In this document: positions 1 through 64,000 of the stretch, one piece after another | Layout: the number at the start of each line of letters is the position of its first letter | Numbering within the stretch: position 1 is the first letter of the stretch | The notes under the pieces: model-generated | What the model was told of the DNA's origin: nothing | What the model saw: the letters and a program-made list of their open reading frames with translations, nothing else | Databases searched by the model: none | Source of the DNA: Thuidium tamariscinum | Lineage: Eukaryota > Streptophyta > Bryopsida > Hypnales > Thuidiaceae | DNA length: 64,000 nucleotides | Direction of reading: 5' to 3' | Assembly (NCBI GenBank): GCA_947034885.2 | Contig: OX344755.2 | Coordinates: 7,442,501 to 7,506,500 of the forward strand | Translations under genes and position numbers: made by a program

Positions 1-69
1 ATGGTTTTAATTTTTGTTGTGATTTTTTGAAACATTTAAAAAAAAATATTAAAATACATTAGCTTTATG

Positions 70-1325
70 GGAAGTTTTTATACACTTTATCTTACTGCCT
101 AAAGCATCCCATTTGATCATTTGTTTGCCCAATCCTCTAGCCTCCGCCTTACCAACGGTCCTTCCGACAGCCCAATAGATCGAATGGCCCAATCGCCCTT
201 ACCTAAGCACTTGTCTACCCGACCATTGAATGTCCTATTTTCTGAATGTTAGAGGACGTCTGAGGGGCAACAAACGTTGACACTTGACGTCATGTTAACC
301 TTGCATTTGTGTAGTCATACTCATGGCATATGATAGAAGTTTGTTCTTAAGAACAAAGCATGAGTTCCATTCTAAATTAGGCGAAGGTAATATTTGAACT
401 ACTGCAAGACGATGTTGAGCTTGAGCTTGAAAACAATTGAATTGAGGGTCATTGACTTTGTTATGTGTATTAATTGCAACTTTGATAGGTTCATTGTTAA
501 CAACTTCCACAATATTGTTAGACTAACCATCCACTTGAGGTATATTTATCGTGATATTATTAGGCTAACCATCCGCTACAAGCATATTAATTGCAACATT
601 GTTAGGTACATTTATCAAATCAAGACTAGTGTTTGCTCTAGGAAAATTGGCTCAATCTTCCCATAGTTCCAATTAGTGTAGAACTACTAAATTATAGTAA
701 GTAGTGTACTATTACTATAATGACAAAAAAACAAAACAGTGTAAAAGTAGTTTGACTCCCCAATCAAACGTGATAAGCGGCTTATGAAATGGGATTATCT
801 TTGGCCTACAGGAAGAGATGTCCCACCTAATTAAAATGCTAGTGCATAATATTAAAGAATTAAATCATAGCCCTAGCCAAATATCAAATTAATTTTATAC
901 ACAAATTAGTGAAAAGATGTCACAAGAATCTTAATCCTAACTTAGAATAACTAAAGAAATCTTACATGCAATTTGGAGCTGCAACCATGAACAGGAATTC
1001 TACCATCGTGTGGTCTTTGGAAGAAATTTAATCACTCCACAAGCTTCAAAAAAATTCTCTAGCAGGGTTGACAAATTGGCACCTTATTGAGGAAATCACG
1101 TTCAAAATTTGGATGTTTGGATGTCCAAATGTAGCGGACATAGTAGATGGCAAACAACGGATGTCATTTGGAAGATAGTAGATGGACATATGGGCACTCA
1201 AATAAAGGCGATTGGGTAGTCGGATGGGTAGACAAGTTCATAGGGAGGCTCAGTTTAGTGGGTTGGGGAGATTGATGGACAAATAGGGTGTTTTAAAGGA
1301 TAGGATACAAAAAATAAAAACTTCA
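70..1325. repeat. Foldback-like inverted-repeat element
   Basis: The left end (from about 70, GAAGTTTTTATACACTTTATC) is matched in inverted orientation by the right end near 1260-1320. Further in, both arms carry CCCAAT/CCCATTTG-like stretches and a shared ACTTGTCTACCC. The arms are only moderately similar, so this would be an old non-autonomous element. I see no coding sequence and no clear target duplication, and the boundaries are approximate. Confidence 0.4.
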
Positions 1326-1800
1326 AAAAATCAATTGAAAAGAATGGTCAATTGAACTTCAATAATGGATACTTTCAATATCAATAAACAAACTTATATT
1401 ATAATGATAATTCCTTGACTAGAATATGACTCCATACCTACCCGCAAACTAAAAAAACCTCATAACTTTTGACTCATTAATCCAAATGGAAATATTCAAA
1501 GCTTCTCATGTCTATGTAAACCCAAAGAATCAATTTGAAATTTCACTTTTTTTTAAAAGTTTTTTGAAGAAGTTTTTTCATCTACCCGAGTTGCCCGCCA
1601 AGTAAAGAAAACAACATATCCTGCCATAATTTTTTAATTGTAAAGTCAAAAGTTATGAAAATTGTTGGGCCTTAAAGCTACTCCTCGGGCACACACTATA
1701 TCAAAATTTGAAAGAAAAAAAAGAAAAACTCCATCTATAGTGAGCTGCCCAAAAAATTTATAATCTCAAAAAACATTGTTCAGGGCTTTAGGGGTTAACA
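1326..1800 (+). repeat. Dispersed AT-rich repeat, copy A
   Basis: This segment is similar to two others in the window, at about 41400-41885 and 57240-57860, all in the same orientation. Shared landmarks in order are a CATAACTTTTGACTCA-like block, a CTACCC..GTTGCC block, a run around AACATATC..GCAATAA, a GCCTTAAAGCTACTCC block, a TAGTGAGCTGCCC block and a final TTTAGGGGTTA. No open frame spans it and its family is unknown to me. Confidence 0.6.
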
Positions 1801-2639
1801 CAAAGCAATCTATCATCTTGATCCAAATCCAATTTTAGAAATCTTTTTGTATGAAGAATAGGAATTTTGATCCTCATACTTTAGCATCAAAGGACCAAAA
1901 GACATTAGAGGTGGAGAATGCCAAAAGTATTACTTTTGAGGGTAATGAAAGAAAAATTCTTACAAGATTCAACAATACAAAATTATATTATAGTGCTGTG
2001 GGGATTTTAAGACTTTAGAAAAAATTGACCACTTGAGTTGCAAGATTATAGTGTTTGAAGTTAGAAGAAGCAATTATATTAATGTTACCCAAGTGAGTTA
2101 GTGTACTATAAAACTTTAAGAAGGAGATTTTTGCATTAATTTTTTTTTGTGTTTGTGCATCCTACATCATGCTAGTTTTGTAATTGTTAAATTTTAGAGT
2201 AGAAGTTTTTTGTATGAGATGCCCACCTAAAAAACTTTGAGCTGTATAGTTTTTCTATTGGGGCACTTGATTACTCTTCCTTGGATTCTCTTGAAAATGA
2301 TACATTTTAAAACTTGCTTTTGAATATCAAAAAGTTCCATTTGAATTTGAATTTATAGGAACCTGACCAAATTTGTGGGTGATTAAACATTTAACATCTA
2401 AAGGCCCAAGACCTTTTGGGGGTTACAAACAACATTGCTTTTAAAGTGCCATAGGTCTAAATGTTATTGAAGTATGGAAATCTCAACTGTACAATCTTGT
2501 AGTGCCTATAAGTTGTAGATGAAATGAGTCAAATTTGAAGTCTTTTGACCTCATAGATTGAGAGATTGTAATGTTTTAGTATTGAAAAGGATGCTTAAAT
2601 TATCCTAAAAACACATTTGGAGGGCAAATTTGATTTTTG

Positions 2640-3350
2640 AACCTACTCAAATGAAAAAATTTGAACTATGAAGTTCTTCAAAACCAACATATAAACAAAT
2701 TTGTGGAAGGAAGTATCATTCAATTGACTCATTACCTTTGCAAAATGGCTTTGAAATGTCAAAATATAATTGCAAAAAACACATAGATCTATGGGTGAAC
2801 CTCCTTCAATTGATATGCTTCTCAATCACTTATAACCTCTTGGATTGATGTGAAATTTTATCCACACAAACTAGACTAGTTTGTGTAATTTTTCCAAAGA
2901 AAATAAATAGAAAATAGACATTGTATAAAGAAGAAACAAGCCTTCAAAGTTCACTATAATCTAAAAATATTTGGTTTTTGAATTTTGAATTCCTCCCATA
3001 CATTCAAAACAACTTGGATTCGCATGAAAATTTCACCATAGCAACTAAACTTCTAATGAAACACAATTTAATAAATTTTATTGGAAACAAACATTGCATG
3101 AAGGAGATATAGCCCCTAAAGTTGCGGCCATCAACTATAGTTTGGTGAACTCAAATAGAACCTATGAACTTGAAATGACTTCCAAGAAATTTGTTCATCT
3201 TGGATTGATTTGAAATTTTTACCTCACAAACTAGACAAATATACACAACTTTACCTATAAGTTTTATTAAATTTGGACATTTGGTGCAATAGTTACATCA
3301 CTTTGAATTGGACTTCTAAATTGTAAGGATATTTTTTGTCCCTTAGTGTG
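2640..3350. repeat. Degenerate tandem array, unit about 185 bp
   Basis: A motif like CTTGGATTGATKTGAAATTT followed by ACAAACTAGAC recurs near 2832, 3012 and 3207, spaced about 180 and 195 bases. Each is followed by an ACATTG..AAAG segment in register. It looks like about three diverged units of a satellite-length repeat. No gene is seen. Confidence 0.5.
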
Positions 3351-5040
3351 TTTAGGGGTTAAGTTCTATGCATTCCCAAAGTAGATGTGCCTTAGTCAAC
3401 CATAATTGTGACTTCAAAAATATCCATTATAATTATACAATTGGAACTATAAAAATAAAGCTTGACAAATTTTAGACCTATCCCATGTAGGAATTGTAAA
3501 AAAATAATTAAAAAAAAAAATTGTTGCAATAGCAAGTTGCAAGTGTCAAAATCTATATTTACACTGTATTGTATGTTTTTCATTCAAATTTTCATCTTTT
3601 AAACTCCTTGCAAATTTAACTTGCAAAATTAAATTTATCTTTCTAAACTTCATTTGTAGTAAAAACCCTAGGTAATTTGACTATATATTGTAATTATTAT
3701 AATTTCATTTCCATATTTTACCCTTAGAAATTACAATTATTTGATTTTTCCATCAAAATTTATGAAAAGAATTGGTGTCAACAGGAAATATGCATTTCCA
3801 CTTATGAAAAATATGAAGATTGTATATTCAATTATATATTAGGATAAATCAAGCTTGATAGTAAAATTTGACTTGAAGGTTGTTGCGAAGTGTGTTTAGG
3901 ATGTAAAAAATAAAACAATTAATTGAGAAATTTTTGCACCAATCTCCATTGCTTCTACTAGTAGTTCTTCTTGAAATAATACCAAATTGAGTGGGTTGTT
4001 TTTTCTATATATACAAATTTATTTTCACTTCTACTAAAAAGTATTATAAGTATAAAAAAGAATAGAAATTTCATGAAAAACAATGAATGATTGACAATTC
4101 ATATCATAAGGTAATAAAAATATAGATTGATAATTGAATACGATTTATAAGGAATAATTTAATTCAAAAATGATGTTTGACTATTTTGCAATGGATCCAT
4201 TTATGTAGTGATTAAATAAAATTATTTTAATGCACTAGAAAGCATGACATATACAAAAGTGTTTGAATATGATAATTTTGATACAAAACTTCAAGATTTG
4301 AAACATATTTAAAAATAATTATTTCACTGCATCAAAGAGGCTCAAGAAATTTTTAACCCTAATGTCCAATTTCTACATGATGTATAGATTGAAAACCAGA
4401 TTTCTTTTTCATTGTAGTTTAGATGAAAGTCATCCTAATTTTTAGATATTGTTGTCCTATCCTTTGGTGTTATTTGAGTACATATTTTTCCAAAATTACA
4501 AATGTAGAAGTATGTCAAGTGCACTTGACAAAGCCAAAATTGCATTGATTCTAGTTTAAACTTCGAATTATTAAATACAAAAATAAAGTCATAGAATCAA
4601 AGAACACAAAAATTTCCAAAAATCACCATATCAAGAGAACCTCATTTCAAATCCATTCCAACAAAATTTACTCAAAAATGACAATATTTTGGATGTGACT
4701 GAATTTAGAAGGAATTTATAATTTTTTCTTTCAAAGTCTATAAAAAAATATTGGTGATAACATTCATGAATTTAACTATATGGATAGAATCTAAACCTCA
4801 AACTCTACAACTTGTATTTGCATCACAATTTCAAAATCTTCTTCCAAGTATTACTTTATGATGATTTTTCCAAAATCATCAATTTTGGAGACGATGGAGT
4901 TTGGACGCGTAGGGGTTAATCCACAAATTTTAAAGATGCGCATATTATAGAATAGAGAAGGTGATATTACAGAGGTGATCTGTGATTTTAATGGATGAAC
5001 AGAGACGTGACGCGTTTCGAGTTTCAGTTCAGTTGCTACT
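3351..5040. other. Intergenic, no feature seen
   Basis: AT-rich sequence without convincing reading frames. The stretch from about 4850 becomes less AT-rich as it approaches the hydrolase promoter. A - strand frame at 4851-5165 runs antisense to the promoter and leader and has no recognisable domain, so I treat it as chance. Confidence 0.6.
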
Positions 5041-5050
5041 GTAGCACTGA

Positions 5051-5066
5051 CCAATACCATATATAG
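5051..5066 (+). promoter_or_regulatory. CCAAT and TATA boxes of the hydrolase gene
   Basis: CCAAT at 5051-5055 and TATATAG at 5060-5066 lie upstream of a leader that leads into the hydrolase gene. The expected transcription start is about 30 bases downstream, near 5095. The two boxes are unusually close to each other, so only the TATA box is really persuasive. Confidence 0.5.
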
Positions 5067-5094
5067 TGGGCGCAATGGCGATTGCTTGCCTGTG

Positions 5095-5911
5095 AAGATG
5101 GCTATGGCGTGTTCCGACTCTCCCTTCGCAACTCCATCATCCAAATCCAACACTGTTGCACTCAATTAGTTCTGATCCCGATTTGAACATCAGTCTATGT
5201 CGGATACTTTAGTTTTTCCACTTCAGGTAAACCATGATATTCTCTGCCTCTTTTTTTTTTTTTTTTTTCCAATTTTGTCATTTGGTTTGATCGCAAACTC
5301 GCTTTGCTGATGCTTTGGAAGAGTCAGTGCTCGATTGCAGACGCCGGCGAGCTCAAAAACATTGGAGAATTTCTAATTTTGTGCAGTCTTGAGTTCCTGT
5401 AGTATTTGGGAGAGTTTTGAGGCGGAGTGGATTTTAGGGTTTTGGAAGATCATGGTGGAGGATGTCGTGTTTTGTTCGTTTGCGTTTCGGTGATTTTTAT
5501 TTTGTTGAGGTACTTCTAGGTGATTTAGGTGTCCTTGCAGATTTAGGATCTGGCATTGCGATGAGGAGTTTGGACACATGTAGTAGAGCTGAAGGGTGAT
5601 TTTACGAATTAGATCCTGCCGTGGTTTGGTGATCGAGGCCTGTGTTTTGTGAGGAATTTCCAGATCTAGCTGTCGTAGATTTGTTCTGCGAATCTGGATG
5701 GAGATTGTTCAGGTTGTTCTTGAAATTTGTGATCGTGCCCTAAATTTGGAAGCTTGATTGACAAAGTCCGCTATCTGGATACATGGACGTCAGAGTTCGG
5801 GTTCGATCAATCGCATTTGAAGATTCTCTACCTTGGAACCTTGGATTATGACTGAGAGAAATTCGTGTAGTATTTTGATCAGGTGTGCGTGATTACCTAC
5901 GATATCTAGCA
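5095..5911 (+). other. Probable long, intron-containing 5' leader
   Basis: About 800 bases separate the TATA box from the chosen start codon. A CAG/gtaaac donor at about 5228 is followed by a pyrimidine-rich run, so at least one leader intron is likely. The only upstream short frame (from 5104) ends within about 20 codons. This is inference from sequence alone. Confidence 0.4.
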
Positions 5912-8900
5912 ATGAGTTCAAGCTATGGGACTTTCTCTGGCGAGCATCGGCGTAGTTCATCTGGTATATGGTTCTTCACTCTCCGAAGAGACTTATTTCT
6001 ATGCTTGCAAGATTATATCCTAGTGATTGGTTTTTCCATGAGGTTGCTCATTGAGGTAGGATGACCTAATTGCGACATGTTCCGAAAATTGACACCCTGC
6101 AATCTTGCATTATGATCAGGTACTGATTCTGGGAATGTGTATTAGATCGTTTTAGTTTAATTACCAGTAATAGTTTGATCCTTATTTTCTATGCGTACTG
6201 TATCGAGAGACGGCATACTTTCTTTCATTGGATTCCCCTCGCAATTGCTAACTAGAATCAATGAAAATTTACTCACGATCTATACTCGGATTGCTTTCAG
6301 GTGTTGACGTGTATGTTCCTATTCTATGCAGAGGGCGGATATGTTGTGCAAATGGAGGATATGACGGCTATTGATGCCCCACAGACGTCTCATTCGGAGC
6401 CGCAGTCAGGACAAGATGATCTACAGGTCTGTCAGGAGCCCACGCTGTCAAATCCTGACTGACTTGATTGAAAATTGCTGTAATCAGATTGAATTTTCCC
6501 ATGATTTTTAATCGTGCCATACCCTTCGAACTTCAATGTGTAGCTCTCGGTCTGTGCAGATATTACCTCGCAGGGGTTTGGGATTAGATGCATGGTGCTT
6601 GCCACCCATTCCGGTCTTTAATGAAGCTGCAGCACGTTTTGCTGAATCCGCGTCCAATTTGGGTCGTCAGATTGCCAAAGTTGTGGGTGAGCTTGTTGTG
6701 ATTGCGAACATGTTGACAATTTCGATCTAATTTCTGTTTTTTTGTTGTATTTGTTGCTCACGTGAGGTTTTGGACGTTTGGACCTTTACCAGCACCTGAG
6801 ATCTTATCAACAGGAGCAACAGAACTCAGCGACATATCCAATGTTGGTGTGAACATCTATTGTTTAGACATCAACTTCCAAAAAGTTGTAGACGTTATAC
6901 ATTATAGTACATTTAAAATTGTTCAAAATTGGTGATTATTTAGATTTCTCAACATTTGCAAGGCGTGTAGTGGAGTCCGTAACTACAGAAATGCAAAGTC
7001 CACTTGATTTTCAATTTAGAGCTACAGAATGCTCTTTTCCAAAACCTTCCAAATGGGTGAAATCAACTTCCAAATACATTGTTCTTTTAAGCATTTAGGG
7101 TTTAATGAATGACTTCTCTATCCCCGCTGTCTTGGCTCATTGTGTGCGTGGGTTGTTACGTTATTGTGATGTGCAGAGGAAACTGTTGCTCCACTCCCTC
7201 CTTCTCAATCATTCTCGAGTGGATTGACTGATGATTCACAAAAGCTGTTTCAAGATTTTATTGAGTCACCTAACGTGGCGGTGACCTCTCCCAGAGTCAC
7301 TGATGATGCAGTCGCTGAGAGCAGCAGTCTCTTGGGCAATTTAGGGGTAGAGCAGGCACAGGCAATCTTCTCGTCAACTAGCAAATCAATGATGGAGATG
7401 GGACAGCAGATATTGAGTGGTCCTCCTGCTGCTTGGCATGGGTGAGTGTCTACAATCCTCTTCTATTGCTTTAATCGCGACAAGACTCATTGTGGTTGAA
7501 AAAGAGGAGGTTTTAGAGTCATAATTCCCTTTCTCCTCTTCTCTCTGAGGGCTGTAGAGATCCAAGATTTGAGGGTCCTGATTCAGTGTAGGGGAGAGGC
7601 AATGTTCGATACATGCCTCGGAACCATCGGCCCTTCATTTATCTTGTACGTAACGGGTAGTGCCATGACGTTTTATAAAGGGTCATCCTTTCGATTTTAC
7701 CGCATCCTATATTCATGAGTACTGACGAGTTTATATGGATTAGCATATTTGATTGTTTTATTAGAGTGATAGTATGTATTCACCATTTTAATCAGTAGAT
7801 CTTACGGGAGCATAGATACGTTCGTAGTAGAATTTCCTCCTGTCGCAGATGGTCAGGTATTTGGTGAACAAATAGCATTCAGCTCCTTTTAACATTAACC
7901 TTCTATTGCCTCCCAGATTAGTGACTCGAGTTCAAACGACGTTGAAGGGGTCTGCGGAGGACATTGGTTGGCTCCAGAATATGCCAAATGCTTTACCTGT
8001 TGAGGATGATACTGCTGGATTCCTTGACGCTTTAGGCATTATCAGGTCCTGAATGCTAACCCTTTCCCCTTATCTCAAGTTTCCATCCTGCAGTTGCTGC
8101 AAGAGATTTATATTGGAGCTACTTGAAACTCTCTTGTTTTAGCATCCAGAATTATTGGTCGACAAGAGATCCAATTTGAAATTGTTCCGACAGCTCTTTG
8201 TTATGTTGACTCTTGACTTATTGATTAGAAATTGACTTGTGCTCTTGCGTTCTTGCAATTTCTTACTATCAAGTTGGATTTCTGAACAGCCATGGCGTCC
8301 ACATACTTCCCAATACGTTGACGTACCTTCTTATTCCAGGTGTGCATATATTCGTGAAAATCTTATCTCTTATGTTGTCAGTTGATGTAATATGTGTTCT
8401 ACTAAGAGATAGGAATCATTTTTAAGTGAAAGATGATACTTGGACTTGCTTGTAATTGTAGGTGAGTCGCTCCCGTACTTGATACTTTACATACCGCTGC
8501 ATAGAGAATATGGTGACCTGTTGTCTTGCTCGTTGGGTGATATGCATTTGATTTTACTGACAGGAACCACTTCTACGCAGGTTTATTCAGCAACCATGGA
8601 CCGTTATATTTTGTCGACACTAAGAAATATTTTTTAAAGCTGGGTCTGTCTTGCCACATTGCAAAAATCCACAGCGAGGTATAATTTTGAATAGCTGAAA
8701 TGTGGTTAGATCTTGTTCACCTTGTATTGTCTTGTCAATAATTTTACTGACTAAGCAGCTTCAACCTTGACCAACCTTCCAGGCTGCTGTGGAGAAGAAT
8801 GCCAGAGAGATCAAGGAGCACATATTGGAACTTTACTGGGGATCTCAAAAGAAAATAGTGATATTGGGTCATTCCAAGGGAGGTGTGGATGCAGCAGCTG

Positions 8901-10159
8901 CTTGCTCCATGTTTTGGGACGAATTAAAAGACAAAGTGGTTGGTTTAGCGCTTCTTCAGAGCCCATATGGTGGAAGTCCGCTTGCCTCCGATATTTTACG
9001 GAAAGGCCAAATTGCAGATTTTGAGACTCGGCGTATCATGGAGATGTTGGTATCTAAAGTTCTTAAGGTGTGTGCTCTAGATCGCTTTTAATTCCGTGCA
9101 ACTGACTAAAGTTTCTGTATTTCAATTGTCACCTGTTGTCACCCTTCCTGAGGCTTAAGCTAACTTGTAGCGCTGTAAGGTTATTCTGGTGCTTTTCATG
9201 GTCATGGAGATTTTGAAATTAAATGAATTGCACACGAAGCTTGAGGTGGATACCTGCTGTTATTTATAGGTGGAGATTGTTGCTTTTTGATTTACAAAGA
9301 TTCTTGCCAATTCCAGCGATTTAGCTGGGGTAAACGTTGCATTACCTTGACCTTTAAGTGCCCCAATGGCCAAAAGTGCTCGCTTCCATAACTGAATGAG
9401 TTGATGTAAGTGATTTAGGAAGCTTTAAGGGAACAAAATAGAGCGAAGAGCGAAGAAATCGTGTCTGACAATTCTGAACAATAGAAATATGTTGTGAAAG
9501 CTACTATACTCGATTCCACTATCAGCTTCCAAAATGAACTTTCTATTCTAGTTTAGACATATTTCTGATGCTTTCTTTGAAGTGCAGCACATGAAGTCGA
9601 GATTAAGTATGAAGTGATTGCGTGTTGTGTGCTGCAGGGTGACCTACAAGCATTAGAAGACTTAACGTATGAGAAGCGGCGCCAGTTTTTGGCCGAATAC
9701 ACTTACCCCCCGGATCTTCCGACCATCTGTTTTCACACGGAGGCCAGTCGTTCTCCAGGATGGGTGGCCACGATGTCTCATATAGCCCATGCGGACCTTG
9801 CAGCGAGTGTGAAGCTCCCAGTAGCGGTACCATTGGCTGCAGCCATGGCAATATGTGCACTCCACGTAGAAATCAGGTATGGGGAAAAGAGTGATGGCCT
9901 CGTGACTAGAAGAGATGCTGAGGTCCCCGGGTCGATTGTCGTGCGACCTGAGAAGAAGCTGGACCATGGATGGATGGTCTACACACCTGTTAGCAAAGAT
10001 CCTTTGGAGCCTGATGCTGCGCAAATGTGTGAGGCGCTCATCACTCTGCTTCTCAATCACGACAAGTGGAAGCGGCCGCAGACTTCTGTTACACCACAAG
10101 CGGAAGCCTCTGTCAATGATGCCCAGGAACATGCGGCAGCTGTCTTGGAATCTGCTTAA
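5912..10159 (+). CDS. Alpha/beta hydrolase superfamily protein (lipase/esterase-like)
   Basis: Nine exons fit in phase: 5912-5963, 6332-6426, 6560-6686, 7177-7441, 7917-8045, 8290-8339, 8581-8678, 8783-9067 and 9638-10159, giving about 540 residues. The first ~190 residues are low in recognisable structure. The hydrolase core follows: an oxyanion-type LIPGLFSNHGP, the nucleophile elbow GHSKGG (Ser near 303), and candidate acid and base partners in SDGLV (Asp near 453) and LDHGW (His near 477). No signal peptide or membrane segment is seen, so it is probably cytosolic or plastidic. The substrate cannot be told from the sequence. The start is the ATG whose exon joins in phase 1 to the next exon; another ATG at 6352 lies in the same frame and could be a shorter alternative. 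All splice sites are GT-AG and no defect is seen. Confidence 0.88.
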
Positions 10160-13100
10160 GGTCGGTTCACCCAAAATTGACACTTCTGCTTTTGAGCATA
10201 TTTCCTATTGTTTCACTGATGAACATTTTATATGTTCTTGGTGGTGAAAGAAGAGGATTCGGAATGTGGTGCATTGAATACCATATTCAAAAAGTTCTAC
10301 AGGGCTGAAGTTCTATTAGTAGATGTTCTATCATCAAAGATGCAATTTTAGAACATCAGTATGTACCTATCATCAAAGATGTACGGTAGGTGAGCATCTG
10401 ATGAAGCTGATTTTGGTGTTGGTTCCTTAAGATCCCCTGCGAGTTGTATACTTTTGTGACAATTTTGATACCCAGCGCTTGGCTTTCACGTGGTTTCAAG
10501 GTATCCATGCAGAACCTTAGGAAGCACTTTGCTGGACTAGAAGATTTATATTGATTTGTATAGATTTTTCGTAGTTAGAATTAACTTTTCTATGCTCAGT
10601 TGTAGGTATTGGGTCCTGGGCACATTTTTCATGAACAGAGTTTATTCAATTTTAGTGATCTGACTGTTTTTTAATTATGTTATTATCGTATGATTTGCGT
10701 CAGACCATGTGAGAAAAGTTGGAAACGCTCTCGGCAAACCAAAGTAGCATAAATATTACGTAGTATGTTTCTTATGGAATGGGGTGGTGACGTGCTGTTG
10801 CAAATGTCTCAATAGTTGTATTCTTGACTAAGTTATAGATGCCAACTTCATTTGCTGTCTATAAGGTATTAGTTGGGGTATGTTGCTATGGGTGTACTGC
10901 GCAGAAGTGTCCCCCTATTTAGAGTTGATTTGGTTTACAAAATCCCAAATTAGTGGAAATCTATTTGAGATAGCTTGTGTTGATTTTGTATTAACAAAAT
11001 ACAAAATATGGAGTATTATTTTTTTGGTCTTGGGTTGTACATATTGAAGATATATAGAATAAGTAAAAAAATGAAAAAGCAACTTTCATTGATTTTGAAA
11101 TTGACTCGTGACTATGGTGAACACGACTTCAATCCATGAACACTACGAAATTTCAGTTCAATGTAAAAAGCTTACAAATGTCAACAATGCCACAACCCTC
11201 TCTAAAGCGATAACCTTTGTAATGTTATATTCTCCTTTTGGTTTGGGGGCTATTATCTTGTGGAAGTTCTATTGTAATAAGAATAGAAGTGTACAATGCC
11301 TATCAATGAAATTGAAACCTTCAATTAACCAAAAAAGATCAAACTATGAGTGTGATACATATCAATCAATCAAATCTACAACTATCCTAAAAGACCAAGA
11401 TTGTGAATATGCAATACCTATAAATCTTTCCAATAACCCCAATAACTTTCTATGAGGACAAAAGTATGTAATACAAAGAATTCAAAGATTTCTTTAAAAT
11501 ATAATACAAAGCTTAACATCAATGCTCTAAGACTTGCATTGGCAAGGTTCAGGTTTCTCTCATCTTACCTTCAATATATACTATTTCTATATCTTGAGGT
11601 TTCTTCAAAGAAAACTAGGAATTTCTAGGATGCACTAAAAAATCTAAGGGATTCTTAGGACATTTCAAAAAGCTCCATATTTAATTTAGAAAAGTCATTT
11701 GAAGATTAGCCACACAATTATTACAAGAGTCCTTCAAGAAATAAGGTGAATATATACCTATCATTGAAAGAAGGTTTGACTCCTACATAGTCTAATATAA
11801 AGGTAGAAAAGTTATCCAAGTTTATGAAGAATGAAAGCTAGCTATAGTGATATAATATAGATGTAGTACAAACCACTTCAAACTAAAGTAGGTTTCTACT
11901 AGAGCATGGCCTATCACTACTTCTCAAAACCTAAGTGCACCAATGTAGAATCCACTTGTAAAAGATAGCTATCACTAAATGCAAAGTAATTTTATTTTTA
12001 TGATTTGTCAATATTTTGTAATTGCATTGTAAGGATTATTTGATTCATGAGCTTATATATGAAGGCATATCAAAACAATCAAGAGACTCTTTTATTTGAA
12101 ATTATATCAATATTATTACATTCAAGTATGAATTATATATAAGACAATGATTTGAAGACTAAGGTCAACCATTATCTATTATGTAGTTCAATATTCATAT
12201 GGCAAGGTGTTGAAAATTTCCATCTTCCTAGTCCAAAATTAATTGTCATATTTTGTAAGGGGGAAAACATAGCTCTAATTAGAATTTAAATATGTGGAAT
12301 GACATTTCATAAAAAATATACAAATTTATTGATATAAGTAATTTTTCAGCTTTGAATAGATTGCAAGTTCAATTTTCAAATGATTGATATTTTTGCAAAA
12401 AATAAACTCATAGTCTTTAATTACATAAATATATGACTTCATTAAGAATGTTATAAGGAAGTTCATTTATTCCATTTTAGAAATTATAATTAAAGTCACA
12501 ATTCTTGGTCACCTTTTAACATTGAGTAATAAAAAAAGCCACCTAATATATAGGTTTGGATTACTAATATTTTATAAGCCATTCATTTAAGCCATTTATT
12601 TAGGGGCTTTCACATTAGGACAATTCTAGAATGATTGCAAGAAAAATCTATTGATTTTGTTCCATTTTCACAATACTCATGCTTGATCCTCTAAAATATT
12701 TGAAATTAGAATTTTTTGGAATTCCTTCTGTTGGTAGCTACAAGTCTACTAGAAGACCATTTCTTCCAAATTTACCTTCAAATTCATTAGGGGATCTGCA
12801 TATTACTTAGGGGGATCAATTATCACATTTTAGAAATGTGTGGCCAAATATAGATAGCATTTTATTCATTTTGTGTAAAATTCATAAAAAAACCTTACAA
12901 ATAAGGTAAAGACCATTGAAAGCAACAAATCAATTATACATAATTTAAGTTGCCTCCAACTTTGAGACATTAGTATTTTGCACATATAATTTAGTATGAT
13001 CTTTTGGATCCTTTGGGTTGTATTTATTAGAATCCATATGTAGAATTGGGTGCACAATTGGGTAAGAAGTGTAGTGAATGACAAATTGTTTGGTTAATAG

Positions 13101-13887
13101 AAATCGTAGGTGAAGTTGGAATGACTAGCACTTTTGAATTAAGGTTCCTCAAAGTGTGCCCGTTGCGGTGCTCTAATTTTGTTTTCCTTGCATTGGTCGA
13201 TTGTTCAAGAATTATTAATTTAGTTGAAGCAATTCAAAGGATTGAGGGGTGAGAAGTGGTGTGTCATGTTTTCAAATTTAATTAGATCCAGTGATTTTAC
13301 AAAGCACTATGGCTACTTTTGGTTGGGGAGATTTGGCTAGTGCAATTTCTTTAGTGGTTCTTTACAAATCTTGGGGAGGACATTTTCATTGCATTTGGGG
13401 TACCCATGTGCGATGAAGTGATTTTTTGCCCCCCTATTTATTTTTGAATAAACTATAATTTCATCCTACAATTTTGAATTTTGTTTAGCAATGACTAAAG
13501 GTTTCTATTGACAAAAATTTCAATTCCAAATAACATAAGATATGTTGTTTAGAAAGGGTTGAAAAATGAACTAAAATGGCATGTTTTTCAACTAAAATAT
13601 TTATAGAGATCACATGAAGACGACTATTGCATCGATATTCAACCAAAATAAACTTTCAATAGAAAGCTATTCTATAGAATTTTTTTTCATTTTTCAAATT
13701 TTTTTCTTATATAATGTAGGGGTGTGAAAGTTATTTTCAGCTTTATAGTGTAACTTTTCTCTTTAAAAATTTATAATTAATTACTATTAGTACTAAAAAG
13801 ATACCAATAATTCAAAACATAAACTTTAAAAGTAGTACAATCTATTCATAATTTTTTTTTTCCAAAAACAAATTAAATTTTAGGGTG
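10160..13887. other. 3' region of the hydrolase gene and gene-free spacer
   Basis: The first several hundred bases are probably 3' untranslated sequence. The rest is AT-rich with no frame that looks like protein; the frame at 11108-11455 has low-complexity composition and no domain. No repeat structure stood out. Confidence 0.55.
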
Positions 13888-13891
13888 TATT

Positions 13892-13910
13892 GGGTGGTTG
13901 CAAGAAACAC
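13892..13910 (+). repeat. Left terminal inverted repeat of the large transposon
   Basis: GGGTGGTTGCAAGAAACAC, preceded by TATT at 13888-13891. It matches the right end over 19 bases without mismatch. The following 150-300 bases resemble the left end of the short element at 61814. Confidence 0.85.
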
Positions 13911-14912
13911 CGGTCCTATTTCCCATCATAATTGAAGTGACGTTCTTGTTTTTTGCAATAACTTCTGAAGATTCAATGTTTTGGAAATGAGAAAATTAGT
14001 GGACCTTTTTAACTTGACGTTTGTCAGATTCCTTATTTTCCAGAAAAAACCAAAAAACATTGACTAATTAATTTTGAATTTCCTTAATTTGTCACAAACT
14101 GGGGTTTAGGGTTTTTTACTACGTTTGCTGTATCCAAATCGAATGATGAGCATCTGCAATTTCTAAGGCCTATACGTACATCATAAAAGCATCTATCTAT
14201 GAAGATAGATCCTTTTTTTTTCCCGGGATGCCCTCCATACTCTTAAGAATAGGGGTTGCTATGTAGCCCGTTTCTAGGCAAAGGAAAAAGTCAAAACACA
14301 ATTTCCTTGGCTCACATGGCACAAGCATGAAGTTATCCAAAATGGCCATAATTAAATTTTATTTCGTGGATACTCTAATAATTTATTTTTAATTACTTCA
14401 TGGAATCCGCTATTTTTGGATCAGTTTTGTGACTCTACGCTACTATAGTACTGATCCATCGTCCATAGTACTCCGTAGTACTCCTGACAGGGCCCACCTC
14501 TGTTCAAAATTAGACACGTGCCCTACTGACAATCCTTAGTGTAGCCATCAATTTTTCTCATTAAGTCCATTTCAACCGCCATGCACTGAGCTACGCGATC
14601 GACGATCTATGGCGGCGTAGGGGCTTCTGCGATTGAATGGTCTTCTGAGGCTTAGGGTTGTAGCAAGACTTCCTCAATTTGTGATGAAGCATGCTCAGAA
14701 TTTGAGATTGGAGTTGCATGTACAGAATGTTAGAGTCAAAATCGGCTTCGGATTGTACTTTGTAGTCCATTAACGACTCCTGGAATTCATTGCTTATGTA
14801 GGAAGATAGAGAACCAAGCGAGCCGTCAAAACGACAACCTAGAATTGGGAGGCTAGGTCCGCGCACCAGGCAAGTTGCGGAAGACGCTGCGGTGCTAGAG
14901 CAATGAATCTGA
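13911..14912. other. Left subterminal region and presumed promoter of the transposase
   Basis: Noncoding except for a doubtful - strand frame at 14591-14965. It contains a cluster of AGTACT/TAGTAC words at about 14446-14486. These words recur at the right subterminal region and in introns of the element. The transposase reading frame is blocked by stops just upstream of 14913. Confidence 0.5.
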
Positions 14913-14965
14913 GCTCGAGAGAGGCAACGAGTTAGTTGGGCAAGGCGCGACTTTGTGAATTTCAT
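14591..14965 (-). CDS. Possible small divergent ORF, 124 residues
   Basis: An ATG-to-stop frame that runs away from the transposase and overlaps its open frame. The composition looks protein-like: a Ser/Arg-rich N-terminus, a central SLMDYKVQSEADF-type stretch, an amphipathic ILYMQLQSQILSMLHHKL segment and a basic tail. I recognise no family. It may be another passenger gene, a captured fragment, or chance in a less AT-rich stretch. Confidence 0.25.
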   Translation of the reverse strand: MKFTKSRLAQLTRCLSRAQIHCSSTAASSATCLVRGPSLPILGCRFDGSLGSLSSYISNEFQESLMDYKVQSEADFDSNILYMQLQSQILSMLHHKLRKSCYNPKPQKTIQSQKPLRRHRSSIA

Positions 14966-17900
14966 ACGAGAGGTGGTAGAAGCGTCCGACAGCGATTCAG
15001 CTGAAGATGATGATGGCGATCATGATCAGGCTGTGTACCGGAGTACGGTGAACAGACATGCAGACCGCATTTCTAGCAGCCTGATAGATTGCCTCATGCG
15101 ACTTGACAATGCTGAGCTTCGTGCTGCAGTTCTGCACAAGGTTTTCACGGATGTACACATTTGGCCCCTTCTTCTCGATTATTATCCAGTGCCCGGAGAT
15201 GCGAGGACAGAGCGGCAGATTCTCGTTAATATCCGCGCTGAGTTGCAGCGGACCAAAGTTCCTCATAACTCAGGTAAACTAGCAAGGAAACGTTCAATAC
15301 TGGAAGCTGTTGTTTTGGAGTTTGAAGCAGACTTCAGTAAGTTTCACAGAATTCTTGGAACGAAGAAATCAAATGTCATGGGAGCTGTCAAACGAGTTCG
15401 CACAGCTAACGTGGATAGGAATAGCAGGTTTGTCATTCCCGCAAGAAAGAAGCGTCAAGGAGGTATTGCTGACGATGTGAAGTTAGCAGTGAGTATTTCG
15501 TGGACTGAAGAAATCAGTGTGAGCCCTAACCGAAAAGACATTAGACAAAAGCGACTAGGGTGCAATTTGTATGACACCCACCCTGCACATCTTCTCATGG
15601 AGACTCAGGTTAAACCTCTTTTTCTTTTTCTTTCAGTTATGCTTCCTGTCGCTCAATGTAGGTGAACACAATTTGCTAGTCATGAAGTGCTTATCGGCAC
15701 ATATTCTTGTACATCGTATTACACTCTGTGTCTTCAAAGAGCACAGTACTTCTAGTACTCTCAAATAGTACATAATGCTTCATTGTACCTTGTACATCGT
15801 ATGAGTTCATATAATCCCACCATTATCATGTGGTATTGCTCCTTCTTACATAAATGGTGTCCTTCATATGTCCTCTTGAAACCGTCCTTTCATTCTGAAT
15901 TTCTTCTACTGCAGTTTCTCTACATTCTTGCTCTTGTAGTACCCCTAAGTAATGATGGTAGTAAGTAAGAAGGGCTACAGATAGTACTTGCATGTATTGT
16001 TATTAGGACATGCTTTAGTATTTCTAATCAAAATGTGGTCCTACTTGTAGAATAAAATTCAGGCTAAAATCACTAAAATTGAAGTCATAAAGTTCTCAAT
16101 CCTACGTTGAGTCTTAAGCCGTCCTACAGAATACTTAGATTGCCTTCGTTGATGCTTGTAGTTACTATAGAGGTCTTCCTAAGTATCTAGGGGACATTGA
16201 ACACTTCAAGTAGTACTTTTCCTAGTGCACTGAGAAATGAATAATACTTGTCTACTTGCTTTGAGTGGTACCTTCTAATACAGTGTGCTCCAAAATTTGT
16301 ATGTAGTCCTACACTTCGGGGAAGTTCAATACTTTCTGTACCTTCCTCAGTGTTACAATTCTATTCTAGGTAACTTATTACTAGAGAAGACAACTTTAAA
16401 CATTCTCACTATATGGTCAATTTCATTAAAATGGCGGTATTCCGAGTGCCATTTTGACAAATTCCAGTGCCACTTTGACATATTCCAATGCCATTTTGAC
16501 ATATTCTGTGTGCCACTTTGACAAATTTCAAGTGTCATTTTGACATTTTTGTGTACCATTTTGACATAGAGGTTTAATGGTAGAAGAAGAAAATGTGCCA
16601 TTTTAACGAAATGTTGTGCCATTTTAATGGAATATCATGCCATTTTATTGGAGTACCGCCATTTTAACGAAATTGACCATCTATCTTATATAGTACTCAT
16701 TAGTACTCATTATAGTACTTGGTATGAACTACTACAGTATTATTGACAGTGCTTCGTAGTACTGAGAAGCACATGTATAGTACTAAAGTGTGCTTTCTAG
16801 GTCTCATGTAGTACTACTTTAGCAATGTTGTCCACCGTACTTAAGAACTCATGTTCGGACTAATGGCAAGCACTTCCAAGTTGAATGATGTCTAGAATAC
16901 ACGTTTTTATTTATCTTCTCAAGTGCACACCTATATGTACAGACTGTAGTCACATGACATTCATGGCAGACCATTTTCATCATCATTCCAATGTAAGGAA
17001 CTTGTAGACTACATGTCCTACTTTTTGGTAGACAATATAGACCTTACCATGTTTGAATGCACTAACTCTCTTGTATACACTTGTGTAGAAACTACTATAT
17101 GACCGTTTCATGACCGCCCATCCCGACTGTGTCATTATGAACCGATCTTTCTACAGTCTACGACCGTTCTTTGTCATTAAGTGCAGGGAGCGTAACGTCT
17201 GCTGCTGCCGTTATCATGTGCAAGTGCTGTTTCTTTTGGAGGCGCTGAATGCTTTCCGTGATCCATTGACTGCGATACACTTCCTTGTCGAGTGTCGCTG
17301 CTAATGTGTGTTGTGCTCTGTCGTCCACGGTGGAGATTGTGCCCTTGGACATGCACGCTTCTCTGGAGTCACTATGATGTGGGAGTCAATGCTTTGTCCG
17401 AAGGATGAAGATTTTGAGTTTCATTGACCACAATGCTTGCTGGGGGAATGCAATTATGCATGTGGTGTTGCTTCCTTCAACGTGTGTCCACTGGAAATGG
17501 AGAACTCGCCAGCACTGAGCATATAGTGGAAGCAGTTTCAGTACGAGGTTGTTGGAGTGTCTACAGATGGAAGCCCGAAAAAACGAATAAAAGAGGTTTA
17601 GCGGACAACTACCTTCTCTGAGTTCATGGACTTCTTCAAGCCAACCGTTGAACGTTTCATCCGCCACAATTTTCAGGCTAGATGGCAATCAAATCAAGCT
17701 AAGTTACTCCAAGAATCTCTTCAGAGATTCACTGTAATGATTCACATTGACTTCGCAGAGAACTACACTTTCCAAGTTCAAAATGAAATTCAATCTTTGT
17801 ATTTCAACTCTACACAAGTTACGATTCTTGTCCAAGTTACATACTATGTTGCTTCAAGCTTACCAGATTTGGATGAAGACACGGACTTGATCAGGGAGAC

Positions 17901-19376
17901 CCATTACTACATCTCAGATGACCGCAGTCACGATACTTTATTTGTTCAGCATTGTCTCCTACAGCATTGGCGTTTCTTGAGAACACAGAAGTTTACAGCA
18001 CTCAACCACTGCGTCTTCAGCGATGGTTGTGCAAGCCAATTCAAAGGCTGCCGATCTCTTTACTTTGTTGCTAGGTATTACTGAACTTTGTGATTTTTTA
18101 ACTATATTCCCCTAGTTCTCATAAACAAATGCAATACTATGCTGAAGTACTTGCAGTTGCGGTATAGTCAGATACTCTTTCGTGGATAACTTCTAATTTT
18201 CAGTGGTCGTCATCGTCTCTTTCCTGACTGCCGCTGTTGAACCTCTCTTATTTGTCTTCTACAGATATCCCTTGCTCATTGCAGGTTGTAAAATGATGTA
18301 GAATTTCTATGGATTTGGACATGGGAAAGGAGAATGGAATGGCGTTGGCGCTGTTGTGAAAAGAGCTTTGCGTTCCGAACAACTTCTGAATCCACAACGG
18401 ACTCTGCAGAATGCTCGTCAGTGCGTCACTTTCCTGGATGGTGCTCTTGGTGGCCAAGTTCCGGGTAATCAAGATGGAGTCAGGTGTCGTTCTACACCTC
18501 CTTGTATTTCAATGATAATGTCCAATTCGTTGTTGCTCTAAGTATTCTCCTTTATGGATAGCATAGTATTACTTTGTAATGATTTGCAAGTTCTACTCTC
18601 TACTGTGAATGATAGACATCACACTTGCTTCGGCTCATGCACACTAACAATGGCTACTTTTTTCTTTCCGCAGGTCTTACCGGTACTTCCACTACGTTGA
18701 TGCTGTAGAAGTCGACCGTAGCAACCAACATTCTTGTGACCAATTTCTCGGGTCATCAAAATTGCACTCTGTTTTTGCTAACGACGAGAATGACCCCACT
18801 AAGCTCTTAGTCAGAGGATTGTCTTGCTTTTGTGGCCCATGTCTAGAAGAAAATTTCTGTCATTGCGAAAACCAAGAATATGTGGATGCTTGGAAAGCTG
18901 TCAAGATTGAAGGCCGCAATGTACAATTGGGACCTACTGAAGTAGCACTAGAGGAAGGTGAAGACCCTTGGGATTGGGACTATAGCGGAAAAAGTATGGG
19001 TGATTTGGTGCAGGTTGGTGACAATTTTGTTGTCCCAGCTGCTGCAGAGAACGATGAAGGGGTGCTATTCTACATTTTGTAGTGCCAGCGGCCTAAGAGA
19101 GTACTCATGGAAGCCTTGGTTTTCACATGGGGAGGGGAGTTTGAAGCAGAAGATTCTATACTGACAGGAACATACTACCAAAAATGGGGGCGCAAAGACA
19201 TGCACAATTATGTGTACCTGAGGAATTTACAAGTGGCCCACTTCAATGCCACTAGTGTCCTAGCCTGCAAATTCCAAATGACACCAAGGCAGTACCAAGT
19301 TAAAGGAGATCACTGAGTGTACACACTAGCAGATGAGACGGTTGATGTCATCAACAATGTACTTGATTCTGATTGA
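14913..19376 (+). pseudogene. Decayed DDD/E transposase, Sola-like
   Basis: Four exons fit in phase: 14913-15608, 17089-18074, 18265-18483 and 18674-19376, about 867 residues. An acidic Ser/Asp-rich start is followed by a Cys/His region (VCCCRYH, then scattered Cys pairs) and then the catalytic core. The core has HIDFAENY (Asp codon 17749), YYISDDRSHD (Asp codons 17917 and 17920), FSDGCASQFK (Asp codon 18022) and GFGHGKGEWNGVG (Glu codon 18332). A Cys-rich motif near 18826-18875 (CFCGPC..FCHC) sits in the C-terminal part. In-frame stops lie at 17302, 17425, 17524, 17599, 18299, 19080 and 19314; each is one C-to-T or G-to-A change from a sense codon. No good ATG starts exon 1: the first in-frame one is 15096, so a 5' exon may be missed. 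The enzyme would cut and join the GGGTG ends. Superfamily placement is from motif memory. Confidence 0.8.
16413..16680. mobile_element. MITE with internal minisatellite, 268 bp
   Basis: The ends ATGGTCAATTTCATTAAAAT and its inverted counterpart (one mismatch in the first 20) are flanked by CTAT on both sides, a 4-bp target duplication. The interior holds about eight diverged copies of a 19-30-base unit built on TGCCATTTTGACA. It lies in the first intron of the transposase gene. Its ends differ from those of the host transposon but resemble those of the element at 58511-58828. Confidence 0.75.
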
Positions 19377-19920
19377 ATTGATTTGCCTACCTTTCTTTTG
19401 AATGGAAGCCTGCATTCAAGAAATGAACCTACTCTGATGGCAGTACTTGTTGGTTGAGAGCTAGGACTACATACCTACAACTTTGTTAAGCTTAAAGTGA
19501 GTACAACAAAAAAAGTTTCAGTTAAGAAGTGAAGTGTACATTTAGGAATTCCTACCATGACATGGAAAATACAGACTACTCAGTGAAGGGAAACTGGAAG
19601 AACATTTGCTATTGGAGCAACCATGTCTTCAACTCCTGAACCCAACATGCATTTAAAGTTGAGCACTGAATATGCACAATGAATTGTGTATCATAACGTC
19701 TACATTTCAGTACATATGGTTTGTCCTCTATAATTCCATCAGATTACAGAATGTATAGGGTCTACAGAGGATGGCATTCTTTCATAGTTCAACACTTTCA
19801 AGCTGAAGACATTCACAATACATATTCAAAAATACGTGAGGTCAACTTGCCAATTGACATCCGCTTCTGATAATTCAGAAGATACTGCAATGTCTCTACA
19901 AGTAACACTCCTCTGCAAAG

Positions 19921-22900
19921 TCACACTCCTCTACAAAGATTACTATTGCAACAGCACGTGAATGGTGAACTACCCTCATCAAATTCGATGCCGTAGTCCC
20001 AAGTGAGCTCCTCCCCTGGATATATTAGTCGAGTAGTGAAAAAAGCCACCTGCCAAACATTTAGAATGCATCGTCATCAGTGGGGCACAACTAGAGTATA
20101 GACAGAATAGTTCAAGATTTCATTTTACATGAAATTGAGAAAGGTTAGTGAACTTGCATGATACAGAGCTGGACTCCTACGGTCTATCCACACTGGCATA
20201 TCCATCAGGTTCGCATCACTGCATCTGCAGCCAAAATGAAGATATTCTTTTAAAATTCCGCACTTTCAGTTACAACATAAATGAAACCACATGTAACCAG
20301 GTACCTTGTGTTAAATGATACATGTGATTTAACCACCGTGCCACGTTTGTGAATGTACTGGAATCTATGCAGAGCAAAGAGTTGTTGTCCTCCGCTGCCT
20401 CTGTCTCCTAATCAGCAGTGAGAGAAAGAGAGAACTTCATGTCATCCCTACGTCTCAACATCTCAGCATTTGTGACAACTTCACCGGCATATTCAAACAG
20501 AAAACGACTTGGCTTCAGATACTCCAATGTGCGAATGCCCCATCCTTTTTGCTTGTTCACGTGAAAAACCTACATTCATTGTCAAATACTAAGTTCATGT
20601 TAGTGATTCTCTGGAAAAGGAACTACTTACTAAGAAAAGCAAATGCCTAAACAAACTCACCTCCAACTTCGCTGATAGTCCTCTTTGGACTACCCTATTG
20701 GGACAAGTGGGTACACATGGGCATCTGTTGCTGCATTCTCTAATGTACTCCAAGCATGCGTGACCCTGGCACTCGCCATCTTGGGTCTCTAGGCAATCCG
20801 ATGGGCCACAAGAGTAGGTCAAAGTATTGGGGCACCTTTTCCGCCGCCTCAAGAACTACAAAGTCCCAAAAATAAGAATCCCTTTAGTCTAGCAGTATGT
20901 AGACAAATAATTAAGAAATGCACTTGCAATTATAATGCTCTGTAAAGAGTGAACAATTAAGAACGTACCTGTTTAATATAAGTTAGCTGTAGAAGGCCTG
21001 AGTTGAGGTAAAACCTATTCACTTCTCCCAACTCACAAATACATGTACCAGACTTATCGTTGCACCTGCCATTAGATTGGTCACTGTGTGTTGGCTGCCT
21101 TTGCCGCAGTGGAGGCAGTGCTTCCACCTTGACAGAGGAATGGATTCCTGGGTATCGTATATAAGTGTATGAGTCATCAAATGCCGGGAAATCGTTAGAG
21201 GCTTCAACCTCATGCACGATGATAGGAACATTTTCGAGACCTTTGGACATGTCAAAATGAAGGCCAACAGAAGCCCCCTGTCCAGAAGAGTTCATCATGT
21301 ACCAGCTAGCAGGTAACTAACGCAACAGAAAATGTGAAGCACTTAACAGGGTAACAAGACTACACTGCCTGCAAAGAAAGTCATTGAACTAATATACAAG
21401 GATGTTTACCTTCACATTCTTGTAGAAGAAATACATACCATGCACACCACTGTTGTATTAAAAAGGGGAATCATACAACCGGATTACAAAAGAAGATCCT
21501 CTTCCACAACGCATTAGGAACGTTGAAAAGGTGGGACTCCATGGCTAGTTGAGGCCAGCGCTTTCGCCTACGGCCCACAGCTTGAGAGTGGGCCATCAAC
21601 CACTCCATAGGCCTACAGTGACATACTGAATCATTCTACTGCCACATTCCAGGCAAAACCAGCAGTATTGGTTGCGGCCCACACGGGATCTGGTGCTGCT
21701 GAGGCTTCCTAAGCAATATCTTTTGACTACAAAAAACAGGTGGGAATATACTACTGCAAAGATAATACGCTTCACAGAAAGCCTTGAATTAGTCAAAACA
21801 GTCTGCACTGTGAAGGGCACTCACTTCTTTACACCCACCTTACTCTTCTTTGATCCTATCGGAACTGTAGCTTGTGTTGAGGCACTGTCTCTTGTAGTTG
21901 TTCCTGGAGGCTGTCGACCGCGCAAGACTCTCGAAGGAGACTCTTCCAGCGTGACCGGGTCGGACATGGCTTCCTTTCCTACGTAGTAGTGGAATTGAAG
22001 TCAGATATTAGAGGATAGAAGCTTAAAGAAAATAATAGGCAGTACAGGTGAACTCCACATGCATTACAATAGGAAACTTGCAAAATAAGTATTGGTCGAA
22101 GTACTCGCGTAGTATCCCAACTAATACTTCTATAAGATACACTATACTACCAAAGTATGTCATAGAACCCCTAGTAGTATCTTCCTGGAACTCGAGAAGT
22201 AACCTAGTACCCACAGAGTACCCCAAGTAGTACTATATTAGTACTGTAGTACTTGTAGGAGTCGTCATCATACTATAGAAGAGGTGGCAAAGGACCGAGG
22301 TCAGTCCTGGGGTAGTACTACACATAGAGAATGCGTCCAACGTTCCTGAACAATAGCAATACATGAAGCAAGATGTAGCACAATCATCATACAATGAAAG
22401 AAGATTGTTCTTGTCAGGTTGTGAACTTACTTGCAGGGGATTCCTTGTGTGGACCTTAGTTTGGGCTGCCAGCGCTTGGCACAGTATTGACGTCGTTACT
22501 ATCATCACCGTCCACGTGTTGTGGGAGTGATTGAGAAGGGTTGTCGATGTTGCCGGTCTTCTTAGATCGCGTAGTTGGACGTTGAAATGTCATAGAGTAA
22601 GGGTCATCTCCATCGACACCTCTCTCATGAGTTCCGCCCTTCTCAATGTGATCGGCACCCACATTTGTCTCAACAGTTTGTGGCTCTACAGTCTGCACAA
22701 CATGTGCACTCACAATTCCAAAGAATGAAATATACATTGCAAGTGTGAAGAACTGGCATGTACAATGGAGCAAACTGATAATGAGAAGTACACCAACAAT
22801 ATTTCGGAGATTTTGTATATTTCTGTAAGGTAACGTGAAGCACGACTGACTTGGGAGCCACTCACCTCAACAGCAATGACGTCGTCTTTATCTTGGACAA

Positions 22901-24672
22901 GCTCTAGTAAATCAAAACCATGACCACGTTGTCGAGGTTCTTGTTGCAATAGTGGATCGTCAGGCTCCATTCCGAAGTCCATGTCTTCTAGATCTGCAGT
23001 CAAATTCCGCAAGAGAAGAACAAGTGGCGACAACCTACTCTTCTCTTGTGCTTCCACATTAGGGGGGGCCCTATTCCTGCACAAGGTCAATGCTCTGCGA
23101 ACTTGTAGTGCGAGTGGGTGATTGCATGAAACACTTGTACTGCTGTGTTGCATCATGTTTTGTGGTGACTAGTTTTTTAGCCATAACTTTTGTTTTTTAG
23201 CTCCAAATGATTCAAATTTTTTTAAATGGGTACTCATAACTATTATACATCATTCAAAATTTTTGAGGATTTAAAAAAAATATTTTACTATTTTAAAATA
23301 GCCCCCGATTTTTTGTCACATATTCCAATTTAGGGGTTTTTAGTACTATTTAGAACCCAAAAAAATGAATTTTGAGCTGAAATTTTGAAAGGATGTTTTC
23401 TTAGTATAATTATAAGTTATCTCAAAAGGAATTTCAAAAATAGTCATTTTCATGTGGTGTAGAAGTCTACAAAGAGATCTTTTTTCTGCTTGCTTTTTGA
23501 AACGTATAAAACTTTTTTTTGGTGATTTTCTTGGTCAAGCCTTATCACCAAAAAGTCTTCTCAAATGGCCAATTTTCATTTTTATTTTAAAAAATGTTTT
23601 TTACTTTTTATTAATTAAAACATTGAAGTATGTATTTTCTTCACCGAAATTCTATGTGTTCTATGTCCAAAATTCTAGTGAAGAAAAATACAACTTTAAC
23701 ATTTTAATTTGTAAAAAATAGAAAAAAAAAATTTAATGAAATCTAAAAAATTTCCATTTGAGAAGACTTTTTGGTGATAAGGCTTGACCAAGAAAATCAC
23801 CAAAAGAATGTTTTATATGTTTCAAAAAGCAAGTAGAAAGAAGGTCTCTTTGTGGACTTCTACACATCAAAAAAATGACTATTTTTAAAATTCCTTTGGA
23901 GATAAGCTATAAGTCTACTAATAGAATATCCACTCAAATATTCAGCTCAAAATTCGTTTTTTTGGGTTCTAAATAGTACTAAAAATCCCACAATGTCAAA
24001 GTGTGACAAATTAACAAAATTGAATTTTAAATATCAAATGATTTTTTTTTATTTGTAAAAAATAAGGATAATAATTTGAATCAAGATATCTAGGAAGCCT
24101 TTTTTTTATTTTGGGCACTTAGTTTTTTATTCAAAAGTTAGAGCCATCTTAAAGCGGTCAATCCAAAAAAACACAACAAATAGTACAAGTGTTTCGTGCA
24201 TTCACTCGAGCCTCCTCTGCTGCGGATGCAGCAATTAGAGATGTGGTTGGCTTAGTTGCTTGCAACTCTGTAGACGGTGTTGGAACCTGTGATCCAGGAA
24301 GGTCCTCGGTAGCATCAATCTTAGTTTCTATAACCAGTGGACTGACGACAGCTGTCGGAAAGACAAACTCCTTCACCCGTTCTCCACCCGAGCACTTAGA
24401 GAAGGGGCTTTCAGAGGCTGACATGCTTGGAGCACCTTCTCCGATGTCCACTGAAGCTGCACAGACCATACAAAGTAGTATGAGAAAGAATGAAAGCGGA
24501 TGCTACAAGTATTCTTTATAAGAGCTCAGTGTGTGCAACTTGAAAGCACCAAATAAGAATTCATAGGAGATATACTAAGAACGAAATGGGACATCAGCAA
24601 AGCAAGGAAAGAAGGTTTAGAATTTCTCACAGTACCTGCAGGTGTCTTTAGTGGCACTATTGCTTGCACCAT
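19921..24672 (-). pseudogene. SUVR-like histone-lysine methyltransferase (pre-SET/SET/post-SET), transposon-borne, decayed
   Basis: Exons read on the - strand: 24672-24636, 24456-22866 (broken by the foldback element 23115-24206), 22692-22431, 21978-21825, 21726-21488, 21449-21410, 21316-20969, 20855-20661, 20569-20322, 20224-20158 and 20049-19921. The C-terminal half matches plant SUVR H3K9 methyltransferases from memory. It has a DMSKGLENVPI lead-in, a Cys-rich pre-SET with HACLEYIREC and CPNRVVQRGL, then the SET motifs KGWGIRTLEYL, EYAGEVVTNAE, ARWLNH and ELTWDYG. It ends with the post-SET Cys cluster CCCNSNLC. The N-terminal half is Ser/Thr/Glu-rich. In-frame stops: TAA 22458-22456, TAG 21638-21636, and TAG 20410-20408 inside SET, where relatives have Trp. 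The join between exons 21726-21488 and 21449-21410 does not hold frame, so one boundary is wrong or an indel is present. The intron 20157-20050 is GC-AG. An intact copy would methylate histone H3 in the nucleus. Confidence 0.82.
23115..24206. mobile_element. Foldback element related to the large transposon, 1.09 kb
   Basis: Inverted ends TGGGTGATTGCATGAAACAC and AGTGAATGCACGAAACAC are both followed by TTGTACT. CGAG flanks both sides (23111-23114 and 24207-24210). Long inner arms pair: 23459-23565 with 23754-23868 at high identity. There is no coding capacity. The ends resemble those of the surrounding 18-kb element, so the same transposase may have moved it. It interrupts the SET-protein gene, so it arrived after that gene was on the element. 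Confidence 0.8.
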
Positions 24673-27159
24673 GGGGATAGCACCACAATCACTTGCTTCC
24701 TTAACGTCACCTGCTGGTATAGAGAGAAGTTTCTCGTACTCGCCGAACCCCCAACTGTCGTACTATTGTTTAGGAACAAGCCCACACATGAGGTGTGCAC
24801 ATGTGACATTGCTTTTGGACCACTGTGTTGCACACCAAGGATGATAAACATGTTGGCAAGAGCAAAGGATTATGTCCCAAATCAGAAAGCCATTACAACA
24901 AATAAAGTCTGAGGGGAGGGCAACTTTTCTATTCTACAGAACCATTACGTCCTCGTCGTTGCATAATGGTAGCGGCCTCATCATCACATTGTCTTGTCCT
25001 GCCGAGAGCTCCTTCAAATAAGTTTTTAGCGCGCAGAGACGACTATTGGTCGCTTTCTTGGTATTCTTGGCTCGACAGAGGGACTGCTCACATGTTGACT
25101 TCGTTGTTGCCAAAGCAGAGAGATTCTTGACGTTCGAGTAGAGCATCCTAAAAATAGGGCCGAATCCAGGTAGGGCCACGGCAGTAGCAATTTCTTCCTC
25201 TCCAGCAATGACATTGAATTGTTGTCCAGCCTCCAGCAACGATGACTTTATTTGTTCCACGACTTCAAAGGAAGCCTGCCATTGCAATGCCGATTGTGCC
25301 ACCTTTGATTGCAGGACCTCAATGTCTTCATCAACGCATTTCAGTTTACTCTCTAAAGTGGCCATGAGGCTTTCCACTTCGTTCTTTCTAGATAGACAGT
25401 TCCATGAATTTGTTAGAGGTCAATGTCAGATGGTACATAGCATGCAGTAGTTTAAAACTTCACAGAGAAGAAATGCACTGACACAGAGTACCTACAAGAG
25501 ACAAAGGAAGTCCCAACGATTGAATTACTAGAATTAGAACACATTTGTACTAATTAGTAATGGTCAGGAATACTGAAACTGCATAGTAGTACTATAAGAG
25601 TAAAAGTGAGGACTTGTGCTAGAGTAGTCCTCCTCAGTAGTACTTGTAGTACTCTTCTTTATCAGCAATAGTAGTGTATAGTACTCATAGTACACGTGAA
25701 CACAATAAGAGTTAAGGATATGAGAGAATGTGAACACGACTAGTACTATGACCAAACAGAAGGGCAATACATGGTCCATGAAGTTCATAACTCTACAGCT
25801 TGTACATATGAAACTGATGTGCGAAAAAGGAGGTTACAAAAAAAGAGTTGTGATACTGTACTATATCACTAACAAGACCATAGAAGTGTTTATGTATACC
25901 TCAAAAGTGAGAAGAACTAGAAATTGAGTACTAATGCAATGGCTAGTACCATAGTTAGCAGAGCATATGAAAACTCTGAAGACAAAAAATAAAATTGAAT
26001 TGCTAGTACTATTCTGAATTGTACATACTGACGCTTAGTGGAGGTATAGTGCAACTAAAGAGTTTCTAATACTGTGGGGAGGACTACAGAAGAGGAGCTC
26101 TCATACAGAGTGAAGTAGGTATGAGAGAAAAAGAACTGTCCCAAGCAGTATTCACGTATTATTGACATTCATCACTGTAAAGAGAAGAGGAATGATAGCA
26201 ATTGGAGTACTACAATACAGACCTAGGACAGCAGAGGAAAGCACAAATAGCAAGAGTTAGTATTGTAGCTGCCATTGTTGGCAAATGTACATTCCGACCC
26301 CCAAAATGTGACATAAAATAGTGTTTGGAAAACTGAGCCAAAGAAGGTACAGAAGTGTGGAGAAAATGATGGAAATACCTTATTTTGGTGACCTCTGGGT
26401 CGTGCCGTGGGAAATCAATCAGGGGAGGACGTTTTTTCAGATTGTCCGTGGATGCACCCTCGAGAGCGACATCAGACTGCATATCCCCCAGTGCTGACCT
26501 ATCAGGTACAATGTCGATGTAGTCATTGAATCCCTCAGAGTCGTAGACGTCAATTATCGACACATTCCGCAAATTCGCCAACGCTTGAATCCACGCCTTC
26601 ACCCGTTGGGAGTAGAAATGTCGCTGCCTAGCATTTGTCTCACTTGCAAATTGCGCCCAGTTCACACTCTTGTGTTGAACCTTATCTAAGACAATCCCTA
26701 TGGCAAATTCCTTTGCCACATGAGCAAGTGCATGACTCTTTTGGTAGCAGCGACAGTATAAACTCTCAACATCAAGCTTCATTTCTTTGGATAGCTTCTC
26801 CGCCAACAAAAATCCATTTCTGCTTTTCTCTTTACCAAACACAGCCTCCACTTCCTTTAGAGTTATATCCTTCCCTATCTTCAATCTGTGTGTGTTAATT
26901 CCTTCATGGAGAAGATAGAAGCGGGTTGCAAATACCTCTGCAGTCATGGCAGGGGGGGGGGATGTGGGCGCTTCATTCCCACCCTTGGATTTAAGTGATC
27001 ACAACCAGGCTCTTGTTTACAAAACTACTCCTACGGGTGTCTAAGCGTCAAACCCACTGTGCCTTCCAAGCAATGGATCTTTTGCTATTCTAATTGTCCT
27101 AACGCGTGAGTTGGTTACTCCTAACTACCTTAGGTGGGTACTCGTTTCATTCTCTTGTT

Positions 27160-27545
27160 CTACTTCTCACTACTTCTACGTTATGTGTTTCGTTCTCTTG
27201 TCCTACTCTACATATTTGCGTTAGACTACTTGACGTGTTTGCGTTAATCTATTCTACGTAATCGTATTCCTTTGGTCTACTCTACATGATCGTATTCTTT
27301 TAATCTATTTCTACATATTTGTATTTGTCTTAGTTCAGTCTACGTCTTCTTCTACTCTATGTATTTGTATTTGTCTTGGTCTAATCTACGTCTTCTTCTA
27401 CTCTATGTATTCTTCTACTCTACGTATTTGCATTTATCTTGGTCTAATTTACATCTTCTTCTACTCTACGTATTTGCATTTGTCTTGGTCTAATCTACGT
27501 CTTCTTCTACTCTATGTATTCTTCTACTCTATGTTCGTGTGTTCA
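27160..27545. repeat. Minisatellite inside the LTR-like fossil
   Basis: Several copies of a roughly 45-60-base unit built from TACTCTACGTATTTGCATTT, GTCTTGGTCTAATCTACGT and CTTCTTCTACTC follow one another with small length changes. The + strand is pyrimidine-rich. No protein is implied. Confidence 0.65.
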
Positions 27546-28486
27546 TCATTTTCTTTCTCTTTATGGTTGTCTTCCTATTCGTGATTGCTAATCACCGGAC
27601 CTTAATCTTACTTGGGGTGTTACCCTTTTCCTACTAACTAAGTCCCTATTGCATCAATTAATTCAAATCAAAGGAAGGTTTAGAGGCCCACCTCCGTTCC
27701 GTACGTCCGGTCCTCTTCACTCCACGCCACGTCCATCATTGCCATGTCTTGGTCCCGGCTCTTTTAATTATCCCCTTCTGGGTGTTTCTTACAAGTAGGT
27801 CTTTTTTGCAACTACTTCCCCACTCTACTAGTGTCTACTATTTCCTAGCTCAACTAATTTCTATACTATCCCCTAAACCAACTAGTTTCTAAACTACCCC
27901 CTAACCCAACTAATTTCTATTTTTTCCCCTTTAACTATCTCTAGTCTAATTTCCCTTTCTACTATCCCTAATCTAATTTTTTCCCCTTTTTTCCTAGACT
28001 CAAGCCCTTGGATCCAAAGCCCCGACCCGACCCCTGGACCCCAAAGCCCCGACCCAACCCCTGCTGCGGTGCTGGCGCAGTGCCCGGCTGCAGTACTGGC
28101 GCGGTACCCGACTGGTGCCCGGTTGTAGTACTGGCGGGGGGCCCGGCTGGCGCTGGCTGAGGCTCCAATTGGGGGGCTTCGGTTGGTGCTGGTTGCAATG
28201 GTTTCTTACAAAATCTACCCTTAATTGGGCTAATATTTATGCAAGGTGCTTTTCAAAGTACAACCACATTCCACTCTACCTAAGGAGCCTCCTAATTGTC
28301 ACTTTGTTGGATACTGAACGTTGCAATAGTGCCAAACATGTTGGACACTAAACATTGGTTCTACCCCAAGGGAGTTTGCTTTTGACACCCCGCTAAGACT
28401 TGGAGGGGTCAAAGCTCCGCCGTGGAGGTGACCTCTTTGACACTTGACTAAGACCTTTTGTTTCTCTAGATACTTAAGAAGCCAAG

Positions 28487-28633
28487 GCTTCGCCGTCCCC
28501 TATGGGACTAGATTAACCCCGTGAACAAGAGAAGAGGGGGAAGAGAGGGAGCATATAATGCTTAGAGTACTACTAGTCAAAGCTTCGCCGTCCCCTATGG
28601 GACTAGATTAACCCCGTGAACAAGAGAAGAGGG
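28487..28633. repeat. Short direct duplication inside the LTR-like fossil
   Basis: About 52 bases starting GCTTCGCCGTCCCCTATGGG occur at 28487-28538 and again at 28582-28633 with almost no change. The near identity means the duplication is young or present in the source LTR. Confidence 0.7.
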
Positions 28634-30881
28634 AGAGGAGAGTGAACACAAGGTGCAACATACTCTCAAAGTCACCTCCCTAGTAATCCCTCGGTTTCTC
28701 CCAAGTTCTCTCCCACAACACCTCTCAATAGTTTCCACAATACAAGAGTGAACCAAGATCAAATTACATAAGTCTCCACCAACTTGGGGGGGTCTCAAGT
28801 CCCCAAGTACAAACCGCACTTACCAAGGGTGTAAAAACCCCAAAAGACCATCAAAGGCTCCTTTGGCATCAAAAGCCAAAAGAAATCCGACATAACCCGG
28901 GCCCAATAGTCCTCTTCCCTTAAATGGTGAGGAGTGAGAAAGAGAGAGAATGAGAGGAGAATGCCGCCCCTTTTATATCCAAAAGGGAGCAACCCCCCCC
29001 CCTTTAATCTACTAAGAATAACTAGATGAGGGAATTTAGGAGGTCCGTACATGTTCACCCATCCCAAATCTAATTATCCACCTAAAATCTACACAATTTG
29101 AATTGAGAAATTCAAATCTTACCTAACCTTACAAGAACTTGCAAAACCACCTAATTTACCTTCCCCAAAATCTACAAGTTCTCACATGGGAGAAGTTCCC
29201 ATGTGTTCCCACCTACTTAATTTGAAATTACTTACACCAAGCACTTGGAGCCACCTCCACTAACTTTTTGAGGTGGTACTTGCTCTCGCATGTGTCCGGA
29301 GTTCCCCATGCGTTCCCTATACGTTCCCTACGGCCATTGAGGCCCAAACTCCCTAAAAAAGCATTGGGGGGCCTTAAACCCCCATTTCTCCTCCATGTGC
29401 TGTGCCCAAAAAGCTAACTTTTGGAATTTAGCTCCGAATGGCAAACGGATTGCGCCATTGGGTCCGGAAGGCCATAATTAGTCTAATGGAAACCTTACAC
29501 CCCTAAAACTATGTCCAAATTCTCAAGGAATCTTAGTGTAAGCTGGGGTCAAAGTTGGGATAAATTCCCAACTTTTGGAGTTTGGCAATTTTGGACCCCA
29601 AACCTTCACCAATCTTCTAAGTAGATGGAAGGGGGTAGGAATAGACCCAAGATAGGCTTCTTTCCAATGTCGTATGGCCCCGGTAAGCCGGTCAACTGCA
29701 GCTTCCGTCATTTAATTTGTCAGTTGGGGAGGAATGTCGCCGATTCGGGATTTTCCAACTATCGATTTGTCTTGAAACTTGGGGAAGCGCTCCGTTGGTG
29801 TGAGACCGCCTCGACGGATTTTTAGTGGGATTTTACCGCACTTTGGGATATTCTTTCGAATTCCCACCCAAAGTCCACCGCGGTTGACCGTCTGGGAAAA
29901 TATCCAAACCATGTCGGGAAATTCCCAAACTTTAGAGGGGACCACCCATGGGATCCCCCCACTTGGATGCAAATCTGCATCCCCACTGCGTGCTCCTAGA
30001 ATTAGGAAATCGCCCGGTACCTGCATTTCAAGGTTGGTATTTCGCTCGTATTTTCTTTGATGCTATGGGGAGTGGGGGATTCCTCCTAGATCCCCCTACG
30101 AGGACTTCCTAGCCTAGACAGGGCCTTTTTAGGCTTCTTACCCTAATCCTACACATTTCTATCAGTTTGGCATCTATTTAGCTAAGACAAGGCCCGTTTT
30201 GGATGTAAACTATCCTAAATCCCACCTAATGACCAATTGGCATATTGATATGTGTAATGCCAATACCGTTTTAGTGCCCTTTTGTGGGTTTTATAAGCCT
30301 AATTACGCCTTAGTTTATGTAGGAATCCGAAAAAAGAACCCGTGAGTCCCCGGTGACGAATCGGGGACTCACAGGGGACGCTTGTCATCTGCACTTAACA
30401 CGGCCAATTGCTTGAGGCATTCCCACTCCGTGAACTCCCGCTCTACCTTTGCTTGCTTCTTCTGTGGACGTTGTTGCTGGGCTTTCTGTGCAGTGTTGTA
30501 GACGATGTCCTCACTCTCAAGCGAACCACCAGAACCCCCGTGTTCTACAGGAAGTGACGTTCCAGAGGATGAGCTGCCGCCACCAAAAACCTATGCTGCC
30601 TTCCTCTTGCGTGTGGAAGGCTCCCTTGCTCTTGAGCTCCTCGTTCCTCCTTCCAAGGTAGGTAGGGGTGTCATGTCAGCCCTCTGTTTTCTTTTGTCTG
30701 TGGAGGCAGTTCTGGAAGGAGGTGGCATGGATGATGGCCCCTTTCTTCCACTTTCCTCGACTGCATTAGCCCTTCTCCCTTCCGTAGGGGACGCATGTCC
30801 TGCATTAGTCGCTTCTCCAGCACTATTGTTCGATCCATGTGAAGTTGCCTTCGGACGTATAGTTTTCTTCATTTTTGCCAT

Positions 30882-32048
30882 TTCTTGAATGCAGGACACG
30901 TCCGGAATTCAGAGAACATAGAAATTGAGCGTGGGCATTTCAGATTGCACCCTAAACTCTGAAATCTAATGCAGCAAAACCGTATCTTGGAAAATACTAC
31001 AAAACAGTGGAGGACTAATTACCTCATACACGAAATGACAATGCAAATGTCCTAGCATGTCAGGTACAATTCATTTTTTGCCTAACCCTATTGCATTGAA
31101 CTTACAAAGTAGACACATCAAAGAGGCAACAGCAAATTGCACGCTCTTAGTGCGACATACTTGACTACTTAAGCAAAAGAAGCAGGACGTTGCTTAGGGG
31201 AGGCAAATGCACCAAGGACGCGAGTACTTACCGCTTCAGAGGACAAGTCACAGCAGCCGCCACCGTCAACCCTTGCCCGTCACGAAGTAGCGCTCCTTCG
31301 CAGTCCGCAGCTTCTGTCCTCCCAGATCGGTGGTCCAATGCTCCGAACCCGCTTCCAAAACCACCTCCCGCAATTCCTACCCAAAATTCTGAACCCTAAG
31401 AGCACATCTGCTGTAAGCAATGGCCGAAACGGGTTGTGAGTAGGCGTCCGAAAGTACGCATTTCAAGAGAGTCATCAAACATTCCAAGACTCCAAATCCA
31501 AACTTTGAAGGCGCAACAACTTCAAAGAAAAACACAAGTTTGAGTTCTGGTATTTCGTAGTGTCTACGAGCATCCTTGCTTCCCAAAAAAAGGAGTAGGA
31601 AATGCACTTTGTACCTCAATTTTGAAGCTCCAGCACAATTCACCATCGCCAATTTCGACCTTCCCACACCTGCATCGCGCACTCAAAATTTCGCCAACGC
31701 CAACAAAGAGAGAGCGCCATTTTTTGAAAATTCATCCACAACAGTTCAACTACAAATTCATCCATCTATGAATCCATTAATGACCACAAGTTGGCAAGGT
31801 GGACCCTAATGACTTTCATCCTACATCGAATGACAAGTTAGGATGTACAGCTGATGTAAGCACTTAATGTGCATCGTTGGACGCCCACAATCAATGCTCT
31901 GCCACGATCGGTTATGAACACACGTCAGTCCAGAGAGACATTTGCAGTTTGATCAACGGACCAAAACACTTGCCCGTAGTACTCATAGTATTCATAGTAC
32001 TAGGCAGCAGAAATCCAATTTTTCCAAAAAGGCTATAGAAAACAGCTA
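30882..32048. other. Right subterminal region of the large transposon
   Basis: No convincing gene. It should hold the promoter of the - strand coiled-coil gene. Frames on both strands at 31190-31809 overlap each other and have no domain. AGTACT-type words cluster at about 31976-32001, mirroring the left subterminal cluster. Confidence 0.45.
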
Positions 32049-32067
32049 GTGTTTCTTGCAACCACCC
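32049..32067 (-). repeat. Right terminal inverted repeat of the large transposon
   Basis: GTGTTTCTTGCAACCACCC, the exact reverse complement of the left end, followed by TATT at 32068-32071. Confidence 0.85.
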
Positions 32068-32071
32068 TATT

Positions 32072-33577
32072 ACATATTCCGCCGCACATATGTCTTTAAA
32101 ATGCAAGGAGTGTACCCCTGAGTTACAAATCTATTGTTGTTGTAATGTGATTGATTTGAATTTCTTCCTTATTTAGGGTAACCACTACTCCTTCTAATGT
32201 TGCATGTTTTTGGTTTTCTTGAATTACAACAATTGAGATGTTGTATTTGAATTTATGAATACATACACAATGAAGTTTGTAAGTTCTTGTACAATAGATA
32301 ATAGAGCATGTAGTAATTTGATCTTTCAAACCATTGGGACAAAATGGGCATTTTAGATGAGGAGTGTGTTATATATGTGAAGGTCTTTGTTGGATGGGCA
32401 ATCATGAATAAGTGCATCTAACTAAGCTCAAGTAGTTAACGATTTTGAGTTGGTTGTCTATAAATTTGTTGGTGCTTCTGCATCCCTTCTTCAACAACAA
32501 GTTTTTATTCATACTTTTGAAGAAAACCTCTATTTGTTGTGTAGATCATGGGTGTTGCAAATGTCAATGCCTTTTTGTTTGAGATCTACTTTGTTTCATG
32601 ACTTGGGCATCTTAAAATTCAAGGAGCATAAAAAAAGCTTGAAGGTGCTAGTGTGGGCTATATAAGACTTTGTTGCTTGTAGTGGCAAGAGCCTACAAAA
32701 TCCTAAGGTTTGGATTACCCCAATTTTATGATTTACAATTTTGTGAGTGCAAGTTCTTTGAGCCAATTTTAGAAATTTAGAATTATACATAGATGAAGGA
32801 ACATGTTTGTTGTCGTGCTATAATTTTCTTCATTTTGATGGAGATATGATTTTGTTACCAGATTGTATATATGATATACATTGAGTACACTAAAGACATT
32901 CATTTTGTATAGCATTCATTCAATTTTTGACCTACATTGTATTCATTAACATGGTAATAAAAATTCATGGAGTTCAATGTTTGTTCTTTGTGTCTTGTAC
33001 TTTTTTCTCATCGGTGTGGTTGCATCATTTTCTTGTTTGGTCTACAATTTTGTTTTTCTTCATGTAAGATATACACAAAGCTCAAATTGAATTTCAATTC
33101 ACAAGTGAATTTGGTTTCTCTAATCCTTATTGAAATATTTTAGTGCATTTGCTACTTCAACCAAGTAGGATTCAACCCAAAACCCAAGCTTTTCTTTTAC
33201 ACATGACTATTATAAACTTTGATCATACACCTTTTGAAACCATATGGAAATTGGTAAAATATTATATATATATATTCTTTGTACTTTCTTTTCATATACG
33301 CTAGCTTTTGCCTTCTTTTTATTATCTTTTCTTTTTATAAAGAATATTACCATGAAAAAAATTCATTGACATAAATAGTATAATTAATGATAGGGGCCAA
33401 AATGTAGGCCAATTTTTCAAATTATAAAATTATAGGGTCCCCTTTATTTATGCCTAGGAAGTATATAACCCCTTTAAAATATCCCATTGCTTCACGGGGA
33501 GGTCAAAATATACATATAGCATCCTCTCCAAGCCAAATTATTAAGTGTGTTATAAAATCAAGGGCTATTTTTAGATG
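32072..33577. other. Intergenic, no feature seen
   Basis: AT-rich spacer. Frames at 32450-32665 and 32596-32790 overlap on opposite strands and show no family signature. Confidence 0.55.
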
Positions 33578-33582
33578 GCAAA

Positions 33583-35705
33583 TGTCGTACGCGTAGTCTA
33601 GCAGAAAGTACCTTTATCACACCCAAACGTGATAATATGACACGGAATATCGTCCCAAGAGATTCCAGACGTTACTATTAGTTGCGGTTTCCAATTTCTA
33701 GGCTTTTCGGCTCAAAAACCCCAAGTTATTACTTTCTTCCGGAACACGACCTTGTGTCCGAATTCCAATCCGGATCCGTCACTCCACTCTTTCCGGATCC
33801 GTTTCGGATCCGTCACCTCTATCCGGATCCGTCTCTCCACTCTTTTCGGATCCGAATTACACCTTTCCCAGATCCGTCTCAATTCGGATTCCGATTCCGT
33901 CACTCAATAATCGGTTTTAGATACCCCTATTTTATCCTCAGGGGGTCCTCTCTTGATCTTTAGAGGGGTAGGGACTTACCACTCGTAAACCTCACGTTCT
34001 CTCCTCTCAAACAAAACACACAAAGACACCCAAATATATCCGATGTTGCATTAGGGGCGGATCCGGATCCTCACAACTTCCCGGATGGCTCTGAGCCAAT
34101 CCGGTTAGCAGGTCACTCAGGACTACTTTCACTCACCCTTACTACAACGACAGATCCAAAGACATCGAAGCCCAAAAGGACGTACTTCCCTAGATCGGTG
34201 GATTGACTTAGTGGTTGGCAAACCTTCTGGTGGACGGAAACTTTCCTCTTGGCAGCTGCTTAGCTCCGCACGGATCCACCCTTGTGGTTCCGGAACCTCC
34301 TCCACGCTCACACTGGATCGCCGTTCTAGCGAATTAAAGGCTCCACGCACAAACGCACAACTCTAAATCCAAGTTCTAAGAAGCTGGTCACTCAGTTCAG
34401 ACCTCAGTTGCTTAAGAATCTGGATTCCTCCTCACCCGTCCCTCTTGCCTCTCAACACCCCAACAAACACACCAAGAGAGACTCAAACATAAGTCAGAGC
34501 TGGAATGTCCATTTGACGGCTCAAATTAAAGAAGGAAATGAAATACAATGGAATATGCACTAGGAAGGAATGACAGGCCAACTAACTTGCCTGCCCCTTA
34601 AAAGCCCAAATCAAAACAAAAGTCAACGCCCTAACAAGCCAAAAAGGCACCATGGAAATCAGGGCAACCAATCAGTGAACACCCCAAGATATCCGGAACA
34701 TTTGGTCACAACCAACTGTCCCTAAAAATTCAGATCTCCTAAAAATCCGAAATCCGGAATCCGGATCCACATTCTGAAAATCAGATTCAGATTCTAGAAA
34801 TAAATTTAAACTAAGTGGAGATAGCCTTTAAGCTACCTCTCCCAATGCGCCATCTTCAAACTGCTCCCACTTTGACTCCCTGGTGTCATCACAAAAGCCT
34901 TCGTGAACTGGAGTAGTCTTGATTGCCGCTTGGGTCCAAATCTCCCGTTCCGGGTCAATTTCCGGATTCCGGATCTCTTAATCCAGATCCATTCCGGATT
35001 GATTATGGATCCTTTAACCTATCCGGAACATTCCAGATCACAATCATTCCCGAATCTGGATCCTCAATATTTACGGGTCCATTCCGGATCCATTCCGGGT
35101 CCATTCCGGATCCATTTCGGATCCATTTCGGATCCGGATCCTCAATATTTACGGAACATTTCTGTTCCTAAATATTTCCGGATCCGGATCCTCAATATTT
35201 ACGGAACATTTCTGTTCCTAAATATTTACGGATCCGGATCCTCAATATTTACGGAACATTTCTGTTCCTAAATATTTCCGGATCCAGTGCCGATAGTACC
35301 AAAATACTTTTGGACTACTATCTGGGTTCTGGTTTCCGGTAAGGACAAAAAATGTAATCTTCCTCCTTAACCATTTTGTCTCAATAAAGAGACCCTATGG
35401 TTTGCTAATCCATATTTAGAACATTCACAGCCGGAATTCCTAAATTTTTGGAATCCCTAAATTTCCGGATCCCTAGAAATCCGGAATCCGGAATCCGGAT
35501 TGTTTTCGGATTGTTTTCGGATTGTTTCTGGATTTTCCAGAATATGGATCATAGTTCCGGAATTTCTAGTTTCGGAACCCCTTACACAATAAAATGCTCT
35601 AATTTGTCCTACTCCTATGTTTAAACTTCAAAAAAATCAAAGAAACGGATTATTCTAGCAAGATATAATATAACACTATATTTTAGACATTTTCGGATTG
35701 TGACA
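33583..35705. mobile_element. GGATCC-rich solo-LTR-like fossil, 2.1 kb
   Basis: It starts TGTCGTACGC and ends TTGTGACA, with the TGTC..GACA ends usual for LTRs. It is flanked by GCAAA (33578-33582) and GTAAA (35706-35710), a 5-bp duplication with one difference. Two dense fields of TCCGGATCC words lie at about 33770-34060 and 34720-35580. Repeated Phe-Arg-Ile and Pro-Asp-Pro frames in these fields are translations of the repeat, not genes. No retroelement protein is visible. Confidence 0.5.
35130..35285. repeat. Tandem repeat, 50-bp unit, about three copies
   Basis: Units begin GGATCCGGATCCTCAATATT at 35130, 35180 and 35230, with a decayed start of a fourth at 35280. Each continues through ACGGAACATTTCTGTTCC. 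The copies are almost identical. Confidence 0.85.
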
Positions 35706-36224
35706 GTAAAACATTTTTTTAAATTGCAAGAAAATTAGGCAAAATGTGTTTAGTTCAAAGCTTGTCAAAGTTGCAAAACAAAACAACCTTACAATAATAT
35801 ATTATTATAGAAAATTTGTGTCCAAATCAACAAAAAATCAGCAAAAAAGTGTTGATTTGGTCTAACACTTCTATGTTGATTTAGTGCAATTGACTTGGAC
35901 GGTATGTATCAAAAACTTGTTGAATTTTTTGTTAAATTTTTTGTTGATTTGGTCATGTTGTGAAATAATTTGAAAATTTTTTAAATTGAATAAAACAATC
36001 AACATTTGACACGTGGCAATCCATGTGGCACCAAAATAACACATGTCATGCATGCATGTCCAACACCTAGGTCAATGTCCACATGGCGGTCAACATTGAC
36101 CGCCACCTCAATGGGGTGATGGCATGGAGGTTTGAACCCCCCACCCCACAGTTGGGAGGGAAGGGTTCAAACCACCAAGCCACCTCCAAGTTTATTTAGT
36201 ATATAAATCTTTTTAAACCCGCCA

Positions 36225-36620
36225 ATGTTCAATTTTTGTAAGTTCAGCTGACTTTAGAGCTCATTTAGGCATAGTAAATCACTTCTTTTATAAAAACTTT
36301 GAACTAATGAAAGTTGTAGATTGAAGTTAAGTTTCATCTACAAAAATCCTTTTGACATTTGGAGCTTTTAATAGAAAGTTATGGCCAAAATTCAGAGACA
36401 GTGTTAAAAAATGTCAATTTTTTTTTCAAAACACTATCTCTGAATTTTGGCCATAACTTTCTATTAAAAGCTCCAAATGTCAAAAGGATTTTTGTAGGTG
36501 AAACTTAACTTCAACCTCCAACTTTCATTAGTTCAAAGTTTTTATAAAAAAGTTTATTTACTATGCCTAAATGAGCTCTAAAGTCAGATGAACTTACAAA
36601 ATCCAAGTTGTGAATGTTTA
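36225..36620. repeat. Long near-perfect hairpin
   Basis: Arms of about 170 bases (about 36236-36405 and 36427-36601) are close to perfect reverse complements around a loop of about 20 bases. A transcript would fold into a long double-stranded RNA stem. It lies inside the CACTA-like element. Confidence 0.85.
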
Positions 36621-36999
36621 ATTCAATTAAAACTTTTCATTTTATAAAAAACTCAAACCATATTGATTTAAACATATCTCTAATTTAAGACAAATTCTAA
36701 TTTGAAAACTCTAATTACTCAAAATTAACTAAAATTTTTTTTTTTTTTCTTAAATTGGACATTGTTTTCTCAAGTCCACAAAAACATCCTATTAGGTTAT
36801 AGAAAATTAACTATGAAGAAGTCAAAGCGAAGTTTTAAATCAATAAGTTTTGTAAAATGTAAGTTTTGTTAAATGTAAGATTATAGAAACTTTGTTTAAT
36901 TAAATACATTTTGACATAGTAATAATATAATCTTCCTTAAATATACAAAGTATAGTACAATTTTTTAGAAATATTGGACAAATTAGTTATTCCTTAAAT

Positions 37000-37400
37000 T
37001 TAAAGATTTTGAAATCGGTGTCTCTAAATTTTAGTAAATTTTGGAGGTGATTTCAACATAGTAAAACATCTTTTTTGGAATTTTTTTTTTAAGGTTGAGA
37101 AATTTAATTTAATTTAATCTCTTAAAACCCGTTTGTAATCTTGAAATTTCAATAAAAATTCATGGACAAAATTCATAGTGGTAGCAAGGAACAATTTTTT
37201 TGAGATTTTCAAATACTCTCTTTGAATTTTGTTCATAACTTTTTATTGAAGACATAAAATCATAAAAGAATTTTTGGAGGTGAAATTTTGTTTGGTTTTA
37301 CAACTTTTCTTAGTTAGAAGTTTTTCCAAAAAAGATATTTTACCATGCTTAAATTGCCTCCAAAGTTTGCTGAATTAACAAAACATTGAATTGTGAGGGA
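37000..37400. repeat. Second, more diverged hairpin
   Basis: A GGAGGTGATTTCAACATAGT block near 37044 is matched inverted by a block ending near 37363, with further pairing toward the centre at about 37190. The inner sequence resembles the first hairpin, so the two are likely old duplicates. Confidence 0.65.
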
Positions 37401-37731
37401 TTAGTTTTATTTCAAAAGTTCATGATACAAAGATTTCAAACTATGATTATTTAATTATTGCCTAAATAAATAAAAACTTACTTAAGAAAAATTTAAGTCA
37501 ATTGCAACAAACATTTGTTAATTTTTTTGTTGATTTGAACACCATACTATCCAAATCAACAATTTCTATTGTTGATTTGGACACTATACTATCCAAATCA
37601 ACAATTTTTTTGTTGTTTTGGATAATACAGTGTCCAAATCAACATAAACTTGTAAAAACGGTCGATACAGTACCCAATTCAACAAAAACTTGTTGTTTTT
37701 TTGTTGACTTGGACATCATTTTCTAGTAGTG

Positions 37732-40700
37732 ATAGCAATGATACATTAACTTGAGCCTTTGGCTACAATAATTGCAATACAAATGTATTTAATAATACAA
37801 AATCTGATGTATAATGAAGAATTAAGGTTTGGAATTCACATTAAAATCATGAGTTCAAGATCTCTTATCTAGCTTGAGGTTTCATAAAATTGAATTAGAA
37901 ATTATGGTTGAAAATGAATATAGCCAAGGCCATGATGTATTTTAGGGAAAAACAATGCTAAATTCTAAAACCTACCATAGGATGTCATCATATAGGTAGT
38001 TTAATCTATTGACACTTAAAAAAGAGCCTATTAAAATTCAAATACCAACAAATCTTGATGAAGTGTAACATTTATGAGACCTTAGAAAGTTGATGCCATG
38101 TTAATGGTATAGACTTTCAAAACTAAGATTCAAATTTGAGATCTCTAGAGAACTATAAGAAATTGTATCATAGAAGAATGGCGGCCACAAATAATAATAA
38201 GTGATAAGATTTGATGTACTTGAGAGAGTTATTCACAAAATGGTGCACTTGAGGGTGCACTTGAGGTTGAAAACAAGAAAAGATTCCAAATCATGTTAGA
38301 AGAAAAAAAGATTCAACAACTAAGTCAAGAAGAAGGTTCATGAAAACAATGAGGAAAGTAAGTTGGCAATAGAATATCCAACTCTTATTACTAAATTTTT
38401 TTTGTGGAATAACTTTTAAGTTGCTTGGTGAGTAAATAGGCAATAAACTAATTTTTTAGAATAGCTTTCAAGTTATTGCATGCATAAATGGATAACAACA
38501 TAGTTAGAAGATGATTGTGCTTCCTATGCCACATTGAATGTGTTCTTCATGAAGTATTTGAATAGTGCAACAAAGTTGTCTCCATAATATCACTTGTTCT
38601 ACAAAAATGGAATATTAATCTAGTTTTCATACACCTTGCCATGCATATATCAATTATCTTGTATTTTTATCCCAAAGTATATAAGTTATCATCTATAAAT
38701 TATCATATAAATCGTCATCAATAAGAGTTTGTCCTTGTGTTCTTTCATGTCTTGCAACCTTTTCCTATTATTGTGCTAATCCTTTTTGAGCTATATAGAA
38801 TATTAATCCCTAAAGTTCCTTGAATATGTTTTCACTACAAATGACCCCAAACTACCAATGCTAGTACAAGTACCAAAATAAAATGAAATAATATTTTTTG
38901 ACACATATAATCTAAGATCTTATGTACAATAGTTTGAAGAGAAGAAAAAAAATTCAGAAATTTCTACCATGTAGATTGTAAGATATTAGCATTTGAACTA
39001 ATCAAAATCCCTTTTTTTGCCCTTCAAAAAATTAGGCAATTGTACTTCACAAGCTTACTGTAGTGTAAACTTAAACTATTTGACAAAACACAAGGCAAAT
39101 AGTATATGGGGGTAATTCCACAAGGAAAGGCAAATAAGTCTATTGTATTGTGACTAAGGTTACTTGTTTTGCATTTTGGATACTTATCTATGACGTTTTA
39201 ATTGCTAATTTTGGGAATAAATAACAAAACCTACACTCATGTCAATTTTCCATAGTCCATTACCAAATTCTAATATATAAGACACAATGAATGCCATCAC
39301 GGTCCTGCCTAATGGTTGGTTCGTGTCAATTACTCATGTCAAATTGTCTTGGGGTGGCCAAGTTGTCAATGCATGCACTATCAATGTAATCAAAATGCCA
39401 AGTTATATATTTGAAATACAATTACACTTTTAGGGAAATAATTCCTTAATTACTTTCATTTTCTTTTACCATATTCTAGCCTAGTTGTTCTATATTATTT
39501 AGCCTATTTGCTAAATTAAATGCAAATATCAAATTGGTAATTTCTATCAATTTGTCCATATGCAAAGCATGAAAAATTTAAATACTTATCTCATGTATTT
39601 GATCTTTATCTTTTCACCAACCGCTCCAACTCCATCTTTCTCTTCTAATGTAGCTTTCTTTGAATTGGCTTTAGTATAGTCAATTTGTCATGGACATGGT
39701 ATTTGAGACATGTGATTAATTGACTTATTAAATCTATTTATTTGATATTCAAATTTCTTTACTATGGCAAGTTGATTCTATATACTCAAATGCTATCAAT
39801 TTGATTTATAAAATTCCTCATAATTTGAATTATTCATCTATGATTTTTAATTTCTTCCACTCTTAATAATTAATCATTTAAGAATTCTCAATTAAACTGA
39901 ATTTATTAATTTCCAGTAATTAATATTTTATAATTTAATAAATTTTATTTAAGGATTTAATAATCAATCAATAAAATTAATTTAATGGATCTCACTGAGG
40001 TCAAGTGCAAATTGATTGTTATCTAATTGTACAAACAATTTGATATAAACATATTCTTTTTCCAACCATTTTTTCAATTTGCATATTCATAAGATTAATT
40101 GAGAAATGAAAATTAATATTCAAATTACAATGATTAATAGTCAATTTATAGTATGTAAAATATTAATTTCAAACTTCTCACACAGTAAGAATTCGGCTAC
40201 TTGCCATATTATTAAGTCTCACAATTAAAATTATAATTCAGTCAATTTGCTCAAGAAGCCAGGGATATCCTCCTAGTTGATTTCTCCGTTCAAATAGACT
40301 GATTCTCAACTACTCACTTTGCTAATTAGCTCTCACAGAGTTGGATCAATTTGTCCAGACATGGTAAATGATACCATTCAACATACATACATATGAGATA
40401 AATCAACTAGACTTCCAAATCACAAGAAATTTATAGTTTGTGAGACAACTGAACCTTCACCAATAATAAGCAATTTAAACTTATGAAAGTTGGGATGACC
40501 TCCCAATCCAGCAATTAGACTTAATTTGAGATCCCCTCTCAATCAATTAGATATTCAAATTAAATTCTTTATGACTCTCTCAAGATAACTTGACTAAATC
40601 AAATTGCAATTGAATTGGCTACCCGCCAAATAGACAATTCTCTCCAAATTAACTTACAATGCACAAATTCACAATCTCAAATCACAATTCAATACACAAG

Positions 40701-41399
40701 CAATAATAAATTCACACAAATAAATCACACACAAATTGACAAGATGACCTCTTAATCAATTCACACAAACAATTAGACTCTGAAGTAATTCACAACACTT
40801 ACTACCCGTGAGGTTGGAATATAAGACAAATTGCAAGGAATACAATATATTGATAATATTTGCAAAAGTACAATTGACATGAGAGTCTTAGAAAAACTAG
40901 ATAATTGAGTAAGAGAGTGAGAGAGAATGAGAGAGAAGTAGCCTTATTGACATATAGTCTAAAAAGAAAAGAAGAATTAAAAAGAATTGCATCCTTTCAA
41001 TTCTTACTTCTTAACTACCTATTTGACCTGCTTTGAATCTAAGTCTATTAGCCCCATTTAAGATCTTCAATTAGGCTTTTAGGCTTTCATACAAAATATC
41101 ATGCTCTTTGTCACACTACCCACAGAAATACACTATTTCTGAATCTTATTTACATTGGCTAAGTCAAATAAGCAAAAAGTTTCAAAAATTGAAGTCTACA
41201 CTTACATTCTATGAAAAAAATGTTCATATTGTTGGTTCTTTTGTAGATTCATTCTTCAAGTCAAGTTGGTTACATGTTTGAAAAATCTCAAATCATTTGG
41301 AATTGTAGAATATATAGGAAAAAAATAGAAAGTAGAAAGAAGTAGAGAATGATTCAAAGTTCAAAATTGTTTAGAATTTTGTTATGGAATTGAAATTTT
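37732..41399. other. Intergenic, gene-free, AT-rich
   Basis: No convincing reading frame. From about 39200 to 40900 the sequence is enriched in CAATT, TCAATTTG and AATTCACA words without a clear period. It may be a worn repeat, but I cannot define ends. Confidence 0.5.
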
Positions 41400-41885
41400 T
41401 TGAATTGAATGGTGGTAATGTTGTAATAAAAAATATGAATCCTATAATTTTTTTTTTCCAATTTAAAAAAAATTGAGTTAAATAAACGATTTCAAAGTTT
41501 ATTTTAGAATAGAGAATCCATAACTTCCCACAAATTACAACTTGTCATAATTTTCATCCCATTAATCAAAATAGAATTATTCAAAGCTTTTTGTGTATAA
41601 AAATTTAGAAAATCAATTTCAAATTTTAGTTTTAGGAAAAAGGGATTTTTCATATTTGCCTAGACCACCCAAGTTGCGAAAGAAATAACATATCATTCAA
41701 TAACTTTTGTACCATGTAGTCAAAAGTCAAAAAATTATAGAGCCTTAAAAGATATTCCTTGTCTTCATGTTGTGTGAAGATTTCAGAGAAGAATAATAAA
41801 ACCTCAATTTATAGTGAGATGCCCAAAAAGTCTATATTGCTAAAAAAAATACAACTTGGTCTATTAGGGGTTAGGACAAAAGCCC
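41400..41885 (+). repeat. Dispersed AT-rich repeat, copy B
   Basis: It shares the ordered landmarks of copy A, from CATAACTTCCCACAAATTAC through the ACCACCCAAGTTGC and GAGATGCCCAAAAAG blocks to TATTAGGGGTTAGGAC. It is in the same orientation as copies A and C. Confidence 0.6.
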
Positions 41886-43342
41886 TTCATAAATACACTT
41901 TGTAAATGTGGGAATCAATGTACTGATGTCAAATCATCCCATTTGACCTCAAAGGCACTTGTAATAGGTTTTTGAAGGATTGATTTTGCTCAAGAAAAAT
42001 GAAAAAAAGTCTTGGTGAGGACAATTATCAATTTTACAAACACTAATTCACCAAAGTTACAATATTTGTAAAAAACATCAAATCAATATAGGCTAAAATA
42101 TTCATACAACATATCCATTTCTAGAATTAAACCGATTGCAATCAACACTTCTGTGGAAAAAACAAGACTTCTCTAACTCCCATTTCTAACCACCATTGAA
42201 GTAAATAATTTTTCCTTTAAATTTTTTGTGATGAAAGCACTAGAACTGTATAAATTACACCTAGGTCAACTCATGAATAGGTCCTAGTTACCATTGGAAG
42301 TATACTATACATATTTTGCAATTTATGGACCCTTAGTAAAGTTTTGTAGTGACACCAATTTTATCACTTTCAAGCTGGTACTAATTCTATTTTGGCACTA
42401 ATAAAATAAGATTATAAATCAGGCTTAAGGTAGAAATACCCATTAGTGCATGTCTTCCCATTTTTATACCTTGGACTATACCTTATTGTGTTCCAAGATT
42501 TTGGTTAATATGTCCTCTTAATGCTTAATTGTGATTTTTTGATGCATTTGAAGGACACATACTTAACCTTGATTTGCTAGCTATTGATTTTTGCAGATTT
42601 CACATTTAGATATACCTATACGGTAGAGGAACCTATAATTGATAAAACAATATATCTGGACATGATTTAGGATAGTGCAATGCAAAACAAATATTTTTAA
42701 AGGTGCATTAACAAAAATGATGGGGATTGCAATAAAATTTGATAATTTTATCACTTGAATTGAAGTTCAATATGAATTTTGAAAGGCAAAGTTGGGCTTG
42801 ATTCATGACCAACATCTAGAGTCATCCAATTTAGATCATTCAAGAACTACTTTCTTGCTCATTACTTCATACTTTCTTGTTGACTTATGTGTCATTAAAT
42901 AATTGATCCAAACCTTGAAAAAAAATACAAAAACACACATTCTAAGGAGAAAATGAAAGTTCATTCCAACCTTGCTCAGAAATATGGTTCACTATTGATT
43001 GTTGATGGGATGCTAATTAGTAACGGTTCCTCTACTATATGATAATTTCAATTGAATTGGGAGCTTCTACCTTTAAAAAATCATAGAAATTATGTATGAC
43101 ATGTGAAAAATCTTTTTTTTTGAACATTCATAACACCTTTGAAAAATCATAAAAATTATGACATTCAATTTTGAAAATTTTATTTATTTGTTTATTTTTA
43201 ATATTCACGATTATCATATGCTAAGTACAAAAATAATTAATTTTAGGAAAATGTGCCTCCAACTATGCTGACTTGCTTACATGGATGGTTTCTTCCACCT
43301 TATACCGTAAAGAAGCTTGTAATGCCCAATGCCACTTGGCAA
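41886..43342. other. Intergenic, no feature seen
   Basis: AT-rich spacer before the promoter of the LEA_2 gene. No frame of note is present. Confidence 0.55.
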
Positions 43343-43352
43343 ACCACGTGTC
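43343..43352 (+). promoter_or_regulatory. ABRE/G-box-like site upstream of the LEA_2 gene
   Basis: ACCACGTGTC contains the ACGTGTC core bound by ABA-responsive bZIP factors, and a CCACGCGTC word follows about 40 bases later at about 43384. The site lies about 270 bases upstream of the start codon. Abscisic-acid or stress control is plausible for this family but inferred. Confidence 0.45.
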
Positions 43353-43616
43353 GCGGCAGCAATAACATGATCCCAGCTGGAAGCCACGCGTCATGCACCA
43401 ACATGGTCATCTCCTCGTTCCAGGTGGAGTGAGAGACTTCTTGCTCAATTGCCTCTCAAATGCGTCGTCGACCTTCAGCTCGGTGCATTTTTCTTCACAG
43501 AATTGCAATCTCTCACTGGTGGGTCTGATTCCCATCGCGTCGAAATCGAGAAAATATTCATTCAGGGCTTGAGAAAATAGATTTCACTTAGGGTTTCATA
43601 CACAGTTCGCAATTTT

Positions 43617-44838
43617 ATGACGACTCAGGCAGACCCCGAGGAAGGTTACCACGAGCTTAACTCCGAGAATGGCTACTACGACCTTCCATCGTACCCGCAA
43701 TCGCTTCGCCGCAGGCTCTGTTCCTTTTCATTGCCAATTGTCCTGGTAGCCGTGATCCTGGTTCTCTTAACGGCGTTGATTTTCACAGCAGGGTTTGTGT
43801 TTTGGCCGACTCCACCAGACGTCGAGGTGAAGCAATGGAAGTTGAACGGGATCAGCATCGACACCAAAGAGACGGAGTCCTCGATTCTTCCCTCTGTCCA
43901 GCTGAATGTGAGCTTGGACATGTTGGTGCAGATAGCGAACTCTAACCACGCGGGGCTGGTGTACGACCAGGTGACGGTGCGGATCGTGTACAAGGGAGAC
44001 GAGGTGGGACAGGTGCAGTCCGAAGGCTCCAGGATTAAGGCCCAAAGCACGGCGAATCATACGGCCACGGTGGAATTGGAAGGGGGGGAGATTATTGAGA
44101 ATGTGAAAGAGCTCGTGGAGGATTACTACAACGGCGAGATGAATCTGACGACGTTCACGACCTTTGATGGTGCACTTCAGTTGTGGTTTGTCAAACCGCT
44201 TTTGAAGGTGCGGACGAGCGCTATCTCACTGTGTCGTATTTTTTTTGCTGTGCTGTTTGAAGGAGCTTTTGTGCTGCGAGTTTTCTCTTTTGGCTTTCTT
44301 GCAAGAATGATATTAAACTTAGGAACGAGAGTTGTGTATATGTTAAGATTTTGGGAATTGGCTTGTGCTTTGTCAACCCTTAATCGTCATGCAATTCTTT
44401 CTCATTTTTATGCTTCATTTTCACTTTCTTTTCTTATAAACCTTGCACTATCTCCTTCCTGAACTTGTTGACCTTTTGAGAGCTGTATTTTTCAACTGCT
44501 CATATCGCACTTTACAGATCAACAACAAATTGTAGTTAATCTCGGTATTATGAATTGACTGAGATGGTCATTGTTTGGAATTGAATTTGGATTTTGTGAC
44601 TGGAGAAGCCCTACGGCGGCTCTTGGGATTTAGAACTTTTTTTGTTATAATCTGCCAAAACCTAATGAGTTTGTCACTGTGTCTGCTTTACTCTTTTCTT
44701 TCAAGTTATAAATATGGTAGTATAATCTCTATGTGATTTTGAGGTTTGGAGATCTCTGTTTTGCAGGTGACTGTGGCATGTGATCTGGTCGTGAATCCCA
44801 AGAACCAGACAATTTTGAGTCAAGAATGCGGGTTCTAA
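43617..44838 (+). CDS. NDR1/HIN1-like protein with LEA_2 domain
   Basis: Two exons (43617-44207 and 44767-44838) give 220 residues. A short cytosolic N-terminus with Tyr/Glu/Ser-rich sequence ends in a basic RRR at 31-33. A single membrane helix follows at about residues 38-62. The rest is the extracytosolic LEA_2-type beta domain, with NVSLDMLVQIANSNHAGLVY as the most typical stretch. Asn-X-Ser/Thr sites suggest glycosylation. The family sits in the plasma membrane or endomembranes and is tied to defence and stress. The intron is a normal GT-AG in phase 0, and the second exon encodes only 23 residues before TAA. Length fits the family, and nothing is broken. Confidence 0.88.
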
Positions 44839-46472
44839 ACCTAGACAAGGGTGTAGAAGTCGTTTCCTGCTGCTGTTGCGTTGTTACAATCATAGTTTGG
44901 CACTTTGGCCGTTAAGAGTTTAGGTGTACAGATTCCTTTGCAGCATTCGCCGGCAAATGACACAATTATGTCGACTTCAAACATGATCTACTTTCACTTC
45001 GAATGGGTTTATGTACTGTAGGTACCAAGGGTAGCAGCCTTTCTGGAATTAGTGATATCAGTAAGCATGACAAGAACTAAGAAAGACATTGATCAAATGA
45101 TCATCCAAACGTTTTGAGGGTATTCATGTAGAGTGTCATCAGTGTGTATACAACTTTTCAACTGGGGCCTGAATACACCAGTGTTTAGAAAAAGAAGAGA
45201 GAGAAGGCGCAAATCTGATCGGAACTATGTGAAATGCATTTCAATTTTTTGTTAATAAGTAAAATTTGATGGGCATTGAATGCTCAAAGCAAAGATGATG
45301 TTCGGTCTGTACTGTAAACTCTACTTCCCCTTGGATTATCAGAAGTAGTCACTTCGGCTATGTTTTGCAATCCTGTTTTTCTCCGCATGGCTTCATCATC
45401 TCCACTGATGCTCCCTCTCGCTACTGAAAATATGCTCAAGAGTAATTACTGCTTCAGTTACTGCTCGTTCGTTCAATTGCTGCCTCCTTGCCTTGTTCAG
45501 TGCATACATGTTCCGCATCGCAGGATGCCAAACCATGTATGGTCACGCTTCACTCCAGGTCCTATTTTGGAATTCGAGTATGGAGCAATGTCGTCTTCTA
45601 AGAAGTACCGAGTGAACGTTTTAAACCCTCGGTCGGTGAAAAGGTTTGTAACTGCCGTTGCTGACGGTTGAATCGGAGCATTTGGAAGGCTATTCCGCCG
45701 TCACTCTGCAACGGAGCGCCAAGTGTTTTTTTCACCTTCAGCTATGTCTTCACGCTCTCGTTCTGTTCTTTCCTAATTGGGTTGTTCCGGATGGGGTGTG
45801 GTTTACATTGCGGGGTTGTTGATCCTTGTGAAATTGAGTAACTAATGATATTCTTATTCCCGCCTGTATTATTGCGGAACGTAAGAATTTCTTTCTCAGA
45901 AGTTGTCAATTGCGCTCTTGATTGTCGTACACTGCAATTCTTCATTTTAGTTAAAGATTCTGTTCTAAAACTGGAAGTACTCGTACAAAGATTGAGAAAC
46001 ATTAAAGTACGGTTAAATTGTTACTGAATTAGGAGGTTGTAGAATGAGAATCTTCAATTTCGTGCTATGGAATTGGTGAGAGTGTGATGTCAGAAATTTG
46101 TACTAGAGCGCATATAATTTGTGGTGCGGAATTCTCAAACTTATTCCTACAGCGGTGACGTGTGATTAGGGCCCGGCGGCTTCATTTCGCAGTAGCATTC
46201 ATGATTAGAAAAAGATTGAAGATGGGCTTCTGTGCTGAGTGATGAAATGTGAACAATGCCATATTGTGACTTTCATGTGTGAAAAATTGTGTTTTAATTG
46301 CAAGGTCTAGTGATGGTAGCAAATGCCGACATCTTTTTCTTCAATCACGACGGCTTCTGATAGTTCTTGAAATTGGCCTTTCAGCACAAGCTGAATGGGA
46401 AGAAGGTTTGGCAGACGAAGAAGGTTTTGCCGCACGTTCAAGCAAACGCACATGTAGACTCGCCCGATCGAC
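44839..46472. other. 3' region of the LEA_2 gene and spacer before the axonemal gene
   Basis: Contains presumed 3' untranslated sequence and then the promoter or leader of the next gene. A 103-residue frame at 45360-45671 has no recognisable domain. I see no clear TATA box and cannot place a transcription start. Confidence 0.5.
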
Positions 46473-49400
46473 ATGACGAAGGAGAGGAAGCCAATCGTCA
46501 ACCAGATTTTCAGAAGAGAAGGGAGTGAAAGAAGGTCATCTGAAACGAGACCTCAAAGTACGACTCCCACATCAGGGTTACGAAACTCTGAAAGGCGGGG
46601 AAGCACATCGCCACCGAAATCGAGGCAGCGTGATATCAGCTGGGTGGATTACGAGGATCTTATCAAAGGAAGACATGGTGAGAAGCAGATCGTGTCACCG
46701 GCGTCGACTCGCTCGCCCTCGTCTCGCTCTCCGTCTCCGGTGAGCAGAGCACCGTCCAGAGGAAGATCTCCCGCGGCAAGCCGATCGAAGAGGAAAGCAC
46801 TTGAGGAAGCCGATGGAGAGGATATTAGGCGCAGTGTGCGATTTTCAGCTTCCGTGCCTGTGCAACCACGAGAATCGCTGCCGTTTCCTTTCCTGCGACG
46901 AACCTCCCAGGTTACTCTCCCAGGTGTGTCATCTGCGATGTCTCCCTCCAAAGTGACTTTGTAAGAATCTTTGTTCTTGTTTGGTAATGGTGATCCGTTG
47001 TGTTTTCCAATGTGTGCGAATCACAAACTTTTTTACTGTGCGTTCTTTCGAAAAAAAGGATGCTCAATCTGGGTCATCTTCTTGATATTGCTCCAAGGAT
47101 TCCTTTCATAAGATATTCCTGCTAGTTACTCTGGAATATTTTTGTGTTTTGTTTAATTTTTTGAAAGGTAACTTCTGTGTCGGAAATTATAATCCCTCAA
47201 GTTTGGATTGTGAAATTTGTAATAATCTTTGTTCCGGAAAGCTTCTCCTCCGCGTCTTCCAATATGTGGAACTCATGATCCCTCAAGAGCTTGTCATGGA
47301 GTTTTTGCTCTGCATTCTTTCGAAGAAATGCATGTTAAATCTGGTCATTTTCTTGAAACTCCAAGGCTAACTTCCATAAGATATCCTTGCCACGTTACTT
47401 CGTATTATTTTTGTGCGTTGTTTATTTTGGTAAAGTTGTCTTCTGCGTTGGAATCATAATCCCTGAAGTACCTGGTTAGGGAGCTTAGGTGGTACATCCT
47501 TACAAAGTAGGGATACTCTCGATCTGGTCTTATCCATGAAGTTCGTCAAGGGCTCACACTCATCAGAAATGCGAAATTGCGAGAGGTGTAATACCTCGAA
47601 TGACTCACGGGGTCTATACTTGGTGTTCTACAGGAGGTAGGCAGTTTAAGGTAGAGGATTCCCCTTGTGTCACTTAGGCATTTTAACCAATATGTAGGAG
47701 TGTGGTTACATTAGGAAATCACTTTAGAGCCATGGGGAGAGATCACTATGAGTTCAAGAACCGAGAGTTCTTGAGATCAAATTATTTTATCACTATTTAT
47801 GAAAATCTTATGCAATCATTCAAAGAGGAAGATTGTAGATCGCTATTGAAGGGACAGTAGACAACACCATTTAACACCATTTAACACCATTTCTATTCAA
47901 AAATGATTTGTCATACTATTTAGCCAAGTCATGTTTACACCACTTGCTACTTGAAGACTAACCAAGTGTAATGAGTAGATGAGTTGATGTCGGGGTAACA
48001 GGGTTCCGTCAATAGGAGACAAGACCAGGTTCCGAACGGATTTAGTATCCATTACCCTAAAGACTGTGTGCTTGTGTGAGGGGCAGGAGAAAGACGTCGA
48101 AGCTCCCTTAGCCCTTTTTCCTTGGAGCGTGGGAAAAACTTTGAAGGTGAGTTACACATTGAAGAAGGGCGATTCATTGTTGCTACGCCACGGGTTCCAG
48201 GAGATGTGCAGTGGCGAAATGCAACCAGGGAGACTCCATCAATCACCCAGAAGCTTGCTGTGGAAGGCTTAGCAATGCAAATCCCTCAGTACCTTGCAGA
48301 TATGAGAGGCGAATCTTACCGGTCTAATTTGCGAGCCCTGAGCACGTTTGGTGAACTTTTGAGTAGCCATAGACGAAGCGCGTTTGTAAGATCTGTGATG
48401 GCATCTACCAACATAGACGGAGCTCAGTCCACTCGAGCCAGCAACAAGTATATCACCCTTGCGCCTAAGGCTCGATTGAGCACAGTTATCGTGCCCGTTA
48501 ATGCTAAGCAGTGGTTATTGCAGGTTGTGTGCCAGAAAGATCCACAGCTTCGTGAGCTCTTTGATCAGGTACACATTCTTACTGGACCACTGACTTTTTT
48601 CTTTTTGTTGAATCCAAATCACTATTGCATCTCATCTCCAGGGTGTCGGAATTAATGTGAATATATACTCTTAAAGGAGCAAGGCTCTATAATGACCAAT
48701 TGGAGTGATCATATGGTGAAGATGGTGCTAAATTTTATATCACTAGAATTATCGAATAACATGGAATGTGTTGGCCAGGAAAAAAACTCAAATAAAAGGT
48801 GGTCCGTGTGCGAGCCATTCGAAAGTGCTAAAGGAAACATTTAGGGGTGTGTGTGTGTGGTGTTTCGTTTCGCCTTGGGGTTATTGACGCCGTACAGATT
48901 GCTTCTCTTACAATACGATTTCCTTGCGTGCCTGAAAGATTTCTCATGTGGCTTGTGCCAGATGGAATTGGTGCCACAATTTGCTGGTGATCATGTGCGG
49001 GAGGTGCGGGCAGAGTGGCAGGCTCAAGAATCATTTCAAATGGCGGTACCTCCAGAAGCCGAAACGCTGATCAAGGACAAAACTTTACTCGATAGAGTGA
49101 AGGGCCTTTTGACTCACTTTTATGAGCCTGTCCACAGCAAGTCTCCTGAGTTGGCTTTAATGGAAGAAGAAAGCAGAATTGGGGACGTTCCGCTTGAAGA
49201 TGGCGAACCAGAAAAGGAGGAGACTCGTAATACCCTGAGGAAGAATTCTCGCAGCCGTAGTCCTCCAAAGATGTTCCAGGTACTTCTGCAATCCTAGAGG
49301 TTACTGTTGTATGACAGCTCGGATTCTTGTGTTTCCGAGTTTTGTAGCTTCAGTCAGCTGAAGTTTGGCATGGAAATTGGATGTTGCAGGTCTCTGTCTT

Positions 49401-52400
49401 TGTTCCCTTTTGTGATCAAATGTCTGCAAGCTTGTGTTGCACATACAGTTGAGGGCTATCACGTTTAGTCGTGGTTGTATGATCTTCTTGTTTTAGGTCT
49501 CTGTGGTTCCAGGGATTTGAACGAGACCGAGGAGGAAGTTTATCGCCTGTGTTTGGGTTGGGATCTAGTGTATGCCCATTGTGCGGGCAAATCCAAAAAT
49601 CGAGCTTCGGCAATGATGGTCAACTCCTTCCTCCGAATCTGAAGGTTCGTGGTCACTCTTAGATTTATAATATTTACGGCTGTCTTCCAGGTATCAAGGT
49701 TTTATTGAACTCTTTGCCTAATCACGTCCTTACCTATAATATATTTTGTAATTTAACAACATGCAATCATCGATATTCGTTTTTAAAATCGCCATCTGGG
49801 ATATGACCAAGAAGCTTGACTTCAAATGCACTTTGGTTGTGCAAGAGTTCATGTAGCTGATGGGAGACACAAGAAAAAATCATCTCTCTTTCAACGACAA
49901 ACGATGGTTCACAGTGCTGTTCCCTGCCCTCCAGGTAGGACCTACATCCAGTTCAAACTTTCATGGACAATAGTGTAGTGTCAAACTCTCTATCACATTG
50001 GAACTTACAGTGGTTCACCTTGAACTATACTGCTCAGGGAGCTCACATTCAAACCATATCGGCGTACTACAGAATATAAGAAAACACATTAAATGGTCAT
50101 AGTATATGAAGGTCTCAAAGTTCTTAGCGCGGCATATCCCGACATCTATCCGAAAACTCACCGACATCTTACTCGTTCTTTCTAAGTCATGGTTCCAATC
50201 ATGCTGCTACTACAAGCAAACCATCAATGATGTTGAGATCTGGTAGTAGTTGATTTGAAGAACAATGATTGCAAGCCACCAGCTAATGTCAGACGTTTTT
50301 AATTGTTTTGGTGGTATTTGTCCATGTCTTATAGGGACTCTCGGATTTAACGTCCAAGCTCATCCAATTTCTGACAGTTTTTATTTATTACTCACAATAG
50401 GATCTCTGTAGCCAGCGTCCATTTGGGCTCAATCAGTGTCTTCCCAAAGTATTAATGTGTATCTTGATGACACAGCCTGCGAATAAAGAGAAAATTGAAC
50501 TCTTAGGAGAATGGCTCAGATACGCACTTTACCAAAACGATTGTAAGGATTATGATGGACGATTTGCTGACGTGGAATCTGCCTTCATTCTGTATTCTAT
50601 TGCATTTTTGGAAATTGTGCGTCAGGTATGAAAGCTGTATCCCTTTAACATGTTTGCAGTCTACAAGATTTTCTTCTTTTCCATACGTCTATGTCATTCG
50701 TCAAGATGCGTCATGTAAACGTTTTCATTTACCCATGTACAAGAGAATTAGTAGTGTTTAGCGAAGTGTGTCACAGAGGGTTTCTGGTTTCAGACATAGA
50801 CATGGATGTTGATGACGTTAATAATTTATTAAAATTTTAGAGGATTTTTTAGTATCCATGTTCTCGGATGGGCCAGGTGCGGCTCCAATGTGAAGAGAGG
50901 GGAGATATGCTGCTTCATGTGTGGCGGCAGATTCTGCGTCTTTTCAGTCAGGTCGATTTCCCTAGATTCCCTGGCTCCATTTTCAAAGGTAGGTGCATAT
51001 TTGAAAGCTTAGTTCTCTTGCATAGTCCTTAAATATCTTGATCGTGTAGCCAATTCGATCAGTGTAGCCTAATTGTTTTTTCAGGGGATTATCAGTGAAG
51101 CTTAGTTGTATTTCAGGTTACATCTCTTGATCGTTTAGCTTAATCGTTTTTCCAGGTAATGATTCGAGTTGAACCAAAGCTATTATCAATATTGAAGGAA
51201 ACCTCTTCGGTGAATGACATTGTAAATAAATACAAACTAAAGATTGATCATCTCTTGAACGAGCTAGCAACAACCACTCATAATCTCGAGGTTAATGAGG
51301 CGGAGCTTAGGGAGAAGGAGCACCAATGGTCTCAGTTGAAACGATGTCGTCTCTGTGCTGGAGATGGTCATGGTCATGGCCATGGTCGCGGTGAATGGAC
51401 GAAGGGATCTACAGCACCAGGAAAACGTGGACCTGGCACTGGTGGAGATTCTGAGGGAGATGCAGGAACGTTTATCTTCGATAAATCTCATCAGAGGGGT
51501 AAGGGAATCACCGTCTTCTGCCTATTCTAATGTGCAGCTCAACTGATAGCTATGGAAATTTCTGGGCGTTTTAATTGCATAGCAGATTACAATCTCAATT
51601 CTATTATTCAGTGACTTTTTTATTGGTCTTTGATCGAGCGAGAAATTTTTCAATCAAAACCTGGCTACCATCCAATACGTCCTGGTAGTCTGAAACTCCT
51701 GGGTACCTAGTGTACTCTTCCAGAATAATTGAGCTGCATCGCTCGTTACCGATGGAAGCGAATTTAATGACACCTTGAATTTATATTCTCTGTGGATTTC
51801 TATCGTGTGACCGCCTGGTTGTTGTAGGACGGTCTGGTGTTACTGGATTTCCTTCTATCAGGGTGTGATTCAGATTACGCACATCGACATCATTTCCCTG
51901 CCATTTCTGTTCAGGAGGAGATCAGGACAATGAAGACGGCGGTCGTGGGGGAGGGGCAGACACTAGAGATGGAGCTTCGAAGCTTGGAGGAGATCAAGGT
52001 GCGGCTAGTCCTGGTAGTCCAGGCAGTCCTGGCAGTCTGGATGGTCCAGGCGGACTTGAAGGCAAACAAAAAGAAGACTTGGATTCGTACAAACCTGGCA
52101 AAATATCAGAGGGTTATGTTCACCCGGATGGATTACATGCGGATGTGGGAGCACAGCCAGATCCAGACACGACTGGAAGAGGCCTTTTCTTTGATATTCT
52201 GAAAAGACCAGTCACAGCTCCAGGACGACTGATTACGGCTATCATGGAAGAGTTTCAACTGGCAGGTGGGGTGGTGCACAAAGTTTTTGCAGATGGAGAA
52301 GAACCAGAAGTGATGAAGGAGCCGGAAGTGACAGGCCTAACAGCTGAAGACTTCGCCATGCTGGATGCCACAGATGACATGGCTGAAGAACTCGATGTTG

Positions 52401-55400
52401 GAAGCATTAACAAGGCTGCTCTCAAGAGTCTGGCAACCGATAGCCTTCGTGTTCTCGAGCACGTTCCTGAGGATCAACTAGAAGATTCGATGGCTGATAA
52501 GCTCACTGGCCTACTTGGAAGATTTCGTAATTTGAAACTCAGTACCTGGGATGGTGAAGAGAGTTCAGAGGAAGGTGAAGGAGGAGGTGGAAAGAAGAAG
52601 TCTAGGTAGGTCTTCCATTCCAAAGACTTTTTGGTAGCGTTTTTAATTCTAATACACTGACAGCGAAAAAATCTTCTTTGGAGTTTTTCGAGACGGACTG
52701 GAGTTAAATAAAAGAAAATAATAACGAACTGCACATCAATCTAATAGTTTTTTGAACAATAAATCTTCAAAGGCATTTCTTCCTGTCTAAGTTATATTTT
52801 GAATTGCCATTAGGTGGGGACGACTACAACGGGGATTCGAGGACTCTAAAAAACGTCAAGATAAGTTGGTTTCTATTGTCCAAGAGTTGCTGGAACGCTC
52901 AAAGAAGCCACCAACCAAAATGTATGACTCTACCTTAACATAAATATTTAAATACATGACATTGGAATCTGGATGTTTAAATGTTTCACGGTCGTATCAT
53001 TTCTGCTTTTTCATAACTAGAGTGTCTTGTTCTCATCGATTGGCTTATCAAACATGTAGGACAAAGCCAAAGGATTTACCCAACATACCGCTTGGGTTTT
53101 CCAAGATGATGAAAGTAAATCCACCTCCAAAGGTGATCAAGTTGTTCAATGAGCATCAGGTATTTTCACGAACGAACTCTCCCGCCCCTCCTTCCGCTCT
53201 CCCAAATATCGTTTATGTTAAGGTATCACACTCTTAAGTTACAAGTATCTGACTGCGCAAGTTGATCCGAGATTGCTGTGTTTAATAAAATGTTCATTTA
53301 AATCTGAACATAGTCTCACTGGTGTATTTTTCGTTCTTGAGCTCTTTCTGCATATGGAAAAACTTAGAGATCTTGCCTTGCAGGTGGTCAAGCTAGTGGA
53401 TGCAGTTTATCAAAAGAAGATTGAAGCGGATGTTGTTGATGACGCGCAAGGAAACGAAAGGCAGAATGCTTGCGAGTTTCTCTATGATTACATGCTGAAC
53501 TCCTATGGTCTGAAAGGATTGGCGGAATCGGCAATTCACGGAGTCTTTAGGAGGATCAAACAAATGATGATTAAAGGCATAGACAAATTCCACAAGGTGA
53601 AATCCTGGTTACGTATTCCCCTTCTCTTCGCTTGTGATATAGTCAGGAATCCAGTATATGGTGCTTCTCTACCAGGATGCTGTGAAGTCATGAACTTCAT
53701 GAGTTTAGAAATCTGTGGCTTCTCTGGTTCTGGCATCTGTAGATGTAATCCAGCTACCTCCGTACGCAAACGTTTTAATTTGTTACATGGATGTGACTGT
53801 GCTGTTTTAGAACCGAAAAGCTCTCTTGAGTGCCATCCTTAATTTATATCTGTCTGCTGTAAAGCTATACGAATTTATGTTTTTTTTCTCATTAAAAGTT
53901 TCTGCATTGTCTTGTACATTTTTTTTCTTAAGTTCCCCTTCACCAGCTCATGTGGTTTTTGCAATCTTTGCAGTTGCGACTCTTCCAACAATTTTGCGGT
54001 TTTGATCCACTTCGAGGATATGGAGAACCTGACTTTTATCTTTATCTTAGGTGCCTAGCAAAGGCACAGAGCAAAGTGGGCGTTCTTTTTCCAACTGAGA
54101 ACGAAGATGGGACATTCATCAATACTAATCCTAATCAAACAGATATTCTGTTGGAAGAACCAACCTTTCTTGCTCAATTTAGAGGTAGTAAGGACATTGC
54201 AGTAGATTTTCTGGAACAATTTGCTGCAGCTAATGGTTTCGTTGAGAAAGTCTCCAATGAGGTATTTCACGTCTTTTTGCGTTGAGATTCTATGCTTTTT
54301 TGAGGGGCTAGCGTGATTTCCGACTCCTCCTAATTTTACCAAGGCACGTACACAAATACGATGATAAATTGAGCGTTCCCACAAAAATTTATGTTGTCAT
54401 GGTATTTTAAACAGGTGCAAAAGTTGGTGAAATCACCAACTGTAAGAAAACTCGACTTTGACCTCATGATGGAGGCCATCATCGAAGTGGCACCACACAA
54501 GGTGGGTTTCTTTCTCTGAGGCTTAATGTTTTAATCCTTGAATGCTTTTATCATTTCGTTGAACAAGGATTCATAAAACACAATGGTTAACTCTGGTTAT
54601 TGTTGCAATTCAAACTTCTGTATATTGCTGTTCTTTGAGCTCTGCTGGGATATGGTGCTCCTTTGAATCCTCTTCGATGGCACAGTCGTTCCTTTAAGAT
54701 TTTCTAATTTTCTAATAAAATACTTCATCACTTTAGTTCTAGATTTATGCAAATATTTGTCTGCAATATTTTATTCAACTTACCATCCTTAGGGTTTAAG
54801 TTGAACCAAGAAAGTACACGTCAACTTGCTAATTCAAGCTCGATTGGTGTGAGTTCAGGCCGATACTAAGAAGGCTGCTGCAAAACCAAAAGGAGCTACA
54901 AAGGCAGCTCCGGCGATGACCAAGGAAGAAGTGGGGGCTCTACATCTAATCTCATTTTGATCTTTTTAAAAAAAGAACTCATGTCGCAACTATATTTTAG
55001 TGACTAACCTTTCGGTTTTGGGATATTATTTCGGATCTCTTGTCTATCCCCATTCAGATTGAAACTGCATGGGATAATGATTTCTCCATCAGATGACTAT
55101 GATACGGTCAAGTTTCTTCGTGTACTCACAAATTGTTGTTGAGGTTTGAAAACAGAGTGCAGCACTAGAAACACTATTCAAAGCTGGTGATGCAAACCAA
55201 GACGGTGTCTTAACCTTTAATGAGTTCCGCGAGATTATTCAGACAGCTGATTCATCAGTCTCCGAGAAGAAGGCCCTACGTATGTTTCGAGAGACATTGC
55301 TGCTCATGCCTGATGGCGGAGATAATATTTCTCCTGCTGCGTTTGCTACTGTTGCGCATTCCAATGACATCCGAGCTACTGCTGCGATGATCTATGAGCT

Positions 55401-55920
55401 TCTCAAGAAGACTTGGTTGCAAGTAAGATAAATAATTAGTCTCATCTTTTGATTATTAAAGATTTTCTTCCTCTTGTAATTTCTGAACTCCGAGTTCTTG
55501 ATAACAAATAGTAATACAAGAAGGACCTGAAAATCTGCTGGTTTAGGGTTGACCAATGGAGGTATGTAATTGTGTTCTTAATGCAGAAGTTGATGTGTCT
55601 ACAAAAATGAGATGTGTTCAGATCATCCAATGAATCTAAAATTATGCGTTTCACCGTGATTTTCCAACTTACCCGTCCTGAACCTGGATTTACAGATCCA
55701 AAATGATGTGAACGAGGACAAGACCAACAAGACAGATTGTGAGGACATGCGTAATGCATTGGAAGACATGTTGATCGAGAAGCGACCTGCAGAGGTTTAT
55801 AAAGCAGTTCAGGCATTCTCAACCTTCGTACTCAGGTTCTGTGGCGGAGAGGAGGGGCCTGGGCCCGGATCTGATGAACCGGCGGCTGAAGCTAAAGATG
55901 AGGAAGAAAGTAACGACTGA
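46473..55920 (+). CDS. Large axonemal-type protein: dynein-light-chain-like segment plus EF-hand
   Basis: Sixteen exons join in phase to about 1358 residues: 46473-46923, 48087-48568, 48962-49279, 49513-49644, 50401-50625, 50877-50951, 51156-51498, 51915-52605, 52814-52921, 53060-53159, 53384-53596, 53974-54261, 54415-54501, 54859-54930, 55156-55422 and 55696-55920. Residues 1-150 are disordered, rich in Arg and Ser-Pro. Around 515-600 the pattern YSIAFLEIVRQVRLQCEERG with LLLHVWRQI resembles the axonemal dynein light chain (p28-type) motif, followed by a coiled coil. A Gly/His run (GDGHGHGHGRG) and a collagen-like SPGSPGSPGS sit near 640-720. A helical C-terminal region follows. An EF-hand loop DANQDGVLTFNE lies at about 1207-1218, and the tail is acidic. 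A role in the sperm flagellum is inferred. The 48962 start of exon 3 is the least certain join. Confidence 0.8.
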
Positions 55921-57239
55921 CGTGAGAAGGTGGAAGGGTATGTTGATCAGTTGAGAAACTGCAGGCTCACTGTTGGAAACTACCGACTGAGTTGTCCTAA
56001 TACTGCGTGCAACACTAATCTACGAAATTAACAATACTTTGACTATTAGTGCAAGTTGAAATATCATTACAAGTATTGTTTTAATTTCCGCAAAATAAAT
56101 TTTATGGTGACACTAATGTAGAAATGAAATTTTGTAGACTGATTTTGAAATTGTTTTGAGGGTTGTCAAAATGTCAATTTGTGTTTTTCCCCTTGTGTTT
56201 TCATTTTCACATCAAAAAGGTCTGTATTTGAAAACTGTGATGACATGTTTCTATGTTTCTACTTGGGGTTTAGTAATAAATCAGGTATTAAAGTTATGGG
56301 ATAAAATATAGGAAGGTTGAAAGATGTGTAAAACTCAATTTTGATTTCATTGATTTCATTGGTTAAAATTTGAGTTTATAGGGACCTGATCACTCTACAA
56401 GGGTTGAAGTACTTTATTTCCAAATACACACTTTTAGGATGAGTAATAAAAATACAAAATGAACATTTAGGATGATTGAGTTATCCAACCAAGCTTTGTA
56501 TTGTTGAACTTAATGCATTATTTAATTAAGCTTTGTTATATAAGGTTGAAATACATCACATTGACATTATGATATGTATCAATAGTATCTTTCATTGTTG
56601 AATTTAGATGCAATAATTACTTGATATGTATCAATAATATTTTGTTAAATTGTTTTTTTCATTGTTGATCTTAGATGCAATAATTTCTTGACCATCATGG
56701 AGTTGAGGAGCTCATTTGGTTTGGAAATGGGTAACTTTGAAAAAGTGATTGGTAAATGAGAGCAAAAACTCTTTGTTAGATTTTATTGTTAAATCTTTTA
56801 TTGAATTGAAGGTTTCATGTTTGTCTCAAGATAAATGTGTTCTTTCAATATTGTAACCTTTTAATGATTGGCAATGTAAATGCTTGCCTCAAAATTCAAA
56901 AGCTTAGAAGTTAAGTATTGGTAATTTTTAACATATAGAATGTACTAAGCAACAAGCATCACCTAAATGCAATAATGCATCCTATGCAAAATGTAATTCA
57001 TAATAGGTGAAAGTAAGGATTTTTTTTGGTTTTTGGACAAATGGTGATGTGGCCTTCTTTTTATGAAGGTTTTAAGTTGACTTGCTCCTTAACTTAGGGG
57101 GTAAATTGGACATTCAATTGGCTAAAAAAAACCTTGGGTAAAAGCATGAAATACTTGCACTAATTTGCATTACATGTTGTACACCTATCACAAAATTGGG
57201 CATACCCGTTATCAGGATTTTCTCATTGTATTTCAAATT
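55921..57239. other. 3' region of the axonemal gene and spacer
   Basis: Probable 3' untranslated sequence, then AT-rich spacer. No frame or repeat stands out. Confidence 0.55.
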
Positions 57240-57860
57240 CATATTTTAGTATGTTTTTTTTTTAAATTTACTATTTTTTACTTCAATTTTCTAATTTGTC
57301 ATACTTTAGGTTATAAATTTTTTGTATTGTAATAAATATGAGATGGTGATTTTCACTTCAAAATTTAGACACCAAATTTCTATTATAAAGTTACATAAAG
57401 GAATAGTAGATATTCTCTAGAAAATAAAAATAATATCATTGTCCTCTACATAGATGCAAATAATGCTTTGTTGTGCCCACATTCTTTGAAAATTTCAAAC
57501 TAAACCTCCTCATAACTTTTGACTCACTAATCCAAATGGAATGATTCAAAGATTCCTGCATACACAAAGTTTTAAATAAAAATTTTCATATTTCATTTTT
57601 TCAAAAAATTATTTTTAAAGAAGTTTTTTTATCTACCCAGGCTGCCTAGAGATCAAAGAAAATCACATATCATGCAATAACTTTTTGACTATATAGTCAA
57701 ATTTTATGAAACTTGTTGGACCTTAAAGCTACTCCTTGGGCACATGTTGTGTGAAAATTTTAAAGAAAAAGAATAAGAACTCCATCCACAATGAGCTGCC
57801 CGAAATCGCTATGTTGCCAAAAAACACAGTTTGGTCCTTTAGGGGTTAATATAATCATAG
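57240..57860 (+). repeat. Dispersed AT-rich repeat, copy C
   Basis: Contains CTCATAACTTTTGACTCACT, the CTACCCAGGCTGCC block, the CTTAAAGCTACTCC block, AATGAGCTGCCC and a final TTTAGGGGTTAA, in the same order as copies A and B. It is closest to copy A. Confidence 0.65.
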
Positions 57861-58506
57861 TATTACCTCTAAATGTAATATAATCAATAAGTGTTTCTTG
57901 CTTTCACCCTAATCACCAATTTGACTAGTGGGTTTTTTTTAATAATTCATCAATTGTGCATTTTATCTAGGCAATTTTACATCCTTTGGCTTTGGCCCTT
58001 GATTTGCAACAAGAATAGTTGTTTCATTTTAAAAATTTGTTCTATAAGGCTATTGATCACACTTTGTTCTCCAATTTTTTTAAAATTATGATTCACTTAA
58101 TTTAGTGAACTAATTGCAAGATGCTACATTGTTATTAGTCACATCAAAATTTTACTATCCATAAAATTTTCGACTATGTTTGCATTAGCTTTTACAAAAA
58201 GGTCTTTAACTCTATAATACTATTATAAACACAAATTATTGTAAGAAACACAATGTGTTTTCAGTATCATTTTGGCATTGTACACTTTTTAATTTGAGAA
58301 TACAATTTAATTAATTCTTTTTTGAGAAGGCCCTCTATGTGAAGGAAAAGCTTAGGAAAATTCTCGAAATAGGAGAATTAGAAAAGTGGAAAATCTCATG
58401 AAAATGGGCATATTAACATTTTAATTTGTAAAAATAGGTAAATCAATTTTTCCAAAATCTAAAAATTGGCAATTTGGAAAGTTGATTGATGGTGATGAAA
58501 TTTCAC
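57861..58506. other. Intergenic, no feature seen
   Basis: AT-rich sequence without gene or repeat that I can define. Confidence 0.5.
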
Positions 58507-58510
58507 CAAA

Positions 58511-58828
58511 ATGGCGAATTTTGTTAAAATGATAGTATTCCATTAGTTTGACACTTTTGGCAATTCAAACTGCACGGTCTGAAATCTAAAATTGTCATAG
58601 ATTTTTGAAATCTATAGGTATTGTAGAGGTTTGAAATCTACATCTATCCAAGATGTTTCAAACTACTCAGTCTAAAATCTAAATGTGTTATGTGTCATAG
58701 ATTTTTTAAATCTACATGTGTCCTAGGTGTTTGAAATCTATACCATTCCTAGATGTCAATTTTCAGTTTAGACCATGCAGTCTAAAAAATGGCATAAGGA
58801 ATAATGCCATTTCAATGAAATTTGCCAT
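58511..58828. mobile_element. MITE, 318 bp, CAAA target duplication
   Basis: The ends ATGGCGAATTTTGTTAAAAT and the inverted ATGGCAAATTTCATTGAAAT are flanked by CAAA at 58507-58510 and 58829-58832. The interior carries several GAAATCTA/TAGATTT words in both orientations. End sequence and duplication length agree with the MITE at 16413-16680, so the two probably form one family. Confidence 0.72.
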
Positions 58829-59068
58829 CAAAAGAATAATCTTAAAACCACTCATCAATATTCACAAATTGCGTGCACCAAGAGTGTTGTTTGCATTCAT
58901 ACAGATGACATAAAATAATGTGTTTTTAGATTTTCTTTAGTAGAAATATGCTTTCCTAATATGCAAATGTATCATGAAAATTTCAACTTTAGATCCTTAA
59001 AATTGGAGACTCTTGAGATAGTAAAAAATCTCTAAACCTTACTTTGTGACAAATTAACAAAAAGAAGT

Positions 59069-59088
59069 ATATATATATATATATATAT
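59069..59088. repeat. TA microsatellite
   Basis: About ten TA dinucleotides in a row. Confidence 0.95.
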
Positions 59089-60171
59089 TTAAAATTTCTC
59101 ATAAGTAAGTGATGTTAAAGCCATCAAGTTAGACAGTTTGGTCTCACAAATGAATACTTTTGAATTTTTTAAAGTAGATTATTTGCAATTTTGCATTGTT
59201 TCAAAAATGATGATTTGCACGGAGCCCAACCCGTCCTTAAAAGGTTAGGCCTCATAGATGCCTCATGGATGATATGTCACCTATTTGTGTTTAAAATATT
59301 CAAATATTGTAAAAAAAATTGAATGGGAGAAATGATTGACAAAAGCGGTGACATATGTGGTTTCCATTCATCTCTTCAACCATTCAACATCTCAACATGA
59401 TTTGCCTAAGAGAATTATAATTTGTATCTTCTAAAGTACTTCAAAATTCTAGTGAGGCACACTGTATATTGGTCAATCATCCAAAGTGCAAACTTGGATT
59501 TGTCTTGTCTTTGTTTTATATGCTTCCAACAACCGATTAATCTTTTGTTCTAATTTTTCACCAACTAAAGTGAACACCCTTTTCACCAACCAAAGAGAAC
59601 ATCCTACAGGAAGGTCAAATATGACAAAAAAATAAAGTCATTTTCAAAAAAAATTGACACATGTCATCTCATGAATGATTTGATGTGACATGGACCCATG
59701 AAAATCTAACGTGGAAAGGAATGAAATTTTAACTTATTCATGAAGGTGCTTAAAGTGAGGATAGCTTGAAGTTTATCATTGTCCATTGCACATATTATTT
59801 CAAGCACTCTTTTTTAGATTGTAAAATAAACAATAGACAAAAAATAATACTCTACCATTAAATGCCTAATATTTGCATCTATGTCATTGTTTTTTCAAGG
59901 ACTACACCCCTTAAGCAGTTTGCTTAAAGATCAAAAATGAACATTATATATAAAAAGGCAATTCCAATTAAAATGGCAATTTTTGGATTGCTAAATACAA
60001 GATGTACAATCAATTTTTCATCATAACTAAGATGGATATAAGTACATTTGGGTATGATAATCTTATAATCAGCTAATTTGGGCCTTTCACATTTTTTTGT
60101 ACAATGTATACTATAATTGGTATATTTGGTAAGCATAATTATAATCACAACCTTATGTAATACCAATCACC

Positions 60172-61319
60172 TATACCAAATTTCAATTTACAAAAAATAA
60201 AAATTTATTTTTGGTGAATTTTTTAAGTCAATGTTTGTGGTTTTATATATTGTTTTGTTGCAAGCAAATAGTGATGAATATTTTAAGTTTAATAGCACAG
60301 ATATGTAAGAACATCCATATGTATATCTTTTATATTATAAAACACCCCCTGAAGTAAACAAAAATATGATCTAGGAAGAAATCAACATTAGTGGATTTTT
60401 GAGGTGCATAGAAGGCCCCCAAAGATTGACATGCACTCCTATTTAATGAAGAGCAAAACTAGTAGCACAAGTACCTACTTGCTTGTTGCTATCTTGTGTG
60501 AAGTACAAGTGAGGACTACAATAGATGACAAACCAACAAGGTACTATTATCAAATATTAAATTTGGATAGTACAATATTATATTGATGATTGTCAAAGAA
60601 GAATCCATTAGTGGAGTGAATGTACAATACTATATTATTATCTTAATGGTTGTACAATATAATGTTCATGGTTGGAGAATACTTGTGTCATCTTCATGTC
60701 CTAAACCCAAATTTTAAATGACAAAGCTTCATCATGGTCTCCCTGACCCACCCAATGGGAGCTATTGTCCCGTAAAAGTACATCAATATTTCTTTTCTTT
60801 TCCAATGAGCGGGTATAGGGGAATACTCTTCCTCAAGGACAATATTTAAATACAAAAGCACCCTTCCAACCACCTTTCTTAGAAACCCTCTTTAGAGCTC
60901 AAAAATCCTCTAATGTTTGAGGTGTCATATGACCAAACTTTGTAAAATAGACATCTCTATATTTTAACTAGATTTTTCCATTTGACCCTCACATTGTAAC
61001 TAGTTTTGTACATTTCACCATGATGATAGTACAATTACTTTGCCAAAATCTAGTTAAAACATAAAGATATCTATTTTACAAAGTTTGGTCATATGATGTC
61101 TGGTATTGATTTTTTCACACATTATATTTTTCTTACATAAGGGGGTGTTTTTCTAATATGAAAGGTGTGTGTATGGATATTTCCTACGTATTCATGCAAT
61201 CTGATTAAAAAAAATCATCACCAATTGTTTTTCAAGAAAATAATATGTAAAACCACAAACATTGACTTAAAAAATTCACCAATTTTTTTTTTACTTTTTG
61301 TAAGTTAAAACTTGGTATA
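60172..61319. mobile_element. Foldback element, about 1.15 kb
   Basis: The left arm from TATACCAAATTT through GAATTTTTTAAGTCAATG (60172-60245) is matched inverted at 61250-61319. Second and third inverted pairs lie inside (around 60300-60360 with 61120-61190, and 60920-60990 with 61045-61105). It has no coding capacity. Related sequences of about 95 bases flank it as direct repeats at about 59955-60050 and 61475-61560. That may be a long duplication or two copies of another repeat. Confidence 0.6.
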
Positions 61320-61813
61320 TTCGATCGGGATTGGATAAAAATTGTCAATGAGTGATAATTATGCAACAAATAACAAAGCCAATTTTATTCCATATTATGT
61401 ACAAATCTTTGAATGGCTTGAAAACACAATTTGTAAGCTTTCAATATCCAATTATACAATAGAAAGTTAAAGGAAATTTCAATTAAATTAGCAATTTTTG
61501 GATTGCTAGTTATAAGATGTACAGTTAATTTTTTCATCAAAACTAAAATGAGTGTAAATTTAAGCTTGGTCCAATAATAAATAAATTGGCATTTTCAATT
61601 GAATAATGCCAAGGTGCTTTATAAGGTAGACCAACCTATTGCATGTAATTTCTTCCATCTGACTTTCAACCCCACTTCTACAATAGAACTCATCCAAATC
61701 CATTTGTTTTCTTTTGACAATTTTAAAGACAATATAGATTCTAACTTAGGCAACATGTCAGCCTTTGATTTTCGAATAATTAATAAGTAATAGGTACATG
61801 GAATGACCATTAT

Positions 61814-62554
61814 GGGTGAGTTCAAGAAAGATCGGTCCTATTTCACGTCACGATCAAAGTGACAATGTTGTTTTTGGCAATAACTTTTGATGCATGAATC
61901 CTATAATTTTGAAATTTTTATTGGAGATGCCTAACTTGATTTTAATCAGATCCCTTATTTTTTGAAATTTTTAAAAATTAGTTTTATAATTAATTTTTAA
62001 TTTAGTTAATTTTTCACAATTAGGAGTTTCATGGTTTTTACTACATTAGGAGTACCCAAATTTAATGATTTAGAGCTCAAAATTTCATGGTATATTTGTA
62101 TAGTAGGGAATCATGTATCCGCCAAAGGAAATTTGAAAATATATTATTTTATGCCCTCCACATGAGTATAAATACTTCCATTGCGCGCAAATTTTTAACA
62201 TTGAAGATGGTTTTTAGATAATTCTTTTGGTGAAATCTAATCATCATCAACTATTCCCTAATGGCCAATTTTTAGTTTCTCAAAAAATTTCTTTTCCTAT
62301 TTTTTACAAATTAAAATATAAAAGTGCCTATTTTCATGGGATTTTGGCATTTTGCACTTTTCTAGTTCACCTACTTAGAAAATTTTCCTACTTTTTTTCT
62401 TCATAGGATATCTTCTTCTTCAAGAAATATAAATCAAGCATATTTTTCATATTTTTTAAAATTTATTTTTCTATTTTTAAAGTACTCCCAAAAAATCAGG
62501 AGTACTATCAATGGCCAAAGTGTACAAAAACCTTTTGGTCTTTCTTGAACTCAC
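61814..62554. mobile_element. Short non-autonomous relative of the large transposon, 741 bp
   Basis: Left end GGGTGAGTTCAAGAAAG; right end the inverted GTGAGTTCAAGAAAGACC. TTAT flanks both sides (61810-61813 and 62555-62558). The first ~150 bases, including CGGTCCTATTTC and GCAATAACTT, resemble the left end of the 18-kb transposon, with weaker likeness to about 300. There is no coding capacity. It is probably a deletion derivative or MITE of the same superfamily. Confidence 0.72.
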
Positions 62555-62558
62555 TTAT

Positions 62559-64000
62559 AGGTTATTTATAGGATGTTTATGATTCCAATTATGAACAGGT
62601 TTGTGATTTCCAGGCACACCACTTTAGAAATTAATAGAAATTAATAGAAATTACAATTTTCATCAGAAAACTGTAATTCCACTTGGGTTTGATTCATGAA
62701 GCATGCATGCACCTCTGAAAAATATGTGCTGCTCTTGGAGTTCCCCCAAGATATTCACATTTCAAATGAGGGCAGTAACTGGTGTACATTCACTTGTATG
62801 ACTGTCAAAGAATTAACCGGAAGAGCGCATTCAACTATCCCTGCCACCTACGTTGAACACACATGATATCCCTGTCAGAGTCTGCTTCACTTAACAAGAA
62901 CCATAGAGAATTATTAGAGATCAGCTATACCCCATTTTCTTCACCGGTACCTTTCCATTGATATGCCACATACATTACAATTTCTGTCATCTTCCATGTA
63001 AAGCAGTCTAATAAATGATGGGAAATGGAAATTCACAATATCTTACATCATATCTCTAATCACCCAGCTAGCTTTGAGGAGTCCCAGCCTGAAAAAAAAT
63101 GCATTGTTTGGGTAATTCTTCTGTACTATGTTGTGTGAACCTGCTTTCAGTTTTCTCCCTGTGCATTTTGGTACTTTTTGGTTTTAATTGAGCTTGCTGT
63201 GATTAGATGATTATATGAAGTACCAGTACCAAAACTACATGTCCATACACTATCCTATTGCCATTCAGTCACTCAGATATGTGTTACATAATCGATGTGT
63301 CACACTAGCAGCAAATATTAGGTTATTGTACACAAATGCTTGTGCATTTTTCAATCAGCGCCTTTCATTTTCATGATTAGGGTTCAGGAAACAAGTTAAA
63401 AGGAATGAACTCAAGATTTTGAGCTGCAATGTGTAATGGCAGAGGTGACGGGTTGTCAATGGGACAGTGACATGTTAACAACCGAGTATGTATCCATCCA
63501 CCTTCACAATATTATCCCGACGTACACAACCTGTGGACTGGTACTTAATTTGCTAGACAGTACCTCGATGCATAATCCATTATCACTCAATGCGATGATT
63601 AATTTGTACCAACAGTATAGAGAACTATCGACGTCTTGCATGCTGACTCCACCTCGACCGCAAGAAACCAATCCCATCTGATTCAATGAATCCACTGATC
63701 CCCCTTTTATTAACAGAAGGTATCACAGAAGTTACAAATTCGCAATCTCCCGTGTAAGCGGTATGATAACCACGAGATGGACCGATTACAGGCAAAATGG
63801 TAATCGTGGCAAAAATGAATGAAACTACACACTGGCTCACGAACCTGTTCTCAAAATTAATCCATCCCTAAAAAATATGTATTGTCCTGATCGACAATTT
63901 GCCATCGATCGAAACATAGTCACACACGACAAGTTCACTTCTATAAACACTAATTCGCTCACATCCAAAACAAAACGACAGCTTAAAAACGGACTGAAGT
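62559..64000. other. Spacer at the right edge, no clear gene
   Basis: The sequence becomes less AT-rich after about 62700. Frames at 63436-63681 (+) and 63504-63840 (-) overlap and show no domain. This could be untranslated or regulatory sequence of a gene beyond the window. Confidence 0.4.

What the first reader, a model, noticed from the sequence alone, without database searches (positions are those of the whole stretch)
13892..32067. An 18-kb plant DNA transposon that carries its own SUVR-type H3K9 methyltransferase gene
Seen: exact 19-bp inverted ends with a TATT duplication enclose a DDD/E transposase and, on the other strand, an 11-exon gene with pre-SET, SET and post-SET motifs in correct order. 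Known: plant SUVR/SUVH proteins write H3K9 methylation, which silences transposons. Inference: the element may have used the enzyme to shape chromatin at its own copies, at competing elements, or at host silencing genes. I know of no described plant DNA transposon with such cargo.
Basis: partly seen in the sequence, partly recalled or inferred. Interest (0 to 1): 0.93.

Follow-up and report, generated by a model that had tools for sequence, protein, structure and literature searches.

The report
Dead plant transposon carrying chromatin-enzyme gene
An 18-kb, now broken, cut-and-paste transposon, probably from a plant, carries beside its transposase a long gene for a histone-methylating (SET) protein, and the same short DNA word is scattered through the non-coding parts of both genes, which suggests that the chromatin gene had long been part of the element.

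Summary
Exact 19-bp inverted ends (13892-13910, 32049-32067) with a TATT duplication enclose a transposase-like gene (+, 14913-19376) and a multi-exon gene on the other strand ending in a SET domain (Pfam E=1.7e-14; closest solved structures EHMT1 and SUV39H2, E~1e-29). Both genes are dead: 7 internal stops in the transposase; at least 4 stops, an inferred frameshift and a nested MITE in the SET gene. 'SUVR-type' could not be tested.

New evidence: the palindrome AGTACT occurs 31 times in 7.9 kb of the element's non-coding DNA, once in 5.8 kb of exons and 7 times in 45.8 kb of flanks, with similar density in transposase introns (11/1860 bp) and SET-gene introns (13/2730 bp). I noticed it by eye before testing. 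It argues that the SET gene was a long-term resident rather than a host gene overrun or freshly captured, and resembles the layout of VANC-target motifs in Arabidopsis VANDAL transposons.

The claim of no precedent is too strong: SET cargo is reported in oomycete HarbingerS and MuDR transposons. TSD, ends and size fit Sola; the transposase matched no profile. No plant genome was searchable, so other copies, host orthologues and phylogeny remain untested.

The parts
13888..13891 (.). target-site duplication TATT, left copy
13892..13910 (+). left terminal inverted repeat, 19 bp
   Evidence: exact inverted match to 32049-32067
13892..14147 (.). left end, 71% identical to the left end of the small element at 61814-62556
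   Evidence: self-BLAST 13891-14147 against 61813-62069, E 8.7e-27
14913..19376 (+). transposase-like gene: exons 14913-15608, 17089-18074, 18265-18483, 18674-19376; one frame, 7 internal stops; true start not found
   Evidence: motifs SDGCASQFK and GHGKG recognised from memory; no profile match
15609..17088 (+). transposase intron 1, 10 AGTACT sites
   Evidence: shuffle mean 0.95, maximum 5 in 200 shuffles
19921..21316 (-). SET-domain part of cargo gene: exons 20969-21316, 20661-20855, 20322-20569, 20158-20224, 19921-20049; one internal stop; one GC donor
21839..22692 (-). cargo gene exons 21839-21978 and 22431-22692 (one stop) with an AGTACT-rich intron between them
   Evidence: 5 sites in 21979-22430, shuffle mean 0.5, maximum 3 in 200
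22866..24456 (-). cargo gene exon split by the nested MITE: 24208-24456 and 22866-23111; frameshift inferred because the open frames of the two halves do not agree
23116..24207 (.). nested foldback MITE with related ends; flanks GAGT / GAGC (3 of 4 bp alike)
24636..25387 (-). cargo gene exon: coiled-coil-like stretch and RING/PHD-like zinc finger, two in-frame stops
   Evidence: zf-RING_2 E 0.0098 and, for the first part, Val_tRNA-synt_C arm E 0.00024, both below their curated cut-offs
25388..26378 (-). cargo gene intron, 8 AGTACT sites
   Evidence: shuffle mean 0.85, maximum 4 in 200 shuffles
26379..26947 (-). cargo gene exon beginning with an ATG, open throughout
26948..30369 (.). tandem-repeat-rich, G+C-richer stretch, either a long intron, upstream DNA or a later insertion; unresolved
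30370..30882 (-). basic, low-complexity reading frame with one internal stop; possible first exon of the cargo gene
32049..32067 (-). right terminal inverted repeat, 19 bp
32068..32071 (.). target-site duplication TATT, right copy

Best explanation
This is one dead copy of a two-gene DNA transposon, Sola-like in TSD length, size and ends. The transposase and a finger-plus-SET histone methyltransferase gene lie tail to tail, 544 bp apart, and point away from the two termini inward. The SET gene was an established gene of the element: its introns, the transposase introns and both termini share the same dense palindrome, AGTACT, which exons and flanking DNA hardly have. Most likely mechanism (inferred): a factor encoded by the element, the SET protein or the transposase, bound these sites and so marked the element's own DNA; the SET protein then methylated histones there, changing its own silencing or expression state. 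Shown: ends, TSD, both reading frames, their decay, the motif distribution. Inferred: residence in the family, enzymatic activity, who binds the motif, direction of the effect.
For: Exact ends and TSD. Both genes inside, exon phases agreeing. SET domain 1.7e-14 with catalytic motifs kept. AGTACT: 31 in 7852 bp of non-coding element DNA against 1 in 5809 bp of exons (Fisher 6.7e-7) and 7 in 45824 bp of flanks (6e-20); transposase introns 11 in 1860 bp against cargo introns 13 in 2730 bp, p=0.68. AGTACTA is the best-scoring 7-mer against the flanks in each intron set taken separately, and AGTACT the best 6-mer in the termini. No significant difference in decay: 7 stops in 868 codons against 4 in about 1068, p=0.24. 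Published parallels: VANC21 binds a short motif in introns, intergenic and terminal non-coding parts of its own transposon (PMC5735166, passages); SUVR5, a finger-SET protein, prefers a palindromic octamer, TACTAGTA (PMC3469426, passages).
Against: Only one copy was seen; no homologue of either gene was found in the collections searched, though these are viral and prokaryotic. The motif was noticed by eye before it was tested, and the nested MITE and 26948-30370 were left out of the main count; these hold 2 and 3 further AGTACT. By other scorings AGTACT is not first everywhere: second to AATGGC in transposase introns and to the overlapping GTACTA in cargo introns, and the best 8-mer of the transposase introns against the flanks is AAAATGGC. 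The motif is not the SUVR5 site (TACTAGTA: 0 in the element, 1 in the flanks) and VANC sites are few. No DNA-binding domain was identified in the cargo protein. The pair of motifs near the right end, also present in the small element at 61814-62556, would equally suit transposase binding.
Confidence: 0.58

Rival explanations
1. Pack-type capture: this one copy picked up a complete host SET gene by chance; the gene has no role for the element.
For: Gene capture by plant transposons is established (general knowledge; review PMC13317346, abstract start in the listing). No second copy with the SET gene was seen; the multi-exon structure resembles a host gene.
Against: The motif that marks the transposase introns and termini is as dense in the SET-gene introns, which a recently captured host gene should not show; the gene takes up most of the element as an apparently complete unit.
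Confidence: 0.2
2. Host gene overrun: the two ends belong to separate small elements that happen to lie on either side of a host gene and an old transposase.
For: Small elements with related ends occur in the window (23116-24207, 61814-62556, perhaps 57136-57909), and the left 256 bp match one of them at 71%.
Against: The two outer ends match each other exactly over 19 bp, whereas the other end-like sites found differ from them at 2 or more of 19 bases, and they carry an identical 4-bp duplication; the shared motif is found from left end to right end.
Confidence: 0.07
3. The motif is a binding site of the transposase or of a host factor needed for transposition or expression; the SET protein is a real resident but acts elsewhere, for instance on competing elements or on host silencing genes.
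For: Paired AGTACT sites 66 and 84 bp from the right end here, and 50 and 70 bp from the right end of the small element at 61814-62556 (positions).
Against: 24 of the 37 sites in the element lie in introns, most of them far from the ends.
Confidence: 0.25
4. The SET protein limited the element's own activity, or aimed its insertion at silent chromatin, rather than helping it to escape silencing.
For: The closest solved relatives are named H3K9 methyltransferases, whose mark is usually repressive (established knowledge).
Against: Nothing in the sequence gives the direction of the effect.
Confidence: 0.25

Closest known systems
HarbingerS and SET-bearing MuDR transposons of Phytophthora (Kojima and Jurka 2014, as cited in PMC12730594, passage; originals not seen)
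   Same: DNA transposons that carry a SET histone methyltransferase gene
   Different: Harbinger and MuDR superfamilies in oomycetes; here a 4-bp TSD element, probably in a plant, with a finger before the SET domain. Whether they have a motif array is unknown to me
Sola superfamily (PMC10741241, passage)
   Same: 4-bp TSD, TIR within 11-1124 bp, can exceed 15 kb, present in moss and seemingly not common in flowering plants; Sola elements can carry cargo (Fanzor1, PMC3627910, passage)
   Different: No SET cargo in the passages seen; relationship of the transposase was not testable
VANDAL/VANC anti-silencing system of Arabidopsis (PMC5735166 passages; PMC10398659 abstract)
   Same: Element-encoded chromatin-acting protein plus a short motif concentrated in introns and other non-coding parts of the element
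   Different: MuDR-type element; VANC motifs differ and often sit in tandem repeats; the passages report loss of methylation, not a SET enzyme
SUVR5 of Arabidopsis (PMC3469426 passages)
   Same: Zinc finger plus C-terminal SET; palindromic octamer target
   Different: Host gene, three C2H2 fingers, target TACTAGTA rather than an AGTACT palindrome
SETMAR/Metnase (a chain listed; otherwise recalled)
   Same: SET domain joined to transposon history
   Different: A mariner transposase fused to a host SET gene in primates, not a transposon cargo gene
TET/JBP-bearing fungal DNA transposons (PMC12730594, passages)
   Same: DNA transposon with an epigenetic enzyme
   Different: DNA-base dioxygenase, not histone methyltransferase; fungi

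Membership tests
Sola | 4-bp target-site duplication | tested here: met
   TATT/TATT
Sola | TIR 11-1124 bp; mostly 2-9 kb, some over 15 kb | tested here: met
   19 bp, 18176 bp; ranges from PMC10741241, passage
Sola | DDD transposase | tested here: inconclusive
   HID and SDG motifs present; third acid unclear; no profile match; structure model unusable, mean pLDDT 32.8
Sola | transposase groups with known Sola transposases | not testable with these tools
   no Sola sequence at hand; founding paper PMC2727372 not held
HarbingerS | Harbinger transposase and 3-bp TSD (recalled) | tested here: not met
   3-bp reading is not a duplication (ATT against TAT); no Pfam transposase match
SUV39/EHMT-like SET methyltransferase | SET domain with GWG, NHxC, ELxxDY and post-SET cysteines (motif names recalled) | tested here: met
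   one in-frame stop in this copy
SUV39/EHMT-like SET methyltransferase | full nine-cysteine pre-SET (recalled) | tested here: inconclusive
   C-x3-C-x-C-x3-C half present (positions); Pfam Pre-SET not listed
SUVR | SET domain groups with plant SUVR; WIYLD domain in several members, no SRA (recalled) | tested here: inconclusive
   no WIYLD or SRA Pfam match; no SUVR sequence for a tree
VANDAL (MuDR) | MuDR-type element with 7-12 bp TSD | tested here: not met
   4-bp TSD; range from PMC10741241, passage
VANDAL/VANC | cargo protein related to VANC | not tested
   no VANC sequence at hand
VANDAL/VANC | works like: motif concentrated in non-coding element DNA | tested here: met
   binding itself untested

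The most novel reading that the evidence does not exclude
A transposon with its own addressed histone-methylation system: the SET protein it encodes is brought to about thirty AGTACT palindromes spread through its introns and ends, so that the element writes histone marks on its own copies and spares the host. This would be a histone-methyltransferase counterpart of VANC, evolved in a different transposon superfamily.
Probability: 0.25. Interest if true: 0.88.

Novelty: new variant of a known kind. Interest (0 to 1): 0.62.

Why it matters
Selfish DNA and host chromatin are in an arms race, yet only a few element-encoded chromatin factors are known. A plant-type element that carried a histone methyltransferase together with a motif array in its own non-coding DNA would suggest that sequence-addressed control of silencing arose more than once, and would give a testable writer-plus-address pair.

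Tried and rejected
Searches for relatives gave nothing: in viral contigs the transposase core (no pattern match), the SET part (5 pattern matches, none a relative), transposase first exon, cargo first exon and transposase C-terminus (3, 4 and 1 pattern matches, none a relative); in genome contigs the transposase core (34 pattern matches, none a relative); the 19-bp end in viral contigs and a back-translated transposase motif in both. These collections are viral and prokaryotic and most queries reach close relatives only, so absence means little. One scan of viral contigs was left unused; metagenome contigs had no scan to give.

A structure of transposase exon 2 was predicted without an alignment; the model was unusable and no fold search was run. 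Identifying the host from neighbouring genes failed beyond LEA_2. The cargo N-terminal part matched nothing convincing. SUVR5 and VANC target motifs were counted: TACTAGTA 0 in the element and 1 in the flanks; YAGTATTAY (one strand) 2 and 1; AGTTGTCC 1 and 1; AGTTGTAC 0 and 0. The repeat copies near 1.4, 41.5 and 57.5 kb were looked at for the same ends; only 57136-57909 has end-like sequences, without a matching TSD.

Literature: seven full-text searches showed no plant DNA transposon with a SET gene in the rows listed (20 of 525, 13 of 13, 20 of 28, 20 of 21, 4 of 4, 20 of 29 and 20 of 24 papers: titles and starts of abstracts). I read only passages of PMC12730594, PMC10741241, PMC9033089, PMC3627910, PMC5735166, PMC13317346 and PMC3469426 and the abstract of PMC10398659; the library lacks most subscription journals, and I saw no Repbase Reports. 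PMC13317346, a 2026 review of gene capture in plants, holds 'SET', 'histone' and 'methyltransferase' as whole words 0 times.
Full report
What is there. The two outer ends are an exact 19-bp inverted pair at 13892-13910 and 32049-32067 with TATT on both sides. Markov copies of the window hold on average 23 exact inverted 14-mer pairs more than 1 kb apart (60 copies), which by my extrapolation is about 0.04 for 19 bp; the identical 4-bp duplication lowers this further. The real window has other exact inverted pairs of 16 bp or more (list cut at 20 rows), some of them from dispersed repeats and one of 17 bp (19409/30880) inside the element. Other elements in the window have related ends: the foldback MITE at 23116-24207 inside the large element, the 743-bp element at 61814-62556 and possibly one at 57136-57909. 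The first 256 bp of the large element are 71% identical to the left end of 61814-62556, so the ends belong to a family that was active in this genome.

Transposase. Four exons on the + strand (14913-15608, 17089-18074, 18265-18483, 18674-19376) join in one frame of 868 codons with 7 internal stops. Motifs such as HIDF, SDGCASQFK and GHGKG look to me, from memory, like a DDD/E transposase. No Pfam family matched the whole reading, no NCBIfam family matched 370 residues of it, and 249 residues found only a lysozyme at E 0.75 among solved structures; a structure model without relatives was unusable. The transposase identity therefore rests on motifs and on its place between the ends.

Cargo gene. 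On the - strand, ten exons from 26947 to 19921 have GT-AG borders with one GC-AG intron, and agreeing phase at 8 steps; the step across the MITE and the step from 21839 to 21316 could not be tested. I chose the sites to keep the frame, so the agreement is not independent. The order is an ATG-led N-terminal region, a coiled-coil-like stretch, a RING/PHD-like finger (weak: zf-RING_2 E 0.0098, under the curated cut-off), linker, and SET (Pfam 1.7e-14). Of 82 solved sequences matched (60 shown), the best are EHMT1 and SUV39H2 (about 1e-29); SUVH6 is weaker (6.5e-19). GWG, NHIC, ELTWDY and the post-SET cysteines are present. Damage: two stops in the finger exon, one in exon 22431-22692, one in the SET domain, and a MITE with an inferred frameshift in one exon. 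A further 170-residue frame at 30.4-30.9 kb with one stop may be the first exon; a 3.4-kb repeat-rich stretch separates it. The stretch around 21.5 kb was not resolved. Stops per codon do not differ significantly between the two genes (7 of 868 against 4 of about 1068, p=0.24), as expected if both decayed together.

The shared motif. AGTACT occurs 44 times in the window, 37 of them in the element. By my count of the contexts, 30 of the 37 extend to TAGTACT or AGTACTA, and 10 of the 37 are full TAGTACTA (1 in the flanks). In a count that leaves out the nested MITE and 26948-30370 (which hold 2 and 3), there are 31 in 7852 bp of non-coding element DNA, 1 in 5809 bp of exons and 7 in 45824 bp of flanks (Fisher 6.7e-7 and 6e-20). 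Transposase introns have 11 in 1860 bp, cargo introns 13 in 2730 bp (p=0.68). Scored against the flanks, AGTACTA is the best 7-mer in each of the two intron sets taken separately; among 6-mers the overlapping GTACTA leads in the cargo introns, and among 8-mers AAAATGGC leads in the transposase introns. Scored against a first-order expectation, AGTACT is the best 6-mer in the termini and second in each intron set, behind AATGGC (part of a tandem repeat) and GTACTA. Dinucleotide shuffles of the three main introns give means of 0.95, 0.5 and 0.85 against 10, 5 and 8 observed; none of 200 shuffles each reaches them. The host gene block at 43.5-55.5 kb has one AGTACT. I saw the motif while reading, before testing. 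Two of the seven flank copies lie in the element at 61814-62556, near its right end, as two do here.

Reading. The simplest account of a motif spread at similar density over introns of both genes and the termini, but nearly absent from exons and surroundings, is that both genes evolved inside one element for a long time. This speaks against a host gene overrun by a transposon and against a fresh capture. The layout resembles VANDAL elements, where VANC21 binds a short motif in introns, intergenic and terminal non-coding DNA of its own elements (PMC5735166, passages). SUVR5 shows that a plant finger-SET protein can be addressed by a palindromic octamer (PMC3469426, passages), though its site TACTAGTA does not occur in the element. 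Which protein bound AGTACT here, and whether the SET enzyme promoted or relieved silencing, is not known.

Known and new. SET genes in DNA transposons are reported for HarbingerS and MuDR families of Phytophthora (PMC12730594, passage; the original Repbase Reports were not seen). For plants I found no report in the rows listed by seven full-text searches, within a library that lacks most subscription journals. TSD length, TIR length and size agree with Sola as described in PMC10741241 (passage), which also notes Sola in the moss Physcomitrella and that it seems not common in flowering plants; PMC9033089 lists Physcomitrella Sola1 (passage). Sequence membership could not be tested. I therefore call it a new variant of a known kind.

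Limits. No plant genome was available, so other copies, the empty site, host orthologues and a tree are missing. The organism is unknown; a LEA_2 gene at 43.6 kb is consistent with a plant.

Mended: the wording on how many motif sites are full TAGTACTA, the scorings in which AGTACT is not first, the VANDAL membership row, and the number of papers listed.

Noticed in passing
23116-24207: Foldback MITE with ends related to the large element, long 82% complementary arms, inserted in an exon of the cargo gene with a near-perfect 4-bp duplication (GAGT/GAGC).
   Followed up: partly
61814-62556: 743-bp element whose left 256 bp are 71% identical to the left end of the large element; two AGTACT sites near its right end; TTAT duplication if two end bases are lost.
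   Followed up: partly
57136-57909, with related stretches at 1420-1798 and 41505-41873: Another dispersed repeat family; of the three only the 57-kb copy shows ends like GGGTGAAAGCAAGAAACAC, without a matching TSD.
   Followed up: partly
16438-16667: 21-bp tandem repeat (TGCCATTTTGACA-like) in transposase intron 1, with a 34-bp inverted repeat at 16410-16443 and 16650-16683.
   Followed up: no
26948-30369: G+C-richer, tandem-repeat-rich 3.4 kb inside the cargo gene region; possible nested insertion with no clear termini.
   Followed up: partly
43581-44210: LEA_2 family gene (Pfam 2.1e-7), consistent with a plant host.
   Followed up: partly
35125-35285: 50-bp tandem repeat, 3.2 copies, 97% matches, with CGGATCC units nearby.
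   Followed up: no
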